Assembly (NCBI GenBank): GCA_944391625.1
Contig: CALXUG010000001.1
Location: 124,001-188,000 of the forward strand
Reading direction: 5' to 3'
Source of the DNA: an uncultured Clostridia bacterium
GTDB lineage: Bacteria; Bacillota; Peptococcia; Peptococcales; Peptococcaceae
Length of the DNA: 64,000 nucleotides
Shown: piece after piece, positions 1 to 64,000 of the stretch
Layout of the letters: each line of letters begins with the position of its first letter
Position numbering within the stretch: position 1 is the stretch's first letter
Program-made: the position numbers and the translations under genes
Notes under the pieces: generated by a model
What the model was told of the DNA's origin: nothing
The model's database searches: none
Seen by the model: only the letters and a program-made list of their open reading frames with translations

Positions 1-807
1 ATCCAGCACAAAGGCATCGTAACAGATACGGCCTTCCACCAGATCACCAGAAATGCCGGGCGGGTCTTGGTGTACCCGGTAATCCTCCAACTTGGTAGGG
101 GCTACGGTTGCCACGGGATGGGCAATCATAAAGCCAAAGTCAGAGGGAAGGCGGTTGGCGGGAACCTTGATGATCTGCGCCCCGTCAAGCTGGGCAATCA
201 CGCCCCGAAGCCGCATATTTTCCGCCACATCAGTTTCCAAGAAAATATCCTTGGACTGCTTCATCAGAAGGTAAGTATCAGGCGTTACCACGATGATACG
301 CCCGGTTTCGGGAACCTCGGCATTATCAAGGGCGGTGTTTGCCTTGAAAATCTCACCACAGATGTTTTCAGCGGTAAGGGCAATAGCGGCGGGTTTGGTG
401 CCAGCACCGGCACACATCACGCCATAGGTGTAGGTGTCCACCTCCGGGATCACCACTTCCCGAAGCTGACGGGCCAAAGCACCAGCGGCCTGAAGCTGAC
501 CGGCTGTTTCGTCCGTGTCCAGCTTGTCAATGGCGAAGGTGAAGGAACGATCCTTCTTCAGGGTCATTTCCTCTGTGGTGGCATCCAGACCGGCCACGGG
601 GCCAAATCTGCTCCAATTAGTGGCGGTGTTTGCGCCGGGGCGGTCATAGTCGTTCATGGCCGAAGTGGACACCTTGTAAACCTTGATGGAGTGCGCCCCC
701 GTCCAATCAAAGTCATTGTTGGTCAACAGGGATTTGCGGGATTCCGTGGTAAACTTTTCATCCACCAGCGGAAGGAATGTAGTAACGAGATTAACAGTAT
801 TAGCCAT
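1..807 (-). CDS. phage major capsid protein, HK97-fold type (3' end outside window)
   Basis: The leftward frame starts at ATG 807 and stays open to base 1, giving 269 codons without a stop, so the C-terminus lies outside the window. The protein begins MANTVNLVTTFLPLVDEKF and has the look of a phage coat protein: a hydrophilic N-arm, a P-rich middle (DYDRPGANTATNWSRF) and a long alpha/beta core. It follows a scaffold-like gene by 17 bp, the usual scaffold-capsid order. It should form the icosahedral shell. The family assignment is by recognition of the general pattern and context, not by a search. Codon use appears more GC-rich than the neighbouring host genes, which fits a transferred element. 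Confidence 0.8.
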   Translation of the reverse strand, partial: MANTVNLVTTFLPLVDEKFTTESRKSLLTNNDFDWTGAHSIKVYKVSTSAMNDYDRPGANTATNWSRFGPVAGLDATTEEMTLKKDRSFTFAIDKLDTDETAGQLQAAGALARQLREVVIPEVDTYTYGVMCAGAGTKPAAIALTAENICGEIFKANTALDNAEVPETGRIIVVTPDTYLLMKQSKDIFLETDVAENMRLRGVIAQLDGAQIIKVPANRLPSDFGFMIAHPVATVAPTKLEDYRVHQDPPGISGDLVEGRICYDAFVLD

Positions 808-824
808 TTATGGCACTTCCTTTC

Positions 825-1235
825 TTATTCGGGAAGCCCCATAGCCTTTCTAAGCGAACTGTCACCAGTATTCTTTGCGTGGGACAGGCTTTCAGCCGGT
901 TTAGCCCCGCTGATCTTGATAGGTCGGGCTTCCGCTTTGTGTTTGTCCATAACCGTTTTCACGATGGACAGGGCCTTTTCCAGTGCTTCAGGGCTGGACA
1001 CATTCAGAGCGTCCACCAGCTCCACCGGAAGGCCGTTTTCGGTCAACTTCTCTTTTGCGGTCAACAGCAATTCACGCTGGGCCAACTGCTGTTCCCTCTC
1101 AGCAAGGGCGGCTTCCCCCTTGGCCTTCTCTTTGGCAAGGCGTTCACCAACAATGCGGTTCACATCGTCCTGACTGAAGGTTTTTGCCCCGGCTCCATCC
1201 GGGTTCTGATTGTTCATGGCCTTGGTTTCATCCAT
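825..1235 (-). CDS. phage capsid scaffold-like protein (DUF4355/GP20 type)
   Basis: A 136-residue, highly charged, mostly helical protein. Residues about 20-65 form a long heptad-like helix (DDVNRIVGERLAKEKAKGEA, then AEREQQLAQREL). This Asp-Val-Asn-Arg-Ile-Val-xx-Arg-Leu-Ala pattern is typical of DUF4355-type scaffolds found just upstream of phage coat genes. The ATG at 1235 has GGAGG 8 nt upstream. The capsid gene follows directly. It should direct shell assembly and be absent from mature particles. An intrinsic terminator lies between its promoter and its start, so expression may depend on read-through. Confidence 0.75.
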   Translation of the reverse strand: MDETKAMNNQNPDGAGAKTFSQDDVNRIVGERLAKEKAKGEAALAEREQQLAQRELLLTAKEKLTENGLPVELVDALNVSSPEALEKALSIVKTVMDKHKAEARPIKISGAKPAESLSHAKNTGDSSLRKAMGLPE

Positions 1236-1276
1236 CTTTCATACCTCCGTTTAACGCCCGAAGTAGGCTAAATATA

Positions 1277-1318
1277 GAAAAAGCGTGGGAACCGTCCCAA
1301 AAAGAACGATTCCCACGC
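1277..1318 (-). terminator. strong intrinsic terminator upstream of the scaffold gene
   Basis: A 9-bp perfect stem (GCGTGGGAA at 1283-1291 with TTCCCACGC at 1310-1318) is followed on the minus strand by TTTTTC. It lies between the promoter at 1367-1395 and the scaffold start at 1235, so it ends a short RNA or attenuates the capsid module. On the plus strand it is followed by a weaker CGTTTTC. Confidence 0.8.
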
Positions 1319-1360
1319 CGTTTTCTCACAGCTTCCACCCGGTAGGGGGTGGGGTACTAT
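1277..1360 (-). ncRNA. candidate short structured leader RNA or sRNA
   Basis: Transcription from the promoter at 1367-1395 should start near 1360 and meet the terminator at 1277-1318, giving an RNA of about 84 nt. A first hairpin is visible before the terminator (CCACCC, loop CCTACC, GGGTGG, about 1337-1354). No start codon with a ribosome site lies inside. It could be a stand-alone small RNA or an attenuator leader for scaffold-capsid. The boundaries are inferred. Confidence 0.4.
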
Positions 1361-1366
1361 ATTAGA

Positions 1367-1395
1367 ATTATACCATATATAGGGGTGTAGGTCAA
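1367..1395 (-). promoter_or_regulatory. sigma-A-type promoter before scaffold-capsid
   Basis: On the minus strand, TTGACC (1390-1395) and TATAAT (1367-1372) are separated by exactly 17 bp. It starts just after the stop of the small gene at 1406-1579 and reads into the structured leader and the scaffold gene. Confidence 0.75.
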
Positions 1396-1405
1396 GGAAA
1401 ACCGC

Positions 1406-1579
1406 CTATTTCGTGTGTTTTTCGCTTTTCGTAGGTGTGAAATACAGGTGGTTATAGGGGGGTGTACCTGTGCTTTTCTTGACCTTATGACGGGGCAAAA
1501 GCGACTTCAGAAGGGCTTCAAGCCGGGTTATTTTCGCTTCCTCGTCCGGGGTATAGCTGATCTTGACTTTTACCGGCAT
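1406..1579 (-). CDS. small phage-element protein, 57 aa
   Basis: A 57-residue basic protein beginning MPVKVKISYTPDEEAKITRL. Its ATG (1577-1579) overlaps the TGA of the upstream small gene by one base (TGATG), a sign of translational coupling, and this supports it as a real gene. The N-terminal half is a beta-strand-like segment followed by a charged helix, and the C-terminus is Lys/Thr-rich. I do not recognise a function. It belongs to the same leftward run as the primase. Confidence 0.6.
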   Translation of the reverse strand: MPVKVKISYTPDEEAKITRLEALLKSLLPRHKVKKSTGTPPYNHLYFTPTKSEKHTK

Positions 1580-1749
1580 CAGCGATCACCCGCCTTCTGC
1601 CCCTGGTGGAAGCCAATCTTGAACGCCCAAGAAATCATCCTGAACACATCCCCATGGGCTTCACGGTACAGGGTGTCCAGATCACTTGCCCGAAGTTCGT
1701 ACTTCTCAGGAACCTTGGTGGCCTTGGCGGTTTCAATCAAATTTTTCAT
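1579..1749 (-). CDS. small phage-element protein, 56 aa
   Basis: A 56-residue protein, MKNLIETAKATKVPEKYELR at the N-terminus, ending in KIGFHQGQKAGDR. It is predicted mainly helical with a conserved-looking middle (DLDTLYREAHGDVFRM). Its start overlaps the end of the upstream gene at 1749 and its stop overlaps the start of the next gene, so the three small genes are tightly coupled. The function is unknown. Confidence 0.6.
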   Translation of the reverse strand: MKNLIETAKATKVPEKYELRASDLDTLYREAHGDVFRMISWAFKIGFHQGQKAGDR

Positions 1750-2093
1750 TATGTATTCCGTCCTTTCTTTGAAATATTCACAATTTTATAGTTTTTGGCC
1801 TGTGTGAAGCAATGGGGGCATCTGGGGCCTTCATAATGGCCTTTGTCGTTTCCGTGAATATGGATTTGCTGACAATAAGGGCAAACGATATAAACATGAA
1901 ATGAATCAATCGCTATTGGATATATATTCCAATATCCGTCTGAATCTATAAAAGAACGATGATCCACGGCATGGGTTTTGCGCTTTCTATCTGCCGGTAG
2001 CAATTCCAGCCGATCCAAGGGAAACAACGGCTTCACTGGGTCTTTGCCCTTGCTCCATCTCTTGGCATACTGCCTAAATTCACTTATATTCAA
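1749..2093 (-). CDS. zinc-ribbon-like small protein
   Basis: The frame is open from 2240, but the first 49 codons cross an AT-rich repeat region and have no ribosome site. A TTG at 2093 has GGAG 9 nt upstream and gives a 114-residue protein (from NISEFRQYAKRW), which I prefer. The C-terminal half has two Cys pairs (CPYC and CPHC, 20-25 residues apart) with nearby His residues, consistent with a small metal-binding ribbon. It may bind DNA or protein in replication of the element, but this is inference. If translation starts at 2240, the protein has 163 residues. Confidence 0.55.
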   Translation of the reverse strand: MNISEFRQYAKRWSKGKDPVKPLFPLDRLELLPADRKRKTHAVDHRSFIDSDGYWNIYPIAIDSFHVYIVCPYCQQIHIHGNDKGHYEGPRCPHCFTQAKNYKIVNISKKGRNT

Positions 2094-2115
2094 TGGGTCA
2101 ATCTCCTTTTTGGTG

Positions 2116-2240
2116 TTGTCCCTCTGTCCGTCTGAAAATAATATTTTATATATCTTTCTACTATCTAAAAAAGTTTTTGAAAAAATACTTTCCTTATATA
2201 CAAGGCTGTAAATTGGGATTTCAGAGGGACAAAGGGACAA
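2116..2240. other. candidate replication origin: AT-rich core flanked by inverted repeats
   Basis: The segment 2116-2138 and the reverse complement of 2218-2240 match at about 20 of 23 positions. Both arms contain copies of TTGTCCC/GGGACAA; the right arm has two in tandem (2227-2232 and 2234-2240). Between them lie about 80 bp that are roughly 80 percent A+T. The segment directly follows the primase-helicase stop at 2243. Satellites such as SaPIs place iterons around an AT-rich stretch next to the pri/rep gene, which is why I call it a candidate origin. It could also be an operator. Confidence 0.45.
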
Positions 2241-2242
2241 CT

Positions 2243-4216
2243 TTATTTTTTAACGAACAACGGAACCCGTTTCCCGTTAATCCGTCTGCGGGTAGTTTCC
2301 AGTCCATAGCGGGTGCAAATTGTCCGGGTGAAGTCTTTCTGATCTTTCGCCCTTTCACCGGTACTGTTGCAGTAGATTTCATACGCCTTATACAACCCTT
2401 CCGGGCCGCTTATCGGCTCCCGCTCCAATATGGACAAATCATCAAGGCTTTCCACCCATGCAACAACTGAATCATTTTCCGACACGAAAGCCGCCATTTG
2501 CTGTTTACTTTTCTGGGTTTCAAGGAACCCTTTATTCTGGATCAGGCTTTTGTAACCGGAAATCGCACGGTTGAGAAGTGCGCTCATAGCTTCATTGGTA
2601 GAAAGATCATCGTCAATGTTGGGATTGTAGTCTGGATCAGTAGGCTTATAAACCCGCTCGAACTTCAGGATCACAAGCCGCCGTTCTATGCCTTCAAAGT
2701 CTGCTGAAAAATCTGGGAACAGGTTCATGCCAAAAATCATTTTCCCGGTAAACACATAGTCAAATGCTTCCCGGTATTTCTGTTCAATTCGGACAGCATC
2801 ACCGCCTACAAGTGCCTTAAACAGACCGGAAGCAAACAACTTTGTTTTCTTTATATCCGGTACGATGTTCAGGGTCTTATTTACAATCCCAGCGGCTCCA
2901 AAACGCTTTCCCAAATCTTCCAATTCAACAGAGGAAACATTTTCTTCACCGCAAAACCGGCGAACCATCATGGAAAATGTGCTTTTTGCCGAAGATGGAA
3001 CACCCACCCAAAAGAAGCATTTCTGATAGCGAGTGTGGTTCATCATAAGATAGCCCATTATTTGGTTGAAAAGTTCAATCTGTTCTGAACTGCCGCTGAA
3101 CGCATTTTGAAGGGCTTGATCCAGTACAGGGCAAACCGCCGAAGGATCATAATTGGCGTTAAACTGCCTGAAACTGATAATATCCGGGCTATGCGGGTGA
3201 AGAATTACTGTGCCATCATCCGAAATTTCCAAAAGGCCATTTTTTACATTGATCAGGGAAGTTTCCTCCACTTGGTCAATATAGGCGGCTCCCTTGATCT
3301 GCTCGGCCACTTCCTGCCGAAACCGAATTTTCGCAAATGGATAGTGTTTGCTGATATATGCGTTGACCTTGTCCCGGCTAAAAGGTTTGTAAACGCCTTC
3401 TTGATAGGCGTACAGGCTCCCATGCAAATAAATCAAATGGTGCTGTTCCAGAAGTTCATTGGCAACGGCCACAGGGGACAGGTTCTTTTCTTCCTTCTGG
3501 TTAATGATGTTCCGCAACTTCTCCAAGGTTTCATCCCGAAGGATAGTATCAACTTCCCGACACCGAAGGCCATCTTCAAGAACAAAATCATTGATTCCCT
3601 GAACTACGCTCTGAATTTGTTCAACGGTATAACCCTTCCACGCCAAAGCAAAAGCGTATTCAGAAAATCCACTATTCCGGGCATCGGATAGGGTGGTAAA
3701 GTCAAAGGGCCGGTTTTTGGACTTTTGCAAGGGCCACAGTTCAGCGGGAAGGGGATCAATATCTTCATTCAGCATATCCCCAACGGCCCATTTTCGCAGA
3801 ACGCCGCCCACTTTAAAGGGAATGTGTTCTTTAGATTGCTCCCCGCCCAATTTGACTTCAACCTTAATTCCTAAAGCGGAATACCAGTTGATTTTATTGG
3901 TTTCATGGGGGTAATTTTGCGGAACCCTGAAATAGAAGTGTTTTCCGTGTTCCGTGATCATCAAATTATAGCGAATTCCTTTGGAATCCAGCCAAGCCAA
4001 CACAGCATCACTTCTGGGCTTCCCTTTGATGGGTTCATCAAGTTCGCTGGTATTGTGGTCGAAATCGTCAATATCCAGTTTCAGGAACCCCGGCTTCAGA
4101 CGGGCGCATAAATCGCCGTTGTAACCTCTGATTTTTTCATCCGGGGCAACATATACCCGGCAACTCTCATCCTCTGAAGGGTGCTTGTTGTTGGCTCTAC
4201 AAATACCGTCAATCAC
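2243..4216 (-). CDS. P4/D5-type primase-helicase
   Basis: A 657-residue replication protein. The N-terminal third resembles a primase-polymerase fold, with a DxD-type motif (KLDIDDFD, about residues 47-54) and a later His-rich strand (EHGKHFYF). The C-terminal half is an SF3-like ATPase: variant Walker A GVPSSAKST (about 405-413), Walker B-like IVPDI, and an arginine-finger region (GIERRLVILKF). A P4-type C-terminal winged-helix segment follows. The start is GTG at 4216 with AAGGTGAT upstream. It should initiate replication of the element at an adjacent origin. The Walker A differs from the usual GxGxNGKST, with SSA in place of xNG. It follows the Cro-like gene by 43 bp. Confidence 0.85.
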   Translation of the reverse strand: MIDGICRANNKHPSEDESCRVYVAPDEKIRGYNGDLCARLKPGFLKLDIDDFDHNTSELDEPIKGKPRSDAVLAWLDSKGIRYNLMITEHGKHFYFRVPQNYPHETNKINWYSALGIKVEVKLGGEQSKEHIPFKVGGVLRKWAVGDMLNEDIDPLPAELWPLQKSKNRPFDFTTLSDARNSGFSEYAFALAWKGYTVEQIQSVVQGINDFVLEDGLRCREVDTILRDETLEKLRNIINQKEEKNLSPVAVANELLEQHHLIYLHGSLYAYQEGVYKPFSRDKVNAYISKHYPFAKIRFRQEVAEQIKGAAYIDQVEETSLINVKNGLLEISDDGTVILHPHSPDIISFRQFNANYDPSAVCPVLDQALQNAFSGSSEQIELFNQIMGYLMMNHTRYQKCFFWVGVPSSAKSTFSMMVRRFCGEENVSSVELEDLGKRFGAAGIVNKTLNIVPDIKKTKLFASGLFKALVGGDAVRIEQKYREAFDYVFTGKMIFGMNLFPDFSADFEGIERRLVILKFERVYKPTDPDYNPNIDDDLSTNEAMSALLNRAISGYKSLIQNKGFLETQKSKQQMAAFVSENDSVVAWVESLDDLSILEREPISGPEGLYKAYEIYCNSTGERAKDQKDFTRTICTRYGLETTRRRINGKRVPLFVKK

Positions 4217-4259
4217 TGATTATCACCTTCTTTTTTCAAATTTGCTTTCGGAATCCTCG

Positions 4260-4475
4260 TTAGTTGCCATTATCCGCTATTGCAGTAGCGTCTTGGATAA
4301 TGTCGGTTGGATCACAGTCCAGGGCTTTAGCAATACGGCCCACGGTTACGGGTTTGATGTTTTCACCCCGTCTGATTCGGGTTAGTGTCTGCGGTGAAGT
4401 CCCATTACGCAAATCCCGAAGGGACATACAACGCCGGGCCAACATCAGATCCAATTTCTGATTGTCAATTTTCAT
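4260..4475 (-). CDS. Cro-like XRE-family helix-turn-helix regulator
   Basis: A 71-residue protein made of a single helix-turn-helix domain (MSLRDLRNGTSPQTLTRIRR for the recognition region). It is the first leftward gene of the element's replication run and lies opposite the CI-like repressor gene, the classical switch arrangement. Its promoter (4518-4546) carries an operator in the spacer. It probably represses or balances the opposite promoter, as Cro or SaPI Str proteins do. The role is inferred from position and fold. Confidence 0.8.
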   Translation of the reverse strand: MKIDNQKLDLMLARRCMSLRDLRNGTSPQTLTRIRRGENIKPVTVGRIAKALDCDPTDIIQDATAIADNGN

Positions 4476-4495
4476 GGTTATTCGCTCTCCCTTCT

Positions 4496-4593
4496 AACCA
4501 AAATGGTTGTTTTCTATATTTTAGTACCATTTTGGTTGTTTGTCAATGGCGTTTCATAAATAATTTGACATTTTGGTTGTTTTGGTGTATTCT
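4496..4593. promoter_or_regulatory. divergent promoters with three operator copies
   Basis: Rightward promoter: TTGACA 4565-4570, 17-bp spacer, TATTCT 4588-4593, for the repressor at 4614. Leftward promoter: TTGACA (complement of 4541-4546), 17-bp spacer, TAAAAT (complement of 4518-4523), for the Cro-like gene at 4475. The motif TTTTGGTTGTTT lies in both spacers. A third copy with dyad AACCA-AAA-TGGTT lies at 4496-4508. Binding there would block both promoters. Confidence 0.85.
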
Positions 4594-4613
4594 AAAAAAA
4601 GGTAGGTGATAAA

Positions 4614-5111
4614 ATGAGCATTGGCGAAAATATCAGGCTTCATCGGAAAGAAAAAGGGCTGACGCAAGAGGAATTAGGCGAATTGGTTGGCATATCTGGG
4701 GTTGCCGTTATGCGATATGAGAAGGGCCAGAGGGAACCAAAACAAGAAACCTTGCTGAAGATCGCTAAAGCCCTTGGCGTTCACTTGCGTGATCTGTCGG
4801 ATAATTCATGGTTAGAAGAATTTGACCGGCAACACCCGGAAGCGGTTAAACAAATCAATGAAGGGTTGGCCGCAATTAAATTTTTGGAATCAATGGGCTT
4901 CACTGTTTCTGAACAGGTCACAAAATGGCATGATGAAGAAGTGGACGATGAAGGGCATACAGCACAAATACCGGATGAATCGGAAATCATTCTTTTCAAA
5001 GATGGACACACAGCCACTTTCACCCAAGCTGAATTTGAAGAACTGCAAAGCGGAGCCAAAGAAGCCATAGAAGGCCGGTTTTATAAGAAGGTCTTAGAAC
5101 AGCAAAAATAA
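4614..5111 (+). CDS. CI-like XRE-family repressor
   Basis: A 165-residue protein with an N-terminal helix-turn-helix (MSIGENIRLHRKEKGLTQEE, recognition helix around residues 26-40) and a C-terminal acidic part that is too short and lacks the Ser/Lys pair of a self-cleaving LexA/CI peptidase domain. Inactivation therefore probably needs an antirepressor or protein contact rather than RecA-stimulated cleavage. That is the SaPI Stl style, although this comparison is inference. GGTAGGTGAT precedes the ATG. It is transcribed away from the replication genes, in the same direction as the integrase. Confidence 0.85.
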   Translation: MSIGENIRLHRKEKGLTQEELGELVGISGVAVMRYEKGQREPKQETLLKIAKALGVHLRDLSDNSWLEEFDRQHPEAVKQINEGLAAIKFLESMGFTVSEQVTKWHDEEVDDEGHTAQIPDESEIILFKDGHTATFTQAEFEELQSGAKEAIEGRFYKKVLEQQK

Positions 5112-5216
5112 ACCCCGCTTACACCCCAATAGATGGGCTGTAAAGCAGGATTGAGGATAGGGGGATTGAGATAATCACAGACACCTTATAACGGCCCACA
5201 GAGGGCAAAAAAAAAG

Positions 5217-5247
5217 AATCCCCGGCACTGCAATACCGAGGATTCCG
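5217..5247 (+). terminator. hairpin after repressor gene
   Basis: GAATCC pairs with GGATTC, and an inner CCGG/CCGA part can extend the stem. It lies 105 bp after the repressor stop, within the 235-bp gap before the integrase. No T-run follows on the plus strand. On the minus strand a run of T follows (complement of the A9 stretch near 5208-5216), so it may mainly stop leftward transcription. Confidence 0.4.
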
Positions 5248-5346
5248 AAAGCACCACCACAAGAAACCTACCAAAGAATCAAGGGTGGACAGGTATATTA
5301 TAGCACCTGCCCTTGGTTCAATGCAACCATTTTCACGAAAGGACAG

Positions 5347-6369
5347 GTGATTATTATTAGAGCGCCAAACGGCTTTGGAACTGTGGCCCGGTTATCCGGG
5401 AACCGGCGTAGGCCCTTCATCATCAAGAAAGTGATTGGATGGAATGACAAGGGCCATCCAATTTATGAGATCATCGGCTATGCCGCCACACGGGAAGAAG
5501 GCTTGATAATCCTTTCAGAATACAACCGTGATCCGTGGGATGTTGACCGGGCCAAGATCACGGTAAAAGAACTATTTGAACTCTGGAAGGAAAAGAAGGC
5601 CCCCAAGCTGGGGGAATCTAACCGTTCATCTTTGTGTTCAGCGTTCAAGCATTGTTCAGCGTTGTGGGAAAAGCCCTATAAACAAATTCGATCCTACCAA
5701 ATGCAAGAAACTATTGACGGGTGCGGGAAGGGATATAGCACCCAAGCGGCAATCAAGAACCTTTGGGGCCATCTTGACCGGTTCGCTTTGGAAATGGACA
5801 TAATCAACCGGTGCTTTTCTGATCTTCTCACTTCTGATCCAATTCCACCAACCAGCCGCCTTCCATTCAGCAAGGATGAAGTCAAAAAGGTTTGGGCGCA
5901 TCAGGAACAGCCTTGGGTTGATACCGTCTTGATCCTGATATATTCCGGGTGGCGGATCAGTGAACTTCTGAATTTGAAGCCTGAAGATATTGACCTTCAG
6001 GCCGGGACGATGAAGGGCGGAACCAAAACCAAGGCCGGTAAAAATCGGCTGGTTCCTATTCATTCCAAAATCAGGCCATTGGTTGAAGCCCGTCTTGCTG
6101 AAAGTGGCCCCCGCTTGATCAGCTATAACGGAAGGGCTTGTTCCATAACGCAATACCGTATTTTTTGGGCGGATATTATGAAGGCCCTTGGAATGAACCA
6201 CACCCCGCATGAATGCCGCCACACCTTTGAAAGTCAACTGGACAGCGCCGGGGCAAACCGGAAGTGTATTGATCTTCTGATGGGTCATGTGTCCAAAGAC
6301 ACGGGAAACCGGGTCTATAATCATAAGACTTTGGACGAACTGAAAGCCGCCGTGGAACTGGTGGAATAG
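5347..6369 (+). CDS. tyrosine site-specific recombinase (integrase)
   Basis: A 340-residue integrase. The N-terminus carries an Arm-binding-like beta region, then a core-binding helical domain (about 75-155), then the catalytic domain. The catalytic residues are visible: Arg in GWRISELLNL, Lys in the beta-hairpin (GGTKTKAGKNR), HECRH, and the final LMGHVSKDTGNRVYNH with the Tyr nucleophile. The start is GTG at 5347. It is the last gene before host sequence, so it marks the right end of the element. It should catalyse insertion and excision. Its orientation matches the repressor and opposes the replication genes. Confidence 0.93.
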   Translation: MIIIRAPNGFGTVARLSGNRRRPFIIKKVIGWNDKGHPIYEIIGYAATREEGLIILSEYNRDPWDVDRAKITVKELFELWKEKKAPKLGESNRSSLCSAFKHCSALWEKPYKQIRSYQMQETIDGCGKGYSTQAAIKNLWGHLDRFALEMDIINRCFSDLLTSDPIPPTSRLPFSKDEVKKVWAHQEQPWVDTVLILIYSGWRISELLNLKPEDIDLQAGTMKGGTKTKAGKNRLVPIHSKIRPLVEARLAESGPRLISYNGRACSITQYRIFWADIMKALGMNHTPHECRHTFESQLDSAGANRKCIDLLMGHVSKDTGNRVYNHKTLDELKAAVELVE

Positions 6370-6431
6370 GGGTTCAGAGGGTTGAACAAACCATGTTCAA
6401 AGCAAGCTGAACAGTAGCACATTAGTAACAG

Positions 6432-6480
6432 ACAACCCCGGAAGCCTTGATATTACGGGCTTTTCCGGGGTTGTTGTTTT
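6432..6480 (+). terminator. intrinsic terminator after integrase; element-host boundary region
   Basis: A perfect 12-bp stem (ACAACCCCGGAA 6432-6443 with TTCCGGGGTTGT 6463-6474) can be extended by GCC/GGC and is followed by a T-rich tail. The host junction (attR or attL) must lie between the integrase stop and about 6540, where host-like sequence starts. The core cannot be defined with only one end visible. Confidence 0.85.
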
Positions 6481-6540
6481 TATTTTATCATAGCACAAGA
6501 AAAAACGCACGTAGTTTCTATACAGTCCAGCATTGATTTT

Positions 6541-6978
6541 CTATTTTTTTGCCATACGAATCTGCAATAATCCTTTTGCCTGTTCTAACATCACCGCATC
6601 GGTCACAGCTATCATCAACCATTTGCCGCCGTTAAACAAAGCAGTTTCCCGATACAATTGCTGCAGCGCTGCAGAACAGGTTTCTATATATGCTTCCGCC
6701 GTCGGCAGCTGCTTGCTGCCAATGCTGACCAGGCAGGTAAATCCTCCTGCCTCTGGATAAACAGTGCAAATGGCTTTGCTGCCTTTGCGATATTTGATAT
6801 TCCATCCCCGTTTCAGGCTGCATTTACTATATTGCAGCACTGGCTGACATTGATAGGTAGTTTCAACCCACTGAGAAAACTGTTCCCACAGCGGATTGTC
6901 AATATAAGCAGAAACCTGCGCCTGATTGGGCATCTGTTCTGCACCATACAAAGTATCCCATGTTGTCATATTCTTCAT
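6541..6978 (-). CDS. DUF3788 family protein
   Basis: A 145-residue cytosolic protein. The order of motifs matches DUF3788: an N-terminal helix with LWEQFSQWVETTYQ, the SKCSLKRGWNIKYRKGSKAI strand pair, a TVYPE-type strand, and a C-terminal GGKWLMIAVTD strand with a final helix. The biochemical role of this family is unknown to me. The stop codon sits right at the edge of the integrated element, but the protein looks complete. The element has therefore inserted just 3' of this gene and probably left it intact. Confidence 0.75.
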   Translation of the reverse strand: MKNMTTWDTLYGAEQMPNQAQVSAYIDNPLWEQFSQWVETTYQCQPVLQYSKCSLKRGWNIKYRKGSKAICTVYPEAGGFTCLVSIGSKQLPTAEAYIETCSAALQQLYRETALFNGGKWLMIAVTDAVMLEQAKGLLQIRMAKK

Positions 6979-7195
6979 CTCCTGTTTTTATCATATTCAT
7001 CATAGCTTCTTAATTAATGGATTCTGTGTGCCTTTTGTTTTTTCCTGTTCACTTTCACAACGGTATATTCTGCCAGATTCTCGCGTAGCATACTGACAGC
7101 GAAAACAAAATCTGTTATACTGTTATAAAATTATAACTTCTTTTTTACTTATTGATTGTAACATATTTTACAACCAAACATCAGGAGATGATTCC

Positions 7196-8563
7196 ATGAC
7201 AACACAAATTTTTCAGGTACGCTATAATCCCATGCAACTAACATCTATCCCTGCATTTATGAATATCAACGGCACATTTCGACAGGGTAGCAAAGATGTA
7301 TTTTTTCTGCGTCTGATTGGTTGTGTTACGCAAGAGGCTTTGCTGCAAGACATCGCATATATAGATGCACGAATGCAGCAAAATACAAGCAGCGTTCTGC
7401 GTATTCTGCAATTTCCTGATTTACCCACACTAGAGCAGCTGCCTTACGATATGATCCAATGGGAGTGTCCCCAGCAGCTTTTGCGTTACCATAGTCCATC
7501 CCCGCTGCTGCAGCAAACTATACAGCAGCATTTGGCAGCGTTACCCCAATTATATAAAACTTATTATCCAGCTTCCAGTCAATCCATGCTGAAAAACTTT
7601 ATTATAAAAATTTTGTTCTGGTGTGACCACTTCTTTCCAACATTGTTTACTCAATGGGATATCCGCCGTTCGGTAAAATTTATATGCAGCGGTCCGTTAA
7701 AAAAACAGGAATATTTATTCTGCTTTTTATTAACGCAGTTGGGCGTGGATGTACTCTACCTCAATCCAGAACAGGATTTGACACTGGAGCCTGCTTTACT
7801 GCAACTTTCTGCTCTGATTCAACAGCCACAACGTCTTGCTGTTGCCATCCCTGCGCCATCAACAAAAGCAATATGTAAAGAAAAACCACCTGTTATCCAA
7901 GCGGAACCAATACAAACACCGGTAGCATCAGCGGAGATGTCACCAACAGCCCGACAGCCGGCTTCTGCCATAAAACCGGACAGCGCTGCCGAAAAATCTT
8001 TTGAAGAACTGGCGATGTTGGCTTCTTCGGTGGTTATGATCGAAGTGTTGGACAACCAAGGAACCTGTTTTAAAACTGGCTCCGGTATTTTAGTTCATCC
8101 CCAGGGATACATTTTAACCAATTTTCATGTAGTTTCTGACAGCAGTCATTATCGCATCAACCTGGAAGGGGAAACAGAAAGTTATTCCTGTCATGATATC
8201 GTCAAGTACAACTATATTTATGATTTAGCTTTGCTGCGCATTGACCACCCCTGTCAGCCGTTGTCTGTCTATCAGGGAGAAAAATCATTGATTCGCGGAC
8301 AAAAAGTGGTGGCTATCGGCAGTCCCTTAGGCTTGTTTAATTCTGTTTCCGATGGTATTATTTCCGGTTTTCGCACCATTCATGATACCAATATGATTCA
8401 ATTTACAGCACCCACTTCGCCAGGCAGCTCCGGCGGTGCGCTGCTCAATATGCAGGGCGAAGTAATTGGTATTTGTACCGCTGGCATTCAGGAAGGGCAA
8501 AATTTAAATCTGGCAGTGGAACACCAGACCATTCTCTCCTTTTTAAGCGGCTTCCTTCCGTAA
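7196..8563 (+). CDS. YceG-like segment fused to trypsin-like serine protease
   Basis: A 455-residue protein with two parts. Residues about 130-200 (MLKNFIIKILFWCDHFF, then KFICSGPLKKQEYLFCFLL, then GVDVLYLNP) match the repeated YceG-like motif also present in the protein at 15306-17585. A Pro/Ala-rich linker (about 215-265) follows. Residues about 270-455 form an HtrA/trypsin-like protease with His311 (LTNFHVV), Asp343 (YDLALL) and Ser412 (SPGSSGG). No signal peptide or membrane segment is evident and no PDZ domain follows, so I expect a cytosolic protease. It faces the Ter operon across a shared hairpin. The protease call is firm. The YceG relationship is by eye. Confidence 0.85.
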   Translation: MTTQIFQVRYNPMQLTSIPAFMNINGTFRQGSKDVFFLRLIGCVTQEALLQDIAYIDARMQQNTSSVLRILQFPDLPTLEQLPYDMIQWECPQQLLRYHSPSPLLQQTIQQHLAALPQLYKTYYPASSQSMLKNFIIKILFWCDHFFPTLFTQWDIRRSVKFICSGPLKKQEYLFCFLLTQLGVDVLYLNPEQDLTLEPALLQLSALIQQPQRLAVAIPAPSTKAICKEKPPVIQAEPIQTPVASAEMSPTARQPASAIKPDSAAEKSFEELAMLASSVVMIEVLDNQGTCFKTGSGILVHPQGYILTNFHVVSDSSHYRINLEGETESYSCHDIVKYNYIYDLALLRIDHPCQPLSVYQGEKSLIRGQKVVAIGSPLGLFNSVSDGIISGFRTIHDTNMIQFTAPTSPGSSGGALLNMQGEVIGICTAGIQEGQNLNLAVEHQTILSFLSGFLP

Positions 8564-8761
8564 TCATCATGATTCCGTAACAAGTATTCCGATAACGATC
8601 ATTCTGATTTTTATGGTAGAAGCTTTAAATACTTTACTGAGGCAGAAAGTTTTCCCTGCCTCTTTTCTTTCTATTTTCCCAGTCATTGGCTAAAAAACAA
8701 GGAACCGATTGATCGCGTTATTTATAAAAACACTATATAACTTACAGTCTTAACAATAAAA

Positions 8762-8802
8762 GAGCGTTTACGCTATCTGATAACAAGATAACGCAAACGC
8801 TC
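8762..8802. terminator. bidirectional terminator between convergent genes
   Basis: A 17-nt arm (8762-8778) pairs with 8786-8802 at 15 of 17 positions, with A-rich flank on the left and TTTT on the right. It should end transcription of the protease gene (+) and of the HAD end of the Ter operon (-). The rest of the 258-bp gap (8564-8821) shows no gene. Confidence 0.75.
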
Positions 8803-8821
8803 TTTTCTATATTGCTTGTCT

Positions 8822-9586
8822 TCAAATATGGTGCTGCAAATATTGCAACATTTCCTCTGCCAGCAACCGTCCTTCGGCAACCAAATATTGATTGGATTGC
8901 CCAGAAAGATGACTGGCTAATTTTTCCGGCGCAAAAGCAAAATCAGCAGCCTGCAACATGGGTACATCAAACGTACTGTCTCCGGCAGCCCAAATGTAAC
9001 TCTGTGGATATTGCTGGCGAATCCGCTGTACCACCGCTCCCTTGGTCAAGGTACAGGGCAGGACATAAACCTTGGCACCATGCAGCAGTATCTGTACCTG
9101 ATTCAAATCCAGCACTGCTTCTAACTGCTGCCGTAACTGTTCCGGCACAGAACTTTTGGTATATAAAAACAAACCATCAATACACTTTACCGGCAATAAC
9201 CGATCTGTATGTTGTTCCAATAATACCTGCGCCTGTTGCAGTGCGGATTCAGCCGAAGCAATTCTATCCAAACTTTCCTGATACCATTGAGGTTCAATCC
9301 GACCATTTACCAGCAAAACTCCTCCATTAGCCATGAAAGCATAGGGAGGCTGCCATGCAGGCAATAACCGAATTCGCTGGTATTGAGCAATAGAACGGGT
9401 GGTGCAGGGAATCACCGGCAGCTTTTGCCGTACCAACTCCAAAAGCTGCTGTGATTTTCTGGTCATAAAAGAAATCTGCTTTCCTTCATACCATTCTACA
9501 TGTTCTCGCTGGACACCAATATCCCGCCGATGGGAATAGATTAGTGTATTGTCTAAATCAGTTAAAAGAAGCTGCAACAGGCACAC
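8822..9586 (-). CDS. HAD-superfamily phosphatase of the Ter cluster
   Basis: A 254-residue HAD hydrolase: motif I LLTDLDNTL near the N-terminus (nucleophile Asp, acid Asp two residues later), a motif II-type Thr (CTTRS), a Lys in the cap/linker region, and motif III/IV AAGDSTFDVPML. It resembles Cof/sucrose-phosphatase-like members with a C2 cap. A HAD phosphatase is a regular member of the Ter biosynthetic module, where it is proposed to remove a phosphate from a nucleotide-like intermediate. GTG (9586) or TTG (9577, GAGAGG 8 nt upstream) could be the start. It lies 22 bp after the ATPase gene and is the last gene of the leftward run. Confidence 0.85.
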   Translation of the reverse strand: MCLLQLLLTDLDNTLIYSHRRDIGVQREHVEWYEGKQISFMTRKSQQLLELVRQKLPVIPCTTRSIAQYQRIRLLPAWQPPYAFMANGGVLLVNGRIEPQWYQESLDRIASAESALQQAQVLLEQHTDRLLPVKCIDGLFLYTKSSVPEQLRQQLEAVLDLNQVQILLHGAKVYVLPCTLTKGAVVQRIRQQYPQSYIWAAGDSTFDVPMLQAADFAFAPEKLASHLSGQSNQYLVAEGRLLAEEMLQYLQHHI

Positions 9587-9607
9587 CTCTCTTTCCGTTT
9601 ACCCTCG

Positions 9608-12271
9608 TTATGCCTGTTTTCTGTTGACAATCAGCTTACGAACTACATCCACTGGAATCATGGTAGCCGCTAACAGCAGCACCAATACCCAGCCTTGCCA
9701 ACCAAACGGTACACAACTAAACATAGCGCCAATCCACTGGAATGGTGCCAATGCCACTAAACCGGAGTTAACAATCAAGAATTGTACACCCAGAATAATG
9801 AAAAATACTTTCATAAAACCAGTGTTTTCATTTAGCCCTTTGAAAATGGCAAAGCCGTCATCACGGACATTAAAACCATTAAACAAAGCACTGGCAATAA
9901 ACAAAACAAAGTAAGCGCTGAGCAGCTGGGCTTCGTTATCAAAAAATCCACGGAATACATCCAGTTTCAGATAAGCAAAGCTCAACACAGTAAGCCACAG
10001 ACCCATGGTTACAATCTGCGCCATCATGGCCTTGCTGACAATGGCTTCATCTCTCTGCCGTGGTTTTTCCCGCATATATTTTTCCATAGCAGGTTCATTC
10101 CCCAACATAATAGCACCCAAGCCATCCATTACCAAATTAACAAACAGCAGATGGGTTACTTTCAATGGTTCTTCAATACCGAAGAACGGTGCTAACGCAC
10201 TGACTACAACAGCGGCAACGTTAATCACCAACTGGAATTTACAGAATTTCAGGATATTATGATAAATGGTACGGCCATACCAGATGGCATCTTTTATGGA
10301 TTTAAAGTTATCATCCAAAATTACAATTTTACCAGCTTCCTTGGCAGCCTCTGTACCGCTGCCCATAGCAAACCCTACATCGGCCCGTTTTAAAGCAGGA
10401 GAGTCATTTACACCGTCGCCAGTCATACCAACTACCAGATTCATTTCCTGACACAGCCGAACCATACGGGACTTATCAGTTGGCAGTGCACGGGCAATCA
10501 CACGAATTTCTGGAATGATGGCCTTTACTTCTTCGTCAGACATCTGATTCAGTTCCATAGAAGTCAAAGCGCGGTCTGTTGCTTCTTTCATCAATCCTGC
10601 ATCTTTCGCAATGGCAACCGCTGTTTCCAAACGGTCTCCAGTAATCATAACAACCTGAATGCCTGCCTGCTGCACTTCTTCAATGGCTTCTTTGGCCTCC
10701 GCACGCACATCATCACGAATACCAACCAGACCAATCAATACCAGATCGTCATGAATCATATTTTCCTGCATAGCTTGCTCAGAATATCCAAAAGCCAATA
10801 CCCGCATTGCTTTGGAAGCTAAACTATCAATTTTGCGGTTTAAGTCATCTAAGTTCAATGGCTGTTTTTCACCATTTTCGTCCAGATAGTATTTTGCACG
10901 GGCTGTCAATCGTTCCGGCGCACCTTTATAAACAGTTTTTCCCAAAGCGCTGATATACGCCTGACTAAATTTATTGGTAGAATTAAAGCCCTGAGACATG
11001 GTAACTGTGTATGTGGTATCACTATACAGCATATTGTAGGTATCTTCACCGATAAATTTCATCAATGCCTGATCGGTAGCATTCCCGCCGATAACATGAT
11101 GATTGGCATCATACATGGCTGCTGTATTTTTACAAATAGCAAAATCCAACAACCCTTTTACTTTGTTATGGTTGCGCAGTTCCTGTAGAGGGATTGTTTT
11201 GCCATCAGCAGTAAAAAATTCCACTACTTCCAGCATACCTTTGGTAATGGTTCCTGTTTTATCACTGAACAGAATATTTAAAGAACCAGCGGTTTCAATC
11301 CCTTCCGCTTTTCGTACCAATACGTTATGATCCAACATTTTACTGGTATTTTGCATCAACACCAGAGAAATCATCAAAGGCAGACCTTCCGGCACCGCAC
11401 ATACAATGATAACTACCGCCAAAGATACAGCTTCAATCATATCTTTCAAAATTGTAGCCCAGCCCAAAGCCAGATAAGCTTCTGGACCACCAGCGTTCAT
11501 GACAAAAAAGACTACATAAAGAAGAGCTATCACGATTGCACCCACATAACCAAATCGGGAGATTTGACTGGCCAGTTTGGATAATTTCACTTTCAATGGT
11601 GAATCCGGTTCATCTTCCTGCATTTCTTCAGCCATTTTACCCATCATGGTTGCTAAACCTACCCGGCGCACATCCAATACGCCTTCTCCATCAAATACAA
11701 TGGCGCCGCGGAACAGGGAATAGCCGTCCACAAAAGTATCCCCGGTGATCTCCTCACTCATCTGCACAGTCGGCTCTGCCGCTGTTTTCTTACATTCCTC
11801 TGTTTCCCCGTTCAATGCCGCATTGTTAACCCGCAAATCCCCATGAATCAACACACCATCGGCCGGAATTTTATCACCTGACTGCAACAGGACTTTATCA
11901 CCTACAACTACATCATCTACATCAATGACTGTAATCATACCATTGCGATAAACTTTGCACTGTTCTTTTTTGGTACTGTCTTTTAATTCACGATATTTTG
12001 TATCACTGGCCACGCCTGTTTTGGCAGAAACAACTGCTACGATCAAAACAGCCACAATGGTTCCTACCGGCTCATAAATTTCAGCATAGCCAAAGAAAAA
12101 CATCACAATCATCAAAGCGGCAATCACCAACAAAATTCTAATCATGGGGTCGCCAAATGTCTCTTTAAATTCCTGCCAAAAGGTGGTGGGTTCTGAATCC
12201 GGTATGACGTTGGAGCCATGCTGCGCACGAGACTGTTCAACCTCTTGGTCTGATAAACCTTTCCATTCCAT
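9608..12271 (-). CDS. P-type cation ATPase, type IIB (Ca2+-transporting)
   Basis: An 887-residue P-type ATPase. Motifs: cation N-domain at the N-terminus, TGE-type actuator region (NGETEE), PEGLPL in the membrane, SDKTGTITKG with the phosphorylated Asp, the KGAPE nucleotide-binding motif, TGDGVNDSPALKRADVG hinge, and a C-terminal block of four or more membrane segments. It should pump Ca2+ (possibly Mn2+) out of the cytosol. ATG 12271 is preferred over a TTG ten codons upstream because AGGA precedes it. A gap of about 110 bp separates it from terD. Its place in the run links cation balance to the Ter proteins, many of which bind Ca2+. Confidence 0.93.
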   Translation of the reverse strand: MEWKGLSDQEVEQSRAQHGSNVIPDSEPTTFWQEFKETFGDPMIRILLVIAALMIVMFFFGYAEIYEPVGTIVAVLIVAVVSAKTGVASDTKYRELKDSTKKEQCKVYRNGMITVIDVDDVVVGDKVLLQSGDKIPADGVLIHGDLRVNNAALNGETEECKKTAAEPTVQMSEEITGDTFVDGYSLFRGAIVFDGEGVLDVRRVGLATMMGKMAEEMQEDEPDSPLKVKLSKLASQISRFGYVGAIVIALLYVVFFVMNAGGPEAYLALGWATILKDMIEAVSLAVVIIVCAVPEGLPLMISLVLMQNTSKMLDHNVLVRKAEGIETAGSLNILFSDKTGTITKGMLEVVEFFTADGKTIPLQELRNHNKVKGLLDFAICKNTAAMYDANHHVIGGNATDQALMKFIGEDTYNMLYSDTTYTVTMSQGFNSTNKFSQAYISALGKTVYKGAPERLTARAKYYLDENGEKQPLNLDDLNRKIDSLASKAMRVLAFGYSEQAMQENMIHDDLVLIGLVGIRDDVRAEAKEAIEEVQQAGIQVVMITGDRLETAVAIAKDAGLMKEATDRALTSMELNQMSDEEVKAIIPEIRVIARALPTDKSRMVRLCQEMNLVVGMTGDGVNDSPALKRADVGFAMGSGTEAAKEAGKIVILDDNFKSIKDAIWYGRTIYHNILKFCKFQLVINVAAVVVSALAPFFGIEEPLKVTHLLFVNLVMDGLGAIMLGNEPAMEKYMREKPRQRDEAIVSKAMMAQIVTMGLWLTVLSFAYLKLDVFRGFFDNEAQLLSAYFVLFIASALFNGFNVRDDGFAIFKGLNENTGFMKVFFIILGVQFLIVNSGLVALAPFQWIGAMFSCVPFGWQGWVLVLLLAATMIPVDVVRKLIVNRKQA

Positions 12272-12380
12272 AATAAACTCAATTCCTTTTCTGTTATTCA
12301 ATGTAATAAGTTAGAGATAGAAAAAGAAAAAACAACCTGGTTTCTTCTTTTCTGTGCAATACTGCAATCTGTTTGCTTTA

Positions 12381-12968
12381 TTATGCAAATCGGTTTGCCA
12401 GCTGACCCAATTGAATATCCTGAGTACCACTGCCGATAGCATTGAACTTCCATTCATCATTATGACGATATACCTCACCAAAAATCATAGCAGTCATACC
12501 GCTGTAATCATCTGTCAGGTTATATCTGCACAGTTCCTGATCGTTTCTGGCATCCATGATCCGAATAAATGCATTTTGAATCATACCAAAATGCTGTTTG
12601 CGCTTATCAGCCTGATAGATATTCACTACCAATACAATACGGTCATATTCTGCGGGTACTTGCCCCAATTCAATCATAATCTGTTCATCATCACCAGCGC
12701 CAGCACCGGTCAGATTATCACCCATATGCACAACTGTATTAGATTTATGTTTCAGATTGCCAAAATAAACAATGTCTTCTGTACCGCGCAGTTTGCCTTC
12801 TTTCAAAACAAAAGCAGAAGCATCACAGTCAACAGATTGCGATTTTGCAGCAAAAAAACCTTTTTTCTGCGGAACTTCATCCCAACCCAAACCTACAATC
12901 ACTTTGTTCAGACCGGCATTATCTTTCGTTAAACTAACTTTTTGACCTTTTTGTAAGCTTACTCCCAT
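12381..12968 (-). CDS. TerD-family protein, divergent copy
   Basis: 195 residues, beta-sandwich TerD family, the most divergent of three tandem copies. The N-terminus [20 protein letters not shown] is typical. The first Ca2+-ligand segment, usually DLDTSAFLL, is here VDCDASAFVL and follows an insertion (QKKGFFAAKSQS). The second acidic loop [15 protein letters not shown] is mostly conserved. TerD proteins are cytosolic Ca2+-binding proteins implicated in tellurite, phage and envelope stress resistance. The C-terminus lacks the YQGGLAALC motif of the other copies (SGTQDIQLGQLANRF instead), so this paralogue may have a different partner or metal affinity. Confidence 0.92.
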   Translation of the reverse strand: MGVSLQKGQKVSLTKDNAGLNKVIVGLGWDEVPQKKGFFAAKSQSVDCDASAFVLKEGKLRGTEDIVYFGNLKHKSNTVVHMGDNLTGAGAGDDEQIMIELGQVPAEYDRIVLVVNIYQADKRKQHFGMIQNAFIRIMDARNDQELCRYNLTDDYSGMTAMIFGEVYRHNDEWKFNAIGSGTQDIQLGQLANRFA

Positions 12969-12980
12969 AACTGTTCCTCC

Positions 12981-13562
12981 TTAGTCTACGTCTACACCAT
13001 AATTTGCACACAATGCTGCCAAACCACCTTGGTAACCACTGCCAATGGCATTGAACTTCCACTCGTCATTATGACGATATAATTCACCGAACACTATCGC
13101 AGTTTCAATAGAAAAGTCTTCTCCTAAATCATAACGAATTAATTCTTCCCCATTGTCTTTGTTGTAAATACGAATAAAAGCATTGGCTACTTGACCGAAA
13201 TTCTGCCGTCTGGCTTCCCCATCATAAATGGTTACGGTAAAAGCAATACGACTGATATTTGCCGGTATCAATGACAAATCCAATACAATCTGCTCATCAT
13301 CGCCATCACCGGCGCCGGTCAGATTATCACCCAGATGGGTAACTGCACCACTGGCATGCTGTAAATTTCCGTAAAACACAAAGTCACCGCTGTTGCTTGC
13401 TTTTCCTGCTTCTGTCAGCAAGAACGCCGCTGTGTCCAAATCAAAAGCGCCGCCTGTGTCATATCGGTTGATATCCCAACCCAGACCTACTACAACATCC
13501 TTTAATCCCGGATTTCCCTTTGTCAAACTAACTTTTTGTCCTTTTGTCAAACAAACACCCAT
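12981..13562 (-). CDS. terD: TerD-family Ca2+-binding stress protein
   Basis: 193 residues. It has the canonical TerD features: [16 protein letters not shown] start, [20 protein letters not shown] with the first acidic cluster, [17 protein letters not shown] as the second, and the terminal [20 protein letters not shown] followed by GGLAALC. Spacing to its neighbours is 12 bp on both sides, so it is co-transcribed with the other two copies. The family folds as a beta-sandwich binding two Ca2+ ions. How it protects cells is not settled. The symbol is given on family level only. Confidence 0.95.
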
Positions 13563-13574
13563 TTTTTATCTCTC

Positions 13575-14156
13575 CTATTCTGCATCGATTCCATAATTAG
13601 CGCATAATGCTGCCAGGCCGCCCTGATAACCGCTGCCAATGGCATTAAATTTCCACTCCCCATTATGACGGTACAATTCGCCTACAACCATAGCTGTTTC
13701 AATGGAGAAATCTTCACCCAAATCGTAACGAACCAATTCTTCATTGGTTTCGGCATTCACCAGACGAATAAAAGCATTGGATACCTGTCCAAAATTCTGC
13801 CGTCTGGATTCTGCATCATAAATAGTTACGGTAAAGGCAATACGGCTGATATTTGCCGGTACTTTTGGCAATTCAACCATAATCTGTTCATCATCCCCAT
13901 CTCCTGCGCCAGTTCGATTATCGCCCAAATGAGTTACTGAACCGCTGGGATGTTCCAAATTACTGTAAAATACAAAATCAGTGTCGCTGGTTACCTTGCC
14001 ATTGTCTGCTACTAAAAAAGCAGATGTATCCAAGTCAAAATCTACACCGGAATCAAACTGATTAATGTCCCAGCCCAATCCCACCATCACATTTTTTAAG
14101 CCTGGATTTGTTTTCGTTAAATCTACTTTTTGTCCTTTTGTTAAACTAATCGGCAT
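13575..14156 (-). CDS. terD: TerD-family Ca2+-binding stress protein
   Basis: 193 residues from ATG 14156 ([20 protein letters not shown]), which has AAAGGAG 9 nt upstream; two in-frame upstream codons are worse starts. It is very close to the copy at 12981-13562, including [27 protein letters not shown] (Arg instead of Leu in the loop) and the [16 protein letters not shown] end. The three copies probably arose by tandem duplication, this pair most recently. It lies directly after telA (15 bp), a frequent TelA-TerD neighbourhood. Confidence 0.95.
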
Positions 14157-14171
14157 ATCCATCAACTCCTT

Positions 14172-15302
14172 TTACAAATTTGTATGGTACTGTTTATTAA
14201 AATCCTCTTTGATGGCATTTAAACGAGCCTGGTCTTCCAGACGCTGTTGTTTGGCATTTTCCTGAATTTGTCGTGTTTCCTCAATACCGGATACGATGGT
14301 CCTCCAGGTTGTTTCCAATGTTTCAATCTTGATAGAACTGCCGGAAGCCATAGCCGCTGTTGCTTTGGACTGTTCCACAGTATTGCGGGCATTTTTTAAC
14401 AGCATTTCATTGGTTTTTTCATCCAATGCCGACATAGCCTCAGCCTGTATTTTCTGCCGTTTTAATAAAATAGCCTGCGCCAATGCCTGTTTGAAAACCG
14501 GCAGTGTGATGATAAATGCTGAATTGATCTTCCGCACCAGATTCATATTACTAAACTGCATGGTTTTAATCATAGGAATAGACTGAATGGCTACATTTTC
14601 TGCAATGCGCAGATCATGGGTACGCTGCTCTAACATGGTTTTTGCCTGTTCTAAAGCGGTCAGTTCAAACTGAATGGACTGGTCACCGCTGGCATATAAG
14701 TCCTGCTGACGCTGTTCAATGTAAGCCTCCAGTTCACCAATTCCCTGTTCCCCTGCCAAAATATATTTGACCAACTCATGATAATAATTGACATTGGACT
14801 GAAACAAATCTTCCAATTTTTGATTGGAGGTTTTGATTTCTGCTTCATATTGTTTCAGCTTAACATAAATTTTATCTACTTCGTCTCCCATTGTTTTGTA
14901 TTTATCCAATATTTTATCCAGCTGTTTGCGCAAACCACCGAACAATTTTCCAAAGAATCCCGGATCATCTTTAATTTCATCAATATCAAAACGATCCATA
15001 ATTTTTGCCAGCAGATTGAGCATCTCACTGGATTCATCAATCTGATTCATATTCATACTGTTCAATACCACATCAGATGTTTTTGAAATCTGTTCCGCAA
15101 CAGCGCTGCCAAAGGTGACAATGGTATTCAAATCATCTACCACAATCTGACTTGTCAGCGCATCTACCTCAGCTGAATTTACATATTTTTGATTTAACTG
15201 CGCTCTGTCTGCCGCAATATCATAAGGCTCTACTTCCAATTCAACAGTAGCAGGTACAGCAACAGACGAATTACTGTTTTTTTGCCCAAAATCAATGGCC
15301 AT
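14172..15302 (-). CDS. telA: TelA-family toxic anion resistance protein
   Basis: A 376-residue, almost entirely helical protein. The middle has the TelA hallmark series: FFGKLFGGLRKQLDKILDKY, then a coiled coil (KIYVKLKQYEAEIKTSNQKL), a central NYYHELVKYILAGEQGI segment, and a C-terminal helix bundle (LPVFKQALAQAILLKRQ). TelA proteins occur with TerD in Ter loci and are associated with resistance to tellurite, bacteriocins and cell-envelope stress. The mechanism is unknown. No membrane segments are seen. It begins 3 bp after the YceG-like stop, so the two are translationally linked. Confidence 0.95.
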   Translation of the reverse strand: MAIDFGQKNSNSSVAVPATVELEVEPYDIAADRAQLNQKYVNSAEVDALTSQIVVDDLNTIVTFGSAVAEQISKTSDVVLNSMNMNQIDESSEMLNLLAKIMDRFDIDEIKDDPGFFGKLFGGLRKQLDKILDKYKTMGDEVDKIYVKLKQYEAEIKTSNQKLEDLFQSNVNYYHELVKYILAGEQGIGELEAYIEQRQQDLYASGDQSIQFELTALEQAKTMLEQRTHDLRIAENVAIQSIPMIKTMQFSNMNLVRKINSAFIITLPVFKQALAQAILLKRQKIQAEAMSALDEKTNEMLLKNARNTVEQSKATAAMASGSSIKIETLETTWRTIVSGIEETRQIQENAKQQRLEDQARLNAIKEDFNKQYHTNL

Positions 15303-15305
15303 ATA

Positions 15306-17585
15306 TTATCTTCCTCTCCCTAATAATAATTCCCGCAAAGATGGACGTCCCCGCTTAGACACAGCATCTCTTAAATTAGCCGGAACAGTTAAATCATATA
15401 AATATTCTCCAATCACATGCTCTGTCAGGATGGGCTGTGTGTAATATTGTTCCAGACTGCGGTATCCTGTCGGCGCAAACAATACAATATCAAAACCAAG
15501 CAAATGCAAATATGCAATTACAATACTATCTTCCAGAGAATAAACGGCTTCACCAGTATTAATCAAAACCAGCTTAGGAGCTAATTTGGTAAAATCCATT
15601 TTCTGAATCAGACGCACAATATTTTTTTCCAGATTCAGCAGCGTAGATACAATGGTATACTCGGTTCCATTTTGAAAAGTTCCCTGTATCAACTTCCAGT
15701 CAATCAGCTGCTGCACCTTGTCCAGCATATAATCCTGCATTTCTTCTCGCAGATACTGATAAGAATATGCTTTGTGCTGTTTCAATTTTTGCCGCTGTAA
15801 TGTGCCATTACGAAAAAACTCTGTACTGTACTGTTTTACGGGATTTTCATCAGTCGGATGGATGATTGGCACCTGATGGTAAAGAAGCGTATCCTTCACC
15901 AATAACTTTTTGATATCCCTCCAGTAATCTGAAACTTCCCCGTTTTTCACACCGGAAACTTTGGCAAAAAGCACAGGCATGATCACTTCGTCCTGTACCA
16001 CATCAAAGTTAGGCCGATATGCCTCCTGCTGCTCCCATAAAATAAAAATTTCTTCATACATGGTCTGCAGCGCCACCGCTTTGGCCTTATCATACTGTTG
16101 TTCCCGATATAGCCCACTATCCTGATATAAGGTTTCTGTCAGTTCCTGTTCGGCATGATAGGCAACGGTTCCCAATTGTATTGCACCTTCTGTAGGATAT
16201 TGCTCCACATTCATAGATATAGTATATTTCTTCTCATATAAGAATTTATCCTTCATTTCTCCATTTAAATTTAAATTTGGTGAAAAAATCACAATATCCA
16301 ACGGCAAACGGGATAAATATCGCAAAAACAATAATTCGGTTTCTTCCTGACAAGGACTTAAATATAAAAATACACCCAAACTGCCGGATTGCCAGTTACT
16401 AAATAGCTGCTCCTGATATCGGCGCAACCAACACAACAGATAAACCGCCCGATTTAACCAACGATTCAATTTATCGTCACCATCCGCTTCTTCTTGCAAA
16501 AAGCTGATAAACTGTTGCCGCAGGATTTGTTGCAGCTGCGGCGCAGCACAGACAATATTTTGAGATAAATCCATCAACATCTCATTCAGTTTTTGATACC
16601 GTTTTCTCTGAATTTTTTGTATTTCTTCCGGCAACGGCAGTGGAATTTCCTGTTCCAATACCAAAACCTGTCGTCCTGCTCCTGTTAGCTGTAAATAAAG
16701 CTGCAGCAATGTATTTTTATAAGAAATTTTATCCTCTACACCGCAAATTCGAGCAAACACTGTATAATACAAATTTTTATCTTCGCCCCGCTGCACCGTC
16801 GGCTTTTGCACATCTTCCAATATGTTACCGTCTGTCATCCAAGCATTGATACAGGGGGCCGGCAGCTGCTGACCGGACTGACCGCCAGACATTCCCACAG
16901 CCTGTTGCAACATCTGTGCCTGTTGAACATGTTCTCTTATGCTGTAATCAGCAGGAAAAGCTGCACCCTGCTGCTCATAAAGACGAGAATACTTAGAATC
17001 TGGATCTAATTTGCGGTAAGCTTGATCTCCCTGCATGTCCAGCAAGACAATATCACAGCCAGCAGCAGATAAAATCCGCAGCATCTCTAATTCATAATAA
17101 CTAATCGAACCTTCATAAAGAATTTTTGGTACAATTTCATTGCCCAGAAGATGCAGCACCCGTTCAAATCGGTAATACATCCAGCACATAAATTTGATGT
17201 ATGCATTTTTCAGCATATTTTCGTTTTTTCCACTGCGAGCCATTTCCTGCAGCACATCAAAAATAGCGTTCGCAACTATCTGCTGACGGCTGCGCTCCAG
17301 CCGAGGCAACCATTTGGAAAGCTGTTGTTGAAAAAAGGCTGGCTGCAAGACAAATAAATCCCCTAACATTTCCCGATAATAAGCAAGATTCTGTCCTGTA
17401 GGATTGGCCAGCTTTCCCTCTAAAACCACGCCATATTGTCTGGCTTCCTGAAAATAACGCACCAAAAAAGAATCCACTGCCGTACTATAATTTATAATTC
17501 TGTAAAAATAAACACCCTGCTGTGTTCTTTGACTGTTTTTTGTAAAATACGCCTCTAATTGCTCTAATGGCAAACAAGGAAACAT
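15306..17585 (-). CDS. YceG-like protein of the Ter biosynthetic module
   Basis: A 759-residue cytosolic protein, first gene of the leftward Ter run. It carries at least two copies of a YceG-like motif: NAYIKFMCWMYYRFERVL followed by KILYEGSISYYELEMLRILS and GCDIVLLD (about 128-195), and a second near the C-terminus (TKLAPKLVLINTGEAVYSLE, LGFDIVLFAPTGY). It ends with GRPSLRELLLGRGR. YceG-like proteins are regular partners of TerD/TelA in the Ter system described by Anantharaman, Iyer and Aravind. They are proposed to be part of a metabolite-making module, with no proven activity. It is unrelated to the lytic transglycosylase MltG, also called YceG. AGGTGGGG precedes the ATG. Q-rich stretches are common. 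Confidence 0.85.
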   Translation of the reverse strand: MFPCLPLEQLEAYFTKNSQRTQQGVYFYRIINYSTAVDSFLVRYFQEARQYGVVLEGKLANPTGQNLAYYREMLGDLFVLQPAFFQQQLSKWLPRLERSRQQIVANAIFDVLQEMARSGKNENMLKNAYIKFMCWMYYRFERVLHLLGNEIVPKILYEGSISYYELEMLRILSAAGCDIVLLDMQGDQAYRKLDPDSKYSRLYEQQGAAFPADYSIREHVQQAQMLQQAVGMSGGQSGQQLPAPCINAWMTDGNILEDVQKPTVQRGEDKNLYYTVFARICGVEDKISYKNTLLQLYLQLTGAGRQVLVLEQEIPLPLPEEIQKIQRKRYQKLNEMLMDLSQNIVCAAPQLQQILRQQFISFLQEEADGDDKLNRWLNRAVYLLCWLRRYQEQLFSNWQSGSLGVFLYLSPCQEETELLFLRYLSRLPLDIVIFSPNLNLNGEMKDKFLYEKKYTISMNVEQYPTEGAIQLGTVAYHAEQELTETLYQDSGLYREQQYDKAKAVALQTMYEEIFILWEQQEAYRPNFDVVQDEVIMPVLFAKVSGVKNGEVSDYWRDIKKLLVKDTLLYHQVPIIHPTDENPVKQYSTEFFRNGTLQRQKLKQHKAYSYQYLREEMQDYMLDKVQQLIDWKLIQGTFQNGTEYTIVSTLLNLEKNIVRLIQKMDFTKLAPKLVLINTGEAVYSLEDSIVIAYLHLLGFDIVLFAPTGYRSLEQYYTQPILTEHVIGEYLYDLTVPANLRDAVSKRGRPSLRELLLGRGR

Positions 17586-17669
17586 ATTCTCACCCCACCT
17601 TTATTTTATTTATCTGTACTAAATAAAAATCACGAGTACTTATTCGCATATTACCCAACATTTTGTTTC

Positions 17670-17698
17670 ATTTTAGCAAGAATTATTATCATTTACAA
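17670..17698 (-). promoter_or_regulatory. promoter of the YceG-telA-terD run with Fur-like box in the spacer
   Basis: Minus strand: TTGTAA (complement of 17693-17698), 17-bp spacer, TAAAAT (complement of 17670-17675). The 15-bp segment 17677-17691 matches the Bacillus-type 7-1-7 Fur box TGATAATTATTATCA at 12 of 15 positions and fills the spacer. Bound Fur, Zur or PerR would block the promoter. Confidence 0.55.
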
Positions 17699-17807
17699 TA
17701 GATAGAGCAGGGAATTAACACTTCAAGACCGAAAAATAAATAGATAATAAATTTTTCATTTTACTATGTTCTGTTGCCTTGCGTGCAACAAATAAAGGAG
17801 TAGCCGC

Positions 17808-18800
17808 ATGACTCGTATTCTTTCACAAGTTCCACTGCCTCTGGCCTATCATGTAGGGGCACTTTTATACACACCGGCCAATCGAATTTCTGTGGCAGAT
17901 TCCATTTGCCATCAGCGTTTCGGTACGCAATTTTCTCTGGCGCTGTGCCTGGAGGACACTATTAACGATGCTTATTTGCATCAGGCCGAACAACAAACCA
18001 TTCAAACCATACAAACCATTTACCAAAAAAGACAGCAAGAAGAATTCTATCTGCCTCGGCTATTTATCCGCCTGCGTAGTCCGGAACAAATATCCACACT
18101 ATTACAGCCAATGGGACAAGCTGCTGAACTGCTGACCGGATTTATTTTTCCTAAATTTTCTCTGGAAAATGCATCTGCTTATCTGGCAGCTTTGGAAGAT
18201 GCAAATCATGTCTCCCGTCCCAAACCTTTTTTCATGATGCCTGTCTTGGAGGACGCCTCTTTACTTTCCTTGCGTTCCAGAGGTGAAACATTGGAGCAGC
18301 TAAAGGATTTACTGCAACCTTATTATCAGCAGGTACTCAATATTCGCGTGGGCTGCAATGATCTGTGCCATTTATTTGGTCTGCGCCGCCAACTTCATCA
18401 AACCATCTATGATATTTTGCCAGTAGCCAATATTCTCAGCGATATTCTTACCGTTTTCCAGACCGATTACGTAGTATCTGCGCCGGTATGGGAATATTTT
18501 CAGGATGAAACCGAACTATGGAAAACTGGATTAAAACGGGAATTAGAATTAGATTTACTCAATGGCTTTATTGGCAAAACAGTCATTCATCCGTCTCAAA
18601 TCGCGGTAGTCAATGAGGGGCTCAAAGTTTCGCCTGCCGACTATGCCGATGCCTGCCAAATTTTAAACTGGAATCCCGATAATCCTTATTATGTATCCGG
18701 TGGCGCACAGACACAGCGCATGAATGAATACAAGACCCATCACCGTTGGGCTCAGCGCATTCTATTGCTGGCAGAATATTACGGCATCAGACAAGAATAG
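17808..18800 (+). CDS. HpcH/HpaI aldolase, citrate-lyase-beta-like, Ter-associated
   Basis: A 330-residue TIM-barrel lyase-like protein. Visible elements: GALLYTPANR at strand 1, LCLEDTIND (substrate/CoA-side acid), PRLFIRLRSPE, FPKFSLENA (Lys of the fourth strand region), a long middle with NIRVGCNDLCHLFGLRR, and the C-terminal GKTVIHPSQIAVVNEGL, which is the CitE-type GKxxIHPxQ motif. This family member is standard in the Ter biosynthetic module, where it is thought to make or break a C-C bond in a nucleoside-like product. It reads away from the YceG run and shares a 222-bp intergenic region with it. The substrate is unknown. Confidence 0.88.
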   Translation: MTRILSQVPLPLAYHVGALLYTPANRISVADSICHQRFGTQFSLALCLEDTINDAYLHQAEQQTIQTIQTIYQKRQQEEFYLPRLFIRLRSPEQISTLLQPMGQAAELLTGFIFPKFSLENASAYLAALEDANHVSRPKPFFMMPVLEDASLLSLRSRGETLEQLKDLLQPYYQQVLNIRVGCNDLCHLFGLRRQLHQTIYDILPVANILSDILTVFQTDYVVSAPVWEYFQDETELWKTGLKRELELDLLNGFIGKTVIHPSQIAVVNEGLKVSPADYADACQILNWNPDNPYYVSGGAQTQRMNEYKTHHRWAQRILLLAEYYGIRQE

Positions 18801-18893
18801 TTCTTCCGCAAAAATTGCTACATTGTTCTCAGTAATGTATTAATGCAGGAAGACGTTTATCCTGATTTCTTTCATCTGAACATAAGCAAAAAC

Positions 18894-18949
18894 AAAAGCC
18901 TTACAGATTGTATGTCACATAACACCATAAATCTATAAGGCTTTTGTTT
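18894..18949. terminator. bidirectional terminator between convergent genes
   Basis: The 16-nt arms at 18894-18909 and 18930-18945 pair at 15 of 16 positions. TTTTGTTTG follows on the plus strand and TTTTGTTTTTGC on the minus strand. It ends the aldolase gene and the large multidomain gene that converge here. Confidence 0.85.
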
Positions 18950-19002
18950 GTTTTTACATTCTATTGTACATTGAAACTATTAACAACTTAGATTATTTGC
19001 AC

Positions 19003-22000
19003 TTATTTTGCCATGATACTCTCCAACCGCACCAAACGCTGAATATCATCTTCTACATAAACAGAGGCAGCAATATTTTTATCATATTGCCCACAGTTGC
19101 CACGATCCGGACAGCGAGGAGAAATAATCGCTTCTCCCAAACGGCCTAAAGTCAACCGACGACCAAAGGTTTTCTGATATTCTTCTTCTAACACCTGTAA
19201 GATATCATGCACATTCTGCAAACAGGTCAGAGAAAAATAATATAATGCATCCCGCTGCACATCCCGCATATAGCTGGGCACTACATAAGGAAGAATAAAA
19301 TTGACAGACGGTATCAGATTGGCATCTGTTTCTTCCTTCCGGGCTACCATATCTCCGCCAATAAACGGATACAATGTCGATTCCACATACCACCCCCGCA
19401 AACGAGGCAAGAAATAAGCGCTTTCTACCGGACAGTTCCGCACACCAATCAAATCCCTGCCCCGCGCAGACAAAATGCCCACTACCATACGATCCACCTG
19501 TACCTGCTCCTGTTCTAAAATAGGCCAAAGTCCCTGAATTCGATAGCCTTTGTGCAGCAAATCATCTACCAAAATCACCGGACGATCAAAGGATTTTATG
19601 GTACGCACCTGATTTTCCAGAGTAGAATAGAATGGGAAATTTTGAATACTAAATTGTTTAATGGCCCCATCATATACCTTTTCACTGTGCAGTGTTTTGG
19701 TGACAGTATTAGGCACCACCATACCGCGCAAAATTTTACCAAAAGGCACACACATATTTTTTCCTAACTTGCGTACCGGCAACGGCTCATTTGGCACATG
19801 ATTGGCTCGGGTAATTTTTTGCAGCATTTTATGGTGCATAATCCCCGCATCAATAGAAAGCACCAGATTGCCCGGATACAGCGCAGTCATAATTTCTTGC
19901 AGTCTATGATGGCTTTGCTCTACTACAGCCAGTAATCGTTCATTTCGATTAAATGGCTCTTTGATTGTTGTCTCTATATTTTTTAACAGTGTCAGCGGGG
20001 AGCGCATATCCACCAGATACAGAACTACATCTTTCTGTTCCAACGGTGCTGGTAAAAATCCCTGCCGCTGCAGTACCGATTCCACCATCTCATCGGCAGC
20101 ACCATAATAAATACTGTATCCATAATCCTGCTCCAGATAATGACTGATTGTTTCTGTCAGCAATAATTGTTCACCGTTTTTGATTTTAATATCGGGAAGC
20201 CGATAGATACCAGTTAATACAGCAATCTTACCAAAAATTCGTTTGCGCAGCCATTCCACAACATGGGCATCCTGAAAAACACCATACATATCTGTTGTTT
20301 CCAGAGTATAGGACAGTGCAAAGGCTACAATCCGCTGCTCCTGGCTGCTATCCTTCAACAAAGTCAGCATAGCATTAGGCTTTTGCCAATGCTCAGATAA
20401 AATGTCCATTAAATCATCCATCTGAGAAAAACTGACCAATAGCTGATAAACCTCCTGCGAACTCTCTTCGGTTACAAAATCAAATTTCATATTTTTTGCC
20501 TGCAAAATTGGCTTATATTGGGGCTCTCGCAAATACAGTCCATAATGATAAATATAATTCTGCGCCAAAGGACTGATCAAATTGGAAATATCCCGGTTAC
20601 AGTCGATATTTTCCCGAATACGGGTCGAACTGATATCTTCCAAATAAGTGGGCAACGTTAAATAAATCAAATCACCCTGCACAGAATTCCGCACAGTTTG
20701 TTCAATACGTTGTTCTAACTCCGCAGTGGTTTCGGCATCCATACCCTGCGCCCGCCGAAACACAATATGATTATAAGAATGGATGGAGCCCGGTTTCGGT
20801 TCTTTTTTGTAGGAAGATGCATTTAAAATGACATCACTGCCCACTACAATATAGACTTCTTTGTCAGGGAACAAATCATGCAGCCTAGCCATGTCTCCAT
20901 CATTGGCCAAATTGATAGGAATATCGTCAGGAAACAGATATACGTTTTCCTCATCGGCCACCGACATAACAATAATTTGCCGTCTGGTCATCCGCGGCTG
21001 TGTTTTTTTCGACCATGAAAATTCATCTAATGCCAGATAAACCTGAAAACCCAGATTGCGGATTTCCTGCACAATGCCTTTATGGCTGGACGAGAACGGG
21101 TCAAAAGTGCCGGGGAAAAAAGCAATTCGCTCTATTTCAGGAATATCAAACCGACCATACTCCATCAAATAATCAGAAATAAACCGATAAATATGGTTCA
21201 AGGAACCGGCCCGATTAAAGAACGACAACCCATTCAGTTCTTTGTCATGAATCAAAATCAACATTCGTTTATAAATTAAATAGAAAATCTTATATTTTTC
21301 TTCCAACGATAACCGCACAGAACCAAATAATTGATGACCCAGCACAATAAAGGCTTCCGAATTTACTTCTTCGTCATAACTGGATAAACCACTGAGCAGC
21401 ATTCCCAAAATTACTCGGCGTCGTTCTTCAATGACAATATCATCTTCTCCAAACCGCTGTTGATAAGCCGGATAATATTCTAAAATAACACCCAGTGTAT
21501 TTAATGCCACCGATACCACGCGATTATTGGCATTGCGCAGCAATTTCTGGATATCCTGAATAATTTCATCCAATTCTTGCGGCTGTAAATACAAGGCAAT
21601 CTGTCCTAAATATTCAGGAATATATTTGGAAAACTCATATTCACCAATTTCCAGCCCTTTGGTCAGCTCAATTACCAACTCATTACGTTCTTCCAGAGAT
21701 AATAGCGGCGCAATAGAAACCAGCCCCTGCCCTGCTCTGTGACGCACGCTAATCCGTTCACCCACTTTTAAAATATTAGATAAGTGGGCGGCCACCTGCA
21801 GCAACGAAATAGAATGACGTTCCCGCGCAACTTCCAGTAAAAAATCAATATTAGTCAATTTGAGCATCCATGGCGTAGCAACCTTTAAATTTTCCAAAAA
21901 CAGTTCTGATACCGCCTGCTGTTCTTCCGTCCCGGATAATTGCAGTTTCTCAGCCAGTTCATCAGCACCAAGCTGCTTGTAGATCCTCATCAGATTATAT

Positions 22001-23871
22001 CGAAAACCGACCGGCATCTGTGCAGTTTGCATTTCAGACAGCATAGTCAATACAGCGTTCTTTAAACTGAGATACAAATGGGAACAACCGGAAAGATATT
22101 GCAAAAAGCGCAGCGCCGCTGCTTGTAATTCTAAATTGGGCCGCCGTAAAATAGCCTGGGTGAATTCAACCAGCTCCTGCAGCTGAAAAGGCTCACAGAG
22201 CTGCAACGGTACCGAAATCAAAGTATCCATTAAAACAAAGCCTGTTTCATCATCCCAATGGGCTTCGTGATAATAATACAGCAGAGCATCTAAATATTGA
22301 TAACTTTCTTCTTCCGAACTGTTTTCCAATACAACCGTCACAACATTTTTCAGGGTATACCCCAGCCACCGCTTATGCCGTTCTGTAATCTTATGATCAG
22401 GCATAATAATCATGTTGATATATTTCTGCCATAAGGTAAGACTGGTGGTCTGGCCTACCGGCAGCGTTACACCATCAGGCAACGCCTTGCGGTTGATCTC
22501 ATCGTATCGTACAATAATCTTCCCCATCAATGCAGCAGCCTGCCGCCGAATATCCCCTTCCCGATGCATCAGAAGTTCATAAAGAAAATTCAGGGTCATA
22601 CTTTTCTGCCGCTGGGTCATGTAAGTGTAATATTCCTCAAAAATATGAATATACGCCCTTGTATTTTTCCAGTCCTTTTCACTTCTGGCTGCTTCCAGCA
22701 AGGTACCGAAAGAAGTTTCAGTATTTAAAAACTCCATCAGCCAGATATTATGGCGGATAGCCAAAAATTTGAAATTGACAATGGCTTCCTGAGCATCTAC
22801 CAACGCAATGTCTTTTGGCTGCACCGGCTGCAGTTCTCTGCTGCTCAAATCAATATTGACGCCAAGACTGCACATATAATCTTCAAAATCCTTCAGTTTG
22901 GCATATACATATCGGTAGCGCCGTTCTTTGGCAGCATCTACATGCTCCAGTTTACTGAGTATGATATGAAAAGAATCTTCCAAAGAGAAAATACCCATTT
23001 TTTCTTTTGGTGCATCACATTCTTCCCGACGCACACGAAAATCTGCATAAATCAAAATCAGGGATTCCAACGGTAAATTTTCCAGCTCTAAATCCCAAGT
23101 GGAATGATTGACTGCAATATGGGCAATGGTAGGCATATTTTTCTCTTCAAACCATTGACCGGTGTAATAATAATGCAAATGGGGCATCCGTTTCATTTCC
23201 GCAGCTTTGCAGCCAAATTTGCCAATATCATGGCCAACTGCTGCTCCGGAAACCAACGCCAGATTAACAGGTACACCGGCTTCTTTTAACTGTCTGGCCA
23301 CATGCATGGCAACATAATGAACACCGGCAATATGACTCAGTGTATTGAAATAAAAAATCTCTTTACCAATATACATCAATTCATACAGATAGAGCTTACG
23401 AAAATAATATAAAAATCGTTCATATTCTTCTTTTATCACATGATCCGGAAAGGTTTCCAAATCTAAAAATTCAAAATCGCTGAACTGATCAAAGGCTTTA
23501 TGCATTCGCATATAGTCCAGCATACATCGCAAAACACGAATAAAAAACTGCACACCATTCTGAAACTGTTCTGGAAACTCCGTCAGTACACTATCTGGAT
23601 AAGACCAGCTGATAATATACCAATAGCTATACTCTAACCAACCCTGTTTTGGTTCCTGCTGATACCAGTGCGGGCATATTTCTCGGCACAACGATACCAC
23701 ATCGGCACAATTCCATGGTTCCGGCTGCTCCAATAAAGCAATCACACCATATTTTAATTCCTCCTGCTGTGTTTCCGCCCGCCGCAATAATAACTGAGGC
23801 TGCTGAAGAAAAAATTCCGATATCACATTCTGTTCAAAAATTACTTGTATCTCGTCAACAATCTGTGTCAT
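19003..23871 (-). CDS. 1,622-residue multidomain Ter-associated enzyme (HD, helical repeats, nucleotidyltransferase, GNAT-like, PRTase)
   Basis: Order by residue: 1-170, helical, unassigned; about 175-320, HD-type phosphohydrolase (H180, GHDIGK at 213-218, later His and Asp ligands); about 400-905, alpha-helical HEAT-like repeats; about 914-1115, NadD/cytidylyltransferase fold with GTFDPFSSSHKG (921-932) and ISSTRIR (1090-1096); about 1125-1280, GNAT-like region (GEQLLLTETI, then RQGFLP); about 1310-1515, phosphoribosyltransferase with PRPP loop VILVDDLLHKGYR (1432-1444). A Cys-rich end RCPDRGNC may bind metal. In the HxGH motif the first His is Ser (SSSH). PRTase, HD and nucleotidyltransferase activities suit synthesis or salvage of a nucleotide-like compound. 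The GNAT call is tentative. The gene is a single unbroken frame. Confidence 0.8.
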   Translation of the reverse strand: MTQIVDEIQVIFEQNVISEFFLQQPQLLLRRAETQQEELKYGVIALLEQPEPWNCADVVSLCREICPHWYQQEPKQGWLEYSYWYIISWSYPDSVLTEFPEQFQNGVQFFIRVLRCMLDYMRMHKAFDQFSDFEFLDLETFPDHVIKEEYERFLYYFRKLYLYELMYIGKEIFYFNTLSHIAGVHYVAMHVARQLKEAGVPVNLALVSGAAVGHDIGKFGCKAAEMKRMPHLHYYYTGQWFEEKNMPTIAHIAVNHSTWDLELENLPLESLILIYADFRVRREECDAPKEKMGIFSLEDSFHIILSKLEHVDAAKERRYRYVYAKLKDFEDYMCSLGVNIDLSSRELQPVQPKDIALVDAQEAIVNFKFLAIRHNIWLMEFLNTETSFGTLLEAARSEKDWKNTRAYIHIFEEYYTYMTQRQKSMTLNFLYELLMHREGDIRRQAAALMGKIIVRYDEINRKALPDGVTLPVGQTTSLTLWQKYINMIIMPDHKITERHKRWLGYTLKNVVTVVLENSSEEESYQYLDALLYYYHEAHWDDETGFVLMDTLISVPLQLCEPFQLQELVEFTQAILRRPNLELQAAALRFLQYLSGCSHLYLSLKNAVLTMLSEMQTAQMPVGFRYNLMRIYKQLGADELAEKLQLSGTEEQQAVSELFLENLKVATPWMLKLTNIDFLLEVARERHSISLLQVAAHLSNILKVGERISVRHRAGQGLVSIAPLLSLEERNELVIELTKGLEIGEYEFSKYIPEYLGQIALYLQPQELDEIIQDIQKLLRNANNRVVSVALNTLGVILEYYPAYQQRFGEDDIVIEERRRVILGMLLSGLSSYDEEVNSEAFIVLGHQLFGSVRLSLEEKYKIFYLIYKRMLILIHDKELNGLSFFNRAGSLNHIYRFISDYLMEYGRFDIPEIERIAFFPGTFDPFSSSHKGIVQEIRNLGFQVYLALDEFSWSKKTQPRMTRRQIIVMSVADEENVYLFPDDIPINLANDGDMARLHDLFPDKEVYIVVGSDVILNASSYKKEPKPGSIHSYNHIVFRRAQGMDAETTAELEQRIEQTVRNSVQGDLIYLTLPTYLEDISSTRIRENIDCNRDISNLISPLAQNYIYHYGLYLREPQYKPILQAKNMKFDFVTEESSQEVYQLLVSFSQMDDLMDILSEHWQKPNAMLTLLKDSSQEQRIVAFALSYTLETTDMYGVFQDAHVVEWLRKRIFGKIAVLTGIYRLPDIKIKNGEQLLLTETISHYLEQDYGYSIYYGAADEMVESVLQRQGFLPAPLEQKDVVLYLVDMRSPLTLLKNIETTIKEPFNRNERLLAVVEQSHHRLQEIMTALYPGNLVLSIDAGIMHHKMLQKITRANHVPNEPLPVRKLGKNMCVPFGKILRGMVVPNTVTKTLHSEKVYDGAIKQFSIQNFPFYSTLENQVRTIKSFDRPVILVDDLLHKGYRIQGLWPILEQEQVQVDRMVVGILSARGRDLIGVRNCPVESAYFLPRLRGWYVESTLYPFIGGDMVARKEETDANLIPSVNFILPYVVPSYMRDVQRDALYYFSLTCLQNVHDILQVLEEEYQKTFGRRLTLGRLGEAIISPRCPDRGNCGQYDKNIAASVYVEDDIQRLVRLESIMAK

Positions 23872-24101
23872 TCCTCCACCTTCTTTTCTATATTTATTTC
23901 TGCCATTTTCTTGATAATTTATGCTCCTTTTATTATGCAGAATCGAGAAAAAAATTACAACTATAAATTCTGTTTCTTTTTCATAATGCTTCTTTCTAAC
24001 ATAATTTTATAAAATAAAAAACGGACCAGAATCACAGCACCTGTCAAGGCCTGATAATCCCGCTCCGTCTTTTCACATATTACAACAGTGCTGTCACTAT
24101 A

Positions 24102-24929
24102 TTATTGTGCCTGCTGATTTTCCACCAGCTGCCAATATTCTTCTAAGCATAAATCATTTTCGGTGATATACTGCGCCACTTCTTTTCCCACATACCGATA
24201 ATGCCATGGTTCATAAATAATGCCAGTATACTCGCTTTTTCCTAACGGATAACGTAAAATAAAACCATATTTCCAGCAGTTTTCCATCAGCCATTGCTGT
24301 TCCGCAGTTTCAGCCTGGGAATCATCCAGCAGTTGATGGCTGGTTGCCACTATATCCGTTGCCAAACCGGTCTGATGCTCGCTGGTGCCAGGATAGGCCA
24401 CAACGGATTTCGCTTTTTCATAGGCTTCCTCATAAGACAACCCTGTTGCCTGCTGCTTTGCTACCTGCTTTTCAAATAAAGCTGTCTGCCGTTCCCATGC
24501 TCGATACGAAGAGCAAATCATCGGCGCCAAACCTTCTGTCCGTGCATCCTGCAACATCGTATTTAAATCCTCTGCTGCTCTGGCATCAAATTTAAAACTG
24601 GTATTATCTACAGTCACCAGCTCGGGCACATATCCATCCGCCAACGCATGGCTGCTGTTGACCAAAACAGTTTTCCAGCTGTCTTCCTCAGACACTACAG
24701 GAATAATTATCTCTGGCTCCGTTCCACCGGCATCACTTGTTGTATCTGCATCAACAGTTTCTCCTGGCGGAACCACATCCTCCGGTGTTTCAGACTCCCC
24801 TGCTCCATGCAGAAACAATACGGCGCATGCGCCTATCAGAACAACAACCAGAATCAAAACCAATAATTTTGTTTGTTGTTGTTTTTTCTGCTGCTGACTT
24901 TGTACTCTGCTTTTTCTTTCTTCCTGCAT
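24102..24929 (-). CDS. VanY-like D-Ala-D-Ala carboxypeptidase, membrane-anchored
   Basis: 275 residues from ATG 24929, which has GAGGTGG 5 nt upstream; an ATG ten codons earlier lacks a good site. A basic N-terminus (KSRVQSQQQKKQQQTK) is followed by one hydrophobic segment LLVLILVVVLIGACAVLFL, then an acidic/Thr-rich linker and an M15B peptidase domain. Zn ligands and motifs: SSYRAWERQ, GTSEHQTGLATDI (His and Asp), and EPWHYRYVG (catalytic Glu, third ligand His). It should trim the terminal D-Ala of peptidoglycan stem peptides outside the membrane. No van regulators are nearby, so this is probably a housekeeping enzyme, not resistance. Confidence 0.92.
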   Translation of the reverse strand: MQEERKSRVQSQQQKKQQQTKLLVLILVVVLIGACAVLFLHGAGESETPEDVVPPGETVDADTTSDAGGTEPEIIIPVVSEEDSWKTVLVNSSHALADGYVPELVTVDNTSFKFDARAAEDLNTMLQDARTEGLAPMICSSYRAWERQTALFEKQVAKQQATGLSYEEAYEKAKSVVAYPGTSEHQTGLATDIVATSHQLLDDSQAETAEQQWLMENCWKYGFILRYPLGKSEYTGIIYEPWHYRYVGKEVAQYITENDLCLEEYWQLVENQQAQ

Positions 24930-25099
24930 CGCAACCACCTCTTTCTTCCTTCTGCCCATATTTCTGCGCTTTTCCCATTATAAGATATTTTTGTATAGAA
25001 GTCACCCTTCTTAACAAAAAAATTACAATATATTTGGTATAGAAAAAACAGGTCTGAAAAAATTCCAGAACCTGCATATTTCTCTTCCAATATTATTTT

Positions 25100-25315
25100 C
25101 TACAGCCGATTTAACAATTCTTTTAATACAGCTACTTCATCATCAGACAGGGTGACTCCTTTGCCCATTTTAGCATGATCCGGCGCCCAATCCCGCAAAT
25201 CATATTTGGGCGTTCTGCCGTTCCAGCTAACTTTATTCAGCTCTTTTCTCCACCCGCTGCTGTTTTCTGATAAAATACCCACCATTTCCACAATTTCATA
25301 ACGAATATCGCTCAT
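25100..25315 (-). CDS. YdbC family, PC4-like nucleic-acid-binding protein
   Basis: A 71-residue protein from ATG 25315 (AAAGGAG 7 nt upstream); an upstream in-frame ATG would add 27 residues without sequence of the family. It is a PC4-like fold: MSDIRYEIVEMVGILSENSS, then GWRKELNKVSWNGRTPKYDL, then RDWAPDHAKMGKGVTLSD with a C-terminal helix. YdbC-type proteins bind single-stranded DNA as dimers, and their exact cellular role is not established. It is monocistronic in context. Confidence 0.88.
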   Translation of the reverse strand: MSDIRYEIVEMVGILSENSSGWRKELNKVSWNGRTPKYDLRDWAPDHAKMGKGVTLSDDEVAVLKELLNRL

Positions 25316-25434
25316 ATAGTCCGCTCCTTTTCTCAGTTCTAACACTTCTATCCAAGGAAGAATTCCTGTTTTTTTCAAAAATTCCTTCTTTCCCAATTAT
25401 CGTTTTTATTTACAATAAACAATCATACACCATA

Positions 25435-26076
25435 TTACCGAATCAAATAAGGCCGATCTGTATTGCCATACAGGGATTTAAACTGTTGTACTGCCTGCTG
25501 AAAAGAGGTATCTTCAACACAGTCAGCCTCTGCAAAAAAAGAGTCGCTGGCAGTGCCGCCTCCAATCCACTCTCCGATATAGAGCATGAAACAATTGGGG
25601 TTGACCTTCCGCATTCTCAATAAGGCCTGATAACAATCTTCACTTCGATAAGGCCAGGAGCAAATCACCAAATCTGTATTCTTGCCATACTTTTCAATAG
25701 CCCCAACCGCGTCTAACTGCTCAATATCTGTCCACGCATCAACAAACCATGAGGTAGCATGGTCTTTCATCCAACTATGGTCATCGGTAGCCTGTATTTT
25801 TACGCCGAGATCCTGCAACCCCTTGGACAATGCACCGGAACCGCACATAATTTCCAGACAGCTGCGACTACCGATCCAATTTGCCAATGGTTTAAGCCAG
25901 TCATGGGACAATAGACAATAACCGCAATAGCTGATGACCTCATCCCGCACATTCAATGGCTTTACACTAATTTCTTCCGGCCATACATCAGGAATTTTTT
26001 TTTGCTGCAACGCCGCAATCGCCACCCGGTATCCTTTCATTTTAGAAGCTGTATCTCTGGCGTTTTTTGGTTTCAT
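25435..26076 (-). CDS. class I SAM-dependent methyltransferase-like protein
   Basis: 213 residues. A glycine-rich SAM loop is visible as CLEIMCGSGALSKGL (about 73-87), followed by an acidic strand end (VKIQATDDHSW) that would bind the ribose. An NPPY-like catalytic motif is absent; instead CSWPYRSEDCYQ occupies that position. The substrate cannot be told. Similar stand-alone proteins are annotated as SAM methyltransferases or as hypothetical. It begins with MKPKNARDTASKMKGYRVAI after AAGG. The SAM fold is likely and activity is uncertain. Confidence 0.6.
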   Translation of the reverse strand: MKPKNARDTASKMKGYRVAIAALQQKKIPDVWPEEISVKPLNVRDEVISYCGYCLLSHDWLKPLANWIGSRSCLEIMCGSGALSKGLQDLGVKIQATDDHSWMKDHATSWFVDAWTDIEQLDAVGAIEKYGKNTDLVICSWPYRSEDCYQALLRMRKVNPNCFMLYIGEWIGGGTASDSFFAEADCVEDTSFQQAVQQFKSLYGNTDRPYLIR

Positions 26077-26411
26077 TTATTTCAAACCTTCTTTCATCTA
26101 TCATTTTTCATTTCGTATCCTATTGTATAAGACTATCCACATCTTTATAAAAAATGTTGCTATACGCTTTACAAAACCACGAATTTTACCATTACGATTC
26201 CTTATTAACAAAATATTCTGCCTTATCTTACATCATATTCTTTCTGATTACAATAAATTTCAATATAAAAAACAAAACTCCTGTGATGACAGTCCTCTCG
26301 TTTTTATAATTTTTACATAAGCTTCACCCAAGTTATGATTGGTAACAAAATGAGTCTATCAACATACTATATGAAAGGGGGACTCACCCCCAAGAATAGG
26401 AGGCGTTTATA
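26077..26411. other. 335-bp intergenic region with leader hairpin
   Basis: No open frame with a ribosome site is visible. The region is very AT-rich and must hold the promoters for the two divergent genes. A small hairpin GGGGG-ACTCA-CCCCC (26377-26391) sits just before the ribosome site AGGAGG (26398-26403) of the vWA gene and could influence its translation. I see no RNA gene. Confidence 0.4.
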
Positions 26412-27785
26412 TTGGGAATTACAAATTCAAATAAAGTAATTGACGTGGAGCAAATCAATTGCGATGGCGCGTTAAAAGTTACTTTGGCTTTAACAGCGGC
26501 GCCAGATATTGTTTCTAATCCAACTGACATTGTTCTTGTATTAGATCGTTCTGGCAGTATGACTGGCAGCCCATTAAGCAACATGAAAACAGGGGCTAAA
26601 ACATTTATTGATATTATTGAAGAAGCTACCGATGGTACAGCAGATGGTGAAATTGGTTCTGGAAGTCACATCGGTGTTGTCAGTTTTGCCAACACCGCCA
26701 TCGTAAATGCACCGCTTATCACCTCGGTAGCCACTTTAAAAAATGCCGTAGATGCATTGGCAGCCGGCGGTAATACCAACCACGCGGATGCTTTTGAAAA
26801 AGCAATGCAGCTTTTTGACCCCGATTCGACCAATCAAAAAGTCATTGTGATGTTTACAGATGGCAAAACAACCATTGGCGCTCCACCTGCACCTGTAGCA
26901 GAAGCTGCCAAAAGCCAGGGAATTATTATTTATTGCATCGGCCTAATCGGTTCAGATGGAGTTGACCCCGCCGCTTTGAACAATTGGGCTACCGACCCGG
27001 ACAGTACGCATGTAGCAATCACACCAGATGAAGCCGAACTGGAAGAATTATTTGCCGAATTGGCCGCTAATATCTCCAAAACCGGAGCTACCAATATCGT
27101 CATTGATGAAATTGTAAATTCTGATTTTATCATTACAGGTATCCTTTCTCCAAATAAAGGAACTGCTACAATGGTAAACTCCACTACATTAAAATGGAGC
27201 ATTCCAGAGTTAGGGGTTACTGCTGGCGAAAGCGCTACATTAGAATTTTTCATTCGCCATATCAGCCAAGTACCGGGAACAAAAAAAGTGAATGCGTCCA
27301 TCACTTATACAGATTCCGAAGGGAACCTTGTAGTATTCCCCGACCCTGTTGTTTCAGTAAAATGCGATATTATCGTAAATCCAGAAAGCTGTCCTGTTCC
27401 AGTAGACCTGCTTGTGGACGGCTGCTCCGATGCCATCGTAGTGGATATGGGCGATACCTATCTGGAATCACTGGGCAGAATTTTGCAGCTTGACGTAACC
27501 ATAAAAAATGTCTGTCCACAAAAAAGAGTGGCCCTTGCAGTCATCTTAACGGAAGTAGATAAAGACGGCATGGAATATCAGAGAGGCATGAAAACTATGA
27601 CCATTCCTGCACATAATTTCCCCACTTGTCGTGATGTACTGGTCAAATGCATCAAATTTGTGGTTCCAGAAACACCTCTGAATACAGATGAAAAATTCTG
27701 CAGCCCACGTAATTTCAAAGTTCGCTTCATTTCACATAATGTAGATACCGACTATATCTGCTGTGAATCACAATTTAGAATATAA
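26412..27785 (+). CDS. von Willebrand factor A domain protein
   Basis: 457 residues from a TTG start with AGGAGG 8 nt upstream. Residues about 40-225 form a vWA domain with an intact MIDAS: DRSGSMTGS, a Thr-containing GGNTNHADAF loop and FTDGKTT. A beta-rich middle (about 235-320) resembles a DUF11/CARDB-like module. The C-terminus contains regularly spaced Cys residues (CDIIVNPESCPVPVDLLVDG, CRDVLVKC, ICCES). No signal peptide or anchor is seen. It probably binds a protein ligand through Mg2+. It lacks the features of the TerY/TerF vWA proteins that I would look for near a Ter locus, so I do not count it in that cluster. Confidence 0.85.
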   Translation: MGITNSNKVIDVEQINCDGALKVTLALTAAPDIVSNPTDIVLVLDRSGSMTGSPLSNMKTGAKTFIDIIEEATDGTADGEIGSGSHIGVVSFANTAIVNAPLITSVATLKNAVDALAAGGNTNHADAFEKAMQLFDPDSTNQKVIVMFTDGKTTIGAPPAPVAEAAKSQGIIIYCIGLIGSDGVDPAALNNWATDPDSTHVAITPDEAELEELFAELAANISKTGATNIVIDEIVNSDFIITGILSPNKGTATMVNSTTLKWSIPELGVTAGESATLEFFIRHISQVPGTKKVNASITYTDSEGNLVVFPDPVVSVKCDIIVNPESCPVPVDLLVDGCSDAIVVDMGDTYLESLGRILQLDVTIKNVCPQKRVALAVILTEVDKDGMEYQRGMKTMTIPAHNFPTCRDVLVKCIKFVVPETPLNTDEKFCSPRNFKVRFISHNVDTDYICCESQFRI

Positions 27786-27795
27786 CCCGTAAAAA

Positions 27796-27838
27796 ACTGG
27801 AGATTGGCACCATCATACTGCCAATCTCCAGTTTTATT
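27796..27838 (+). terminator. intrinsic terminator after vWA gene
   Basis: A perfect 14-bp stem (27796-27809 with 27819-27832) is followed by TTTATTTTT, 10 bp past the vWA stop codon. Confidence 0.92.
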
Positions 27839-27987
27839 TTTCCCAAAGAATCCATTTACTCATTTGTCTATCAGCTGCTGAAAATATGGTCATACTCAGT
27901 ATAGCCATACTCCGTAGCAGAATATCTATGAAATTTTTCACAGACATACTCCCTGCACACGATTTTGTTATAATTTTTTCTTGACAA

Positions 27988-28028
27988 AACACATTCGTTG
28001 TATAACAATAGTTGTGTAACAAATGTGT
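27988..28028 (+). promoter_or_regulatory. promoter/operator of the TetR-methyltransferase pair
   Basis: TTGACA occurs at 27982-27987. A dyad then follows: CACATTCGTT at about 27990 and AACAAATGTG at about 28019, which match as inverted repeats at 9 of 10 positions. They enclose a second TTGTATAACAA-like half-palindrome. The dyad covers the -10 region, so the TetR protein downstream probably represses its own operon. Confidence 0.6.
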
Positions 28029-28051
28029 TTTATAGAAAGCGAGGTATCTGT

Positions 28052-28624
28052 ATGCCGCCCAAACCAAAAATAACAAAAGAAATGATTTTAACGACCGTGT
28101 TGGATATTACAAGAGAAACCGGATTTGAATCTGTAAATGCACGAAATATTGCCGATAAACTGACCTGCTCTACCAGACCGATTTTCACCTGTTACAAAAA
28201 TATGGATGCGTTGAAATCTGAATTTCTACACTTTGCATTTGATTTTTATACACAATATGTAGATACCTATCGCCATACCGCAAATAAAAATCCCGGTCTG
28301 GTTCTTCCGCTCTCTTATATTGCATTTGCCAGAGAAGAGACTCATCTTTTCCAACTGCTTTTTATCAGCGACATAGATTTGAATATGACAGAAACAAATG
28401 ATTTTTACAAAGAACCGGGAAATGAAGAAAAAGCAAAAATTTTTTCTGATGCCATTGGAATCGAACTCACACGGGCAAAAGAAATTTTCTTAACATTGTT
28501 TCTTTATTCCCATGGATTGGCCGTTTTAACAGCAACACAAAAAATAAATCTCAGTGAACGTAATATTGAAAATATGTTGACAGATCTATTGACATCCCTG
28601 ATCAAACAAAACAATACAAATTGA
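28052..28624 (+). CDS. TetR/AcrR-family transcriptional regulator
   Basis: 190 residues from ATG 28052 (GCGAGG upstream); the frame opens earlier but without a ribosome site. The N-terminal helix-turn-helix is clear (TRETGFESVNARNIADKL, then STRPIFTCYKNMDALKSEF). The C-terminal ligand domain is helical and not assignable to a compound. It begins 23 bp after an inverted repeat that is its likely operator. The methyltransferase gene follows after 43 bp and is probably co-regulated. Confidence 0.9.
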   Translation: MPPKPKITKEMILTTVLDITRETGFESVNARNIADKLTCSTRPIFTCYKNMDALKSEFLHFAFDFYTQYVDTYRHTANKNPGLVLPLSYIAFAREETHLFQLLFISDIDLNMTETNDFYKEPGNEEKAKIFSDAIGIELTRAKEIFLTLFLYSHGLAVLTATQKINLSERNIENMLTDLLTSLIKQNNTN

Positions 28625-28667
28625 AATTATGACCAATTGATAATCCACAGACAAAAGAGGTGCCCCC

Positions 28668-29459
28668 ATGGAAACAAATACCTATCTGATTGATTTTTAC
28701 AATCAATACGATGAAGACAGCCGACTGCGTTCCAAACATGGAACAATAGAGTTTTTCACTACCATGCACTATATCCAAAAATATCTTTCTCCCGGCAGCC
28801 GCATACTGGAAATTGGCGCTGGAACAGGCCGCTACTCTCACGCGCTGGCACAGCAGGGATATACCGTTGATGCAGTGGAACTGGTTGCTCACAATATCGA
28901 AATGTTCCGCAAACATACACTTCCCACAGAAGCAATTACCATCATGCAGGGCAATGCATTAAACTTATCAGCTTTTCCCGATAATCTATATGATATTACA
29001 CTGTTACTCGGCCCGCTATACCATCTTTATACTGTCACCGATAAACGAAAAGCCTTACAGGAAGCCATTCGAGTAACAAAACCAGGCGGTATTGTTTTTG
29101 CTGCTTATGTCATATCGGACGGCTGTCTGCTGGATGAGGGATTCCTTCGCAATCATATTGATGTTGCCCAATATATCAAAGACGGACTGCTCGACGCTGA
29201 CACATTTGCTGCGAACTCTGCTCCAAAGGATTTATTTGAACTGGTTCGGAAAGAAGATATTGATTATTTGATGTCGGTATTTCCCATAACCAGACTGCAT
29301 TATGTAGCAACAGATGGCTGTGCCTTATTTATGAGAGAGGCTATTGACAACATGGACAATGATACATTTCAGTTTTATTTAAAATATCATCTTACCACCT
29401 GTGAACGTGAAGACTTGACAGGTATCACAAGTCATGCCGTCGACATATTCAGAAAATAG
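28668..29459 (+). CDS. class I SAM-dependent methyltransferase
   Basis: 263 residues. Motif I is ILEIGAGTGRYSHALAQQGY with the acidic VDAVELV after it, motif II around NLYDITLLLGPLYHLY, and motif III KPGGIVFAAYV. This is the small-molecule (UbiE/Trm9-like) subfamily. It follows the TetR gene in the same direction, with GAGG before the ATG. A TetR-controlled methyltransferase suggests modification of a toxic or signalling small molecule, which is inference. Confidence 0.88.
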   Translation: METNTYLIDFYNQYDEDSRLRSKHGTIEFFTTMHYIQKYLSPGSRILEIGAGTGRYSHALAQQGYTVDAVELVAHNIEMFRKHTLPTEAITIMQGNALNLSAFPDNLYDITLLLGPLYHLYTVTDKRKALQEAIRVTKPGGIVFAAYVISDGCLLDEGFLRNHIDVAQYIKDGLLDADTFAANSAPKDLFELVRKEDIDYLMSVFPITRLHYVATDGCALFMREAIDNMDNDTFQFYLKYHLTTCEREDLTGITSHAVDIFRK

Positions 29460-29475
29460 CGTTGTTGCCATAAAA

Positions 29476-29508
29476 AAGCTGCAAACCTTCAACACAGGTT
29501 TGCAGCTT
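29476..29508 (-). terminator. terminator of the tRNA-Arg gene
   Basis: A perfect 12-bp stem (AAGCTGCAAACC with GGTTTGCAGCTT) is followed on the minus strand by TTTTTTA, 9 bp past the tRNA 3' end. It can also serve the convergent methyltransferase gene. Confidence 0.88.
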
Positions 29509-29517
29509 ACTTGACTT

Positions 29518-29592
29518 TGGTGCCCCCGGCGAGAATCGAACTCACAACTAGCCCTTAGGAGGGGCTTGTTATATCCATTTAACTACGGAGGC
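29518..29592 (-). tRNA. tRNA-Arg (anticodon CCU)
   Basis: 75 nt including an encoded CCA. The acceptor arms GCCTCCG and CGGGGGC pair with one T-G wobble. The anticodon arm is AGCCC-CTCCTAA-GGGCT, giving anticodon CCU. The T arm contains GTTCGATTC. It reads AGG codons. No integrase lies beside it, so it is not occupied by an element here. Confidence 0.96.
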
Positions 29593-29706
29593 TTTTGTTT
29601 TGTTATCGCATGGCAACAGAAATCCACCGTCGCCCACAATTTCAAAATCTATTTCATTGTACTGTCTTACAGCATATTTGTCAATTCTATCTTTTTTCCG
29701 TATATT

Positions 29707-29740
29707 CTCAGCGTAAGCACACACTACAGCTTACGCTGAG
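29707..29740. terminator. 12-bp perfect hairpin after mtaD
   Basis: CTCAGCGTAAGC (29707-29718) pairs perfectly with GCTTACGCTGAG (29729-29740), 7 bp past the mtaD stop. The T-tail on the minus strand is weak (AATATA), so termination may be partial. Confidence 0.65.
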
Positions 29741-29747
29741 AATATTT

Positions 29748-31058
29748 TTATAATACTGCTCTGGCAATGCGGGACGCTTCTGCCATGATTTTTTCCACAT
29801 CCATGGTTAAAATCTGACGGTCTTTCATCAGCAGCTTGCCATCTACAATCGTAGTCTTTACATCACTGCCCCGAGCGGAGTACACCAAATCAGCTATCGT
29901 GTTGTTCCATGGTGCAAAATGGGGCTGGTCCAAATCAATCAGTATGATATCTGCTTTCTTGCCCACTTCCAGCGTACCAATTTCATCTTCCCAATGCAAT
30001 GCTTTGGCACCGTTAATGGTAGCCATCTGCAGCACAGTTTGAGCTGGCAGCACAGTGGGATCCATGGTTTTTACTTTCTGCGCAAAAGAACAAATGGTCA
30101 TCTCTTTAAATAAATCCAAACTATTATTACTGGAAGCACCATCCGTTCCTAAGGCTACATTAAGCCCTGCTTGCTGATACTTGGCAACATCGGCAATACC
30201 GCTGGCCAGTTTTAAATTGCTGGACGGATTATGGGCAATACTGACCTGATGCGCTTTCAAAATTTCCACATCGTTGTCTGTAAGATAAACACCATGGGCT
30301 GCTAAGGTTGGCAATTCAAATACACCCAAATCACGCAGATATTCGGTTGGCGTTTTATCATAGCCTTCCCGGATCTGCCGCAATTCATCTTGCGTTTCCG
30401 CCAAATGTACATGGATACCAGTGTGGCAATCCTGTGCCGCCGCTACAATTTTTTCCAGATACTGCGGCGGACAAGTATATGGCGCATGGGGCGCAAACCA
30501 TACTTTCAGCCGCCCATTTGCCTGATTATGAAAATTGTGATATAGTCTTGTATTTTTTTGAATATTTTTTCCCTCTGGATCGGAATAGACAATCAATCCA
30601 CGGCTCAGATTGGCCCGCACGCCTGATTCTTCTACCACACGAGCAACCTCGTGCATGCTGTCATACATATCAGCAAAAGTAGTAATTCCGTTTTGAATCA
30701 TCTCTGCTACAGCTAAGCCAGTACCCCAATAAATTGATTCATTTACAAATTTCGCTTCCGCTGGCCATATCTTATCATTCAGCCAGGACATCAGTTCCAT
30801 ATCGTCAGCATAGCTGCGCAATAATGTCATAGCAGCATGACTGTGGGTATTAATCAAGCCGGGCATAGCCAAAGTGTGACTGCCGTCAATAACCTCAGCG
30901 CCAATTGCATCGTCTGTTGATACTACACCCAACGCTGCAATTTTATTTTGCTCAATCAAAATATCGCCCTGCTGTAACGCAGCACCTGTCATAGATAAAA
31001 TTTGTGTATTCTGAATCAGAATTTTTCCACTTGTTCTATTGTTTATCTTCTCCACCAT
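29748..31058 (-). CDS. mtaD: amidohydrolase, 5-methylthioadenosine/S-adenosylhomocysteine deaminase
   Basis: 436 residues with the MtaD/SsnA amidohydrolase pattern: metal site PGLINTHSHAAMTLLRSYAD, HAPYTCPP, HVHLAETQDE, AHGVYLTDNDVE with SIAHNPSSNLKLASG, and GTDGASSNNSLDLF (Asp ligand). It should deaminate S-adenosylhomocysteine or methylthioadenosine in SAM recycling. AAAGGAG precedes ATG 31058. The start overlaps the end of ftsY by 16 bp, and the ribosome site lies within ftsY codons, so translation is coupled. Guanine or other aminohydrolase activity cannot be excluded. Confidence 0.9.
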   Translation of the reverse strand: MVEKINNRTSGKILIQNTQILSMTGAALQQGDILIEQNKIAALGVVSTDDAIGAEVIDGSHTLAMPGLINTHSHAAMTLLRSYADDMELMSWLNDKIWPAEAKFVNESIYWGTGLAVAEMIQNGITTFADMYDSMHEVARVVEESGVRANLSRGLIVYSDPEGKNIQKNTRLYHNFHNQANGRLKVWFAPHAPYTCPPQYLEKIVAAAQDCHTGIHVHLAETQDELRQIREGYDKTPTEYLRDLGVFELPTLAAHGVYLTDNDVEILKAHQVSIAHNPSSNLKLASGIADVAKYQQAGLNVALGTDGASSNNSLDLFKEMTICSFAQKVKTMDPTVLPAQTVLQMATINGAKALHWEDEIGTLEVGKKADIILIDLDQPHFAPWNNTIADLVYSARGSDVKTTIVDGKLLMKDRQILTMDVEKIMAEASRIARAVL

Positions 31059-32185
31059 CTGCGCTTCTCCTTTACGACCGGTTCCTCTACTACAGATTCC
31101 TCTACTTCCTCTATATCTTCGGGCTGTGGACCTTCTTCTGCCAATGCTTCCGGCAATTCTTCCTCCAAGTCAGCAACTTCTTCCTGCATATCAAAGGATT
31201 CCTCTACAACTTCTTCTACTTCTTCAATTGATTCCTGCACACTTTCTTTTTCTGTCTGCCCATCGTTTGCCTCTTCTCCGGCAAACAACGCTTTACTGAA
31301 CGCTTTGGCATCAAAAAATTCCATATTGTCAATCTGTTCGCCAACACCAATCAATTTTACCGGTAAATCAAATTCAGAACGAATCCCAATAACAACGCCG
31401 CCTTTGGCGGTGCCATCCAATTTTGTCAAAATAACACCAGTAACTCCTGTGGATTCCCCAAAAATTTTGGCCTGAGAAATCGCATTCTGTCCAGTGGTTG
31501 CATCCAGCACCAACAGAACCTCCTGTAAACAATCCGGCGCTTCTCTGTCAATCACCTTACGCATTTTACTCAGCTCGTTCATCAGGTTAGCTTTGTTCTG
31601 CAATCGGCCAGCAGTATCCACGATCAACACATCACATTTTCTGGATTTAGCCGCAGCAATAGCATCAAACACAACTGCTGCCGGATCAGCACCTTCCTGA
31701 TGGCTGATGACATCCACACCAACTCTGTCCCCCCATACTTTCAGCTGCTCTGCTGCTGCCGCACGGAAGGTATCACCGGCACCGAGAATTACTTTATGTC
31801 CTTGCTGTTTCAGCAAGTAAGCCAGCTTACCGATACTGGTGGTCTTGCCAACGCCATTGACACCAACCATCAAAATAATGTTCAGTTGTCCCGGAACCAG
31901 ATTCAGCACAGCTGTCTCGTCTCCCATAATTTTTGAAATTTCATCTACCAGAGCATCTTTCAGCTGTTCCGCATATTTCAGTTTGTCCTGTTTTTCCCGT
32001 TCCCGCAGTCGTTCCACCAGTTCTACAGCGGTATTCACGCCTACATCGCCTTGAATCAGTAATTCTTCCAATTCATCATATAAGTCGTCATCAATCTCTT
32101 TTCCAGTAAAAGCATCAAAAATTTTTTCTACAAAACCTTTTCTGGTTTTTGATAAACTATCTGTTAATTTTGAAAAAAGTCCCAT
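31043..32185 (-). CDS. ftsY: signal recognition particle receptor FtsY
   Basis: 380 residues from ATG 32185 (GGAGG 9 nt upstream). The N domain begins at once (MGLFSKLTDSLSKTRKGFVE), then the GTPase G domain: GVNGVGKTTSIGKLA, GDTFRAAAAEQL, VDTAGRLQNK, TKLDGTAKGG, and the closing GVGEQIDNMEFFDAKAF. It receives SRP-ribosome complexes at the membrane. Many FtsY proteins have an acidic A domain at the N-terminus; here there is none. Instead about 70 Glu-rich residues follow the G domain and end in KEKRRWWRR, encoded where the next gene overlaps. Next to smc and rnc, as in many Firmicutes. Confidence 0.97.
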   Translation of the reverse strand: MGLFSKLTDSLSKTRKGFVEKIFDAFTGKEIDDDLYDELEELLIQGDVGVNTAVELVERLREREKQDKLKYAEQLKDALVDEISKIMGDETAVLNLVPGQLNIILMVGVNGVGKTTSIGKLAYLLKQQGHKVILGAGDTFRAAAAEQLKVWGDRVGVDVISHQEGADPAAVVFDAIAAAKSRKCDVLIVDTAGRLQNKANLMNELSKMRKVIDREAPDCLQEVLLVLDATTGQNAISQAKIFGESTGVTGVILTKLDGTAKGGVVIGIRSEFDLPVKLIGVGEQIDNMEFFDAKAFSKALFAGEEANDGQTEKESVQESIEEVEEVVEESFDMQEEVADLEEELPEALAEEGPQPEDIEEVEESVVEEPVVKEKRRWWRR

Positions 32186-32311
32186 ATCATGCAACCTCCA
32201 ACTCATCTTGTGTTTTAACCTTCATTATTGTATCATATTCGGAATACAATTTCACTATTTATGCGTGCTACTTCATAATTTTTATATCACATAAACAAAG
32301 ACATACAAATA

Positions 32312-32335
32312 GCCTGTCCACAATTGCAGACAGGC
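32312..32335 (-). terminator. possible terminator between smc and ftsY
   Basis: GCCTGTC (32312-32318) pairs with GACAGGC (32329-32335), followed on the minus strand by TATTTG. It lies in the 233-bp gap between smc and ftsY, so ftsY may have its own promoter in the rest of the gap. The T-run is weak. Confidence 0.5.
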
Positions 32336-32418
32336 ATAAAAGCAACGAAAAAATAAACCATCAAAAACATAAACATATAATACATAAAACAAATGTTATC
32401 TGTATATTGAAAACCAAT

Positions 32419-35400
32419 TTATTCATAATCACTGATTTTTACTGACATCAAGCGGGATACCCCTTTATTTTCCATCGCCACACCGTACAACACATCGGCA
32501 GCTTCCATAGTGCCCTTACGATGAGAGATAATAATAAACTGGGTTTTCTGCGCATATTCTCTGACAAACCGCGCAAAACGGTCAATATTCACATCATCCA
32601 ACGCCGATTCTATTTCATCCAGAATACAAAATGGGCTGGGTTTTACCGTTAATAATGAAAAGAGCAATGCAATTGCCGTCATTGCCCGCTCACCACCGGA
32701 AAGCAATGTAAGCACCTGTTCCTTTTTCCCCGGAGGCTGTGCCACAATCTCAATGCCAGTAAGCAAATAATCCTCTGGATCAGACAACTCCAAACGAGCC
32801 TGTCCACCACCGAACATAGATTGAAACACCTGGCTAAAACGAGCATTGACATCCTGATAGGTTTGGGCAAATTTTTGCGCCATAATCTTTTCCATTTCTT
32901 CTATCACTTTATTTAACGACAGTCGGGCTTCCTGCAAATCTGCCGTTTGTACAACCAAAAATTGCAAACGCTGTTGCACTTGTTCAAATTCTTCTATAGC
33001 AGTAAAATTAATTTCTCCCAATTTTCCAAGCTGGACCTTCAGCTGCTGAATCTGTTTTTGCGCCTGCGGCACATTCTCCAACAAAAGAGCACGAGTCTTC
33101 GCATCTTCATAAGTACAATCAAAATTCTGTGTCAGACGGCGATAACCTGCAGATAAATATCCCCGCACTTTATTCAACTGCAGCTCCAGCTGATATTTTT
33201 GCTCCCGTAACTGATCATGTTGCTGCCGCTGCTGCCGAACTGCATCTTCCAAAGAACCAATATGACTTTGCTGCTGTCTCCGACTTTCTTTGCTGGCCAA
33301 TACTTGTTCATGATACGCAGCCAGCTGCTGTTGCTCCTGCTGAACAAGCTGCTGATTTTCTGCAATTTCCTGTTGATACTGCATAGACCTTTGTTCCAAC
33401 TGCCACTGTTCTGCCTGCTTACCTGCAAGCCCCTGCTGTAAAACAGCAAACCGCTGCTGTTCCTCTACAGATTGCTGATTTAACAGTTCCCAACGCTGCT
33501 GAGCGGTTGCCAGCACAATTTCATTTTGACTGCAAATATCCTGTAATGCTTTTTGCTGCTGTTGCTGTTGTTGCTGCTGATTTTTGATTTCTTCCGTTTG
33601 AACATTCAGCAATGCTTCCTCTTCAGCCAGCTGCTGCTGCCGCTGTTGTTCCTGCAGCAGTGTCTCTGCTTGTTCTTTCAAATATTGTTCCTGCTCCTGC
33701 AAAGAAACCTGCTCAAACTCCAGTTCTCGCTGCAAGCGCAGTTCCTCTCTCTGCTGCTGGTTCATCTGCTGTTCCAATTGGGCAATACTCCGAATCAGCG
33801 TCTGATCCTGCTGGTGTAAGGCTGCAACTTCTGCTTTTTTTTCTCCGGTTTCCGCATAATAGGCATCTAAATCATTATTTTGCTGCGCTATTTGCTGTTC
33901 CAGCTGTAACACCTGCTCTTCCAGCTGTATAATCTGCCTTTGCCGAGCAAGTAAACCACCCCGCTCTTTTTCATGATTTCCCCCGGTCAAAGCACCTCCC
34001 GGTGTCACCAGCTCACCATCTAAAGTAACCATACGATGATGAAATCCACGTTTTTTGCCAATTTCCACAGCAGATGCCAAATCGGCAACCACCCATACTT
34101 TCCCCAGCAAATGCAGCATGATAGCCTCATAAGCTGCATCAAATTCTATCAAATCTACGGCCAACCCCAACACATTAGCCTCTGTACTGAGATCTTCTTC
34201 CGCTCGCTGTCCCCGCACTGTATTCAATGGTAAAAAGGTGGCGCGGCCTTTTTTATACGCTTTTAAATACTGAATTGCCGTCTGCGCCTGTTTATCCGTT
34301 TCTGTTACTAAATTTTGCAGACTGACGCCCATTGTGGTTTCAATGGCTTTCTCCAAATGCTGCGGCACACGAATCAGCTGACTGACTGTACCAACGATTC
34401 CATCAAGTTTTCCCCGTTTTTTTTGCTCTAATACAGACTTTACACCATATTGATATCCTTCTCCGCTGTCCTCTAGCTCTTTTAGCGCTTTTGCACGGGA
34501 TTGCTGTTCTTGCCACTTGGCTTGTGTTTCACTCAATTGCTGCCGCAGTAAAAATTGCTGCTGTTTCCGTTTTTCAATTTCCTGCTCCAAAACTGCAACT
34601 TTCTGATTATGAACCTGCTGTAAAGTCTGCTGCTCTGCTAATTGTGTTTGTAAAATCTCTCTCTGCTTTTGTTGTTCTGCCGCCTCTTGGCGCAGAGCAT
34701 CTACTTTCTGTTCCAGTTTTTCTTTACTCCGTCCACCACCGGATAGTTCCTGTTCCAGTCTTAGTAAAGCATTGCGATTATGTGCCTGCGCCTGCATAAC
34801 GCTAAATACCGCCGCTTTATTTTCTTCCTGTTGCTGATTGATTAGCTGTAAATGGTCTTCCAATTGTTGCAGCTGTTGCTTTTGTTCTTCTACTGCAATT
34901 TGCTGCTGCTGAAAAATTTGTTCAGCAGCACTGGCTTGCTGCTGCTTTTCTTCCAACGTCTGTGCCAAAGCAACTTTTTCTTCCTGCTGTATTGCAATTT
35001 CCGCCTGCAATTTTAATAATTGTTCCGTCACATTTTCCTGAAGCTGCTGATTTGCCTGAATTTTATTACTGTGCCGTTCCAATTGATTCTGCAAATCATA
35101 AAAAGCCTGCTGCCGTTGCTGAAAATTAGCCTCCTCCTGCTGGGCATCCAAACGCAATTGAGCCAGCGCGGCATCTTGCCCGGATAATTGGGCAGAAAGC
35201 TGCGCTAACCCATCCTCCATTTGTAATTGTTTCCCTTGCAGCTGTTGTTCTTTTGATTGATTTTCGCTGATATCGTGAACCTCCAGCGATAGCTCCAGTC
35301 CATCGAGCTGCTGCTTCCATTCCCGATATTGTCTGGCTTTCTCCGCCTGCTCACCTAATGGACCAACCCGTTCTTCCAATTCATTGACAATATCCTGTAC

Positions 35401-35970
35401 ACGAATCAGATTATCCTCAGTATCCTTCAATTTTCTTTCTGCTTCCCGTTTCCGGTATTTATATCGAGTAATTCCAGCAGCTTCTTCAATTAATCCGCGC
35501 CTGTCCTCCGGCTTTAAAGACAGAATTTCATCCACTTTACCCTGACTGATGATTGATAATCCTTCCCGTCCTAATCCAGTATCCATAAATAATTCCTGGA
35601 TATCTTTCAGACGGCTGGAAGCTTTATTGATAAGATATTCGCTTTCACCGGAACGATACAACCGACGAGTTACTGTAACCTCATCAAAATCTACATCAAA
35701 AATACCTGCACTGTTATCCAACGTTAAGGAAACCTGTGCCATGCCCAAAGGTCGCCGATCTGCACTGCCCGCAAAAATCACATCTTCCATTTTGCTTCCG
35801 CGCAGATTTTTAATACTCTGCTCTCCTAAAACCCAACGAATACTATCCACTACATTGGACTTCCCACTACCATTAGGACCCACGATTGCCGTAATTCCAC
35901 TGGGAAATTCAAATTCCACCTTGTCTGCGAAAGATTTAAATCCTTGGATTTCCAGTCTCTTTAAATACAT
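32419..35970 (-). CDS. smc: chromosome segregation protein SMC
   Basis: 1,183 residues, normal length. The head halves are GPNGSGKSNVVDSIRWVLGEQ at the N-terminus and LSGGERAMTAIALLFSL plus FCILDEIESALDD at the C-terminus. Two long coiled coils flank a hinge at about 500-670 (GVKSVLEQKKRGKLDGIVG, then TPGGALTGGNHEK). The coiled-coil arms are extraordinarily rich in Gln, including nine consecutive Gln at 33553-33579. It compacts and resolves chromosomes with ScpA/ScpB. It follows rnc by 12 bp, the common rnc-smc-ftsY order. Confidence 0.98.
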   Translation of the reverse strand: MYLKRLEIQGFKSFADKVEFEFPSGITAIVGPNGSGKSNVVDSIRWVLGEQSIKNLRGSKMEDVIFAGSADRRPLGMAQVSLTLDNSAGIFDVDFDEVTVTRRLYRSGESEYLINKASSRLKDIQELFMDTGLGREGLSIISQGKVDEILSLKPEDRRGLIEEAAGITRYKYRKREAERKLKDTEDNLIRVQDIVNELEERVGPLGEQAEKARQYREWKQQLDGLELSLEVHDISENQSKEQQLQGKQLQMEDGLAQLSAQLSGQDAALAQLRLDAQQEEANFQQRQQAFYDLQNQLERHSNKIQANQQLQENVTEQLLKLQAEIAIQQEEKVALAQTLEEKQQQASAAEQIFQQQQIAVEEQKQQLQQLEDHLQLINQQQEENKAAVFSVMQAQAHNRNALLRLEQELSGGGRSKEKLEQKVDALRQEAAEQQKQREILQTQLAEQQTLQQVHNQKVAVLEQEIEKRKQQQFLLRQQLSETQAKWQEQQSRAKALKELEDSGEGYQYGVKSVLEQKKRGKLDGIVGTVSQLIRVPQHLEKAIETTMGVSLQNLVTETDKQAQTAIQYLKAYKKGRATFLPLNTVRGQRAEEDLSTEANVLGLAVDLIEFDAAYEAIMLHLLGKVWVVADLASAVEIGKKRGFHHRMVTLDGELVTPGGALTGGNHEKERGGLLARQRQIIQLEEQVLQLEQQIAQQNNDLDAYYAETGEKKAEVAALHQQDQTLIRSIAQLEQQMNQQQREELRLQRELEFEQVSLQEQEQYLKEQAETLLQEQQRQQQLAEEEALLNVQTEEIKNQQQQQQQQQKALQDICSQNEIVLATAQQRWELLNQQSVEEQQRFAVLQQGLAGKQAEQWQLEQRSMQYQQEIAENQQLVQQEQQQLAAYHEQVLASKESRRQQQSHIGSLEDAVRQQRQQHDQLREQKYQLELQLNKVRGYLSAGYRRLTQNFDCTYEDAKTRALLLENVPQAQKQIQQLKVQLGKLGEINFTAIEEFEQVQQRLQFLVVQTADLQEARLSLNKVIEEMEKIMAQKFAQTYQDVNARFSQVFQSMFGGGQARLELSDPEDYLLTGIEIVAQPPGKKEQVLTLLSGGERAMTAIALLFSLLTVKPSPFCILDEIESALDDVNIDRFARFVREYAQKTQFIIISHRKGTMEAADVLYGVAMENKGVSRLMSVKISDYE

Positions 35971-35982
35971 AAACCCACCTCT

Positions 35983-36696
35983 TTACTGCTCAATGGCTCC
36001 CATCTCAATTAAAGTAAGACAAGCTGCATTCTGTTCCGCTTCCTTTTTTGTTTTTCCGGTACCTTCCGCCCGAACAACTCCATTAATGCGTACACAGGCT
36101 GTAAAGCTTTTAGCGTGATCTGGACCTTCCTCACGAATAATATCATAACTGATACTATCCTCTTTATGGCGCTGCACCAATTCCTGCAACTGCGTTTTAT
36201 AATCTCCGTAATGTCCCTTTCGCACCTGCTCCAATTCAGGTTGAATATGACGCAAAATCAACGGACGGACCGCATCAACACCCAATTCTAAATAAATAGC
36301 ACCTACCATAGCTTCCCAGGCATCTGCTAAATTGGAAGAACGGTTGGCACCGCCACAGCCCCGTTCACCCTTTCCAATTAAAAGATACTCCCCTAAAGAC
36401 ACTCTCCTGGCTGCATTGGCCAAGCTGCTTTCACAAACTAGAGCGGCTCTCATTTTTGTCAGTTCACCTTCCGGCTTATGAGGAAATTCCTCATAGAGAT
36501 AGTGCCCAACTACCAAATCTACAACAGCATCCCCTAAAAACTCCAACCGTTGATTGTTAATCAGTTCATTTCCTGTTTTCTCTAAAATAAAAGATGGATG
36601 GGTTAACGCAATACTTAACTGTTCCAAATTTATCAAATCAATATGCAATCGCTGTAACAATTGTTGCAAATGATTTTTTCTTTTCTCTGGTATCAT
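35983..36696 (-). CDS. rnc: ribonuclease III
   Basis: 237 residues. The catalytic signature NQRLEFLGDAVVDLVVGHYL (Glu, Asp and the second acidic helix) is intact, as is the second acidic pair (LADAWEAMVGAIYLELG). The C-terminal dsRNA-binding domain is present (YKTQLQELVQRHKEDSISYD, then GTGKTKKEAEQNAACLTL). It processes rRNA precursors and degrades structured RNA. It would be relevant to the antisense RNAs in the prophage. Confidence 0.97.
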   Translation of the reverse strand: MIPEKRKNHLQQLLQRLHIDLINLEQLSIALTHPSFILEKTGNELINNQRLEFLGDAVVDLVVGHYLYEEFPHKPEGELTKMRAALVCESSLANAARRVSLGEYLLIGKGERGCGGANRSSNLADAWEAMVGAIYLELGVDAVRPLILRHIQPELEQVRKGHYGDYKTQLQELVQRHKEDSISYDIIREEGPDHAKSFTACVRINGVVRAEGTGKTKKEAEQNAACLTLIEMGAIEQ

Positions 36697-36788
36697 ATTT
36701 TTCCTTCTTTCTTCTTATTGTGTTTCTAAGCTATTTGTATTATAATGTTTACAGCTTTTAAATTACTATACTTTAGGGGGAATTTACA

Positions 36789-37142
36789 ATGAAAATTTGT
36801 TTACCAACACGGGATGGCGTCATTGACGCTCATTTTGGTCATTGCGACCATTACACTATCTATACAATTGAAAACCGCCAAATCGTCGCAGAAGAAACCA
36901 TGGCTTCTCCAGAAGGCTGCGGCTGTAAATCCGGTATCGCACCAGTTTTAGCACAAGCTGGCGTACTGGTAATGCTGGGCGGTAATATGGGCGATGGTGC
37001 AAAAAATGTACTAAATTCCAACGGAATCGAAGTTATTCGCGGCTGCTCCGGTCCTGTAAGGGAAGTTGCAGAAGCTTGGCTGCGCAATGAACTTTCCGAC
37101 AACCAGATCGCCTGCGATCATCATGACTGCGACCATCACTAA
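36789..37142 (+). CDS. NifX/NifB-like dinitrogenase iron-molybdenum cofactor family protein
   Basis: 117 residues, fold of the NifX/NifB C-terminal domain: MKICLPTRDGVIDAHFGHCD, middle EGCGCKSGIAPVLAQAGVLV, and MLGGNMGDGAKNVLNSNGIE. The C-terminus is His/Cys-rich (ACDHHDCDHH), suitable for Fe-S or metal binding. No nif genes are around; stand-alone members are common in anaerobes and are thought to handle Fe-S or metal clusters. AGGGGG precedes the ATG. The promoter has TATAAT near 36743. Its stop overlaps the stop of the convergent gene by 4 bp. Confidence 0.9.
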   Translation: MKICLPTRDGVIDAHFGHCDHYTIYTIENRQIVAEETMASPEGCGCKSGIAPVLAQAGVLVMLGGNMGDGAKNVLNSNGIEVIRGCSGPVREVAEAWLRNELSDNQIACDHHDCDHH

Positions 37143-37645
37143 AATTGAGTCAGCAACCAAGGTAAAAAGTACGAAAAGAAACACATGATAACTGCGGCCA
37201 TGCCAACTCCCAATATAATGGGCGGCATGGCTCTTTTTATACTGATATTCAGCATAGATGCAATCAATGCGCCTGTCCATGCTCCAGTGCCCGGCAAAGG
37301 AATGCCTACAAAAATAAACAATCCCCAAAATTCATATCGACGTATCTTATCGCTTTTACCCATCGCCTTGCTTTCTAACCGTTCTACCATAGGACGAAAC
37401 AAAGATGTTTTTTTCAACCAGTTAAAGATTGGCCGAATCAACAGCAAAATAAATGGAATGGGCAGCAAGTTACCCACTATACAAATACAGACGGCTTCTA
37501 CAATAGGAATATTTAATAATGCCGCAGCAATCAAACCGCCACGCAACTCTAAAATAGGCATAATAGAAATCAAAAATACAACCAACTCTGCTGGCAGCAC
37601 ATTTGCAAAAATGCCTGTAAACCAATCGACTAATGACTCTACCAT
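37139..37645 (-). CDS. small multidrug export protein family (COG2426-like) membrane protein
   Basis: 168 residues with four or five hydrophobic segments: LVVFLISIMPILELRGGLIA, then VCICIVGNLLPIPFILLLI, FWGLFIFVGIPLPGTGAWTG and AVIMCFFSYFLPWLL. The ELRGG and GIPLPGTGAW motifs are typical of the family annotated as small multi-drug export proteins. The transport substrate is unproven and the family name is historical. Its stop codon overlaps that of the NifX-like gene. Confidence 0.88.
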   Translation of the reverse strand: MVESLVDWFTGIFANVLPAELVVFLISIMPILELRGGLIAAALLNIPIVEAVCICIVGNLLPIPFILLLIRPIFNWLKKTSLFRPMVERLESKAMGKSDKIRRYEFWGLFIFVGIPLPGTGAWTGALIASMLNISIKRAMPPIILGVGMAAVIMCFFSYFLPWLLTQF

Positions 37646-37787
37646 TTTTCAAATACCTCCATTTTCACATTTTTTCATTGTAGCACAGATTGTGCATACA
37701 GACAATTCTCTACAGAAAAAATTTCCCAGTTTTAACACATTAATTTCTATTCTTTCCTTCCTCGTTATAAAACATGCTGCTGTTTTG

Positions 37788-38264
37788 TCATACTTCCGAT
37801 GATAAAGGACAACATAATGTTTTCATTTTTGGCTGAAAACCCTGCTTCAGATATAAACGTTCCGCTTTATCGTTTCCAACCAGAACCTGCAATTCCACAT
37901 AATCCAATTTATTTGCTGCACCCCATTGTTTCACAGCGTTCAACAGCGCAGTGGCAACTCCCTGATTTCGCTGTTCTGGTCGAACAACCAAATCCATCAA
38001 ATACGCAAACCGATGAGGCACAAGACAAGTATACGGCGGAGTCTGCTGTATCTGCACCAACGCCACACCTGCTATTTTGTGCTCTTGCATTGCTAACAAC
38101 AGCGCCATCTGCGTATCTTGCAAACAACGCCGCAAAAAATCATACTGCTGCCCAGCAGCCTGAAAATAATCAGGCTGCAATGTGGCCGAATATGCAAATA
38201 ACAACTCATATAACTCCATAATCTCTGGTAAATCAGCTTCTTCAGCCTGACGAATCTTTATCAT
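37788..38264 (-). CDS. GNAT-family N-acetyltransferase
   Basis: 158 residues from ATG 38264 with AGGAGC upstream. The acetyl-CoA site is VRPEQRNQGVATALLNAVKQ (Q/RxxGxG/A), preceded by a central strand LMDLVV and followed by the LQVLVGNDKAERLYLKQGFQ C-terminal helix. The substrate is not predictable. It ends close to a short intergenic region with no strong terminator. Confidence 0.9.
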   Translation of the reverse strand: MIKIRQAEEADLPEIMELYELLFAYSATLQPDYFQAAGQQYDFLRRCLQDTQMALLLAMQEHKIAGVALVQIQQTPPYTCLVPHRFAYLMDLVVRPEQRNQGVATALLNAVKQWGAANKLDYVELQVLVGNDKAERLYLKQGFQPKMKTLCCPLSSEV

Positions 38265-38303
38265 CAATATCGCTCCTATTTTAGAATCACAATAAAAATA
38301 CTA

Positions 38304-39872
38304 CTATTTAATGATATTTTTTTCACTTATCCTTTTATTCGATATTTTTTGCTTTTTTCCTGTTCTTCTCCCTGTCAACTGTCCAATCTGTCCGGTAGGT
38401 ACTAACAGAACCAGATAAATGCAGCCGGCTACTATCATCGCTAAAAGTAAAGAAACGCCAATATGTCCCCCTAACAGATTCCATATCATTTGAATGATAC
38501 ATAACATCAACAGGCTATTCCCTACAGGCAGCAACATCTCGCTCCAGCTTAAATGCAGCCGTACATGACGAGCCAAAATGGTTAAATTGAGAAAACACTG
38601 CAGGCCGTAACCCAACACCATGCCACCGGCAATACCATTACTGCCCCATCCCAATGTGCGGATGCAATAATACATGCCAATCAACTTAGCCGCAGATCCA
38701 AAAAAATTATTTACAAAAACTGCCCTGGTTCGACCCAATCCCTGTAAAATACCCACGATGGTCTGTTCCAAATACATAAATACTGCACCAAAAGAAAGAA
38801 TCTGCATCATAGCACCTAATCCATGAATCTGAAATAGAATCTGCCCCAACTGCTCTCCATATACATATAGGACCAAAATGACCGGTAAACTAAATAACCA
38901 GGTAATACTGATAGATTGCTGACAACGCTGTTCCAATGCCTCTTTCTGATGGGTGGCATCTGCCTCTGACACTGCTGGAATCAAAGCTGTAGCCAGCGCT
39001 CCTGTCAACACCGTAGGAATGGTTACCAAACTAATGGCCACACCAGAAAATTGCCCATAGACACCGGCAGCCTGACTGGCATTATATCCCACAGCCATCA
39101 AACAAAAAGGAACCAAACTGGCTTCAATGGCCATATCAATACTGCTGGTTAAACGGGTAAATGTGGTGGGTAATCCCAAGGCCAGTAAAGATTGCAGCAC
39201 CTGCCCCCGATTTTGGATGGATACTGTTTCTGTTTTCTGTTTTTGGCGACTATAAAGATAAAAAAACAGCAACAGTAAAAATCCAGCCAGTTCCCCTACC
39301 ATTGCTGCTGCTGCCAAACCCATAGCCAATGAAACAACATCATGGGGACATAGCCACAGGATAAAAATCATACCGCTTACCACTCGAACCAACTGTTCTG
39401 CCATTTGACCCAAGGAAGGATAAAGCATTTGCTGCATCCCTTGAAAATAACCGCGCATAACTGAGGTAAATGGCACTACAACAATACCGGGTATCAGCAC
39501 ATAGAAGCAACGCACCACTCTCTGTTCCGTTCCAAAAATCTGAAAAAGCCTGGGCATCACCCATAGAGCCGCAACAACACAGCAGAAACACAATAGTCCC
39601 ACTAGCAAAAAAGCAGTGCGCATCATAATTGTAATCTGCCCCTCTCGACCCCGTGAGATATATTCAGCTGTCAATTTAGCAATAGCTACTGGCATTCCGG
39701 CAGTAGCCAATACCACTAAAATAATGTAAAAAGGAAATCCCATATTCAGGATTCCCACCGACTCCGTACCAGCATAACGCACCACCAATATTTGATAAAC
39801 AAATCCCAAACCACGAAGCAACACACTGGTTATCAGCAAAATAACGGTTCCTTGCAGAAATTTATTTTTCAT
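38304..39872 (-). CDS. polysaccharide/lipid flippase, MurJ/SpoVB/MOP type
   Basis: 522 residues from ATG 39872 (MKNKFLQGTVILLITSVLLR), the typical start of SpoVB-like proteins; a longer frame up to 39977 has no family sequence. Fourteen or so membrane segments are present, with GYFQGMQQMLYPSLGQMAEQ, a hallmark of the MviN/MurJ/SpoVB group. It probably flips lipid-linked wall or polysaccharide precursors. It is monocistronic and oriented away from the EF-G paralogue. Confidence 0.9.
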   Translation of the reverse strand: MKNKFLQGTVILLITSVLLRGLGFVYQILVVRYAGTESVGILNMGFPFYIILVVLATAGMPVAIAKLTAEYISRGREGQITIMMRTAFLLVGLLCFCCVVAALWVMPRLFQIFGTEQRVVRCFYVLIPGIVVVPFTSVMRGYFQGMQQMLYPSLGQMAEQLVRVVSGMIFILWLCPHDVVSLAMGLAAAAMVGELAGFLLLLFFYLYSRQKQKTETVSIQNRGQVLQSLLALGLPTTFTRLTSSIDMAIEASLVPFCLMAVGYNASQAAGVYGQFSGVAISLVTIPTVLTGALATALIPAVSEADATHQKEALEQRCQQSISITWLFSLPVILVLYVYGEQLGQILFQIHGLGAMMQILSFGAVFMYLEQTIVGILQGLGRTRAVFVNNFFGSAAKLIGMYYCIRTLGWGSNGIAGGMVLGYGLQCFLNLTILARHVRLHLSWSEMLLPVGNSLLMLCIIQMIWNLLGGHIGVSLLLAMIVAGCIYLVLLVPTGQIGQLTGRRTGKKQKISNKRISEKNIIK

Positions 39873-40065
39873 AATTCTTTCCCGCCTTATTTTCTTTATT
39901 GCTATACCTATGTCTTTCTCGTCTACTTTAGGCATAAAAATAAAAGAAACACTGGCGTAAAATAAAAAAAATTTCAAAAATAATAAAAAAAATAAAAGGA
40001 TTTTATACTTTTATGTCAAATTTAATTAATAAGTTAATTTTATCAAATACAAGGGGTGGACTATT

Positions 40066-42078
40066 ATGCAGGTATATCAAACAGGAGATATTCGTAACAT
40101 TGGCATCGCCGGACACAGCGGTTCCGGAAAAACATCTTTATTAGAAACCATGCTGTTTAACAGCGGATTTACAACCCGTTTAGGCAAAGTAGAAGATGGT
40201 TCTACCGTTACCGATTATTTGCCGGAAGAAATCAAACGGCAAGTAACCATTTCGGCGTCACTGGCACCAGTAGAATGGGCTGAGACAAAATTAAATATGA
40301 TTGACACACCGGGGTATGCCGACTTTATTGGTGAGGTTATTTCCACCACCAGAGCGGTTGACAACATGCTGATGGTTGTTTGCGGTATTGCTGGTATCGA
40401 AGTACAGACAGAAGTTATCTGGGATATCGCTGCCGATCACAAGTTACCAAGAATTATTTTTATCAATAAACTAGAGCGGGAAAACTCCTGTTTTGAAACC
40501 GTAGTGGAACAATTACGTGAAAAATACGGTACAGGAATTGTGCCATTACAGTTACCCATGGGCAAAGAAGCCTCCTTTTCCGGCATGATTGATCTGCTCA
40601 ATGAAAAAGCATATAAATTTGAAGAAGGCAAAGCAGTAGAAATTCCAATTCCTGAAGAATATCTGGAAGACTATGAAGCACAACGCACCTATCTGATTGA
40701 AGTCGCAGCGGAATCCTGCGATGAACTGTTGCTGAAATATCTGGAAGGCGAAACACCTACCAACAAAGAAATTCGCTCTGCTCTGCGGATGGGGATTGCC
40801 CACGGTGAAATCTTCCCTGTGGTAGGCGGTTCCGTTGCCAAGAATATGGGAATTACCACACTAATGGATTTATGCGTTGACTTATTGCCAATTCCAACTG
40901 TCAACGCTGCTGCACCTCCAAGTGCAATCGTTTATAAAACATTGGCGGACCCATTTGTAGGTAAGTTGAGTTTCCTCAAAATTATTGATGGTCAATTTAA
41001 CGTTGCCGATGGTATTTACAACGTCAGTACAGAAGCAGAAGAAAAGGTCAACAACTTTATCATTCCTTGCGGAAAACAGCAGTCTACTGTTCCAACTGTC
41101 AATGCAGGAGATATTGTAGCCATTGCTAAACTGCAGAATACACAAACCAGTAATACGCTGACCGTAAAAGGTCAATCAGTACCAGAATTAGCACCAATCA
41201 AATTCCCGGCACCCAACCTTACTTTTGCACTATCACCAAAATCCAGAGATGATGACGATAAAATGAGTAATGCTTTAAGTCGTTTATTAGAAGAAGATCC
41301 TACACTATCCTTAGAAAAAAATGCAGAAACTCACGAAACATTGTTATCTGGTATTGGAGAAACACACTTGGAAGTGGTAGCTGAACGGTTTAAAAATAAA
41401 TTTGGGGTAGATGTTGTGTTAAAACCAGCATTGATTCCTTATCGGGAAACCATTAAGAAAAAAGTAGAAGTACAAGGAAAGCATAAGAAACAATCCGGCG
41501 GTGCCGGCCAATATGGAGATGTATGGCTGCGGATTGAGCCATATGCAGACGAAGACTTCCTGTTTACAGAAGAAGTCTTCGGCGGTGCTGTACCAAAAAA
41601 CTATTTCCCAGCTGTTGAAAAAGGGGTGCGGGAAGCTATGACCCAAGGAATTTTAGCTGGCTATCCATTAGGCAATATCAAGGTTACTTTATATGATGGT
41701 TCTTATCACCCTGTAGATTCTAACGAAATGGCTTTCAAAATTGCAGCTTCCAGCGGTTTCAAAAAAGGCGCAGAACAAGCTTCTCCTGTGTTGTTAGAAC
41801 CCATTATGGATATGAGAATCATTGTACCGGAATCATACATGGGCGATATCATGGGCGATTTAAACAGTAAACGGGGACGTATTTTGGGTATGGAGCCGAC
41901 AGAAGATCACAAACTGCAAGTTATTCAGGCTCAAGCACCAATGTCTGAGGTACAAAAATATGTCATTGATTTAAAAGCGATGACCCAGGGACGCGGTAAA
42001 TTTACCATGACGTTGGATCACTATGAAGAAGTTCCAGCTAAAATCGCTGAAAAAATCATTGCCGAACGCAATGCATAA
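40066..42078 (+). CDS. elongation factor G-like GTPase (EF-G paralogue)
   Basis: 670 residues with the EF-G domain order. G1 GHSGSGKTSLLE, G3 MIDTPGYADFIGEV and G4 FINKLE are seen, and the domain IV-V part has GGAGQYGDVWLRIEPY and LEPIMDMRIIVPESYMGDIM. G4 ends in Glu instead of the usual Asp of NKxD. It is shorter than the main EF-G (about 690) and is not next to rpsL/rpsG/tuf, so it is a paralogue rather than fusA. A role in stress or special translation is possible but not shown. AAGGGG precedes the ATG. Confidence 0.9.
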   Translation: MQVYQTGDIRNIGIAGHSGSGKTSLLETMLFNSGFTTRLGKVEDGSTVTDYLPEEIKRQVTISASLAPVEWAETKLNMIDTPGYADFIGEVISTTRAVDNMLMVVCGIAGIEVQTEVIWDIAADHKLPRIIFINKLERENSCFETVVEQLREKYGTGIVPLQLPMGKEASFSGMIDLLNEKAYKFEEGKAVEIPIPEEYLEDYEAQRTYLIEVAAESCDELLLKYLEGETPTNKEIRSALRMGIAHGEIFPVVGGSVAKNMGITTLMDLCVDLLPIPTVNAAAPPSAIVYKTLADPFVGKLSFLKIIDGQFNVADGIYNVSTEAEEKVNNFIIPCGKQQSTVPTVNAGDIVAIAKLQNTQTSNTLTVKGQSVPELAPIKFPAPNLTFALSPKSRDDDDKMSNALSRLLEEDPTLSLEKNAETHETLLSGIGETHLEVVAERFKNKFGVDVVLKPALIPYRETIKKKVEVQGKHKKQSGGAGQYGDVWLRIEPYADEDFLFTEEVFGGAVPKNYFPAVEKGVREAMTQGILAGYPLGNIKVTLYDGSYHPVDSNEMAFKIAASSGFKKGAEQASPVLLEPIMDMRIIVPESYMGDIMGDLNSKRGRILGMEPTEDHKLQVIQAQAPMSEVQKYVIDLKAMTQGRGKFTMTLDHYEEVPAKIAEKIIAERNA

Positions 42079-42105
42079 CATTAACAATACATTAAAAAAT
42101 GAAAA

Positions 42106-42125
42106 ACCACCTCTCAACAGGTGGT
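42106..42125 (-). terminator. terminator for the leftward small gene
   Basis: ACCACCT (42106-42112) pairs with AGGTGGT (42119-42125), followed on the minus strand by TTTTTCATTTTTT. It would stop the gene at 42267-42623 before it enters the EF-G paralogue. Confidence 0.6.
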
Positions 42126-42182
42126 ATGAATCAATTTTATAAAAATTCCATTGTAAATGTAAAAATCAAAATCACTATCCGG

Positions 42183-42234
42183 CCGCTCTTCAGTAATTGG
42201 AGCTAAAATCCAAATACTGAAGAGCGGTTTTTAT
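42183..42234 (+). terminator. terminator after EF-G paralogue
   Basis: A 13-bp perfect stem (42183-42195 with 42215-42227) is followed by TTTTTATTCTTTC, with further loop pairing (ATTGG/CCAA). It lies about 105 bp past the gene. Confidence 0.88.
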
Positions 42235-42266
42235 TCTTTCTCAATAATTTGCTGTATAGACTTCTA

Positions 42267-42623
42267 TTATATCCCCTCACCATGATTTTTCAAAGCTACG
42301 GCATCATCTGCAAAATAATATTGCAGCAATTGTTCCAGTGCTTCTGTTGCATGCAGCCCTGTCACCACCTGGCCAGCATAACGAATCTCCAACAATGCCG
42401 CCTCTCCTGTGGCCGCAACATCAGCCTTAACCTGTATCATTTGCAAATCACGACGACTGCGCAAACGAATCCAATGATAACGTGTGTCGTGATCCACAAC
42501 AAAAAAAATATTCCTTTCTTGCAATAATCTTTTCAGTTTATCTAGTTCTTTACGCCCAACAGAAGAACCCGCTCCCCCTGTCAATAAATTCCATACCTGT
42601 TCATCTGGATTGGTTAAAATCAT
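42267..42623 (-). CDS. uncharacterised small protein, 118 aa
   Basis: A soluble 118-residue protein, beginning MILTNPDEQVWNLLTGGAGS. It has a mixed alpha/beta pattern with a central pair of strands (NIFFVVDHDTRYHWIRLRSR) and a final helix ending FADDAVALKNHGEGI. GGAGAAT precedes the ATG. I do not recognise a family. The coding look (codon bias, unbroken frame, ribosome site, terminator) is convincing. Confidence 0.7.
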   Translation of the reverse strand: MILTNPDEQVWNLLTGGAGSSVGRKELDKLKRLLQERNIFFVVDHDTRYHWIRLRSRRDLQMIQVKADVAATGEAALLEIRYAGQVVTGLHATEALEQLLQYYFADDAVALKNHGEGI

Positions 42624-43038
42624 GATTATTCTCCTTTTCCCATTTTTCCTGTTATGATTATAACATAATCTATAGCAGATATTTAGATAACTTACAAGTT
42701 TAAGGATTCATACTGTTTCATAATCATGATGCATAATTATGAAATTGTGTGATATAATTTATTCATGTCTTTGTTTGAAAGACAATTTTGCAAAAAGTAC
42801 TCAGTACGCAAACAAATTACAACTGTCCATACATAAAAGATTTTTTCAATAAAAATATACCTGTTGCATACACCTGTTTTTCTCTCAAAGATTTTTCTAA
42901 TCAGTATTATTTTGACACGTTTTTTGTTCTGCAACAAAAAATATACACAATATTAAAAAAATGTATCAAAATCCCCTTTCTTTTTCTTGCATACTGTATT
43001 ATACTTGTCGAAGTTACAAAATATAAGGGGGTTTTTTT
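42624..43038. other. 415-bp intergenic region
   Basis: Very AT-rich. It holds the promoter of the leftward small gene and of the rightward symporter. An imperfect palindrome near 42717-42745 (TTCATAAT...ATTATGAA) may be an operator. Two overlapping short frames here lack ribosome sites and look random. No RNA gene is seen. Confidence 0.4.
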
Positions 43039-44247
43039 TTGTCTAACGAAAAAAAAGGGCTGGGCTTAGTCCCAAAATTATTACTGGGGATTGTCGCTGG
43101 TATTCTGGTTGGCGCCTTTCTTCCTGAAATTTTAGTACAAATTTTAGTAACTGTGGCCTCTGTTTTCTCACTGTTTTTAAAATTTGTCATTCCGTTTCTC
43201 ATTTTATCCTTTGTTATCGCAGGGATTGCAGATTTGTCACAGGGCGCAGGCAAGTTACTGGGTATTACCACTGCCATTGCTTATGGTTCTACCATTGTAG
43301 CCGGTACACTGGCTTACACCGTAGCAACCACCGTATTTCCTAACATCCTTGGCAGTGAACTGGCAACTGATATTGGCGATCCAAACGCAGGGATGTTATC
43401 ATCTCTGGTAAATATCCCGCTGGCACCAATGTTTGATGTAACTGGAGCTATCGTATTTGCCTTTATTATGGGGATCGGCATTTCTTATGTACGTACCTCC
43501 GGCCGCGGAGAAGTATTGTATCATGCCGTAATGGAATTTCAGGCAATTATCAGTAAAGTGTTGGAAAAAATTATTATTCCATTCTTACCAGTCTACATTG
43601 CTGGTACATTTGCCAATATTACCTATTCCGGCCAAGTATTCAGCATTTTAGGCGTACTGTGGAAAGTATTCTGTATTGCTATTCCACTGCAGTTGATTTA
43701 CTTGTTTGTCATGTTTGTAATTGCCGGCGCAATTGGCAAAAAGAATCCTTTCATGATGATCAAAAACCAGATTCCTGCTTATCTGACTGCAGTTGGAACT
43801 CAATCTTCTGCTGCAACTATTCCGGTTAATGTATCTTGTGCCGAGAAAAATGGTGTATCAAAACAAATTCGTGAATTCGTTGTTCCACTATGCGCAACCA
43901 TTCATTTAGCAGGTAGTATCACTTCATTGACCTGTTTCTCTGTTGCTTTGCTTTACATCAATGGTATGGATTACTCTTTAGGTGTATTTATGCCATTCCT
44001 GTTCATTTTAGGCATTGCTATGGTTGCTGCACCAGGTGCACCGGGCGGCGCTGTTATGAGTGCACTGCCATTTTTGCCTATGATCGGTATCGCAGTGGAA
44101 AGTCCATTGGCTTCTCTGATGATCGCTCTGTACTTGACACAGGACAGCTTTGGTACTGCAGCCAATGTATCTGGCGATAACGCCATTGCCGTTGTTATTG
44201 ATACTATCAACAATAAAATGCACAAGCATCCATCTACAACAAAATAA
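43039..44247 (+). CDS. dicarboxylate/amino acid:cation symporter (DAACS family)
   Basis: 402 residues, GltP/SstT/DctA-like fold with about eight membrane segments and re-entrant loops. Motifs: YLTAVGTQSSAATIPVN (the serine-rich HP1 loop) and APGAPGGAVMSALPFL (HP2). It imports glutamate, aspartate, serine/threonine or C4-dicarboxylates with Na+ or H+; the exact substrate is not fixed. The start is TTG, directly after a run of nine T that separates it from the AAGGGGG ribosome site. No ATG is near, so TTG is the only reasonable start. Confidence 0.92.
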   Translation: MSNEKKGLGLVPKLLLGIVAGILVGAFLPEILVQILVTVASVFSLFLKFVIPFLILSFVIAGIADLSQGAGKLLGITTAIAYGSTIVAGTLAYTVATTVFPNILGSELATDIGDPNAGMLSSLVNIPLAPMFDVTGAIVFAFIMGIGISYVRTSGRGEVLYHAVMEFQAIISKVLEKIIIPFLPVYIAGTFANITYSGQVFSILGVLWKVFCIAIPLQLIYLFVMFVIAGAIGKKNPFMMIKNQIPAYLTAVGTQSSAATIPVNVSCAEKNGVSKQIREFVVPLCATIHLAGSITSLTCFSVALLYINGMDYSLGVFMPFLFILGIAMVAAPGAPGGAVMSALPFLPMIGIAVESPLASLMIALYLTQDSFGTAANVSGDNAIAVVIDTINNKMHKHPSTTK

Positions 44248-44260
44248 AAAATGATTTCAT

Positions 44261-44304
44261 ATCCAGAACAAATCCATCACAAAAAATTTGTTCTGGATTT
44301 TTCT
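44261..44304 (+). terminator. terminator after symporter
   Basis: A 13-bp perfect stem (ATCCAGAACAAAT with ATTTGTTCTGGAT) is followed by TTTTCTT, 14 bp past the stop codon. Confidence 0.92.
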
Positions 44305-44346
44305 TATCAGAGCATACCATCAAACAATCACAACAACGTTCCATAA

Positions 44347-44387
44347 AAAGTACCGTCAGCCACAACAGACTGACGGTACTTTTTTCT
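44347..44387. terminator. second, bidirectional terminator
   Basis: AAAGTACCGTCAG (44347-44359) pairs perfectly with CTGACGGTACTTT (44370-44382-type arm), followed by TTTTCT on the plus strand; on the minus strand the stem is followed by TTTTTATGG. It serves the convergent thioesterase gene. Confidence 0.88.
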
Positions 44388-44391
44388 ATAT

Positions 44392-44817
44392 TTAGGATTC
44401 CCGTTTTACAACTTCTTGCAAAAATTTTTCATGCCAGACAGGTTTTACTTTCTTTAAAGAAACCGGACGTCCTGATTGATTCACAAAACAATGGCTTGTT
44501 TCTCCTGTACAACGAACCTTGCCATCCATGCCTGTTACAATATAATCTATGGTCATACGCAATCCTGTATACTGCAATAATGTAACTGCAATGGTGACAA
44601 TCTCGTCAAAAACTACCTTCGACTTGTATTGACACTGTACAGACAATACCGGACTGCCGATTCCCTCTTCTTCCATATTGCGATAAGGCAATCCTATCTG
44701 CGCCAAATAATCCACCCTGGCTTCTTCAAACCAGCGAATATAGTTGGAATGGTGCACCATTCCCATTTGATCTGTTTCATAATACTGCACTTTATGCTGA
44801 TATGGCTGCTGTATCAT
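44392..44817 (-). CDS. acyl-CoA thioesterase, YbgC/FadM hot-dog family
   Basis: 141 residues with the 4HBT signature YYETDQMGMVHHSNYIRWFE (Asp and His in place), then EEARVDYLAQIGLPY and the C-terminal strand TGETSHCFVNQSGRPVS. It should hydrolyse acyl-CoA thioesters in the cytosol. AGGAGG precedes the ATG. It is followed upstream by the hydrolase gene in the same direction, about 55 bp away, so the two may be co-transcribed. Confidence 0.93.
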   Translation of the reverse strand: MIQQPYQHKVQYYETDQMGMVHHSNYIRWFEEARVDYLAQIGLPYRNMEEEGIGSPVLSVQCQYKSKVVFDEIVTIAVTLLQYTGLRMTIDYIVTGMDGKVRCTGETSHCFVNQSGRPVSLKKVKPVWHEKFLQEVVKRES

Positions 44818-44871
44818 ATATCCTCCTGTTTTCTGTTATGCAGCAATATGTGTAACTCTATGCCGGACAGC

Positions 44872-45387
44872 TTATAGAATTTCTATTTGACACTGCGCCA
44901 TAACATCCAACGCTTTTTGATGATTTTCCGGTGTTGTTCCTGCGCAGCAGCTGCTATCTACCCGGATTGCTAGTTCCGGTAAATATGCTTTCATCAGCAA
45001 AGCATTGGATACTACACAAATATCGGTACAAACACCTACAATCTCTACCTCTGTACAATTAATACACAATAAATGATGCACCAAATCCAAACTCCCAAAG
45101 GTATTCTTGTCAAAAATCCGAGCATCTGGTATCTGTAATGATTTCTCAATCTGCCATCCTGATGTATAACGGATACAGTGAGGAACCGGCAACTTTTTCC
45201 CCTCCTGAGTATCCAAATAATCAGCACCATGGGTATCACGGGTGAACAACACAGCATCCTTATTTTTTACAGCCTGATTTATTTTTGTCTTTACTTTTTT
45301 TACTATAGCCTGCGCCTCTGGCGTACCCAAACTGCCTGAAATAAAATCGTTCTGCATATCAATGACAACTAATACTTTTTGACTCAT
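44872..45387 (-). CDS. cysteine hydrolase, isochorismatase/nicotinamidase family
   Basis: 171 residues from ATG 45387 (GGAG 8 nt upstream). Catalytic triad positions: Asp in VVIDMQNDFISGSLG, Lys in FDKNTFGSLDL and Cys in VGVCTDICVVSNAL. The loop RDTHGADYLDTQEGKKLPVP with HCI resembles nicotinamidases, which would release nicotinic acid for NAD salvage. Other amides are possible. Confidence 0.9.
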   Translation of the reverse strand: MSQKVLVVIDMQNDFISGSLGTPEAQAIVKKVKTKINQAVKNKDAVLFTRDTHGADYLDTQEGKKLPVPHCIRYTSGWQIEKSLQIPDARIFDKNTFGSLDLVHHLLCINCTEVEIVGVCTDICVVSNALLMKAYLPELAIRVDSSCCAGTTPENHQKALDVMAQCQIEIL

Positions 45388-45517
45388 AACCAAGTCTCCT
45401 TTTCCGTTTTATTTCTCATCTTACCCAATCCACACGGAAATTGCAAGCTATTTTCAATCATATCTATTCACAGAGAATTATCTAATGAAAATCGTTCATA
45501 AATTTAACCAAAACAAA

Positions 45518-45564
45518 AAACAGTTATTATGAATCAACATAACGTTGATTTACAATAACTGTTT
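45518..45564. terminator. long perfect hairpin after the interrupted deacetylase
   Basis: AAACAGTTATT (45518-45528) pairs with AATAACTGTTT (45554-45564), and inner AATCAAC/GTTGATT continues the stem. T-rich flanks on both strands. It originally ended the deacetylase transcript. Confidence 0.8.
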
Positions 45565-45616
45565 CCCCACGCTCTGCTCATACAAATAATATCGCCCATA
45601 GAACAACTAACTGGCT

Positions 45617-45895
45617 TTACTCACTTTGTTCTCCGACTTCACTCTTTTCTATCGGTTTTCGTTCCATCCCCTGCTGATCGGTCTGATAATCGCCCTTGTA
45701 AATTAAATCACCAATTGGTACAAACCGATACCCCTGAGCCTGCGCATATGAAATAATTTCATCCACCGCCTCAGCTGTGTAAGTGCCATTATTATGACAT
45801 AAAATAATAGCACCAGGATGCAATCCTAAAGTCACACGATCGACAATATCAGCTTTCGTTTTTGATTCCATCCAGTCCAAACTGTCCACCCTAGA
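45617..45895 (-). pseudogene. 3' fragment of a polysaccharide deacetylase interrupted by the prophage
   Basis: The remaining about 93 codons begin at VDSLDWMESKTKADIVDRV and continue through LHPGAIILCHNNGTYTAEAV and GYRFVPIGDLIY, which is the last third of a NodB-type polysaccharide deacetylase (PdaA-like). The catalytic N-terminal part is missing, and in-frame stops (TAG just before 45905) precede the fragment. To its right lies prophage sequence ending with the dam terminator. The 5' part should be found beyond the far end of the prophage, past 64000. The attachment core must lie near 45880-45905. Confidence 0.85.
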
Positions 45896-45962
45896 CACCA
45901 AAAGAAAGATAAAATTCTACTATCATTTTTTATAGCATAACACGCTGCGAGTATAAAAACAA

Positions 45963-46000
45963 CTCCCATAACCATGTGCATTAGCACAGAGCTATAGGAG
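45963..46000 (-). terminator. terminator of the prophage dam gene
   Basis: A long imperfect stem (about 13 of 17 pairs) with loop ATTA, read on the minus strand, is followed by TTGTTTTTATA. It lies 46 bp past the dam stop and close to the prophage end. Confidence 0.75.
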
Positions 46001-46045
46001 ATTATTTTTGACATAAATGTCTATTTGATTAGCAACAATCATACC

Positions 46046-46804
46046 TTAATAATTTGTAATAATCAACTCGCCAAAGTCCCTTCTTTTATCCGCATCTCTG
46101 CAAATCGAATAAGGAACTTCCACCTCTCTAACATGAAACTCACAATACCATTCCCTGACTTCTGGGCAGTCGTTGATAGTCAATAGAAATTTCCCCTGTA
46201 TATTGGCCAACTTGTCGCGCAATAACAAATGGTCCGCTTTCTTGAAAGAACATCCTTTGTAACCTGTTGTCCTATAATACGGCGGGTCTGCAAAAAACAC
46301 CGTTCCTGGCCGATCATATTTATCTATGATTGTTTCAAATGGTAAATTCTCCACATACGTACTCCGCAATCGTTCTCTTACCTGATGCAGTAACTCTGTA
46401 TAATAAATATTTCCCGGCGGTTTTCCTGTCGGTGCATACCCATAACTATCGCCTTTGCTTGCAAAACTCTGACTGATAACATATAAAAACCTGATAGCTC
46501 TATGTATCTCTGTCAGCTGCTCCAAGGTTGCGTGCTTGTATTCCTCAAACAAGTCACGGCCAGAAAATTCATACTGCAGTAACCGTTCCACTTCCGGCGC
46601 ATGATACTTCAGCATCTTAAACATATTAATTAGCTCACGGTCTATATCATTTACTACCTCGACCTTGCTGGGCTCTTTGCCAAAATACACCCAACCGGCA
46701 CCCATGAATAATTCTACATAACAAGTATGCTCCGGCAGCATCTCTATGATTGTTTTTCTCAGTTTACTTTTTCCTCCCATTCTTGCGATTGGCGGCTTTA
46801 ACAA
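46046..46804 (-). CDS. dam: phage DNA adenine methyltransferase (Dam family)
   Basis: 252 residues, alpha class N6-adenine methyltransferase. SAM motif near the N-terminus: PIARMGGKSKLRKTIIEMLP and the VELFMGAGWVYFG segment. Catalytic motif FADPPYYRTTGY (DPPY). The recognition sequence is not predictable, although GATC is common for this family. The start is TTG 46804 with GGGGG 10 nt upstream. It has its own promoter framed by two LexA-type boxes and its own terminator, so it acts as an independent accessory gene at the prophage end. It may protect phage DNA from host restriction. Confidence 0.93.
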   Translation of the reverse strand: MLKPPIARMGGKSKLRKTIIEMLPEHTCYVELFMGAGWVYFGKEPSKVEVVNDIDRELINMFKMLKYHAPEVERLLQYEFSGRDLFEEYKHATLEQLTEIHRAIRFLYVISQSFASKGDSYGYAPTGKPPGNIYYTELLHQVRERLRSTYVENLPFETIIDKYDRPGTVFFADPPYYRTTGYKGCSFKKADHLLLRDKLANIQGKFLLTINDCPEVREWYCEFHVREVEVPYSICRDADKRRDFGELIITNY

Positions 46805-46829
46805 TTTCTATCTTCCCCCTTTCATTTCA

Positions 46830-46890
46830 GAACATTTGTTCCTATATATGATAACATACTTTTCATGTATAATCAAGAACAATTGTTCTT
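46830..46890 (-). promoter_or_regulatory. dam promoter framed by two LexA-type (SOS) boxes
   Basis: GAACATTTGTTC at 46830-46841 and the perfect palindrome AAGAACAATTGTTCTT at 46875-46890 both fit the Gram-positive LexA pattern GAAC-N4-GTTC. Between them, on the minus strand, TTGATT, a 17-bp spacer and TATCAT form a promoter. LexA or a phage repressor bound there would repress dam until DNA damage. Confidence 0.7.
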
Positions 46891-46902
46891 AAAATAAAAA
46901 TA

Positions 46903-46940
46903 AGCCCTGCAGCTATGATACCACTCATAACCACAGGGCT
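46903..46940 (-). terminator. terminator after endolysin gene
   Basis: AGCCCTG (46903-46909) pairs with CAGGGCT (46934-46940). On the minus strand the stem is followed by TTATTTTTATTTT. It separates the lysis genes from dam. Confidence 0.8.
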
Positions 46941-46945
46941 ACCCT

Positions 46946-48322
46946 TTACCTATTAATTACTACACACTTTTCATCCGCATCATACCCGACCTTACATCCC
47001 AGTACTTCTGCAATCTGACGTACTGGCGCCCATATGGTACCATTTCTGTTTTCCTGCTCAATTTGGCACAGTGTTTCACTTCCATCGATGGCAATCACTT
47101 TCAAATTATACTGCTGTGCTGGCTCTGGTACCCACGCTAAACCACAGTGCTGCACAATGCCTTTCGCAATTGCTTCTGCCGTTAGTTTCTGGAATGCTGC
47201 ATCGGTCAGCAGCTTTTCTTCCTGCGTGTTATTGATAAATGCTGTTTCTACTAAAATAGCCGGAGCTTTGGTACCTTTTAAGATAGCCCATTCCTTTATT
47301 TTAACGCCCCTGTCTGTCAAACCATTAACGGCAACCAACTCTTTCTGCACTGCCTGTGCCAACGAATAACCAGCAGACTTCTTACTGTATGCCCATGTTT
47401 CTGTACCGTATCCTGTTTTATCATCTCGGTCACTGTCGGCATTGGCATGGATGCTAACCAGATAGTCCACTCCTGCCTCATTGGCAATCTTGCAGCGTTC
47501 TGCAATAACCAATCTACCATTTTTAATATCACTATTCCTAGTCATAACAACCTCAATACCGCATCGCTGCAGCGCATCTCTTGCCAGTAGTGCAATCTGT
47601 AAGGCAACATCTTTTTCCTTTGTGCCGTTAGGACCAACTGCGCCCGGATCCGTACCACCATGTCCGGCATCAATGCACACTTTTTTCTTCACCTTGTCCC
47701 CACCTGCCTTTTTCAAATAGATAGCCAACCATGTGCTGTTAGCCCTGTTTTCCTTGTTAGACGATAACTGCCGCAACTTACCATTTACATTTTGCATAAC
47801 TCTGGTTGAGCCGCCTCCATCTAAATTAATAGCATATCTACACCCAGCCGCTGCCATCATACCGGCAAAAGCAGGCAAAGTTTGTTTAACTGTCGGAAAG
47901 CAGATAATCAACTCCTTATCATTGACCCCCAAGCCGATCCGGAAAGACTTTGCTTTACTTACAAAATAGTTATCAAATCCTTTGCTATCAATATTTGTCA
48001 CACCATCCCAAAGCAAAGACGGACTACCGCCCAAGAAAAATTTATACCCTCTTGCTTTAGCTGCTGCAGTATTCTCTGGTTCTATATTATGATCATCCCA
48101 GGCAAACCCTTTATCTGTATAATTACCGCCGTTTAATAGTACGCCATTCACAATGGTATCACACACAGTCAAACCTGATTTTGTATCATACATACCAGCA
48201 TTAAGAAGATAATCCGGTTTATTGGTCAGGCTATCAAAAACTTGCTGTGCTGTTCGACGTACTGTCCCACCGATTAATTCTATTCTATCAATATTGGCCA
48301 ATTTGATTTTCAACTGCTCCAT
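46946..48322 (-). CDS. phage endolysin: phosphodiester-glycosidase-like domain plus amidase_3 plus C-terminal binding module
   Basis: 458 residues from ATG 48322 (GGGGTGAT upstream). Residues 1-205 look like a NAGPA/phosphodiester glycosidase domain (AINLDGGGSTRV, 164-175). Residues about 212-395 are an N-acetylmuramoyl-L-alanine amidase_3: DAGHGGTDPGA (218-228, His221), SIHANAD (His292) and LVETAFI (Glu359). Residues about 418-458 resemble a copper-amine-oxidase-N-terminal-like wall-binding module (GTIWAPVRQIAEVLG). It should cut the peptide off muramic acid at lysis. The extra glycosidase domain, normally on exopolysaccharide or teichoic-acid-type substrates, is unusual for an endolysin. 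Confidence 0.88.
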   Translation of the reverse strand: MEQLKIKLANIDRIELIGGTVRRTAQQVFDSLTNKPDYLLNAGMYDTKSGLTVCDTIVNGVLLNGGNYTDKGFAWDDHNIEPENTAAAKARGYKFFLGGSPSLLWDGVTNIDSKGFDNYFVSKAKSFRIGLGVNDKELIICFPTVKQTLPAFAGMMAAAGCRYAINLDGGGSTRVMQNVNGKLRQLSSNKENRANSTWLAIYLKKAGGDKVKKKVCIDAGHGGTDPGAVGPNGTKEKDVALQIALLARDALQRCGIEVVMTRNSDIKNGRLVIAERCKIANEAGVDYLVSIHANADSDRDDKTGYGTETWAYSKKSAGYSLAQAVQKELVAVNGLTDRGVKIKEWAILKGTKAPAILVETAFINNTQEEKLLTDAAFQKLTAEAIAKGIVQHCGLAWVPEPAQQYNLKVIAIDGSETLCQIEQENRNGTIWAPVRQIAEVLGCKVGYDADEKCVVINR

Positions 48323-48410
48323 TTTAATATCACCCCATAATAAAAAAATGCACCTGCCGACCGACAGATGCTTGACGAATAAATTTCTAAATGGTAGTAT
48401 ATAATCATTA

Positions 48411-48516
48411 AGAGAGTAACCATGATGTGTTGGTCGCACATCAGCAAACGGTTTACTCCCAACAGTGACAGACTACTCGCCTATCTGGTCAGGATTGAGG
48501 CGGGTAGTCATTTTTT
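48411..48516 (+). ncRNA. candidate antitoxin RNA of a type I toxin-antitoxin locus
   Basis: A plus-strand transcript of about 106 nt is predicted: -35 TTGACG (48372-48377), 17-bp spacer, TAGTAT (48395-48400) or the overlapping TATAAT (48400-48405), start near 48411, end at a hairpin (48471-48509) followed by TTTTTT. It converges on the toxin gene at 48535-48612, the usual layout of Fst/TxpA-type loci. Internal hairpins are GATGTG/CACATC and GAGTAACC/GGTTTACTC. Its first 13 nt are identical to the predicted 5' end of the toxin mRNA. Confidence 0.6.
48471..48516 (+). terminator. terminator of the antitoxin RNA
   Basis: GACTACTCGCCT (48471-48482) pairs with AGGCGGGTAGTC (48498-48509) with one G-T wobble, followed by A and TTTTTT on the plus strand. 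The toxin mRNA probably runs into the same hairpin from the other side. Confidence 0.85.
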
Positions 48517-48534
48517 ATGACTTTATTAACCTTG

Positions 48535-48612
48535 TTACTTGCGTACCAAGGCGATAACAGCGACAACTAATGTTAATGTTGCGATAATCGCTCCATATAA
48601 TTCGTATGTCAT
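48535..48612 (-). CDS. holin-like toxin peptide, type I toxin-antitoxin
   Basis: A 25-residue peptide, start MTYELYGAIIATLTL and end ALVRK: a single hydrophobic helix with a charged C-terminus, matching the 'putative holin-like toxin' (Hol_Tox) group related to TxpA/Fst peptides. The ribosome site GGGGAGGTGG lies 5-6 nt before the ATG and can pair with an upstream CCTCCC (loop TTGA), which would hide it, as in known members. Its promoter is TTGAAA, 18 bp, TATAAT (complement of 48697-48702 and 48673-48678). It would depolarise the membrane if the antitoxin RNA is lost. Confidence 0.85.
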   Translation of the reverse strand: MTYELYGAIIATLTLVVAVIALVRK

Positions 48613-48652
48613 CGTTACCACCTCCCCTCAAGGGAGGAAACCGCCTACCGTT

Positions 48653-48702
48653 ATGGTTACTCTCTGTTACAGATTATACCACACAATCATATGTTCTTTC
48701 AA
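48653..48702 (-). promoter_or_regulatory. toxin promoter and mRNA start
   Basis: TTGAAA (complement of 48697-48702), 18-bp spacer, extended TGGTATAAT (TATAAT is the complement of 48673-48678). The start near 48666 lies at the right arm of the 13-bp inverted repeat (48411-48423 and 48653-48665). The -35 overlaps the 3' end of the holin gene. Confidence 0.7.
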
Positions 48703-49175
48703 TTCTTCTTTTCCGGCACATCCATTTTTGCTTCAATCAATTCCGCTGCTACCTGCAACCCCTTGGTTAAAAAGACCGGCACATTTATTCCTGCTTCTAC
48801 CGCATTCTCTACAATACTTCTGGCTTCATTGATGGTCAGACTGGCCAGCACAAACCATCCCATATAGTGCAAAAAGGATAAATCCACGCCCAACAAATCC
48901 TGTCCCAATCCGGACAGCACCGATGCGCAGACAAAAGCAACCATAATCAACACCCAGTACAGCAGTTTCTTGATAATTCCTGTCAGTCCTACTGCACTGC
49001 TTTCCTTCTGCAGCTTTCTTGACTTATACCAGCCGGTCAGATAATCCAGCACGTTAAACAGCAAAAACGCTGCAAACAGATACCAAAACTGGCCAAACAG
49101 TGTGGACAGCAACAACACAATCGTTGCCACCGCTGCGTTATACCCATCAATGATTACATTCCAATCATATTTCAT
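48699..49175 (-). CDS. phage holin (toxin secretion/phage lysis holin family)
   Basis: 158 residues from ATG 49175 (GGGG 7 nt upstream). Three hydrophobic segments: TIVLLLSTLFGQFWYLFAAF, LLYWVLIMVAFVCASVLSGL, and LGVDLSFLHYMGWFVLASLT. The pattern LFNVLDYLTGWYKSRKLQK between the first two is characteristic of the Holin_4 (TcdE-like) family. The C-terminus is charged. It should permeabilise the membrane so that the endolysin reaches the wall. It lies between the fibre genes and the endolysin. Confidence 0.92.
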   Translation of the reverse strand: MKYDWNVIIDGYNAAVATIVLLLSTLFGQFWYLFAAFLLFNVLDYLTGWYKSRKLQKESSAVGLTGIIKKLLYWVLIMVAFVCASVLSGLGQDLLGVDLSFLHYMGWFVLASLTINEARSIVENAVEAGINVPVFLTKGLQVAAELIEAKMDVPEKKN

Positions 49176-49220
49176 ATTCATTCCCCTTTCCAAAATAAAA
49201 ACAGCACCCCTGCCAGAGTG

Positions 49221-49487
49221 CTATAAGATTCCTCGTTCCAATAATTCTAATGTCAGTGCATCGGCACCCTCCTGGCGCAGTGCATCATTTCTGGCTGCTA
49301 ATTGTTCCTCTATGCGGTCAAGTTGGGTAGGTTGTGGTTCTGACGGTTTTTCTTTAACATGTTTTACAGTGTATGCTATCTCTTCTGTTCCGTCTTCATA
49401 AACTTTGAATACCGTTCTTTTTTCATAGACAATGCCATTTTCTTCTACCTCATTTATAATTTCCTTTAATTCAAATTCATTATTCAT
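49221..49487 (-). CDS. fibre-associated small protein, second copy
   Basis: 88 residues from ATG 49487 (MNNEFELKEIINEVEENGIV; GGAGGTATCTT upstream). The C-terminal 35 residues (PQPTQLDRIEEQLAARNDAL, then LTLELLERGIL) are clearly homologous to the end of the protein at 50839-51168 (PQPTQLDRMEAALQKNYAQA). Both follow a fibre gene, so this is probably a fibre assembly or XkdW-like partner. The function is inferred from position. Confidence 0.7.
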   Translation of the reverse strand: MNNEFELKEIINEVEENGIVYEKRTVFKVYEDGTEEIAYTVKHVKEKPSEPQPTQLDRIEEQLAARNDALRQEGADALTLELLERGIL

Positions 49488-49503
49488 TAAGATACCTCCA
49501 GTT

Positions 49504-50100
49504 TTAATAAAAAACGGCAACAGCAAGACAGGTCATTGTATACGAATCTTTATTTTCTATATTCAAAAGAAAAGACTTTGAAAATTCGATTGAGTAGTTA
49601 ATATGAACATTGTTACTATTTGCTAGATAAGCAGGAGTACCAATGTCTTTTCCGTCAATATTCACCACTCCATTTGTTTGTCCATATATAAATAGAATGC
49701 CTTTTCCGGTTCCGGAAAACGTAGTTTCTTTATTTAATTCTTTTGATATAATTCCTATCGCACTACCAATATCCTTTTTATCTACAGCATTCTTAATCGC
49801 TTCCAGCCCATAACTGCTGTTATTCAACTTATCCAAATATCCTGCCCTTGCATTGGTCCATTGTGCCGTTGATAATGCAGTATTGGCCGGTGCTCTGCTG
49901 CCAACCGTGGTATCCAGACAATCCACCTTAGCAGCCCTATCACCGGTCCAAGTGGCCATATGGTCAGACAAACCTTTCAGCAGCTGCTTGATGCCTGCAA
50001 ACAAACTGATGGGATTGGGTGACGGCGCATCATCCTTTGTCCCTATTTTACCATTGACTGCATCCAGGGTGTCCTTATCAGCAATGTAAGTTTTACTCAT
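49504..50100 (-). CDS. tail fibre-like protein, second copy
   Basis: 198 residues from ATG 50100 with GGGGGG 8 nt upstream. The N-terminus MSKTYIADKDTLDAVNGKIG parallels the start of the large glycine-rich fibre at 51170-52447 (HIADKETLDEVNSKIG), so both probably use the same baseplate attachment module. The C-terminal half (KGILFIYGQTNGVVNIDGKD) is a short beta-rich tip. It may be an alternative or accessory receptor-binding fibre. Confidence 0.75.
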   Translation of the reverse strand: MSKTYIADKDTLDAVNGKIGTKDDAPSPNPISLFAGIKQLLKGLSDHMATWTGDRAAKVDCLDTTVGSRAPANTALSTAQWTNARAGYLDKLNNSSYGLEAIKNAVDKKDIGSAIGIISKELNKETTFSGTGKGILFIYGQTNGVVNIDGKDIGTPAYLANSNNVHINYSIEFSKSFLLNIENKDSYTMTCLAVAVFY

Positions 50101-50143
50101 ACCGGACACCCCCCTAAACCTGCTTCGTTAAGGGATTTAGCGA

Positions 50144-50194
50144 CTAATCGCTGTACCCCCCCCCCCGCTGGATTTTTCTGGTAATTCTTTTCAT
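50144..50194 (-). pseudogene. small gene interrupted by a G11 homopolymer tract
   Basis: ATG 50194 has a perfect AAAGGAGG 9 nt upstream and follows the previous stop by one base (TAA C ATG). The frame as given reads MKRITRKIQRGGGYSD and stops at 50144, just after eleven G (complement of 50156-50166). With 12 or 9 G the frame would continue to a TGA at 50097-50099 that overlaps the next gene's ATG (ATGA), about 32 residues. This fit on both sides argues that the longer frame is the functional state. The product is not recognised. Confidence 0.6.
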
Positions 50195-50195
50195 G

Positions 50196-50639
50196 TTATT
50201 CTGCCTCCTTTGTAAACAATGCCGGCACTGTAGACGGTGCATACACCAACTTATAATCGCCTTCCCCAGTGTTCAGGATGCAGCGATACACCACACCATT
50301 TTCCCTCACCAGCATATCTTTTTTCACACCCATGCCATACACATACGGATAAATACCATCGGCATCCGGCTCCGGATAGGGATTATAATTGTTTGTGGCA
50401 ATATCCGGCGCATAAGCCTCAATGCGCTGAATCGCTGCTGCACAACGATAGGCCACACCTTTATACTGGCACATATGGCCAACGGCTTCCGTCCCTCCAT
50501 CCGGTACCCACTCCGGATACCCCGACCGAAAGATTCCCATATCCGCCTGTGGTTCTGCCGATTGCGCCTGATTGGCTCCGGCCTTTACCACACGCCCCAC
50601 ATAATCCACCAGCTTCTGACCATCTTCTAAAATTCCCAT
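50196..50639 (-). CDS. phage fibre-region protein, possible carbohydrate-binding module
   Basis: 147 residues from ATG 50639 (GGAGG 7 nt upstream). After an N-terminal helix (MGILEDGQKLVDYVGRVVKA) the protein has a Tyr/Trp-rich beta part (SGYPEWVPDGGTEAVGH, CQYKGVAYRCAAAIQRIEAY, and a final VYRCILNTGEGDYKLVYAP) that resembles the small ChiC/CBM5-12-like modules found in tail fibres. It sits among the fibre genes. Function is by resemblance only. Confidence 0.65.
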   Translation of the reverse strand: MGILEDGQKLVDYVGRVVKAGANQAQSAEPQADMGIFRSGYPEWVPDGGTEAVGHMCQYKGVAYRCAAAIQRIEAYAPDIATNNYNPYPEPDADGIYPYVYGMGVKKDMLVRENGVVYRCILNTGEGDYKLVYAPSTVPALFTKEAE

Positions 50640-50839
50640 CATTGCACCTCCGGTAAAATTGCCTGTGTAGTTTCATAGTATTGCTGCAGCTCTGCCAATT
50701 CCCCTGATGGTTCTGCTGCAGTGATGTAGGATAACTCATCAGCAGTGATTTTTCCGTCGGCTTGCATCTGCTGCAGCTTGTCTGCTGTAATTTTGCCCAA
50801 CAAAAAAAGCCTTCTCAGGCTCTCAATTAATGTGCTCAT
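50639..50839 (-). CDS. small fibre-region protein with KITADxL repeat, XkdX-like
   Basis: 66 residues, MSTLIESLRRLFLLGKITAD. Two copies of KITAD-x-L (KITADKLQQMQ and KITADELSYIT) form a short repeated turn-helix, as in XkdX-type proteins that follow tail fibre genes. AAAGGGG precedes the ATG. Its ATG overlaps the end of the upstream gene by one base. Function is unknown. Confidence 0.65.
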   Translation of the reverse strand: MSTLIESLRRLFLLGKITADKLQQMQADGKITADELSYITAAEPSGELAELQQYYETTQAILPEVQ

Positions 50840-51168
50840 TATAAGGTTCCCCTTTCCAGTAACTCCTGCGTGATGGTATCGGCGCCGTCCTGCTGGGCTT
50901 GGGCATAGTTCTTTTGCAGGGCAGCTTCCATGCGGTCTAGCTGGGTTGGTTGGGGGGCTGCTGGCTCTGGATAGTGGATTTCGCCCTCTGGGCTAAATGT
51001 GTTATCTTCTGCGTTATAGAACCAGTCTTCCTGTATTTCGTCCTTTTGTGGATGGGTTTGTAAATCAACAACAATCTTTCCATTAGGCAACACAGAGTTT
51101 GGGTTATCTGTAAAAAAATCTACCTGCATTCTAATTGCTACTACTACTGCATATCTTCCATTTGCCAT
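50839..51168 (-). CDS. fibre-associated small protein, first copy
   Basis: 109 residues from ATG 51168 (GGGGTG 9 nt upstream), which starts one base after the end of the glycine-rich fibre. The N-terminal half is beta-rich (RYAVVVAIRMQVDFFTDNPN). The C-terminus PQPTQLDRMEAALQKNYAQA plus ITQELLERGTL is shared with the protein at 49221-49487. Likely an assembly or chaperone partner of the fibre encoded just upstream. Confidence 0.7.
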   Translation of the reverse strand: MANGRYAVVVAIRMQVDFFTDNPNSVLPNGKIVVDLQTHPQKDEIQEDWFYNAEDNTFSPEGEIHYPEPAAPQPTQLDRMEAALQKNYAQAQQDGADTITQELLERGTL

Positions 51169-51169
51169 T

Positions 51170-52447
51170 TTAAGCATCACCCCATCTTACTAATAAAAAT
51201 CCGCCGGTTCCTTGTCCATTTGCACCCTTACCTCCAGTTCCTCCAGAACCACCATTTTGAGCGCCATAACTATATGATGTTCCTTTACCGGTGCCGCCGC
51301 GACCACCGGAACCGCCATCACCCCCAGCGCCACCTCCAGCACCATATCCACCTGCGTTGCCGCCAGCTCCACCGGCGCCACCACCTCCACCGCCTCCAGC
51401 ACCGCCATAACGTGAATAATCTTGTGAGCCACCACGACCACCACTGCCGCCATATCCACCAGAAACGCCATCTATAGAACCGCCTGCACCACCATTACCG
51501 CCACTGCCACCTTGTTCCGCCGAACCGCCTTCTCCATCTTCTCCTCTTGCTCCAGCACTGGCACCAGAACCACCACCAGCACTTCCAGGATTACCACTTA
51601 TGCTACCGCCAGTACCGCCACCTCCACCGCCAGATGCACCTTTTTTTCCTGGGCTGGAAGGGGTGAATGCTAGTGTTTTTCCGCCAATCTTAATTGTCTT
51701 TGAAACACCGACACCGCCGCTTACAGTTTCAGTTGCACTTGAACCATCTGAAGCACCACCAGAGCCAGTGGAACCACCATAACCTCCCTGCGCACCTTTA
51801 TTCCCACCAGCACCGCCAAAACCGAATGCGCCGCCATATCCACCAGAACCACCACCATTTTGTCCCCTATTGCCGGATATGCCTGTTACAAGCCCATATC
51901 CTAATACATCCGTATTAATTGATTCACTAATCATTGCACGCGCTAAACTTAATTTATTGCCAAAAGTAGTAGGTTTATTATAGCCGCAACTAATATTTAT
52001 CTTTTCACCGGGGGTAACATTCACTTTTACATTAATTGCATACTCTCCGGCAAGAATTTCACCACCGGCACCGCATCCATAAATAGATACGATTGATACA
52101 CCTGCCGGAACGGTAAACACTCCATCTTCTGTAAATAATTCTTCTCCAGATAATCCGCTTAAAATATCACTGATAAGTTTCGGAATGTTCGTTATGTCAG
52201 TTTTTAACGCTAATAATCCAAAACTTTTATTTTTCAGCAGCGATATAACAGAATTTGTCTTCCCAAACATGGAACCCCTGGTTTCATCTGCTCCTACATC
52301 GTTTGCATTGCCCACTGCCAAAATGGTCCGTTTCAGCCTGCCTAAGACTGTTTCCATTGCCTCCCCATCACCAGCAGTGCCAATCTTGCTGTTTACCTCA
52401 TCCAGCGTTTCTTTGTCTGCTATATGCACCTTTCCGCTATCGCTCAT
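51170..52447 (-). CDS. glycine-rich tail fibre/adhesin
   Basis: 425 residues. The first 45 residues (HIADKETLDEVNSKIGTAGD) match the second fibre and should bind the baseplate. Residues about 100-425 are dominated by Gly-rich blocks (GSGGYGGAFGFGGAGGNKGA, GGAGGGGGGGAGGAGGNAGG) with Asn/Ala/Ser spacing. This composition is known from T-even-type adhesins such as S16 gp38, where polyglycine II helices pack into a tip. It ends GGFLLVRWGDA. It is the likely receptor-binding tip. The DNA repeats are GCC/ACC-rich, which favours recombination or expansion. Confidence 0.85.
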   Translation of the reverse strand: MSDSGKVHIADKETLDEVNSKIGTAGDGEAMETVLGRLKRTILAVGNANDVGADETRGSMFGKTNSVISLLKNKSFGLLALKTDITNIPKLISDILSGLSGEELFTEDGVFTVPAGVSIVSIYGCGAGGEILAGEYAINVKVNVTPGEKINISCGYNKPTTFGNKLSLARAMISESINTDVLGYGLVTGISGNRGQNGGGSGGYGGAFGFGGAGGNKGAQGGYGGSTGSGGASDGSSATETVSGGVGVSKTIKIGGKTLAFTPSSPGKKGASGGGGGGTGGSISGNPGSAGGGSGASAGARGEDGEGGSAEQGGSGGNGGAGGSIDGVSGGYGGSGGRGGSQDYSRYGGAGGGGGGGAGGAGGNAGGYGAGGGAGGDGGSGGRGGTGKGTSYSYGAQNGGSGGTGGKGANGQGTGGFLLVRWGDA

Positions 52448-52791
52448 TGACTTTCAACCTCCTCATAATACAAGCCAATCTCATCCACACCAAACCGATA
52501 TTTCCTGCCATCGGAACCAAAGAAAAAACTTTCCTCCCCGCCCATAATGGATTTCAGCTGTTCTGTTAAAAGCAGCAGATCCTCATCACTGGCATCGTTC
52601 CCTTTATCTGCAATCAGCTGCCCCAAAGCAGCAACCATTATGGATACCTGATGTAGCGCCTTATTGTGTAAAGCCGACCTTGCCAGACCGCTGGTGACGC
52701 TGCCAATGCGCTGACTGTCTGTTGCGTATTCGTCCTGGGTTAGAGTATTGGTCCGGCTTTCATCAAACACTAAAAACCCGTTTGCTGCCAT
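52444..52791 (-). CDS. phage tail-associated protein, 115 aa
   Basis: A 115-residue protein between the baseplate genes and the fibre, starting MAANGFLVFDESRTNTLTQD. It is helical in the middle (HQVSIMVAALGQLIADKGND) and ends in a beta-strand rich in aromatic residues (SFFFGSDGRKYRFGVDEIGL). Similar short proteins connect fibres to the baseplate. The ATG has GGAG upstream. It ends 4 bases into the fibre start (ATGA-type overlap). Confidence 0.65.
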   Translation of the reverse strand: MAANGFLVFDESRTNTLTQDEYATDSQRIGSVTSGLARSALHNKALHQVSIMVAALGQLIADKGNDASDEDLLLLTEQLKSIMGGEESFFFGSDGRKYRFGVDEIGLYYEEVESQ

Positions 52792-52794
52792 CTC

Positions 52795-53349
52795 TTATAA
52801 CCACTCCCCTTCATCATAACCGCCAAAGGCTTCACTCTCACGGTCATAAGCAAATATTTGATTCTCAATGGTAGTAACCTTGAGCCGCACGCCCTCCGGC
52901 TTGGGCAAAATATAGCCGTGATTTAACAGCTGTATCTGCAAGGAATCGGCCAGCCCAATCACCGTGGCCTGCATGGTCATATCCTGATGATCAATCAACA
53001 CCAGCGTCTGGTCAGGAAATACACTCTCAAACAGCTTCTCCATTCCGGCGATGGTACCGTCCCACTGATTTTGCAAAATCTTCGCCTTTAGCACCAATCG
53101 GTACATCTCATCCTCCAGCCTGGCCGAATATCCATCAGGCTGAAAATTCAGCACCCGTTTGCGCCCAATGATCTCCCCCAGCTGATCCAGCTGCGCACCC
53201 ACTGCATCTTCAATATGAAAATGCTCATTCCAAGCATTCAGCACATTGACTGTATGCTGCAGCTTGTCCAAATAAGCGGTCAGCATGGCAATATACTTGG
53301 GCTGTCCGTGGTGTTCCGATGTAATCACATGCAAATACGCTTCTATCAT
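52795..53349 (-). CDS. baseplate protein, DUF2612 family
   Basis: 184 residues. Recognisable DUF2612/gpI-like elements: LDQLGEIIGRKRVL near the centre, an acidic ARLEDEMYRLVLKAKILQNQ helix and DGTIAGMEKLFESVF. The P2 equivalent is gpI, which joins the baseplate wedge. GGAGG precedes the ATG, which overlaps the stop of the upstream J gene. Confidence 0.8.
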   Translation of the reverse strand: MIEAYLHVITSEHHGQPKYIAMLTAYLDKLQHTVNVLNAWNEHFHIEDAVGAQLDQLGEIIGRKRVLNFQPDGYSARLEDEMYRLVLKAKILQNQWDGTIAGMEKLFESVFPDQTLVLIDHQDMTMQATVIGLADSLQIQLLNHGYILPKPEGVRLKVTTIENQIFAYDRESEAFGGYDEGEWL

Positions 53350-54512
53350 GAAACCACCTCCACCCGAATATCTTCCATGGCAATCCGCGCCGCTTCTATC
53401 AAGCCAATCTCTATCACACTGGCCGCTGCCTCATTCTTTCGATTTGCCGTTAACTGTTCCACATAGAACGTCGGCGGCTGCCCCAGCGCCTCCAGCACCG
53501 GCCCATTGAGATTAGCTGTATATGCGCTTTGACCAATGGCCAACTGATTGATACTGGTGTAAATATTTTCGCGAATCGCCGCCACAGTGGCATCGGTATA
53601 GCCGGACAACGGATGAATTTGCACCGTAACCTCCACATCTACATAGCCGGGCTGATAAAACCGAATGGGCGTAGTGATGCCATAGGCTCCGGCAACCTGC
53701 ACCACCACATCGCCATTGGTATAGCAGCCCGGCGTTTTATGCAGATAAATCAATTGCCCCAACTGGTCATCCTCTCCGCCCTCAACCACCAGCGTAATGG
53801 AATGGGGCGGCAAACCGTTTAACACTTCATCGGTATCATTTTCATAGGCAGCATGACGCACCACACCAGGGGCATTGGCAATGGCGCCGATGGTTCCTTC
53901 AAACACACTGCGGCTGGGATTGGCCACACTAGCGCTCTGCTTTATACGCAGTGCACTGTCCGTTTCCTCTTCTGCCCCCACAGCAGCAGAAACCAGATTT
54001 TCTACCGCCGTCCAACCCTTTGTCGGGGTCACAATGGTATCAATATCCCCCGGATTGGCAATCATTCTGCCGGCGCTTTTACATACGGCAGTCACCTGCA
54101 CACTGCCGCTGGCGCCAATGGTCACCTGCTCCGGCAAAGCCCATTGCTGCCCCCGCTTATCTGCCACAATCCCCTGATTGATTTTGGTATGGGGCGTGCC
54201 GCTTAATTTTACTGCGCAGCTGGAATAACCGGCCTTTTTGCGGCGAATCCCGTTGATAGCAACAATACGGTCCAAACCGGTATGCACAGCCGTCGCCGGT
54301 GAATTATTCTGATAGGCCAGCAACAACGCCTGCTGGGTATCATAAATCATCAGCGCAAAGGCAGATATCATCTGGTAATCCTGACTGTCCGGCTCCAGAT
54401 AAATATCCTGTCCAAAAATTCCTTTCATTTCTTCTATCAAACAATCCCGTATCTCCGGATAACCGGAAATATGCAATCCCGCCTCATCCACATAAGGCGC
54501 CACGTAACCCAT
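53346..54512 (-). CDS. baseplate J-like (XkdT) wedge protein
   Basis: 388 residues with the baseplate J pattern: N-terminal MGYVAPYVDEAGLHISGYPE, LALAY..., GIVADKRGQQWALPEQVTIG, NPGDIDTIVTPTKGW, and the C-terminal ALGQPPTFYVEQLTANRKNE with repeated strands. It builds the wedges of a contractile tail. The ATG overlaps the previous stop (TGATG) and GGAGG precedes it. Confidence 0.92.
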   Translation of the reverse strand: MGYVAPYVDEAGLHISGYPEIRDCLIEEMKGIFGQDIYLEPDSQDYQMISAFALMIYDTQQALLLAYQNNSPATAVHTGLDRIVAINGIRRKKAGYSSCAVKLSGTPHTKINQGIVADKRGQQWALPEQVTIGASGSVQVTAVCKSAGRMIANPGDIDTIVTPTKGWTAVENLVSAAVGAEEETDSALRIKQSASVANPSRSVFEGTIGAIANAPGVVRHAAYENDTDEVLNGLPPHSITLVVEGGEDDQLGQLIYLHKTPGCYTNGDVVVQVAGAYGITTPIRFYQPGYVDVEVTVQIHPLSGYTDATVAAIRENIYTSINQLAIGQSAYTANLNGPVLEALGQPPTFYVEQLTANRKNEAAASVIEIGLIEAARIAMEDIRVEVVS

Positions 54513-54877
54513 CAGCCCACCTCCAGTTCTATGGCTTCACGGATATTTCCAAAATCAGTTTCTATCTCCGCCTGCGCCCGATAGGCTCTGTTCACCAGTT
54601 CGCTTTGAAAACTGCTGATGCCCTTTACATGCAGCGTTCCCAAGATTCGCTCCTGCACCAGTAAGTCGATGGTTCGCTGGCCATCCTCACTGCCGCGCTG
54701 CAATAAAATCACCTGAAATAAAGGCAGACCGTCTTCTAAATCTTCCCACCATTCGCCCAGCAGAAGTTTGAGCCGCGTTCTTACCGCCTGCCCAACTCCA
54801 TCCTGCTGGCTAAAATAGTTGAAATCACCTTGCCCCAGCGTATAATCTCCACCGGCGCTCATCTGCCTGTATCTCAT
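54512..54877 (-). CDS. baseplate protein, gp25/W-like or DUF2634-like
   Basis: 121 residues. Contains GQAVRTRLKLLLGEWWEDLE and a QERILGTLHVKGISSFQSEL segment, in the position of P2 gpW / T4 gp25 in the baseplate module. The ATG overlaps the previous stop by 4 bp. Exact family uncertain; role as baseplate wedge or sheath initiator is inferred from order. Confidence 0.8.
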   Translation of the reverse strand: MRYRQMSAGGDYTLGQGDFNYFSQQDGVGQAVRTRLKLLLGEWWEDLEDGLPLFQVILLQRGSEDGQRTIDLLVQERILGTLHVKGISSFQSELVNRAYRAQAEIETDFGNIREAIELEVG

Positions 54878-55497
54878 TGCGGACCTCCCGTCTGACCATC
54901 CGGACAGAGATGGGTATGCCCCACCAAATCCACACCACCGGCCACCACTGCACCCTGCATGGCTGCATCACCGGTTACCGTTACTGTTCCGTGCACGGTA
55001 ATGCCCGCCTCATGAACTGTGATGCCGGTACCCGTTTTATGGTTCAACAGCTGCATGGTATCGGCACTGAACTTGGCCAGCCGCCTTGGCTGACTCCAGG
55101 TACCCAAAATGGCAAAGCCATCACTTAAATCATGGCGCCGCCGCTCCATCGGATTTTGCACACCGCCATTTTGCCACCAGGCATCCATACACTGGTCAGC
55201 AAAGATAACCAGGCATTCATCTCCGGCCTGTACCGGCAGCGTAAGGACATAATCTCCTGCCCGCGGCAGTACAATCGGCACATCCAACAGTGCCGGCAGC
55301 TCAATGGGCACCGGCACATAATCACTGCCCGTTACCATCTCCCGAATGGCAGGCTGCACCCGCACAGTCTGTTCTATGGCATCAAAAGATTGAATAATAC
55401 CGGGCACTGCCACCCGCAGATTTGCCGCTGCCATTTCCTCCTGTTTTCTTTGCCGGCTCAAATCGCCCCCCAAAGACTGACTAATAGTCTGTCCCAT
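54874..55497 (-). CDS. baseplate membrane-puncturing spike, Gp138 family
   Basis: 207 residues. The N-terminal OB-like part (LRVAVPGIIQSFDAIEQTVR, PVPIELPALLDVPIVLPRAG) is followed by CLVIFADQCMDAWWQNGGVQ, the hallmark of Gp138/gpV-like spikes, and a beta-helical C-terminus with VTVTGDAAMQGAVVAGGVDL. It ends in VGHTHLCPDGQTGGPQ, where His and Cys could hold the spike metal ion. It forms the trimer tip that pierces the cell envelope. Confidence 0.9.
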   Translation of the reverse strand: MGQTISQSLGGDLSRQRKQEEMAAANLRVAVPGIIQSFDAIEQTVRVQPAIREMVTGSDYVPVPIELPALLDVPIVLPRAGDYVLTLPVQAGDECLVIFADQCMDAWWQNGGVQNPMERRRHDLSDGFAILGTWSQPRRLAKFSADTMQLLNHKTGTGITVHEAGITVHGTVTVTGDAAMQGAVVAGGVDLVGHTHLCPDGQTGGPQ

Positions 55498-55513
55498 ACA
55501 ATCACCTTCCCTC

Positions 55514-57007
55514 TTAAAACGGATTGCCGCCGGAATTTGCCAACAGTGCCGGCAGATACCCGGACTGGCTCATGGCTTCAAACTCCGCATACCAGTCACT
55601 GCCGCGATTATCTCCTGTATAGGTCACCTTGGCAATTTTATAAATCCCTTGCGGATCCAGCTTTGTCTGCAAGCTACCCAAGGTTATCTGCCGCTCTTGA
55701 ACCCATTGATTATCCACCTGTACACAGCGTTCTACTTTGATTTGCGGCAATAACAAACATTTGGCTTTTATACCCAGCTCCGTCTGCTGCGGCTGACCGA
55801 TGAAACCACTATTGGGCGTTAATTTTAAAACGCTGTCCTTGGGCAAATCGGTGGCCTTAATCAGATTGACTTCACCATTGTTCATATACAAGGTTGCTTC
55901 TGAATTGCCGGCAATCTGCTGCAGATAATCTTTGGCCATACCAAAAAACACCTTACCGCGGGGCAAGGCGTTCTCTTTTAGACCATCTGATATGCTGTTG
56001 ATTTTGGCAGGTATGCTGGCTTTGGCTGTGATATATTCGGCAGCCTGCCGTTGTGTCATCCCCCGCTCCATATGATTGGCAATAAAACCGGCGTTTAAAA
56101 ATCGCTCACTATCTGCTGCTATGATTTCCATTATAAAATCTGTGCCGTTTTCCCAATACCCAAAAGACTGAATGATATCTCCCTGAAAAATCTCCCCATA
56201 ATAAGCGCCTTCATAACCGGCTTCTACATGAATGGTAGTGGCTTTCCGCAAAACAAAGGCTTCGCTGTCTCTGCTCAAATTGTAGATTTTAATGACAGAA
56301 TACTGTATATCCATCAAATAGGTTTTCACAATCTGAAACGTGATGTGCAGATTGGTAAAATCCATTGCGGCTCCATCGTCATCACGCACGATAATGCGGC
56401 AGCGGCGTCCAAATAAACGATCAGCAGATTGCAAACTATCTGCTATCGGACGCAATTCTTCATAGGTATAATCATAAGGGACAGCAACCTGATAGCCGTC
56501 ATTTTGGCTGGAACCACCATTAAAAATAAATGCTCCTTGTCCCGTTGTTTGAACCGGTCCCGTTTCATTCACAATCCCCAACAGTTGGCACGGGTCCAAC
56601 CTAGTGGCCTTATCGGCAAAATTTTGTCGAATCTCATAGTGCAGATGAATACCGGTAGAGTGGCCGGTTGTGCCAATATCACCTACCTTCTGCCCCCGTT
56701 GAATGGTCTGTCCCACCGACCAGGGCGCAGGTGTTTTCAGATGTCCGTAAATATGATAATAGCCATCCACACCACGAATCACACAATAATTGCCAAACCC
56801 ATTGGCTTCATATTTTACCAAATAGATGGTACCGCCAATGGTAGCCAGCAGATCCGGCTGACTAAACTGGGTTACCCAACTACTGTTGGCCACCAAATCA
56901 ATACCGCCGTGAATTCGATTATTAAATTGGGCGCGGCGGACGTTATAGGGACTGGTCACCCTGCTGTTTTCCACACCGGAAGACAGCGGAAATCCATAGT
57001 TAGCCAT
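55514..57007 (-). CDS. baseplate hub protein fused to N-terminal M23 peptidase
   Basis: 497 residues. Residues 1-130 are a lysostaphin-type M23 endopeptidase with HGGID (His33, Asp37), YGH (His89) and IHLHYEIR (His121, His123). After a Gly/Ser/Thr linker (ETGPVQTTGQG), residues about 170-497 form a tail hub (gpD-like) with many beta-strands and ending in the hub module KVTYTGDNRGSDWYAEFEAM. The usual order puts tail lysins at the C-terminus or in separate genes. The enzyme may cut peptidoglycan during infection. GGGGGGAAG precedes the ATG. Confidence 0.85.
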   Translation of the reverse strand: MANYGFPLSSGVENSRVTSPYNVRRAQFNNRIHGGIDLVANSSWVTQFSQPDLLATIGGTIYLVKYEANGFGNYCVIRGVDGYYHIYGHLKTPAPWSVGQTIQRGQKVGDIGTTGHSTGIHLHYEIRQNFADKATRLDPCQLLGIVNETGPVQTTGQGAFIFNGGSSQNDGYQVAVPYDYTYEELRPIADSLQSADRLFGRRCRIIVRDDDGAAMDFTNLHITFQIVKTYLMDIQYSVIKIYNLSRDSEAFVLRKATTIHVEAGYEGAYYGEIFQGDIIQSFGYWENGTDFIMEIIAADSERFLNAGFIANHMERGMTQRQAAEYITAKASIPAKINSISDGLKENALPRGKVFFGMAKDYLQQIAGNSEATLYMNNGEVNLIKATDLPKDSVLKLTPNSGFIGQPQQTELGIKAKCLLLPQIKVERCVQVDNQWVQERQITLGSLQTKLDPQGIYKIAKVTYTGDNRGSDWYAEFEAMSQSGYLPALLANSGGNPF

Positions 57008-57335
57008 CGTCTTCCCCCCATACTAAAATAAAATCGCTGCCTAATTGACCGGCACCAGGATACTCAGCGCTGTTTGGGTTCATCTGCAGTACAGTCAGAT
57101 ACCCTAAATCCAAATAAGGGTACTGGTACAACAGGTTCCCACCTTTAAAAAGCGGAAGATTGGCCAAAAGCATGTGCCCGCTTTTATCAATCAAATTCAT
57201 CGTCCAATAGCCTGCGACTTCCCGAAAGGATAGCTGAATGGTCAGTTCCACATTGCGTGCGCCTAACGGGATCACTGTCTTAAAGGTTTGGTTTGGCTGA
57301 CTGGTAACCGGCAACACATAAGGATTTTTTAACAT
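57000..57335 (-). CDS. baseplate plug-like protein (DUF6983 type)
   Basis: 111 residues from ATG 57335 (AGGAGG 7 nt upstream), overlapping the next gene by 8 bp. A beta-sandwich-like sequence with FKTVIPLGARNVELTIQLSF, WTMNLIDKSGHMLLANLPL, and GSDFILVWGEDDG. It matches the small baseplate plug proteins located between the tube-adaptor gene and the hub in gut phages. Confidence 0.75.
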   Translation of the reverse strand: MLKNPYVLPVTSQPNQTFKTVIPLGARNVELTIQLSFREVAGYWTMNLIDKSGHMLLANLPLFKGGNLLYQYPYLDLGYLTVLQMNPNSAEYPGAGQLGSDFILVWGEDDG

Positions 57336-57346
57336 CAGCACACCTC

Positions 57347-57874
57347 CTAACCAAACAGCTGACTTAAAATAGATGCATCCGGTTTCTTCACCGCTACCAC
57401 ACCGCCATCGGTACTGCCCGTGGTCTGCATTCGCTTGGATACCTTAACAGTCTGCACCTGCGCCACCAATAACTCCTGCATGGTAACCGTACACTCCATG
57501 CCATAAATGGTATTGACATCATCCGGCGCTACAATGCTTTTAATGAGCATGTTCTCATAGGCCTGCAGCCTGGTATGTACCCGAAAGGGGATACGGGAAG
57601 CCTGCAGCTCCAGCAGCACCCGATAAGCGGACACCGACTTGGTATAAGCCATAGTAAACTGACTGGGAATTACCGATGTTACCGCATCACTCATCTTAAT
57701 CCGCATACGGAGTGTTTTCGGCTCCAGATAAGCATGGTCAGCCACATTGGCGCCCTGCTGTACCGGATGGGTGGTGATTTTCATTTCACTGGTATGCTCC
57801 ATATCCAGAAAGGCATCAAAGAAATAGCCGGCAATGTTGGTTTTCACATAAATCAAATCGCTTCCATCTGCCAT
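57347..57874 (-). CDS. tail baseplate adaptor protein, Dit-like N-terminal domain
   Basis: 175 residues from ATG 57874 (GGAGG 7 nt upstream). Key segments: MADGSDLIYVKTNIAGYFFD, KITTHPVQQGANVADHAYLE, and YENMLIKSIVAPDDVNTIYG. The arrangement resembles Dit-like N-terminal domains of phage tail hubs. It connects tube to baseplate. The stop of the tape-measure gene lies 11 bp upstream of its ATG. Confidence 0.75.
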   Translation of the reverse strand: MADGSDLIYVKTNIAGYFFDAFLDMEHTSEMKITTHPVQQGANVADHAYLEPKTLRMRIKMSDAVTSVIPSQFTMAYTKSVSAYRVLLELQASRIPFRVHTRLQAYENMLIKSIVAPDDVNTIYGMECTVTMQELLVAQVQTVKVSKRMQTTGSTDGGVVAVKKPDASILSQLFG

Positions 57875-57885
57875 ATCGGTTCCTC

Positions 57886-59427
57886 CTACTCCGGTAATTG
57901 CACCGCATTGTTGAACCAACTTCCGCTGAATTTATTCAACAAGATCTGCTGCTGATCAACCACGCCATTTGCAATACTGACAGCATCGGTTCCATTCACA
58001 ATAAACGTATTGTTCATCTCTGCCTTATTGTCTTGCTTGATTTCCTTACGGTTATTGTGATTTACAACCTGTTTCATTTGCTCACCAGCAGATGTAGGAC
58101 CGGCAACAATGGGAACTACAAGCGATTTTTGCTGATACTGCTGATATCGCTTCTGCGGATACTCCTGCAATGGCAAAAGCGAAATCTTTTTTACTTCCCC
58201 ACTCTGATTTCTATTTTGCTTATCCGCCTGCTTTTTATCATATTCAGAAATCTGCTTGGCCAGTTTTTCCTCTGTAGTGCCGGCCATCGCATACAGTACA
58301 TTTTTCACCCATTCCGGCGGCTCACCTTTTATTATTTGGTCTATCAATTCCACCAGGTCCGCCAAACCACCTACAATACTGGAAAGAACGGCATCGGTTC
58401 CCTGCAGCACATGCTCCAATATGGTAAATCCGGTTTTTTCTTTTACGGTTTCATTGAGTGCCTTCCACTTTTCTCCTAGGGTATCAAGCAAATCACTGGT
58501 ATGTTTCAGCAGCTTTTGTATACTTTGAAAGCTTTTACTGCCGACATCCATCTGATCCAGCTGTGCCCAGGTATCACCCAAAAGACTTTTTCCACCCCGT
58601 TTCCAGGTATAAAAGTCATCCAAAAGCAATAAGATGGCCCCAATGGCTGCAATCATTAACGTAAACGGATTCATAGCAGCAAAGCCCAGCGCTGCCATGG
58701 CAGCCATTGCCAGTTTCATCTCACCGGGTAGCCGGTGAATCATACCAATTAAATCACCGACACCCTGCGTACCAGCCAAACATAACCGAATGAGCCAGGA
58801 AAGCACACGGGCAATTTTATCGCCCCATTCTTCCACAATGGTTCGGCCTTCCCTGTTAATCCCCTGCATGGCTTCTTTTATCTCTGCCATCGGCACCGCC
58901 AGATATTTGCTGAGATAATAGGCTACATAGCGGCTGCCATACGTGAGCAATAATTGGAAGCGTTGAAACTCAAACCAAACTGCACGAATTTCTTTTAGTC
59001 CCTGCTCTATTTCTGCTCCGCCTTCTAACTTTGCAGCATCCGCCCGCAGTTGCAGAAACCTGCTACGTAGTTCCCCATTGGCCGCCACATCATAAATGGT
59101 ATCCATACTCTCGCCCATAGCAGAAAGACTATTCTGTAAACTGCGGGCGTTTGTTTCTGTCATCCACATCCGGCGGGCAAACTTTTCTGTTTCCAAATCT
59201 GCTTTTGTTACACCGGCTACATATGCGGCAACACTGATTGTCAATCCGGTCAAAGCGGTAACCGCAACCGCAGAACCTTTTTTCATATTTTTGCCCATAT
59301 CTTCTGCAACTTCCGCCGCATTCTTTTCAAAACGCTTCAGCTTTTCAGTTGCTGCCTGATACTGTTTTTCATCCACTGAAAATCCCAGGCTGATCAAAAA
59401 TTCTTTTAAAATATTCCTAGACACCAT
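57886..59427 (-). CDS. phage tail tape measure protein
   Basis: 513 residues from ATG 59427 (AGGAGG upstream). The N-terminus MVSRNILKEFLISLGFSVDE is followed by a helical stretch with a hydrophobic segment (AVAVTALTGLTISVAAYVAG), a membrane-like middle (GEMKLAMAAMAALGFAAMNP) and a Gln/Lys/Tyr-rich end. It is a short tape measure, which implies a short tail (roughly 75-80 nm at 1.5 angstrom per residue). It sits after the frameshifted chaperone pair. Confidence 0.9.
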   Translation of the reverse strand: MVSRNILKEFLISLGFSVDEKQYQAATEKLKRFEKNAAEVAEDMGKNMKKGSAVAVTALTGLTISVAAYVAGVTKADLETEKFARRMWMTETNARSLQNSLSAMGESMDTIYDVAANGELRSRFLQLRADAAKLEGGAEIEQGLKEIRAVWFEFQRFQLLLTYGSRYVAYYLSKYLAVPMAEIKEAMQGINREGRTIVEEWGDKIARVLSWLIRLCLAGTQGVGDLIGMIHRLPGEMKLAMAAMAALGFAAMNPFTLMIAAIGAILLLLDDFYTWKRGGKSLLGDTWAQLDQMDVGSKSFQSIQKLLKHTSDLLDTLGEKWKALNETVKEKTGFTILEHVLQGTDAVLSSIVGGLADLVELIDQIIKGEPPEWVKNVLYAMAGTTEEKLAKQISEYDKKQADKQNRNQSGEVKKISLLPLQEYPQKRYQQYQQKSLVVPIVAGPTSAGEQMKQVVNHNNRKEIKQDNKAEMNNTFIVNGTDAVSIANGVVDQQQILLNKFSGSWFNNAVQLPE

Positions 59428-60063
59428 TACCGCCTCCTTCCCATTCACGCAGTTTCTGGGTAATCATTTCCTCATTGGCGTTTTGTACCGCCATCATTTC
59501 ATGCATATCGGCCAAATCATCCAACGTGTACGTTCCGTCCCACAGCTCATGCTGTCTCCAGTGGCCTGCTATTACGGGGCTAAAGAGGTATTCGCTGACA
59601 TTGGCTGTTCTGATAAGGTAACTTCTAATTTCTGCAATACTGCCTCCGGATCGTCCATTGAAATCCCCAAACGAGACAGGAGCGCGGTAAAAAAATCGGC
59701 ATACTGAAATTCCACCGCTTTCAGCAGCAATGTGCCGAACAGCAGCATATCATCCTCCAAATTTTCTACCTGAAAATTTCCCTGACTATCTATAATCGGC
59801 GTCAAACCGCCGGGCAGCTGTTCCTTCACCGATGCCAACAGCTTTAACTGTAAGAGTTCCATTTCTTCCATGCTCATAGCCGTCTTACCGGGCAGTTGAG
59901 CAAGCTTTGCCGGCAAAAAATCCTGCATCGCGCTTTGCAAGAAATCCACCGGCAAGGCCTTAGTCAATAATTCCACCAAAATGGCGTAGGCTTTCGCCGC
60001 AGGCATCTTTTGCAGCTGAAACGTGCGCCCTTCTACTGTAATCAATTTTGTACGTTCTACCAT
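59417..60063 (-). CDS. tail assembly chaperone, frameshifted G-T product
   Basis: Made by a -1 shift at T-TTT-TTT (complement of 59689-59695) in the codons for Asp-Phe-Phe. The 0 frame runs from 60063 to the heptamer, then the -1 frame continues to the TAG at 59417-59419. The result has 215 residues. The added part (FYRAPVSFGDFNGRSGGSIA, then SPVIAGHWRQHELWDG and MHEMMAVQNANEEMITQKL) is a well-formed protein of its own. The -1 frame has no start codon with a ribosome site, so the shift is needed. It prevents early tail-tube polymerisation on the tape measure. Confidence 0.85.
59572..60063 (-). CDS. tail assembly chaperone, unshifted G product
   Basis: 163 residues from ATG 60063 (GGAGG 7 nt upstream). 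The sequence has KLITVEGRTFQLQKMPAAKA and AYAILVELLTKALPVDFLQS, the layout of small G-type tail chaperones (XkdN-like) located between tail tube and tape measure. Its last third overlaps the frameshifted product in another frame. Most ribosomes should make this form and a small fraction the long one. Confidence 0.88.
   Translation of the reverse strand: MVERTKLITVEGRTFQLQKMPAAKAYAILVELLTKALPVDFLQSAMQDFLPAKLAQLPGKTAMSMEEMELLQLKLLASVKEQLPGGLTPIIDSQGNFQVENLEDDMLLFGTLLLKAVEFQYADFFTALLSRLGISMDDPEAVLQKLEVTLSEQPMSANTSLAP
59689..59695 (-). promoter_or_regulatory. programmed -1 ribosomal frameshift site
   Basis: Seven T on the coding strand, T TTT TTT A in the 0 frame (GAT TTT TTT ACC). Both slipping codons stay Phe/Phe after the shift. 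The position, in the chaperone gene just before the tape measure, is where tailed phages conserve this device. Confidence 0.85.
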
Positions 60064-60074
60064 ATCGTTCCCTC

Positions 60075-60506
60075 CTAAGCCACATTTTGCTGACAATCGG
60101 CAATCATCAGCCCATAACTGTTTTGCTGCCCCTGCGGACCATAATTGCGATCCGGCAGCTTCTGAAACGCAACTTCTTTCATCACGATTTGTTCATGGGT
60201 TGTCGGACTGTTCAGTGTTGCAGTTGTCTGCGCCCATTCGATTGTTGGCGCCGTTTCCAAATAGTTATACCACTTCAACAATGTCTGATTGCCCTCCGAA
60301 TCCTGCTGCAGCTGTAAGGTTGCTGTGGCAGAACGGTCTTTGATTTTACTAATCATTACCCTGCCATCTGCAGCCGTATCCATTGCAGTTCTGTCATTGC
60401 GCATACTGACTGTAATAGAACCCAAACCCTGACCAGTCAAAGTCAGAACACCCAAAGAAGGATGGCGCAATATTAACGTACAATCGGTAAAAGAATACAC
60501 ACTCAT
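60075..60506 (-). CDS. phage tail tube protein (DUF3277 type)
   Basis: 143 residues from ATG 60506 (GGAGG 7 nt upstream). It begins MSVYSFTDCTLILRHPSLGV and contains GQGLGSITVSMRNDRTAMDT and ADGRVMISKIKDRSATATLQ, the strands of a contractile-tail tube subunit. It sits directly after the sheath gene, the normal sheath-tube order. Six-fold rings of it form the tail tube. Confidence 0.88.
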   Translation of the reverse strand: MSVYSFTDCTLILRHPSLGVLTLTGQGLGSITVSMRNDRTAMDTAADGRVMISKIKDRSATATLQLQQDSEGNQTLLKWYNYLETAPTIEWAQTTATLNSPTTHEQIVMKEVAFQKLPDRNYGPQGQQNSYGLMIADCQQNVA

Positions 60507-60517
60507 CATTCCACCTC

Positions 60518-61621
60518 CTATCGGTCTACAATCACGCCAATGGTTACGCTTTCAATGGCGCCAGCTGTTTTGATACAACAATAAATAGGCGGCGCTATGC
60601 GCGCATCCCGATCTGCCTTTGACTGACTGTGGATATCTTCTGATAAAATCTGATAGCCTTTATTTAAGGTATCGCCCGGCTCCAAATTCAACACCTTACG
60701 CCCCAGCCAAACACCCGGCGCCAGATAGCCTTTGTCCACCATGGCCTCACAGGGGTCTGTAATGGCACTGACTAAAATATCCACGCCATCTTGTGTCTGC
60801 GGTACTTTCGCTAAACTGGTCAGCTGGTCCATAACAGCCAGCTCAATGTTATTGACCAGCATATCCAAATACAATACGTCATCAAAACTAATGCCATTGG
60901 CCATCTTTCCGCTGCGCAGCACTGTGTAATAATACCCTTGGGTCACATACACATTGCCATTGGATGCCAGGATTGCTTTCAAGGCAGTGCTGTCAATATC
61001 TGCTTCCGGCATAACACCGACCAGCGTTTTATGTGCTAACGTGTATGCAGTAGAACCCTTATAATTGGCACCCATCGCATAACCTAATAACGCTGCAGTT
61101 GCTGTGCCACTGGTACTATAAAGTGTCAATGTTCTACTGTATTTTTTACCCTGCAAAGACTGCATGATCGCAAGATAGGTATCCTTATCACTGATTAAGT
61201 GAAACCAAACACTATGAATCTTACAACTTTCTATATAAGCGGCGATGGCATCGATTTTCTCTGCATCCAGGGCGTCTGCCACTGCTTTGGTAAAGGTAAC
61301 CACATACCATTCACTATTGGCCATTCGGCATTGCTGCAATGCTTCCAGTGCTGTTTCTTCTTTACCCACCAGACCGACAGCCAGAATATCCGGAGCAGGT
61401 GATTGCGAAAAATACAATACAGCTGCCTGATACTCCGCACTTTCCGGTGTAAACCCTGCTTCTGCCATTGCATCCGCACTCTGATAGAAAGCAACTTTTT
61501 CCTTTTGTGTTACATCGTTGTTTTGTCCAAGCAAAAGCCCAATATTGAATGCTTTTCTTGGTGCGCTCATAGCGCTGATTTCCGTCTCGACATTGACAAT
61601 ATCATTCAATGTTAAACTCAT
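60518..61621 (-). CDS. phage tail sheath protein (DUF3383)
   Basis: 367 residues from ATG 61621 (GAGGATGG upstream). The N-terminus MSLTLNDIVNVETEISAMSA and the AAVLYFSQSPAPDILAVGLV segment are typical of DUF3383 sheath proteins. The fold has the sheath alpha/beta core and a terminal hook (GAIESVTIGVIVDR). The presence of a sheath shows the tail is contractile (myovirus-type). Confidence 0.92.
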   Translation of the reverse strand: MSLTLNDIVNVETEISAMSAPRKAFNIGLLLGQNNDVTQKEKVAFYQSADAMAEAGFTPESAEYQAAVLYFSQSPAPDILAVGLVGKEETALEALQQCRMANSEWYVVTFTKAVADALDAEKIDAIAAYIESCKIHSVWFHLISDKDTYLAIMQSLQGKKYSRTLTLYSTSGTATAALLGYAMGANYKGSTAYTLAHKTLVGVMPEADIDSTALKAILASNGNVYVTQGYYYTVLRSGKMANGISFDDVLYLDMLVNNIELAVMDQLTSLAKVPQTQDGVDILVSAITDPCEAMVDKGYLAPGVWLGRKVLNLEPGDTLNKGYQILSEDIHSQSKADRDARIAPPIYCCIKTAGAIESVTIGVIVDR

Positions 61622-62189
61622 TTTTTTCACCATCCTCAATTTGAATCACCCGTTCTTCTGCAGCGCCAATCACACGAATTGGCGCTGACTGGATATACCC
61701 AACGGTATGTCTGCCTTCATCCTTCACACGATTATGAAACTGCGCTGTCACATCTGCCCGTTCCAGCCAGTGATTTTGATACAGTTCCCAAGTAAGTACA
61801 GGTTCTGCAATATCCGGCACTAAATGCAAGCCATTACGGGCCAAAAGATTATCCCTGCTGCCACTTAACAGCTCCAATCTGGCCAAAAATGCTTTCTCAT
61901 ATGCCTCCGGTCCATAGAACGTCAGCTGCAGAGAAAGTACCCTGGTATAACTATGAACCACTCTGGTCTGATTGCCATCCAAATCTTCATATTGTGTATC
62001 AATTTGACGGTTGATGCCATAATCTGCCGGTAGTACGGTATAATAACAAACGGTTTCCGGCAATTTTTGAAACGGCTGCCCTTCTGTGGGATAGTTGAGC
62101 CGTACCAAATTTCCGGCTTCATCATCCAGTATCTGCCGCAAATAGTTCCCAAATATACTCTGTAATTCCTTCAAACTAAGATGTGCCAT
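61602..62189 (-). CDS. phage neck terminator protein-like
   Basis: 195 residues from ATG 62189 (GGGAGGG 7 nt upstream). Features: MAHLSLKELQSIFGNYLRQI, QKLPETVCYYTVLPADYGIN, and SLQLTFYGPEAYEKAFLARL. The position between the head-tail connector genes and the sheath and the pattern of short strands fit a tail terminator that caps the tube at the neck. It overlaps the sheath gene start by 20 bp. Confidence 0.8.
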   Translation of the reverse strand: MAHLSLKELQSIFGNYLRQILDDEAGNLVRLNYPTEGQPFQKLPETVCYYTVLPADYGINRQIDTQYEDLDGNQTRVVHSYTRVLSLQLTFYGPEAYEKAFLARLELLSGSRDNLLARNGLHLVPDIAEPVLTWELYQNHWLERADVTAQFHNRVKDEGRHTVGYIQSAPIRVIGAAEERVIQIEDGEKNEFNIE

Positions 62190-62541
62190 CGGCAACCCTC
62201 CCTGACAGGTTGGCAATGATTTTATAGAAACCGTGCCGACTCCAATCCTGTACCTGCACCACTTTGTATACTTGATTGCCGCTGATGATCTCATCGCTAA
62301 GCTGGGTATCATTGCCCAGTGTTATACGCTCCTTGACATAAAAGGTCATCGTACCGCCAATCCGGTCTGCTTCTGCTAATTGGAGCAAATCATCACCGTT
62401 TGTCGGCTCCACAATCCCGCTGACAGATTCCTCTATCGGTTCTGCCGCAAAGCTGCCATTCACCCAACGCCCTTTGCGATGACGGATCGTAAACCATTCA
62501 CAAAAATCGGGATCACACATCAATTCCGATAAATCAATCAT
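62176..62541 (-). CDS. phage neck protein (head closure-like)
   Basis: 121 residues from ATG 62541 (GGGGGG upstream). Sequence MIDLSELMCDPDFCEWFTIR, then VSGIVEPTNGDDLLQLAEAD, IGGTMTFYVKERITLGN and VYKVVQVQDWSRHGFYKIIA is a small beta-barrel-like neck protein. Function is inferred from its position between the HK97-gp10-like and terminator genes. Confidence 0.7.
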   Translation of the reverse strand: MIDLSELMCDPDFCEWFTIRHRKGRWVNGSFAAEPIEESVSGIVEPTNGDDLLQLAEADRIGGTMTFYVKERITLGNDTQLSDEIISGNQVYKVVQVQDWSRHGFYKIIANLSGRVADGTS

Positions 62542-63121
62542 GATTGTCAGCCCCCCTCCTGCGTACCACATGGGTAATGGACTTTCGCAACTCGCCGGTA
62601 TCAATCAACGGCTTATCGCTGCCTTTTTGCTCTGCTGTTACAGGCGCATTGGGCGGCCAACCATTCTTGGGATTGGTAAACCAGCCACGAGCCGCATTCT
62701 CTGCCACCATACCGGCTTTTTGCAGCTCCGCCGAACAGCCCACCGGATTACCGTCTAACAGGGACACCACCGCTTTGCTTAACTGCTCCGCGATTTCTTC
62801 TTTGCTGTCCCTAATGGCCGGCTCTAATACAGGACGGGGCGGAGAATGCCATAAAGGAGAACCGTGTTCCTGTATGTATAGTTGATAGGCCTCACTGTAA
62901 GGACTTCCCCCGTCCATTGCGCCCTGCATCTCCTGCCGCATGGATTGCTTGCGAATTCCATGGGTATGGATGTAAAGCAGCTCTGCATCATTGATTTTCC
63001 CTCGCGGGCTGGCCTTTTGTTCCGGGATGCCTACCAAAATATCGCTTTCTCTCAATTCCTTTAATACGTCCTGTAACACCGGCCAATGGTCCGCCACTGT
63101 TTTTAGATGACCGTTTACCAT
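62534..63121 (-). CDS. HK97 gp10-like head-tail/minor tail protein
   Basis: 195 residues. It has a long helical N-terminus (DHWPVLQDVLKELRESDILV), central HGSPLWHSPPRPVLEPAIRD with EEIAEQLSKAV, and the conserved end LIDTGELRKSITHVV. This end is the gp10-like motif seen in connector/completion proteins. The ATG has AAAGGCGG upstream. It overlaps the DUF4054-like gene by 7 bp. Confidence 0.8.
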   Translation of the reverse strand: MVNGHLKTVADHWPVLQDVLKELRESDILVGIPEQKASPRGKINDAELLYIHTHGIRKQSMRQEMQGAMDGGSPYSEAYQLYIQEHGSPLWHSPPRPVLEPAIRDSKEEIAEQLSKAVVSLLDGNPVGCSAELQKAGMVAENAARGWFTNPKNGWPPNAPVTAEQKGSDKPLIDTGELRKSITHVVRRRGADNHD

Positions 63122-63537
63122 ATCTGTATACCGCCTTTCCCCACCAGTTTAGCCAAGGCCACCAACTGACTGCCATATCGGGTCTGATTCCATGCGCCCC
63201 AGTCCGCTTGCCCGCCGGCCACCAAACTAAAATCTTTGGTAATCGAAACACCGCCGGCAGATTTGCTGCTAATGAGTCCTTGATTTTCCCCCGATTTGGC
63301 AATATCCGCAGCACTTCCCGCCGCAGACGCTGCACCCATCGCCCAAAGAGTAGCAAAATGGGCAACAAAAAGACCCATGGCCAGCTTCCAATAGCTATGC
63401 CAACGGGTCTCTTTGATAGTTTGATGCGCCAGTTCCAAATACAGCTCCAACACAGCATCCGGCACGCCTTCCCCGGCAAACTGTGGATACAGTTCTTTGA
63501 AATGATCCAGTGTAAAGGCCGGATTTACACTACTCAC
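63115..63537 (-). CDS. head-tail connector protein, DUF4054-like
   Basis: 140 residues from GTG 63537, overlapping the previous stop (GTGA). The sequence MSSVNPAFTLDHFKELYPQF and PDAVLELYLELAHQTIKETR is the helical bundle of DUF4054 gp6-like connectors, followed by AMGLFVAHFATLWAMGAAS. It should join portal or capsid vertex to the neck. Confidence 0.85.
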   Translation of the reverse strand: MSSVNPAFTLDHFKELYPQFAGEGVPDAVLELYLELAHQTIKETRWHSYWKLAMGLFVAHFATLWAMGAASAAGSAADIAKSGENQGLISSKSAGGVSITKDFSLVAGGQADWGAWNQTRYGSQLVALAKLVGKGGIQIW

Positions 63538-63803
63538 TGTTCGCCATCGGCCTTGGGTTCAGTTATTTCCTGCTCCAATTTTGCAGCCGCCTCCGCTTTT
63601 TTGTTTTGACCTTTCTTATCGCTGCGAACAGAAGGTTTGTCTTCCCCAAACACTTCCAGACTGCCTTCTTCTTTCGCCCAACCAAACAACGGGTCTAAGC
63701 TTGCCCAGTCAGGCAGATTGGAAAATGTAAACGGCTTCACACTGGCCTGCTCTTTTGTTTTAGGATTGATAAAGGTCAGTTTCTTTTTGCTGAATACACG
63801 CAT
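63534..63803 (-). CDS. small phage head-region protein
   Basis: 89 residues from ATG 63803 (GGAGG upstream). MRVFSKKKLTFINPKTKEQA is followed by FTFSNLPDWASLDPLFGWAK and a charged Lys/Glu/Ala tail. It lies between capsid and connector genes and may be a head fibre or decoration-related protein. The function is not recognised. Confidence 0.6.
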   Translation of the reverse strand: MRVFSKKKLTFINPKTKEQASVKPFTFSNLPDWASLDPLFGWAKEEGSLEVFGEDKPSVRSDKKGQNKKAEAAAKLEQEITEPKADGEQ

Positions 63804-63816
63804 CACGCTCTCCTCC

Positions 63817-64000
63817 TTAAATACCGTCTACATAACGAGCGGTTTCATAGTACGCAAATTTTACTTCTCCATGCTGCCCTGCATATGCAGTCAGATAAGC
63901 CATATCGGTAACAGAAGGCTGAGTAATCACACGAGCCAAAGGCACTGTAATATCAAAATACAGCATTCGTTCTTCATTGACATAAACCACCATGCGGTCT
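63817..64000 (-). CDS. phage major capsid-like protein, C-terminal fragment (5' part outside window)
   Basis: The last 60 codons before the TAA at 63817-63819 are visible: RMVVYVNEERMLYFDITVPL, ARVITQPSVTDMAYLTAYAG, FAYYETARYVDGI. The string before the connector genes and the beta-strand pattern suit the end of a major capsid protein (DUF2184-like). Only a fragment is in the window, so the call rests mainly on order. Confidence 0.6.
   Translation of the reverse strand, partial: DRMVVYVNEERMLYFDITVPLARVITQPSVTDMAYLTAYAGQHGEVKFAYYETARYVDGI

Follow-up and report, generated by a model that had tools for sequence, protein, structure and literature searches.

A YceG repeat joined to an HtrA-type serine protease recurs in Bacillota genomes that mostly carry Ter genes

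The window analyzed here is a stretch of 64,000 nucleotides from an uncultured Clostridia bacterium of the Peptococcaceae (assembly GCA_944391625.1, contig CALXUG010000001.1, positions 124,001 to 188,000). It holds a locus of the Ter stress system, a term that we use for YceG, TelA and TerD together with the biosynthetic genes for a C-C bond lyase, PRTase and StiP, and beside it an open reading frame with an ATG start (7196–8563, forward strand) that encodes a 455-residue fusion of a YceG repeat with a serine protease domain (Table 1). A preliminary description of this DNA had placed the frame in a Ter locus, and Pfam bears this out by identifying TelA, three TerD proteins, a P-type cation ATPase, YceG and the C-C bond lyase. 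The fusion gene is convergent with the Ter genes and lies outside their operon. A promoter scan returned 3 hits where 5.5 were expected. In the 1622-residue protein at the far end of the locus, the C-terminal part resembles a phosphoribosyltransferase signature, as judged by eye only. Left of the locus (2243–6369) lie a DUF5906/D5_N primase-helicase-like gene, a Cro/C1-type regulator and a phage-type integrase, so that the fusion sits near an apparent integrated element.

Table 1. Features of the fusion gene and of the neighboring Ter locus, in window coordinates.
Feature	Position	Strand	Evidence
YceG repeat (PF14266), fusion residues 1–205	7196..7810	+	Pfam E 5.3e-14; profile against stand-alone YceG; N-domain model
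Low-conservation linker, fusion residues 206–265	7811..7990	+	identity 18%; block pLDDT 26–38
HtrA/S1C-type serine protease domain, fusion residues 266–455	7991..8560	+	Trypsin_2, triad, Foldseek
Catalytic codons	His311 8126–8128; Asp343 8222–8224; Ser412 8429–8431	+	read from window sequence
Terminator-like hairpin, strong, 20-pair stem, between the convergent fusion and HAD genes	8759..8805	-	scan
HAD-IIB family hydrolase	8822..9586	-	S6PP 2.6e-5, Hydrolase_3 1.7e-4; NCBIfam HAD-SF-IIB 9.6e-9, below its cut-off
P-type cation ATPase	9608..12301	-	Pfam E1-E2_ATPase 1.4e-34, Cation_ATPase_C 4.4e-32
TerD	12381..12968	-	PF02342 E 5.8e-76
TerD	12981..13562	-	PF02342 E 2.1e-82
TerD	13575..14165	-	PF02342 E 1.6e-88
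TelA	14172..15302	-	PF05816 E 1.9e-99
Stand-alone YceG, three YceG repeats, 759 aa	15306..17585	-	PF14266 E 1.5e-108, 3 stretches
C-C bond lyase, Ter biosynthetic module	17808..18800	+	PF15617 E 2.3e-98
1622-aa protein, nucleotidyltransferase region	19003..23871	-	CTP_transf_like 1.3e-6; HEAT 0.0064, HD 0.02, both below cut-off

We analyzed the N-terminal part of the fusion using family profiles and a domain tree. The Pfam family YceG_bac (PF14266) matches residues 93–198 with 52.9 bits against a curated cut-off of 25, and a profile built from ten fusion N-termini matches 20 of 20 stand-alone YceG proteins, with full-sequence E-values ranging from 2.9e-62 to 3.7e-4. As judged by a control of 1000 shuffled sequences, in which the best E-value was 9.3e-4, the weakest of these matches (o77_L137, 3.7e-4) is not distinct from noise; the better ones align across most of residues 1–205. 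The preliminary description had reported a YceG motif at residues of about 130–200 and had proposed a profile comparison of the N-terminus as a check. Both the Pfam family and the ten-copy profile give significant similarity, and the likeness therefore stands, but not its extent: because the profile match spans nearly the whole N-terminus, we assign residues 1 to about 205 to the repeat.

The YceG residues N134, W142, E172, G183 and D185 are kept in 19/19 fusion copies, and the window protein and each of the ten fusions compared retain the positions common to all repeat classes (R/K39, G42, K161, E/D172, G183 and D185). In a YceG-domain tree of 60 rows, for which the domain boundaries of the stand-alone proteins were set by hand, the ten fusion copies group in a single clade (100/99 support) that lies among the non-terminal repeats. 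The stand-alone Bacillus-type YceG (PF14266) occurs in the same loci and carries a repeat homologous to that of the fusion; it contains two or three repeats and lacks a protease, whereas the fusion joins a single repeat of the non-terminal type to a protease. In Escherichia coli, the name YceG denotes the lytic transglycosylase MltG, which is distinct from the Bacillus-type YceG of Ter loci. An MltG-type identity was rejected for the fusion, as the MltG family is absent from its Pfam matches at E <= 1.

Modeled in isolation, the YceG domain has a predicted alpha/beta fold (pLDDT 86, pTM 0.87). The VIA fold comparison gave a best Z of 8.7, to ORC/AAA+ chains, where values of 7–8 are typical background, and the best Foldseek E-value was 0.025; neither the PDB nor the viral libraries held a fold match to the model at E <= 0.001. 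A sequence search of the PDB with the domain returned a single match (E 0.92), and a Walker A motif is absent from the YceG domain in all 19 fusions.

The C-terminal part matches Trypsin_2 over the curated Pfam cut-off (residues 295–426, E 7.1e-25). Its nearest solved sequences are the RsgI9 S1C and HtrA proteases, and its nearest folds are Deg1, DegS and RsgI9 S1C (Foldseek, E about 1e-15). The triad of His311, Asp343 and Ser412, described from the outset as intact, is invariant across 19/19 aligned fusion copies. The fusion shares fold and catalytic triad with the HtrA/Do and S1C proteases (DegS, Deg1 and the RsgI9 S1C domain, 7sjy) but differs from HtrA/Do in having no PDZ domain, signal peptide or anchor and in carrying a YceG repeat in front instead. 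TIGR02037 (HtrA/Do) scores 106.8 bits against a cut-off of 416, with the match confined to the protease region, and the Pfam scan of the protein, taken to E <= 1, gave no match to any PDZ family. Kyte-Doolittle windows revealed neither a hydrophobic N-terminus nor a membrane segment in the fusion, and no membrane-type hydrophobic segment in any copy; the original remark that PDZ and secretion signal are missing thus proved correct. An ordinary secreted or membrane HtrA was rejected on the grounds that PDZ, a full-length TIGR02037 match, and a signal or membrane segment are all lacking.

The PADLOC model for the retron type XI RT-protease also matches the fusion (E 7.7e-17), at residues 266–449 only; the match starts at model position 325 of 506, the preceding part of the model is unmatched, and no reverse transcriptase is found among the Pfam matches of the fusion protein at E <= 1. 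Membership in retron type XI was rejected, since only the protease part matches.

Between the two domains lies a linker of 32–158 residues with a mean pairwise identity of 18% over the 19 copies, and the protease domain is much more conserved than the YceG domain (61% versus 30% mean pairwise identity). In the full-length model (pTM 0.49) the blocks within residues 221–260 have mean pLDDT values of 26–38, and the domain arrangement is not reliable. As judged from sequence, the protein is one YceG repeat followed by a variable linker and an HtrA/S1C-type protease without PDZ domain, signal peptide or membrane segment. Because it has neither a PDZ match nor a membrane-type hydrophobic segment, it is probably cytosolic.

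The same architecture was found in 35 Bacillota genomes, counted without duplication. Both domains were checked in 28 of these, and in G640, G644, G647, G652, G654, G660 and G664 the protease part is assumed from the frame length. The first ten copies are those of the window, UBA7185 (Peptococcaceae), two Lachnospiraceae MAGs, Bacillus ndiopicus, three Lysinibacillus genomes, Desulforamulus aeronauticus and a Desulfotomaculum MAG. In a phylum sample, in which at most 4 candidates were scored per genome, at least 2/398 genomes match both parts among the matches listed. In a class sample the N-terminal profile matches 3/46 genomes, one of which (G001) has ordinary YceG only. The fusion is present in 2/9 genomes of the genus of the Desulforamulus genome and in 10/195 relatives of the Lachnospiraceae MAG G436, and a fusion-type domain is present in 19/151 relatives of Lysinibacillus parviboronicapiens, where 12/12 retrieved proteins have both domains. 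No fusion was met outside Bacillota in a plasmid tblastn search (896 records matched, each over less than 80% of the query) and an insensitive contig scan with two short peptide patterns.

In the protease tree the 19 fusion copies fall in one clade (99/90), which also holds L188 of genome G591, a protease without a YceG domain. The trees of both halves fit a single origin of the fusion, after which the YceG domain was lost once, in this YceG-less member. G591 has TerD and is absent from the 24 relatives with a PF14266 match. The L188 protease (L188:8242–9237) and a related one at L173:8939–10639 share about 110 additional C-terminal residues that have no Pfam match.

The second check proposed with the preliminary description concerned an association of homologues with Ter genes, and such an association was found at the level of both genomes and loci. 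TerD is present in 18/19 mapped fusion genomes, the exception being G434 (UBA7185, an 82% complete MAG), and a separate YceG gene in 17/19, missing in G434 and G573; hence G434 has neither gene detected, and G573 has TerD with no separate YceG detected. Among the Lysinibacillus parviboronicapiens relatives, where a second match, lying in a frame of roughly 550–600 residues, was counted as a separate YceG, all 19 genomes with a fusion-type domain also have one; 3 of these belong to the mapped 19 as well, which brings the joint total to 33/35. Any profile match occurs in 39/151 genomes of this group (hypergeometric P of 1e-13, ignoring relatedness). Similarly, 10/10 fusion genomes among the Lachnospiraceae MAG relatives have TerD against a base rate of 28/195 (hypergeometric P of 8e-10, ignoring relatedness). 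Because the fusion genomes are related, both P-values overstate the association. PF14266 itself occurs in 15/398 phylum genomes and in 24/195 Lachnospiraceae relatives; as only 10 of the latter have the fusion, it is dispensable for the Ter system. Ter loci without the fusion in the same genome group (for example L192, L194, L195 and L197) likewise indicate that it is optional.

Within the retrieved stretches, Ter or Ter-biosynthetic genes lie near the fusion in 11/19 mapped copies. The typical order in Lachnospiraceae is PRTase_2, StiP-PELOTA, C-C bond lyase, fusion, sometimes rhomboid, YceG, TelA, TerD, cation ATPase and HAD. In six loci of this family (L057, L165, L167, L168, L170 and L171) the fusion immediately precedes YceG or is separated from it by a single gene, and in L166 it is divergent from the adjoining YceG. 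The remaining 8/19 loci, those of UBA7185, B. ndiopicus, three Lysinibacillus, two Desulforamulus-type genomes and G573, have no nearby Ter gene. In the three Lysinibacillus loci (L059, L061 and L063) the fusion is found downstream of an M23 peptidase gene and near a prkA-type gene (PrkA and M23 assigned by Pfam in L061), and near what we take to be spoVR. In the Lysinibacillus group, the fusion and the separate YceG share one contig in 16/19 genomes, about 70–125 kb apart.

The protease probably works with the Ter system, because the fusion recurs in relatives that mostly carry Ter, and it is reasonable to infer, as was suggested at the outset, that the Ter machinery either triggers it or is its target. 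In ordinary HtrA proteases the regulatory place is held by PDZ domains. We propose, with confidence only slightly above even, that the fusion is a cytosolic HtrA-type protease in which a YceG repeat has taken that place, and that it serves as an optional Ter accessory brought to, or switched on at, a Ter assembly. The repeat would dock on or sense what YceG itself works with, which could be YceG, TelA or the metabolite of the system; it would thereby bring the protease to the Ter assembly, or activate it there, during stress, and the protease might then cut a component of the system or damaged clients. A broader reading, in which YceG repeats would form an addressing or signal-reading code of Ter, and Ter activation, by docking or through a Ter-made metabolite, would switch on cytosolic HtrA-type proteolysis, is more tentative and in our estimate rather doubtful.

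The chief rival is an effector gated by a ligand: once bound to the nucleotide-like signal that has been proposed for the biosynthetic module of Ter, the YceG domain would free the protease to act on essential proteins, in a dormancy or anti-phage response. The accessible text of PMC7824862 sketches Ter systems with signal-making enzymes, signal-binding domains and sub-membrane parts acting against phages; TerB and TerD are its possible sensors, and TelA is placed in the sub-membrane structures. The resemblance of the fusion's protease domain to the corresponding part of retron type XI effectors and the conserved polar set kept in the YceG domain point the same way. We nevertheless consider it unlikely that the fusion is such an effector, as the protease half is well conserved, which is less typical of fast-evolving effectors, and as the YceG, TelA and TerD proteins examined gave no PADLOC match.

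Next in weight is a general cytosolic quality-control protease that borrowed a YceG domain no longer serving the Ter system. The 8/19 loci away from Ter genes would suit this reading, including the Lysinibacillus copies beside spoVR and prkA, as would G434. Against it stand the Ter genes found elsewhere in the fusion genomes and L188, whose loss of the YceG domain coincides with the absence of a PF14266 match in G591, and we regard it as quite improbable. If the protease were nonetheless an ordinary housekeeping enzyme, the finding would shrink to a lineage-specific domain fusion. Finally, the YceG match in the window protein extends over just 106 positions of the Pfam model, as might be the case for a chance similarity or for an assembly or frameshift artefact. 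Such an origin is scarcely credible and is refuted by the genome census, the shuffled controls and the Pfam cut-off: the same open architecture is found in independent genomes, and most YceG proteins score far above the shuffled sequences.

If the Ter-accessory reading holds, the fusion suggests that a module of another kind can stand in for PDZ in controlling HtrA-type proteases; the broader code reading, if true, would mean that an HtrA protease is controlled without PDZ and would tie Ter signaling directly to protein destruction. To our knowledge, the role of YceG, TelA and TerD in Gram-positive bacteria is still unclear. A serine-to-alanine trap of the YceG-linked protease should retain its targets and so show what the Ter/YceG system touches. 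For the strain treated in PMC9604106, the accessible part of that paper states that function must be demonstrated.

A link between proteases and Ter is not new, because a TerD-trypsin protein and StiP precede the fusion described here. The former, TerD-Tryp YP_273108.1 of Pseudomonas syringae, is listed in the accessible text of PMC2605481 from 2008; set beside the fusion by that published description alone, it likewise places a domain of the Ter system in front of a trypsin-like protease, but the domain is TerD, not YceG, and the protein is a single uncharacterised one. StiP (PF11202), which Pfam describes as a cysteine protease related to Ter, is encoded in the operons of the fusion (in L057 and, by similarity to the L057 protein, in L056, L165 and L168–L171); it belongs to an unrelated family, is of cysteine type by annotation and is followed by a PELOTA domain. 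The combination had been called undescribed in the preliminary description. For YceG with trypsin this holds within titles and abstract openings, a scope in which no description was found and which leaves outside the central 2012 Ter paper, where the fusion may be mentioned; the related TerD-trypsin idea, by contrast, had already appeared in 2008.

A rhomboid-family protease gene (L057:8351–8941, PF01694 E 2.3e-21) directly adjoins YceG in one Lachnospiraceae locus, and a rhomboid gene also lies beside YceG in L165, L168, L193, L196 and L197, with or without the fusion. In L200 (7682–10480), two genes encoding about 460 residues each lie between TelA and TerD in the Ter locus.

Follow-up and report, generated by a model that had tools for sequence, protein, structure and literature searches.

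A five-domain megaprotein co-inherited with a dehydrogenase and a flavoprotein in Bacillota

Two described systems resemble parts of the locus reported here. The Ter-operon nucleoside pathway of Anantharaman et al. 2012 reportedly includes HpcH-, HAD- and YceG-type genes. As well, a fused YqeK domain in JCVI-Syn3A has been proposed to proofread NAD synthesis and cleaves NaAD analogues (PMC9426524). The protein studied here is a single-chain megaprotein encoded in a stretch of 64,000 nucleotides from an uncultured Clostridia bacterium (contig CALXUG010000001.1, positions 124,001 to 188,000; hereafter the window). It is close to certain that this protein has the five-domain anatomy described below and, jointly with this, that it belongs to a three-gene module.

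The first-pass annotation had read the gene as one frame of 1,622 residues and left its strand unstated; the frame is borne out at 19003..23871 and lies on the minus strand. The features of the gene and its product are as follows.

19003..23871, minus strand: megaprotein gene, an open reading frame of 1,622 aa with an ATG start and homologues
23873..23882, minus strand: Shine-Dalgarno-like AAGGTGGAGG, just upstream of the megaprotein ATG (direct reading)
22837..23454, minus strand: HD metal-dependent phosphohydrolase-type domain, residues ~140-345, with H180, H214-D215, H233, H251, H256 and D277
21157..22809, minus strand: HEAT/ARM-type alpha-solenoid, residues ~355-905 (AlphaFold pLDDT 88, Foldseek, VIA)
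20521..21132, minus strand: NadD/NMNAT-like adenylyltransferase domain, residues ~914-1117, with GTFDPFSxSHK, DEFSWSK and ISSTxIR
20002..20499, minus strand: GNAT-like domain, residues ~1125-1290 (VIA fold match, alignment)
19006..20004, minus strand: PRTase-like C-terminal region, residues ~1290-1622 (~333 residues), with conserved VPFG, PNTVTK, ILVDDLLHKGYR and YPFIGGD
18890..18949, no strand: inverted repeat AAACAAAAGCCTTACAGATT ... AATCTATAAGGCTTTTGTTT between the convergent HpcH and megaprotein genes (direct reading)

The loop of the inverted repeat is 20, which exceeds the loop length allowed in the repeat scan, and the repeat could be a shared terminator of the HpcH and megaprotein genes. 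The window's own genome carries one copy of the megaprotein. Relatives of the same genus encode full-length single chains with 68-82% identity to it (80-82% in the closest), and more distant homologues, also single chains, share 37-48% identity and come from Mogibacterium, Acetoanaerobium noterae and other Bacillota. Full-length relatives at 37-82% identity indicate that the open reading frame is a conserved protein and not a chance one. The homologue search covered Bacillota, plus GTDB genomes by one pattern scan each, as well as phages, viral contigs and plasmids. More than 100 of the Bacillota genomes sampled encode the five-domain fusion as one chain; the first-pass annotation had made its proposal depend on the fusion being kept in homologous loci, and a single chain is what the homologues examined encode. 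True split-gene forms were considered and rejected, as the two candidates (L139 and L140, in genomes G558 and G591) are broken at runs of N and represent assembly joins. A phage or mobile-element origin was rejected as well, since phage records and viral contigs gave no match to the megaprotein, and so was a role in anti-phage defence, the megaprotein having no PADLOC match. The sole plasmid match is the 2.6-Mb Acetoanaerobium noterae replicon NZ_CP154629.1 (L030), which was deposited as a plasmid and whose size suggests a chromosome.

From its N terminus, the megaprotein is composed of a helical part, the HD domain, the HEAT/ARM solenoid, the NadD-like domain, the GNAT-like domain and the type I PRTase-like region. 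AlphaFold models built from alignments of about 50 homologues reached pLDDT 88.0 and pTM 0.86 for residues 1-930, and pLDDT 89.7 and pTM 0.88 for residues 890-1622; the fold-search match lists shown for these two halves are filled by HEAT proteins and by NadD/GNAT proteins, so that their lack of PRTase or HD structures carries no weight. When profiles of the HD and PRTase parts were searched against the PDB, all matches were at chance level. Taken together, the models and the profile or fold matches support all five domain types listed in the first-pass annotation. The solenoid segment is modelled as all-helical, with a fold extending up to ~917, and Foldseek and VIA match it to TOG, CAND1, importins and the PP2A A subunit; the Pfam HEAT score of the window protein is under the cut-off. 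These fold matches lend support to the earlier suggestion that the HEAT-like repeats serve as a scaffold, at least in being a scaffold-like solenoid.

Active-site residues were counted in 53 aligned megaproteins. The HD domain is matched by PF01966 in 33 of 42 members (best 2.5e-7), and the NCBIfam matches of the window protein include no YqeK model. Its residues H180, H214, D215, H233, H256 and D277 are kept in 52 of the 53 proteins and H251 in 49, and the metal ligands H...HD...D of the HD phosphohydrolase superfamily are present in the same proportion (52/53). The NadD-like domain of the window protein is recognized by PF01467 at 1.3e-6, over the gathering score, and by Foldseek at 9.4e-9, and it adopts the NadD fold when compared with Mycobacterium tuberculosis NadD (VIA Z 17.4, rmsd 2.6, 183 aligned). 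H930, W953, K955 and D1013 are invariant (53/53). Both motifs of NadD, (H/T)xGH and ISSTxIR, can be recognized: the former reads (S/T)x(S/G)H, with Ser as first residue in 45 proteins, Thr in 8 and TLGH in some, while ISST, allowing Ser for Thr, is retained in all 53 but one (L104). The window protein scores 33.3 bits and its relatives 36-68 bits against TIGR00482, under the equivalog cut-off of 112 bits, and the domain is therefore called NadD-like and not NadD. A separate true NadD above the cut-off is encoded elsewhere in the genome of all 18 carriers tested, which rules out the megaprotein as the housekeeping NadD.

The GNAT-like domain is nearly invisible by sequence, with Pfam Acetyltransf_1 detecting it in 1 of 37 members, and its GNAT fold is recognized by structure (VIA Z 14.6, rmsd 2.9, 156 aligned, to agmatine N-acetyltransferase). 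It is the least conserved part of the megaprotein (mean column identity 38%), and no (Q/R)xxGx(G/A) acetyl-CoA pyrophosphate loop could be recognized by eye in 37 aligned sequences; the domain probably either lacks catalytic activity or survives as a ligand-binding relic. The C-terminal region has a PF00156 match at E<=1 in 24 of 43 members, with 6.3e-4 as the best value and none in the window protein, and an APRT model matches 33 of 43 (best 4.2e-5). PNTVTK and YPFIGGD are near-invariant in the 53 aligned proteins. The PRPP loop keeps both residues of DD (52/53 each) and the G (51/53), and its end is altered: the final T is R in 51/53, the residue before G is K in 44/53, and TGxT is lost (HKGYR). 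The loop hence departs from hhhhDDhh(S/T)xGxT, which makes catalysis by the PRTase domain doubtful. In the model, D1436-D1437 appear to lie in a strand that leads through a loop into a helix, the order seen in type I PRTases. Such enzymes normally take purines or pyrimidines, not nicotinate. The first-pass annotation had made active-site residues a test of its domain assignments; HD and NadD have them in place, PRTase has only some of them, and GNAT lacks them. Since the HD and NadD residues are near-invariant, these two domains are probably catalytically active, as far as alignments can tell, while the PRTase domain is uncertain and the GNAT domain is probably no normal acetyltransferase.

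In addition to its own domains, the megaprotein is accompanied by two redox proteins. Of its 53 homologous loci, 49 hold enough sequence to score linkage, and in 46 of these an LDH/MDH-like gene (product ~415 aa) and an FMN-reductase-like gene (~350 aa) lie directly 3' of the megaprotein gene on the same strand. The spacing between the megaprotein and LDH-like genes is usually below 30 nt or negative, and the two partner genes most often overlap by 4 nt. The LDH-like family retains GDVG, an Asp after the second strand, DVRM, SDPVD and GPHG, which by eye correspond to the cofactor site, the loop Arg and the catalytic His of LDH; the catalytic Asp168 of LDH has no clear counterpart in the LDH-like protein. 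The FMN-reductase-like flavoprotein retains a four-cysteine motif, DCxGCx4Cx7C. One of these proteins (L050:1649-2761) was also seen to have an N-terminal extension of ~160 aa with a conserved GxPLVEAt..L.NF; Pfam matched this extension in none of the relatives scanned, and it is possibly a second flavodoxin-like domain.

The same association is found at the level of whole genomes. Among 199 genomes of one order, 87 carry the megaprotein, 84 the LDH-like gene and 83 the FMN-reductase-like gene. The LDH-like gene occurs in 84 of the 87 megaprotein carriers and in 0 of the 112 non-carriers (Fisher 3e-53, uncorrected for phylogeny), and the flavoprotein gene occurs without the megaprotein in one genome, G511, as a fragment. 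An independent phylum sample of 398 genomes has the megaprotein and the LDH-like gene in the same 7 genomes, and pairwise distances among the three module proteins correlate (r 0.84-0.89). Within the window's genus, the LDH-like gene persists unlinked to the megaprotein in three genomes (G000, G001 and G005). The first-pass annotation missed the partners because in the window's genome they lie together on another contig (C29), apart from the megaprotein. L-serine dehydratase subunit genes were noticed 5' of the megaprotein in 13-14 loci (e.g., L041, L086, L088, L107 and L110), often directly adjacent to it or sharing a few bases with it. Beyond the partner pair, neighbouring genes vary (serine dehydratase, undecaprenyl-diphosphate-synthase-like and others) and give no pathway clue.

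The three carriers without the LDH-like gene are two drafts (G466, and G562 at 74% completeness) and G530, which is finished as a single contig. G530 encodes a full-length homologue (L104/L141; G530:C1:1308661-1313001), and neither an LDH-like nor an FMN-reductase-like gene was found in this finished genome. This homologue has lost ISSTxIR, GTFDP, R1444 and every one of the seven HD residues tested, and the other aligned proteins retain nearly all of these; judging from its sequence, it could be a non-catalytic descendant. The loss of partners together with the loss of motifs argues, as one case, for HD and NadD activities in the service of the partners.

These findings lead us to favour, tentatively, a reading in which three proteins, the megaprotein as large subunit together with the LDH/MDH-like dehydrogenase and the four-cysteine flavoprotein, form one conserved module for making, editing and using a pyridine-type (NAD-like) dinucleotide. 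Dinucleotides are usually made, adenylated and cleaved by domains of the PRTase-like, NadD-like and HD types, and used by dehydrogenases and flavoproteins, which is why this reading is placed before a repair complex and a sensor, in that order. The make-edit-use role is inferred from these domain families, and the term pyridine is taken solely from family resemblance. In such a module, the role of the PRTase-like domain would be to form or bind a phosphoribosylated base and that of the NadD-like domain to adenylate the mononucleotide, and the HD domain might hydrolyse a wrong or spent product, by analogy with YqeK acting for NadD. The HEAT solenoid would keep the active sites together, and the product might be used in redox reactions, or finished, by the dehydrogenase and flavoprotein. 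Because every carrier tested has its own NadD, the NadD-like domain should act on another substrate or at another stage.

It is less probable that the module is a metabolite-repair or salvage complex, in which damaged or abnormal NAD(P)-type or other nucleotides would be recognized and cleaved by the HD domain, their usable part re-adenylated by the NadD-like domain, and the redox state restored by the partners, with no new cofactor involved. Such a role would fit the action of the NadD-fused YqeK on NaAD analogues in JCVI-Syn3A (PMC9426524), the housekeeping NadD already present in carriers, and a patchy distribution like that of an accessory function; however, a near-obligate, dedicated dehydrogenase and flavoprotein exceed the needs of known NAD repair, and the PRTase domain would have no clear role. 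Somewhat less likely again is a metabolic sensor or regulator, whose PRTase-like and GNAT-like domains would only bind PRPP and acyl-CoA, in a PyrR-like manner, and thereby gate HD and NadD activities that control the partners. The altered TGxT of the PRPP loop, the altered acetyl-CoA loop and the low conservation of the GNAT domain point this way, but PNTVTK, DD and YPFIGGD are as near-invariant as expected of an active site, and no DNA- or RNA-binding domain was seen in the megaprotein.

The first-pass annotation had instead proposed a biosynthetic megaenzyme of a Ter metabolite, acting with the products of YceG, HpcH and HAD genes said to lie next to it, and this is very improbable. Gene proximity within one window speaks for it. 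The HpcH-like gene (17808-18800, plus strand) does adjoin the megaprotein gene as its convergent neighbour, while YceG lies beyond it, on the minus strand with TelA, three TerD genes, a calcium ATPase and the HAD gene, the last ~9 kb off; the opposite-strand HpcH gene thus stands between the megaprotein gene and the tellurium-resistance (Ter) operon. Moreover, when thirteen window proteins (Ter, YceG, TelA, HpcH, calcium ATPase and HAD included) were searched against the 53 homologous loci, only the megaprotein was matched, and elsewhere the megaprotein is linked to a different gene pair. The absence holds within the genus too, and in near relatives (L027, L045) the megaprotein gene is flanked by other genes. 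A conserved Ter linkage is refuted by this absence, and the proximity is a coincidence peculiar to the window's genome among those examined. The window also encodes, at 7196-8563 on the plus strand, a fusion of a YceG-like and a trypsin-like protease domain, with a phage-type integrase gene nearby (5347-6369).

Returning to the make-edit-use reading, a further step would be that the three genes make, proofread and use their own NAD-like dinucleotide cofactor, apart from the NAD pool of the cell, in anaerobic Bacillota, which we regard as an unlikely possibility. If a distinct redox cofactor were made, cofactor metabolism would gain a new branch. Strict co-inheritance across many Bacillota families, in cells with a NadD of their own, implies an unassigned nucleotide reaction, and with only three genes involved the module can be tested directly. 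No model in Pfam, NCBIfam or PADLOC covers the five-domain chain or its pairing with the dehydrogenase and flavoprotein, and no description of the architecture was found in open-access literature, which is weak evidence that none exists. Each domain can be placed in a known superfamily, while the whole system is without a known counterpart among the resources searched.

Compared with the Ter-operon nucleoside pathway, the window shares HpcH-, HAD- and YceG-type genes near the megaprotein gene, whereas in every other genome examined the megaprotein is unlinked to Ter genes. Type I PRTases (APRT/HGPRT-like) resemble the C-terminal region in a weak sequence match at the PRPP loop and in the modelled strand-DD-loop-helix order, but the megaprotein has (H/N)KG(Y/H)R in place of TGxT and a large family-specific C-terminal part. 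With the NadD/NMNAT family, the megaprotein shares the fold (Z 17.4), ISSTxIR, GTFDP and the second His of (H/T)xGH; it differs in falling under every NCBIfam NadD cut-off, in having Ser/Thr for the first His, and in its own DEFSWSK motif. Like the mycoplasma NadD-YqeK fusion (JCVISYN3A_0380 type; PMC9426524), it combines in a single polypeptide an HD hydrolase with a domain of the nicotinate-nucleotide adenylyltransferase type. However, that fusion is the cell's own NadD, whereas megaprotein carriers have a separate one, and the megaprotein places the HD domain first and adds a HEAT solenoid, GNAT and PRTase domains and two near-obligate redox partners.
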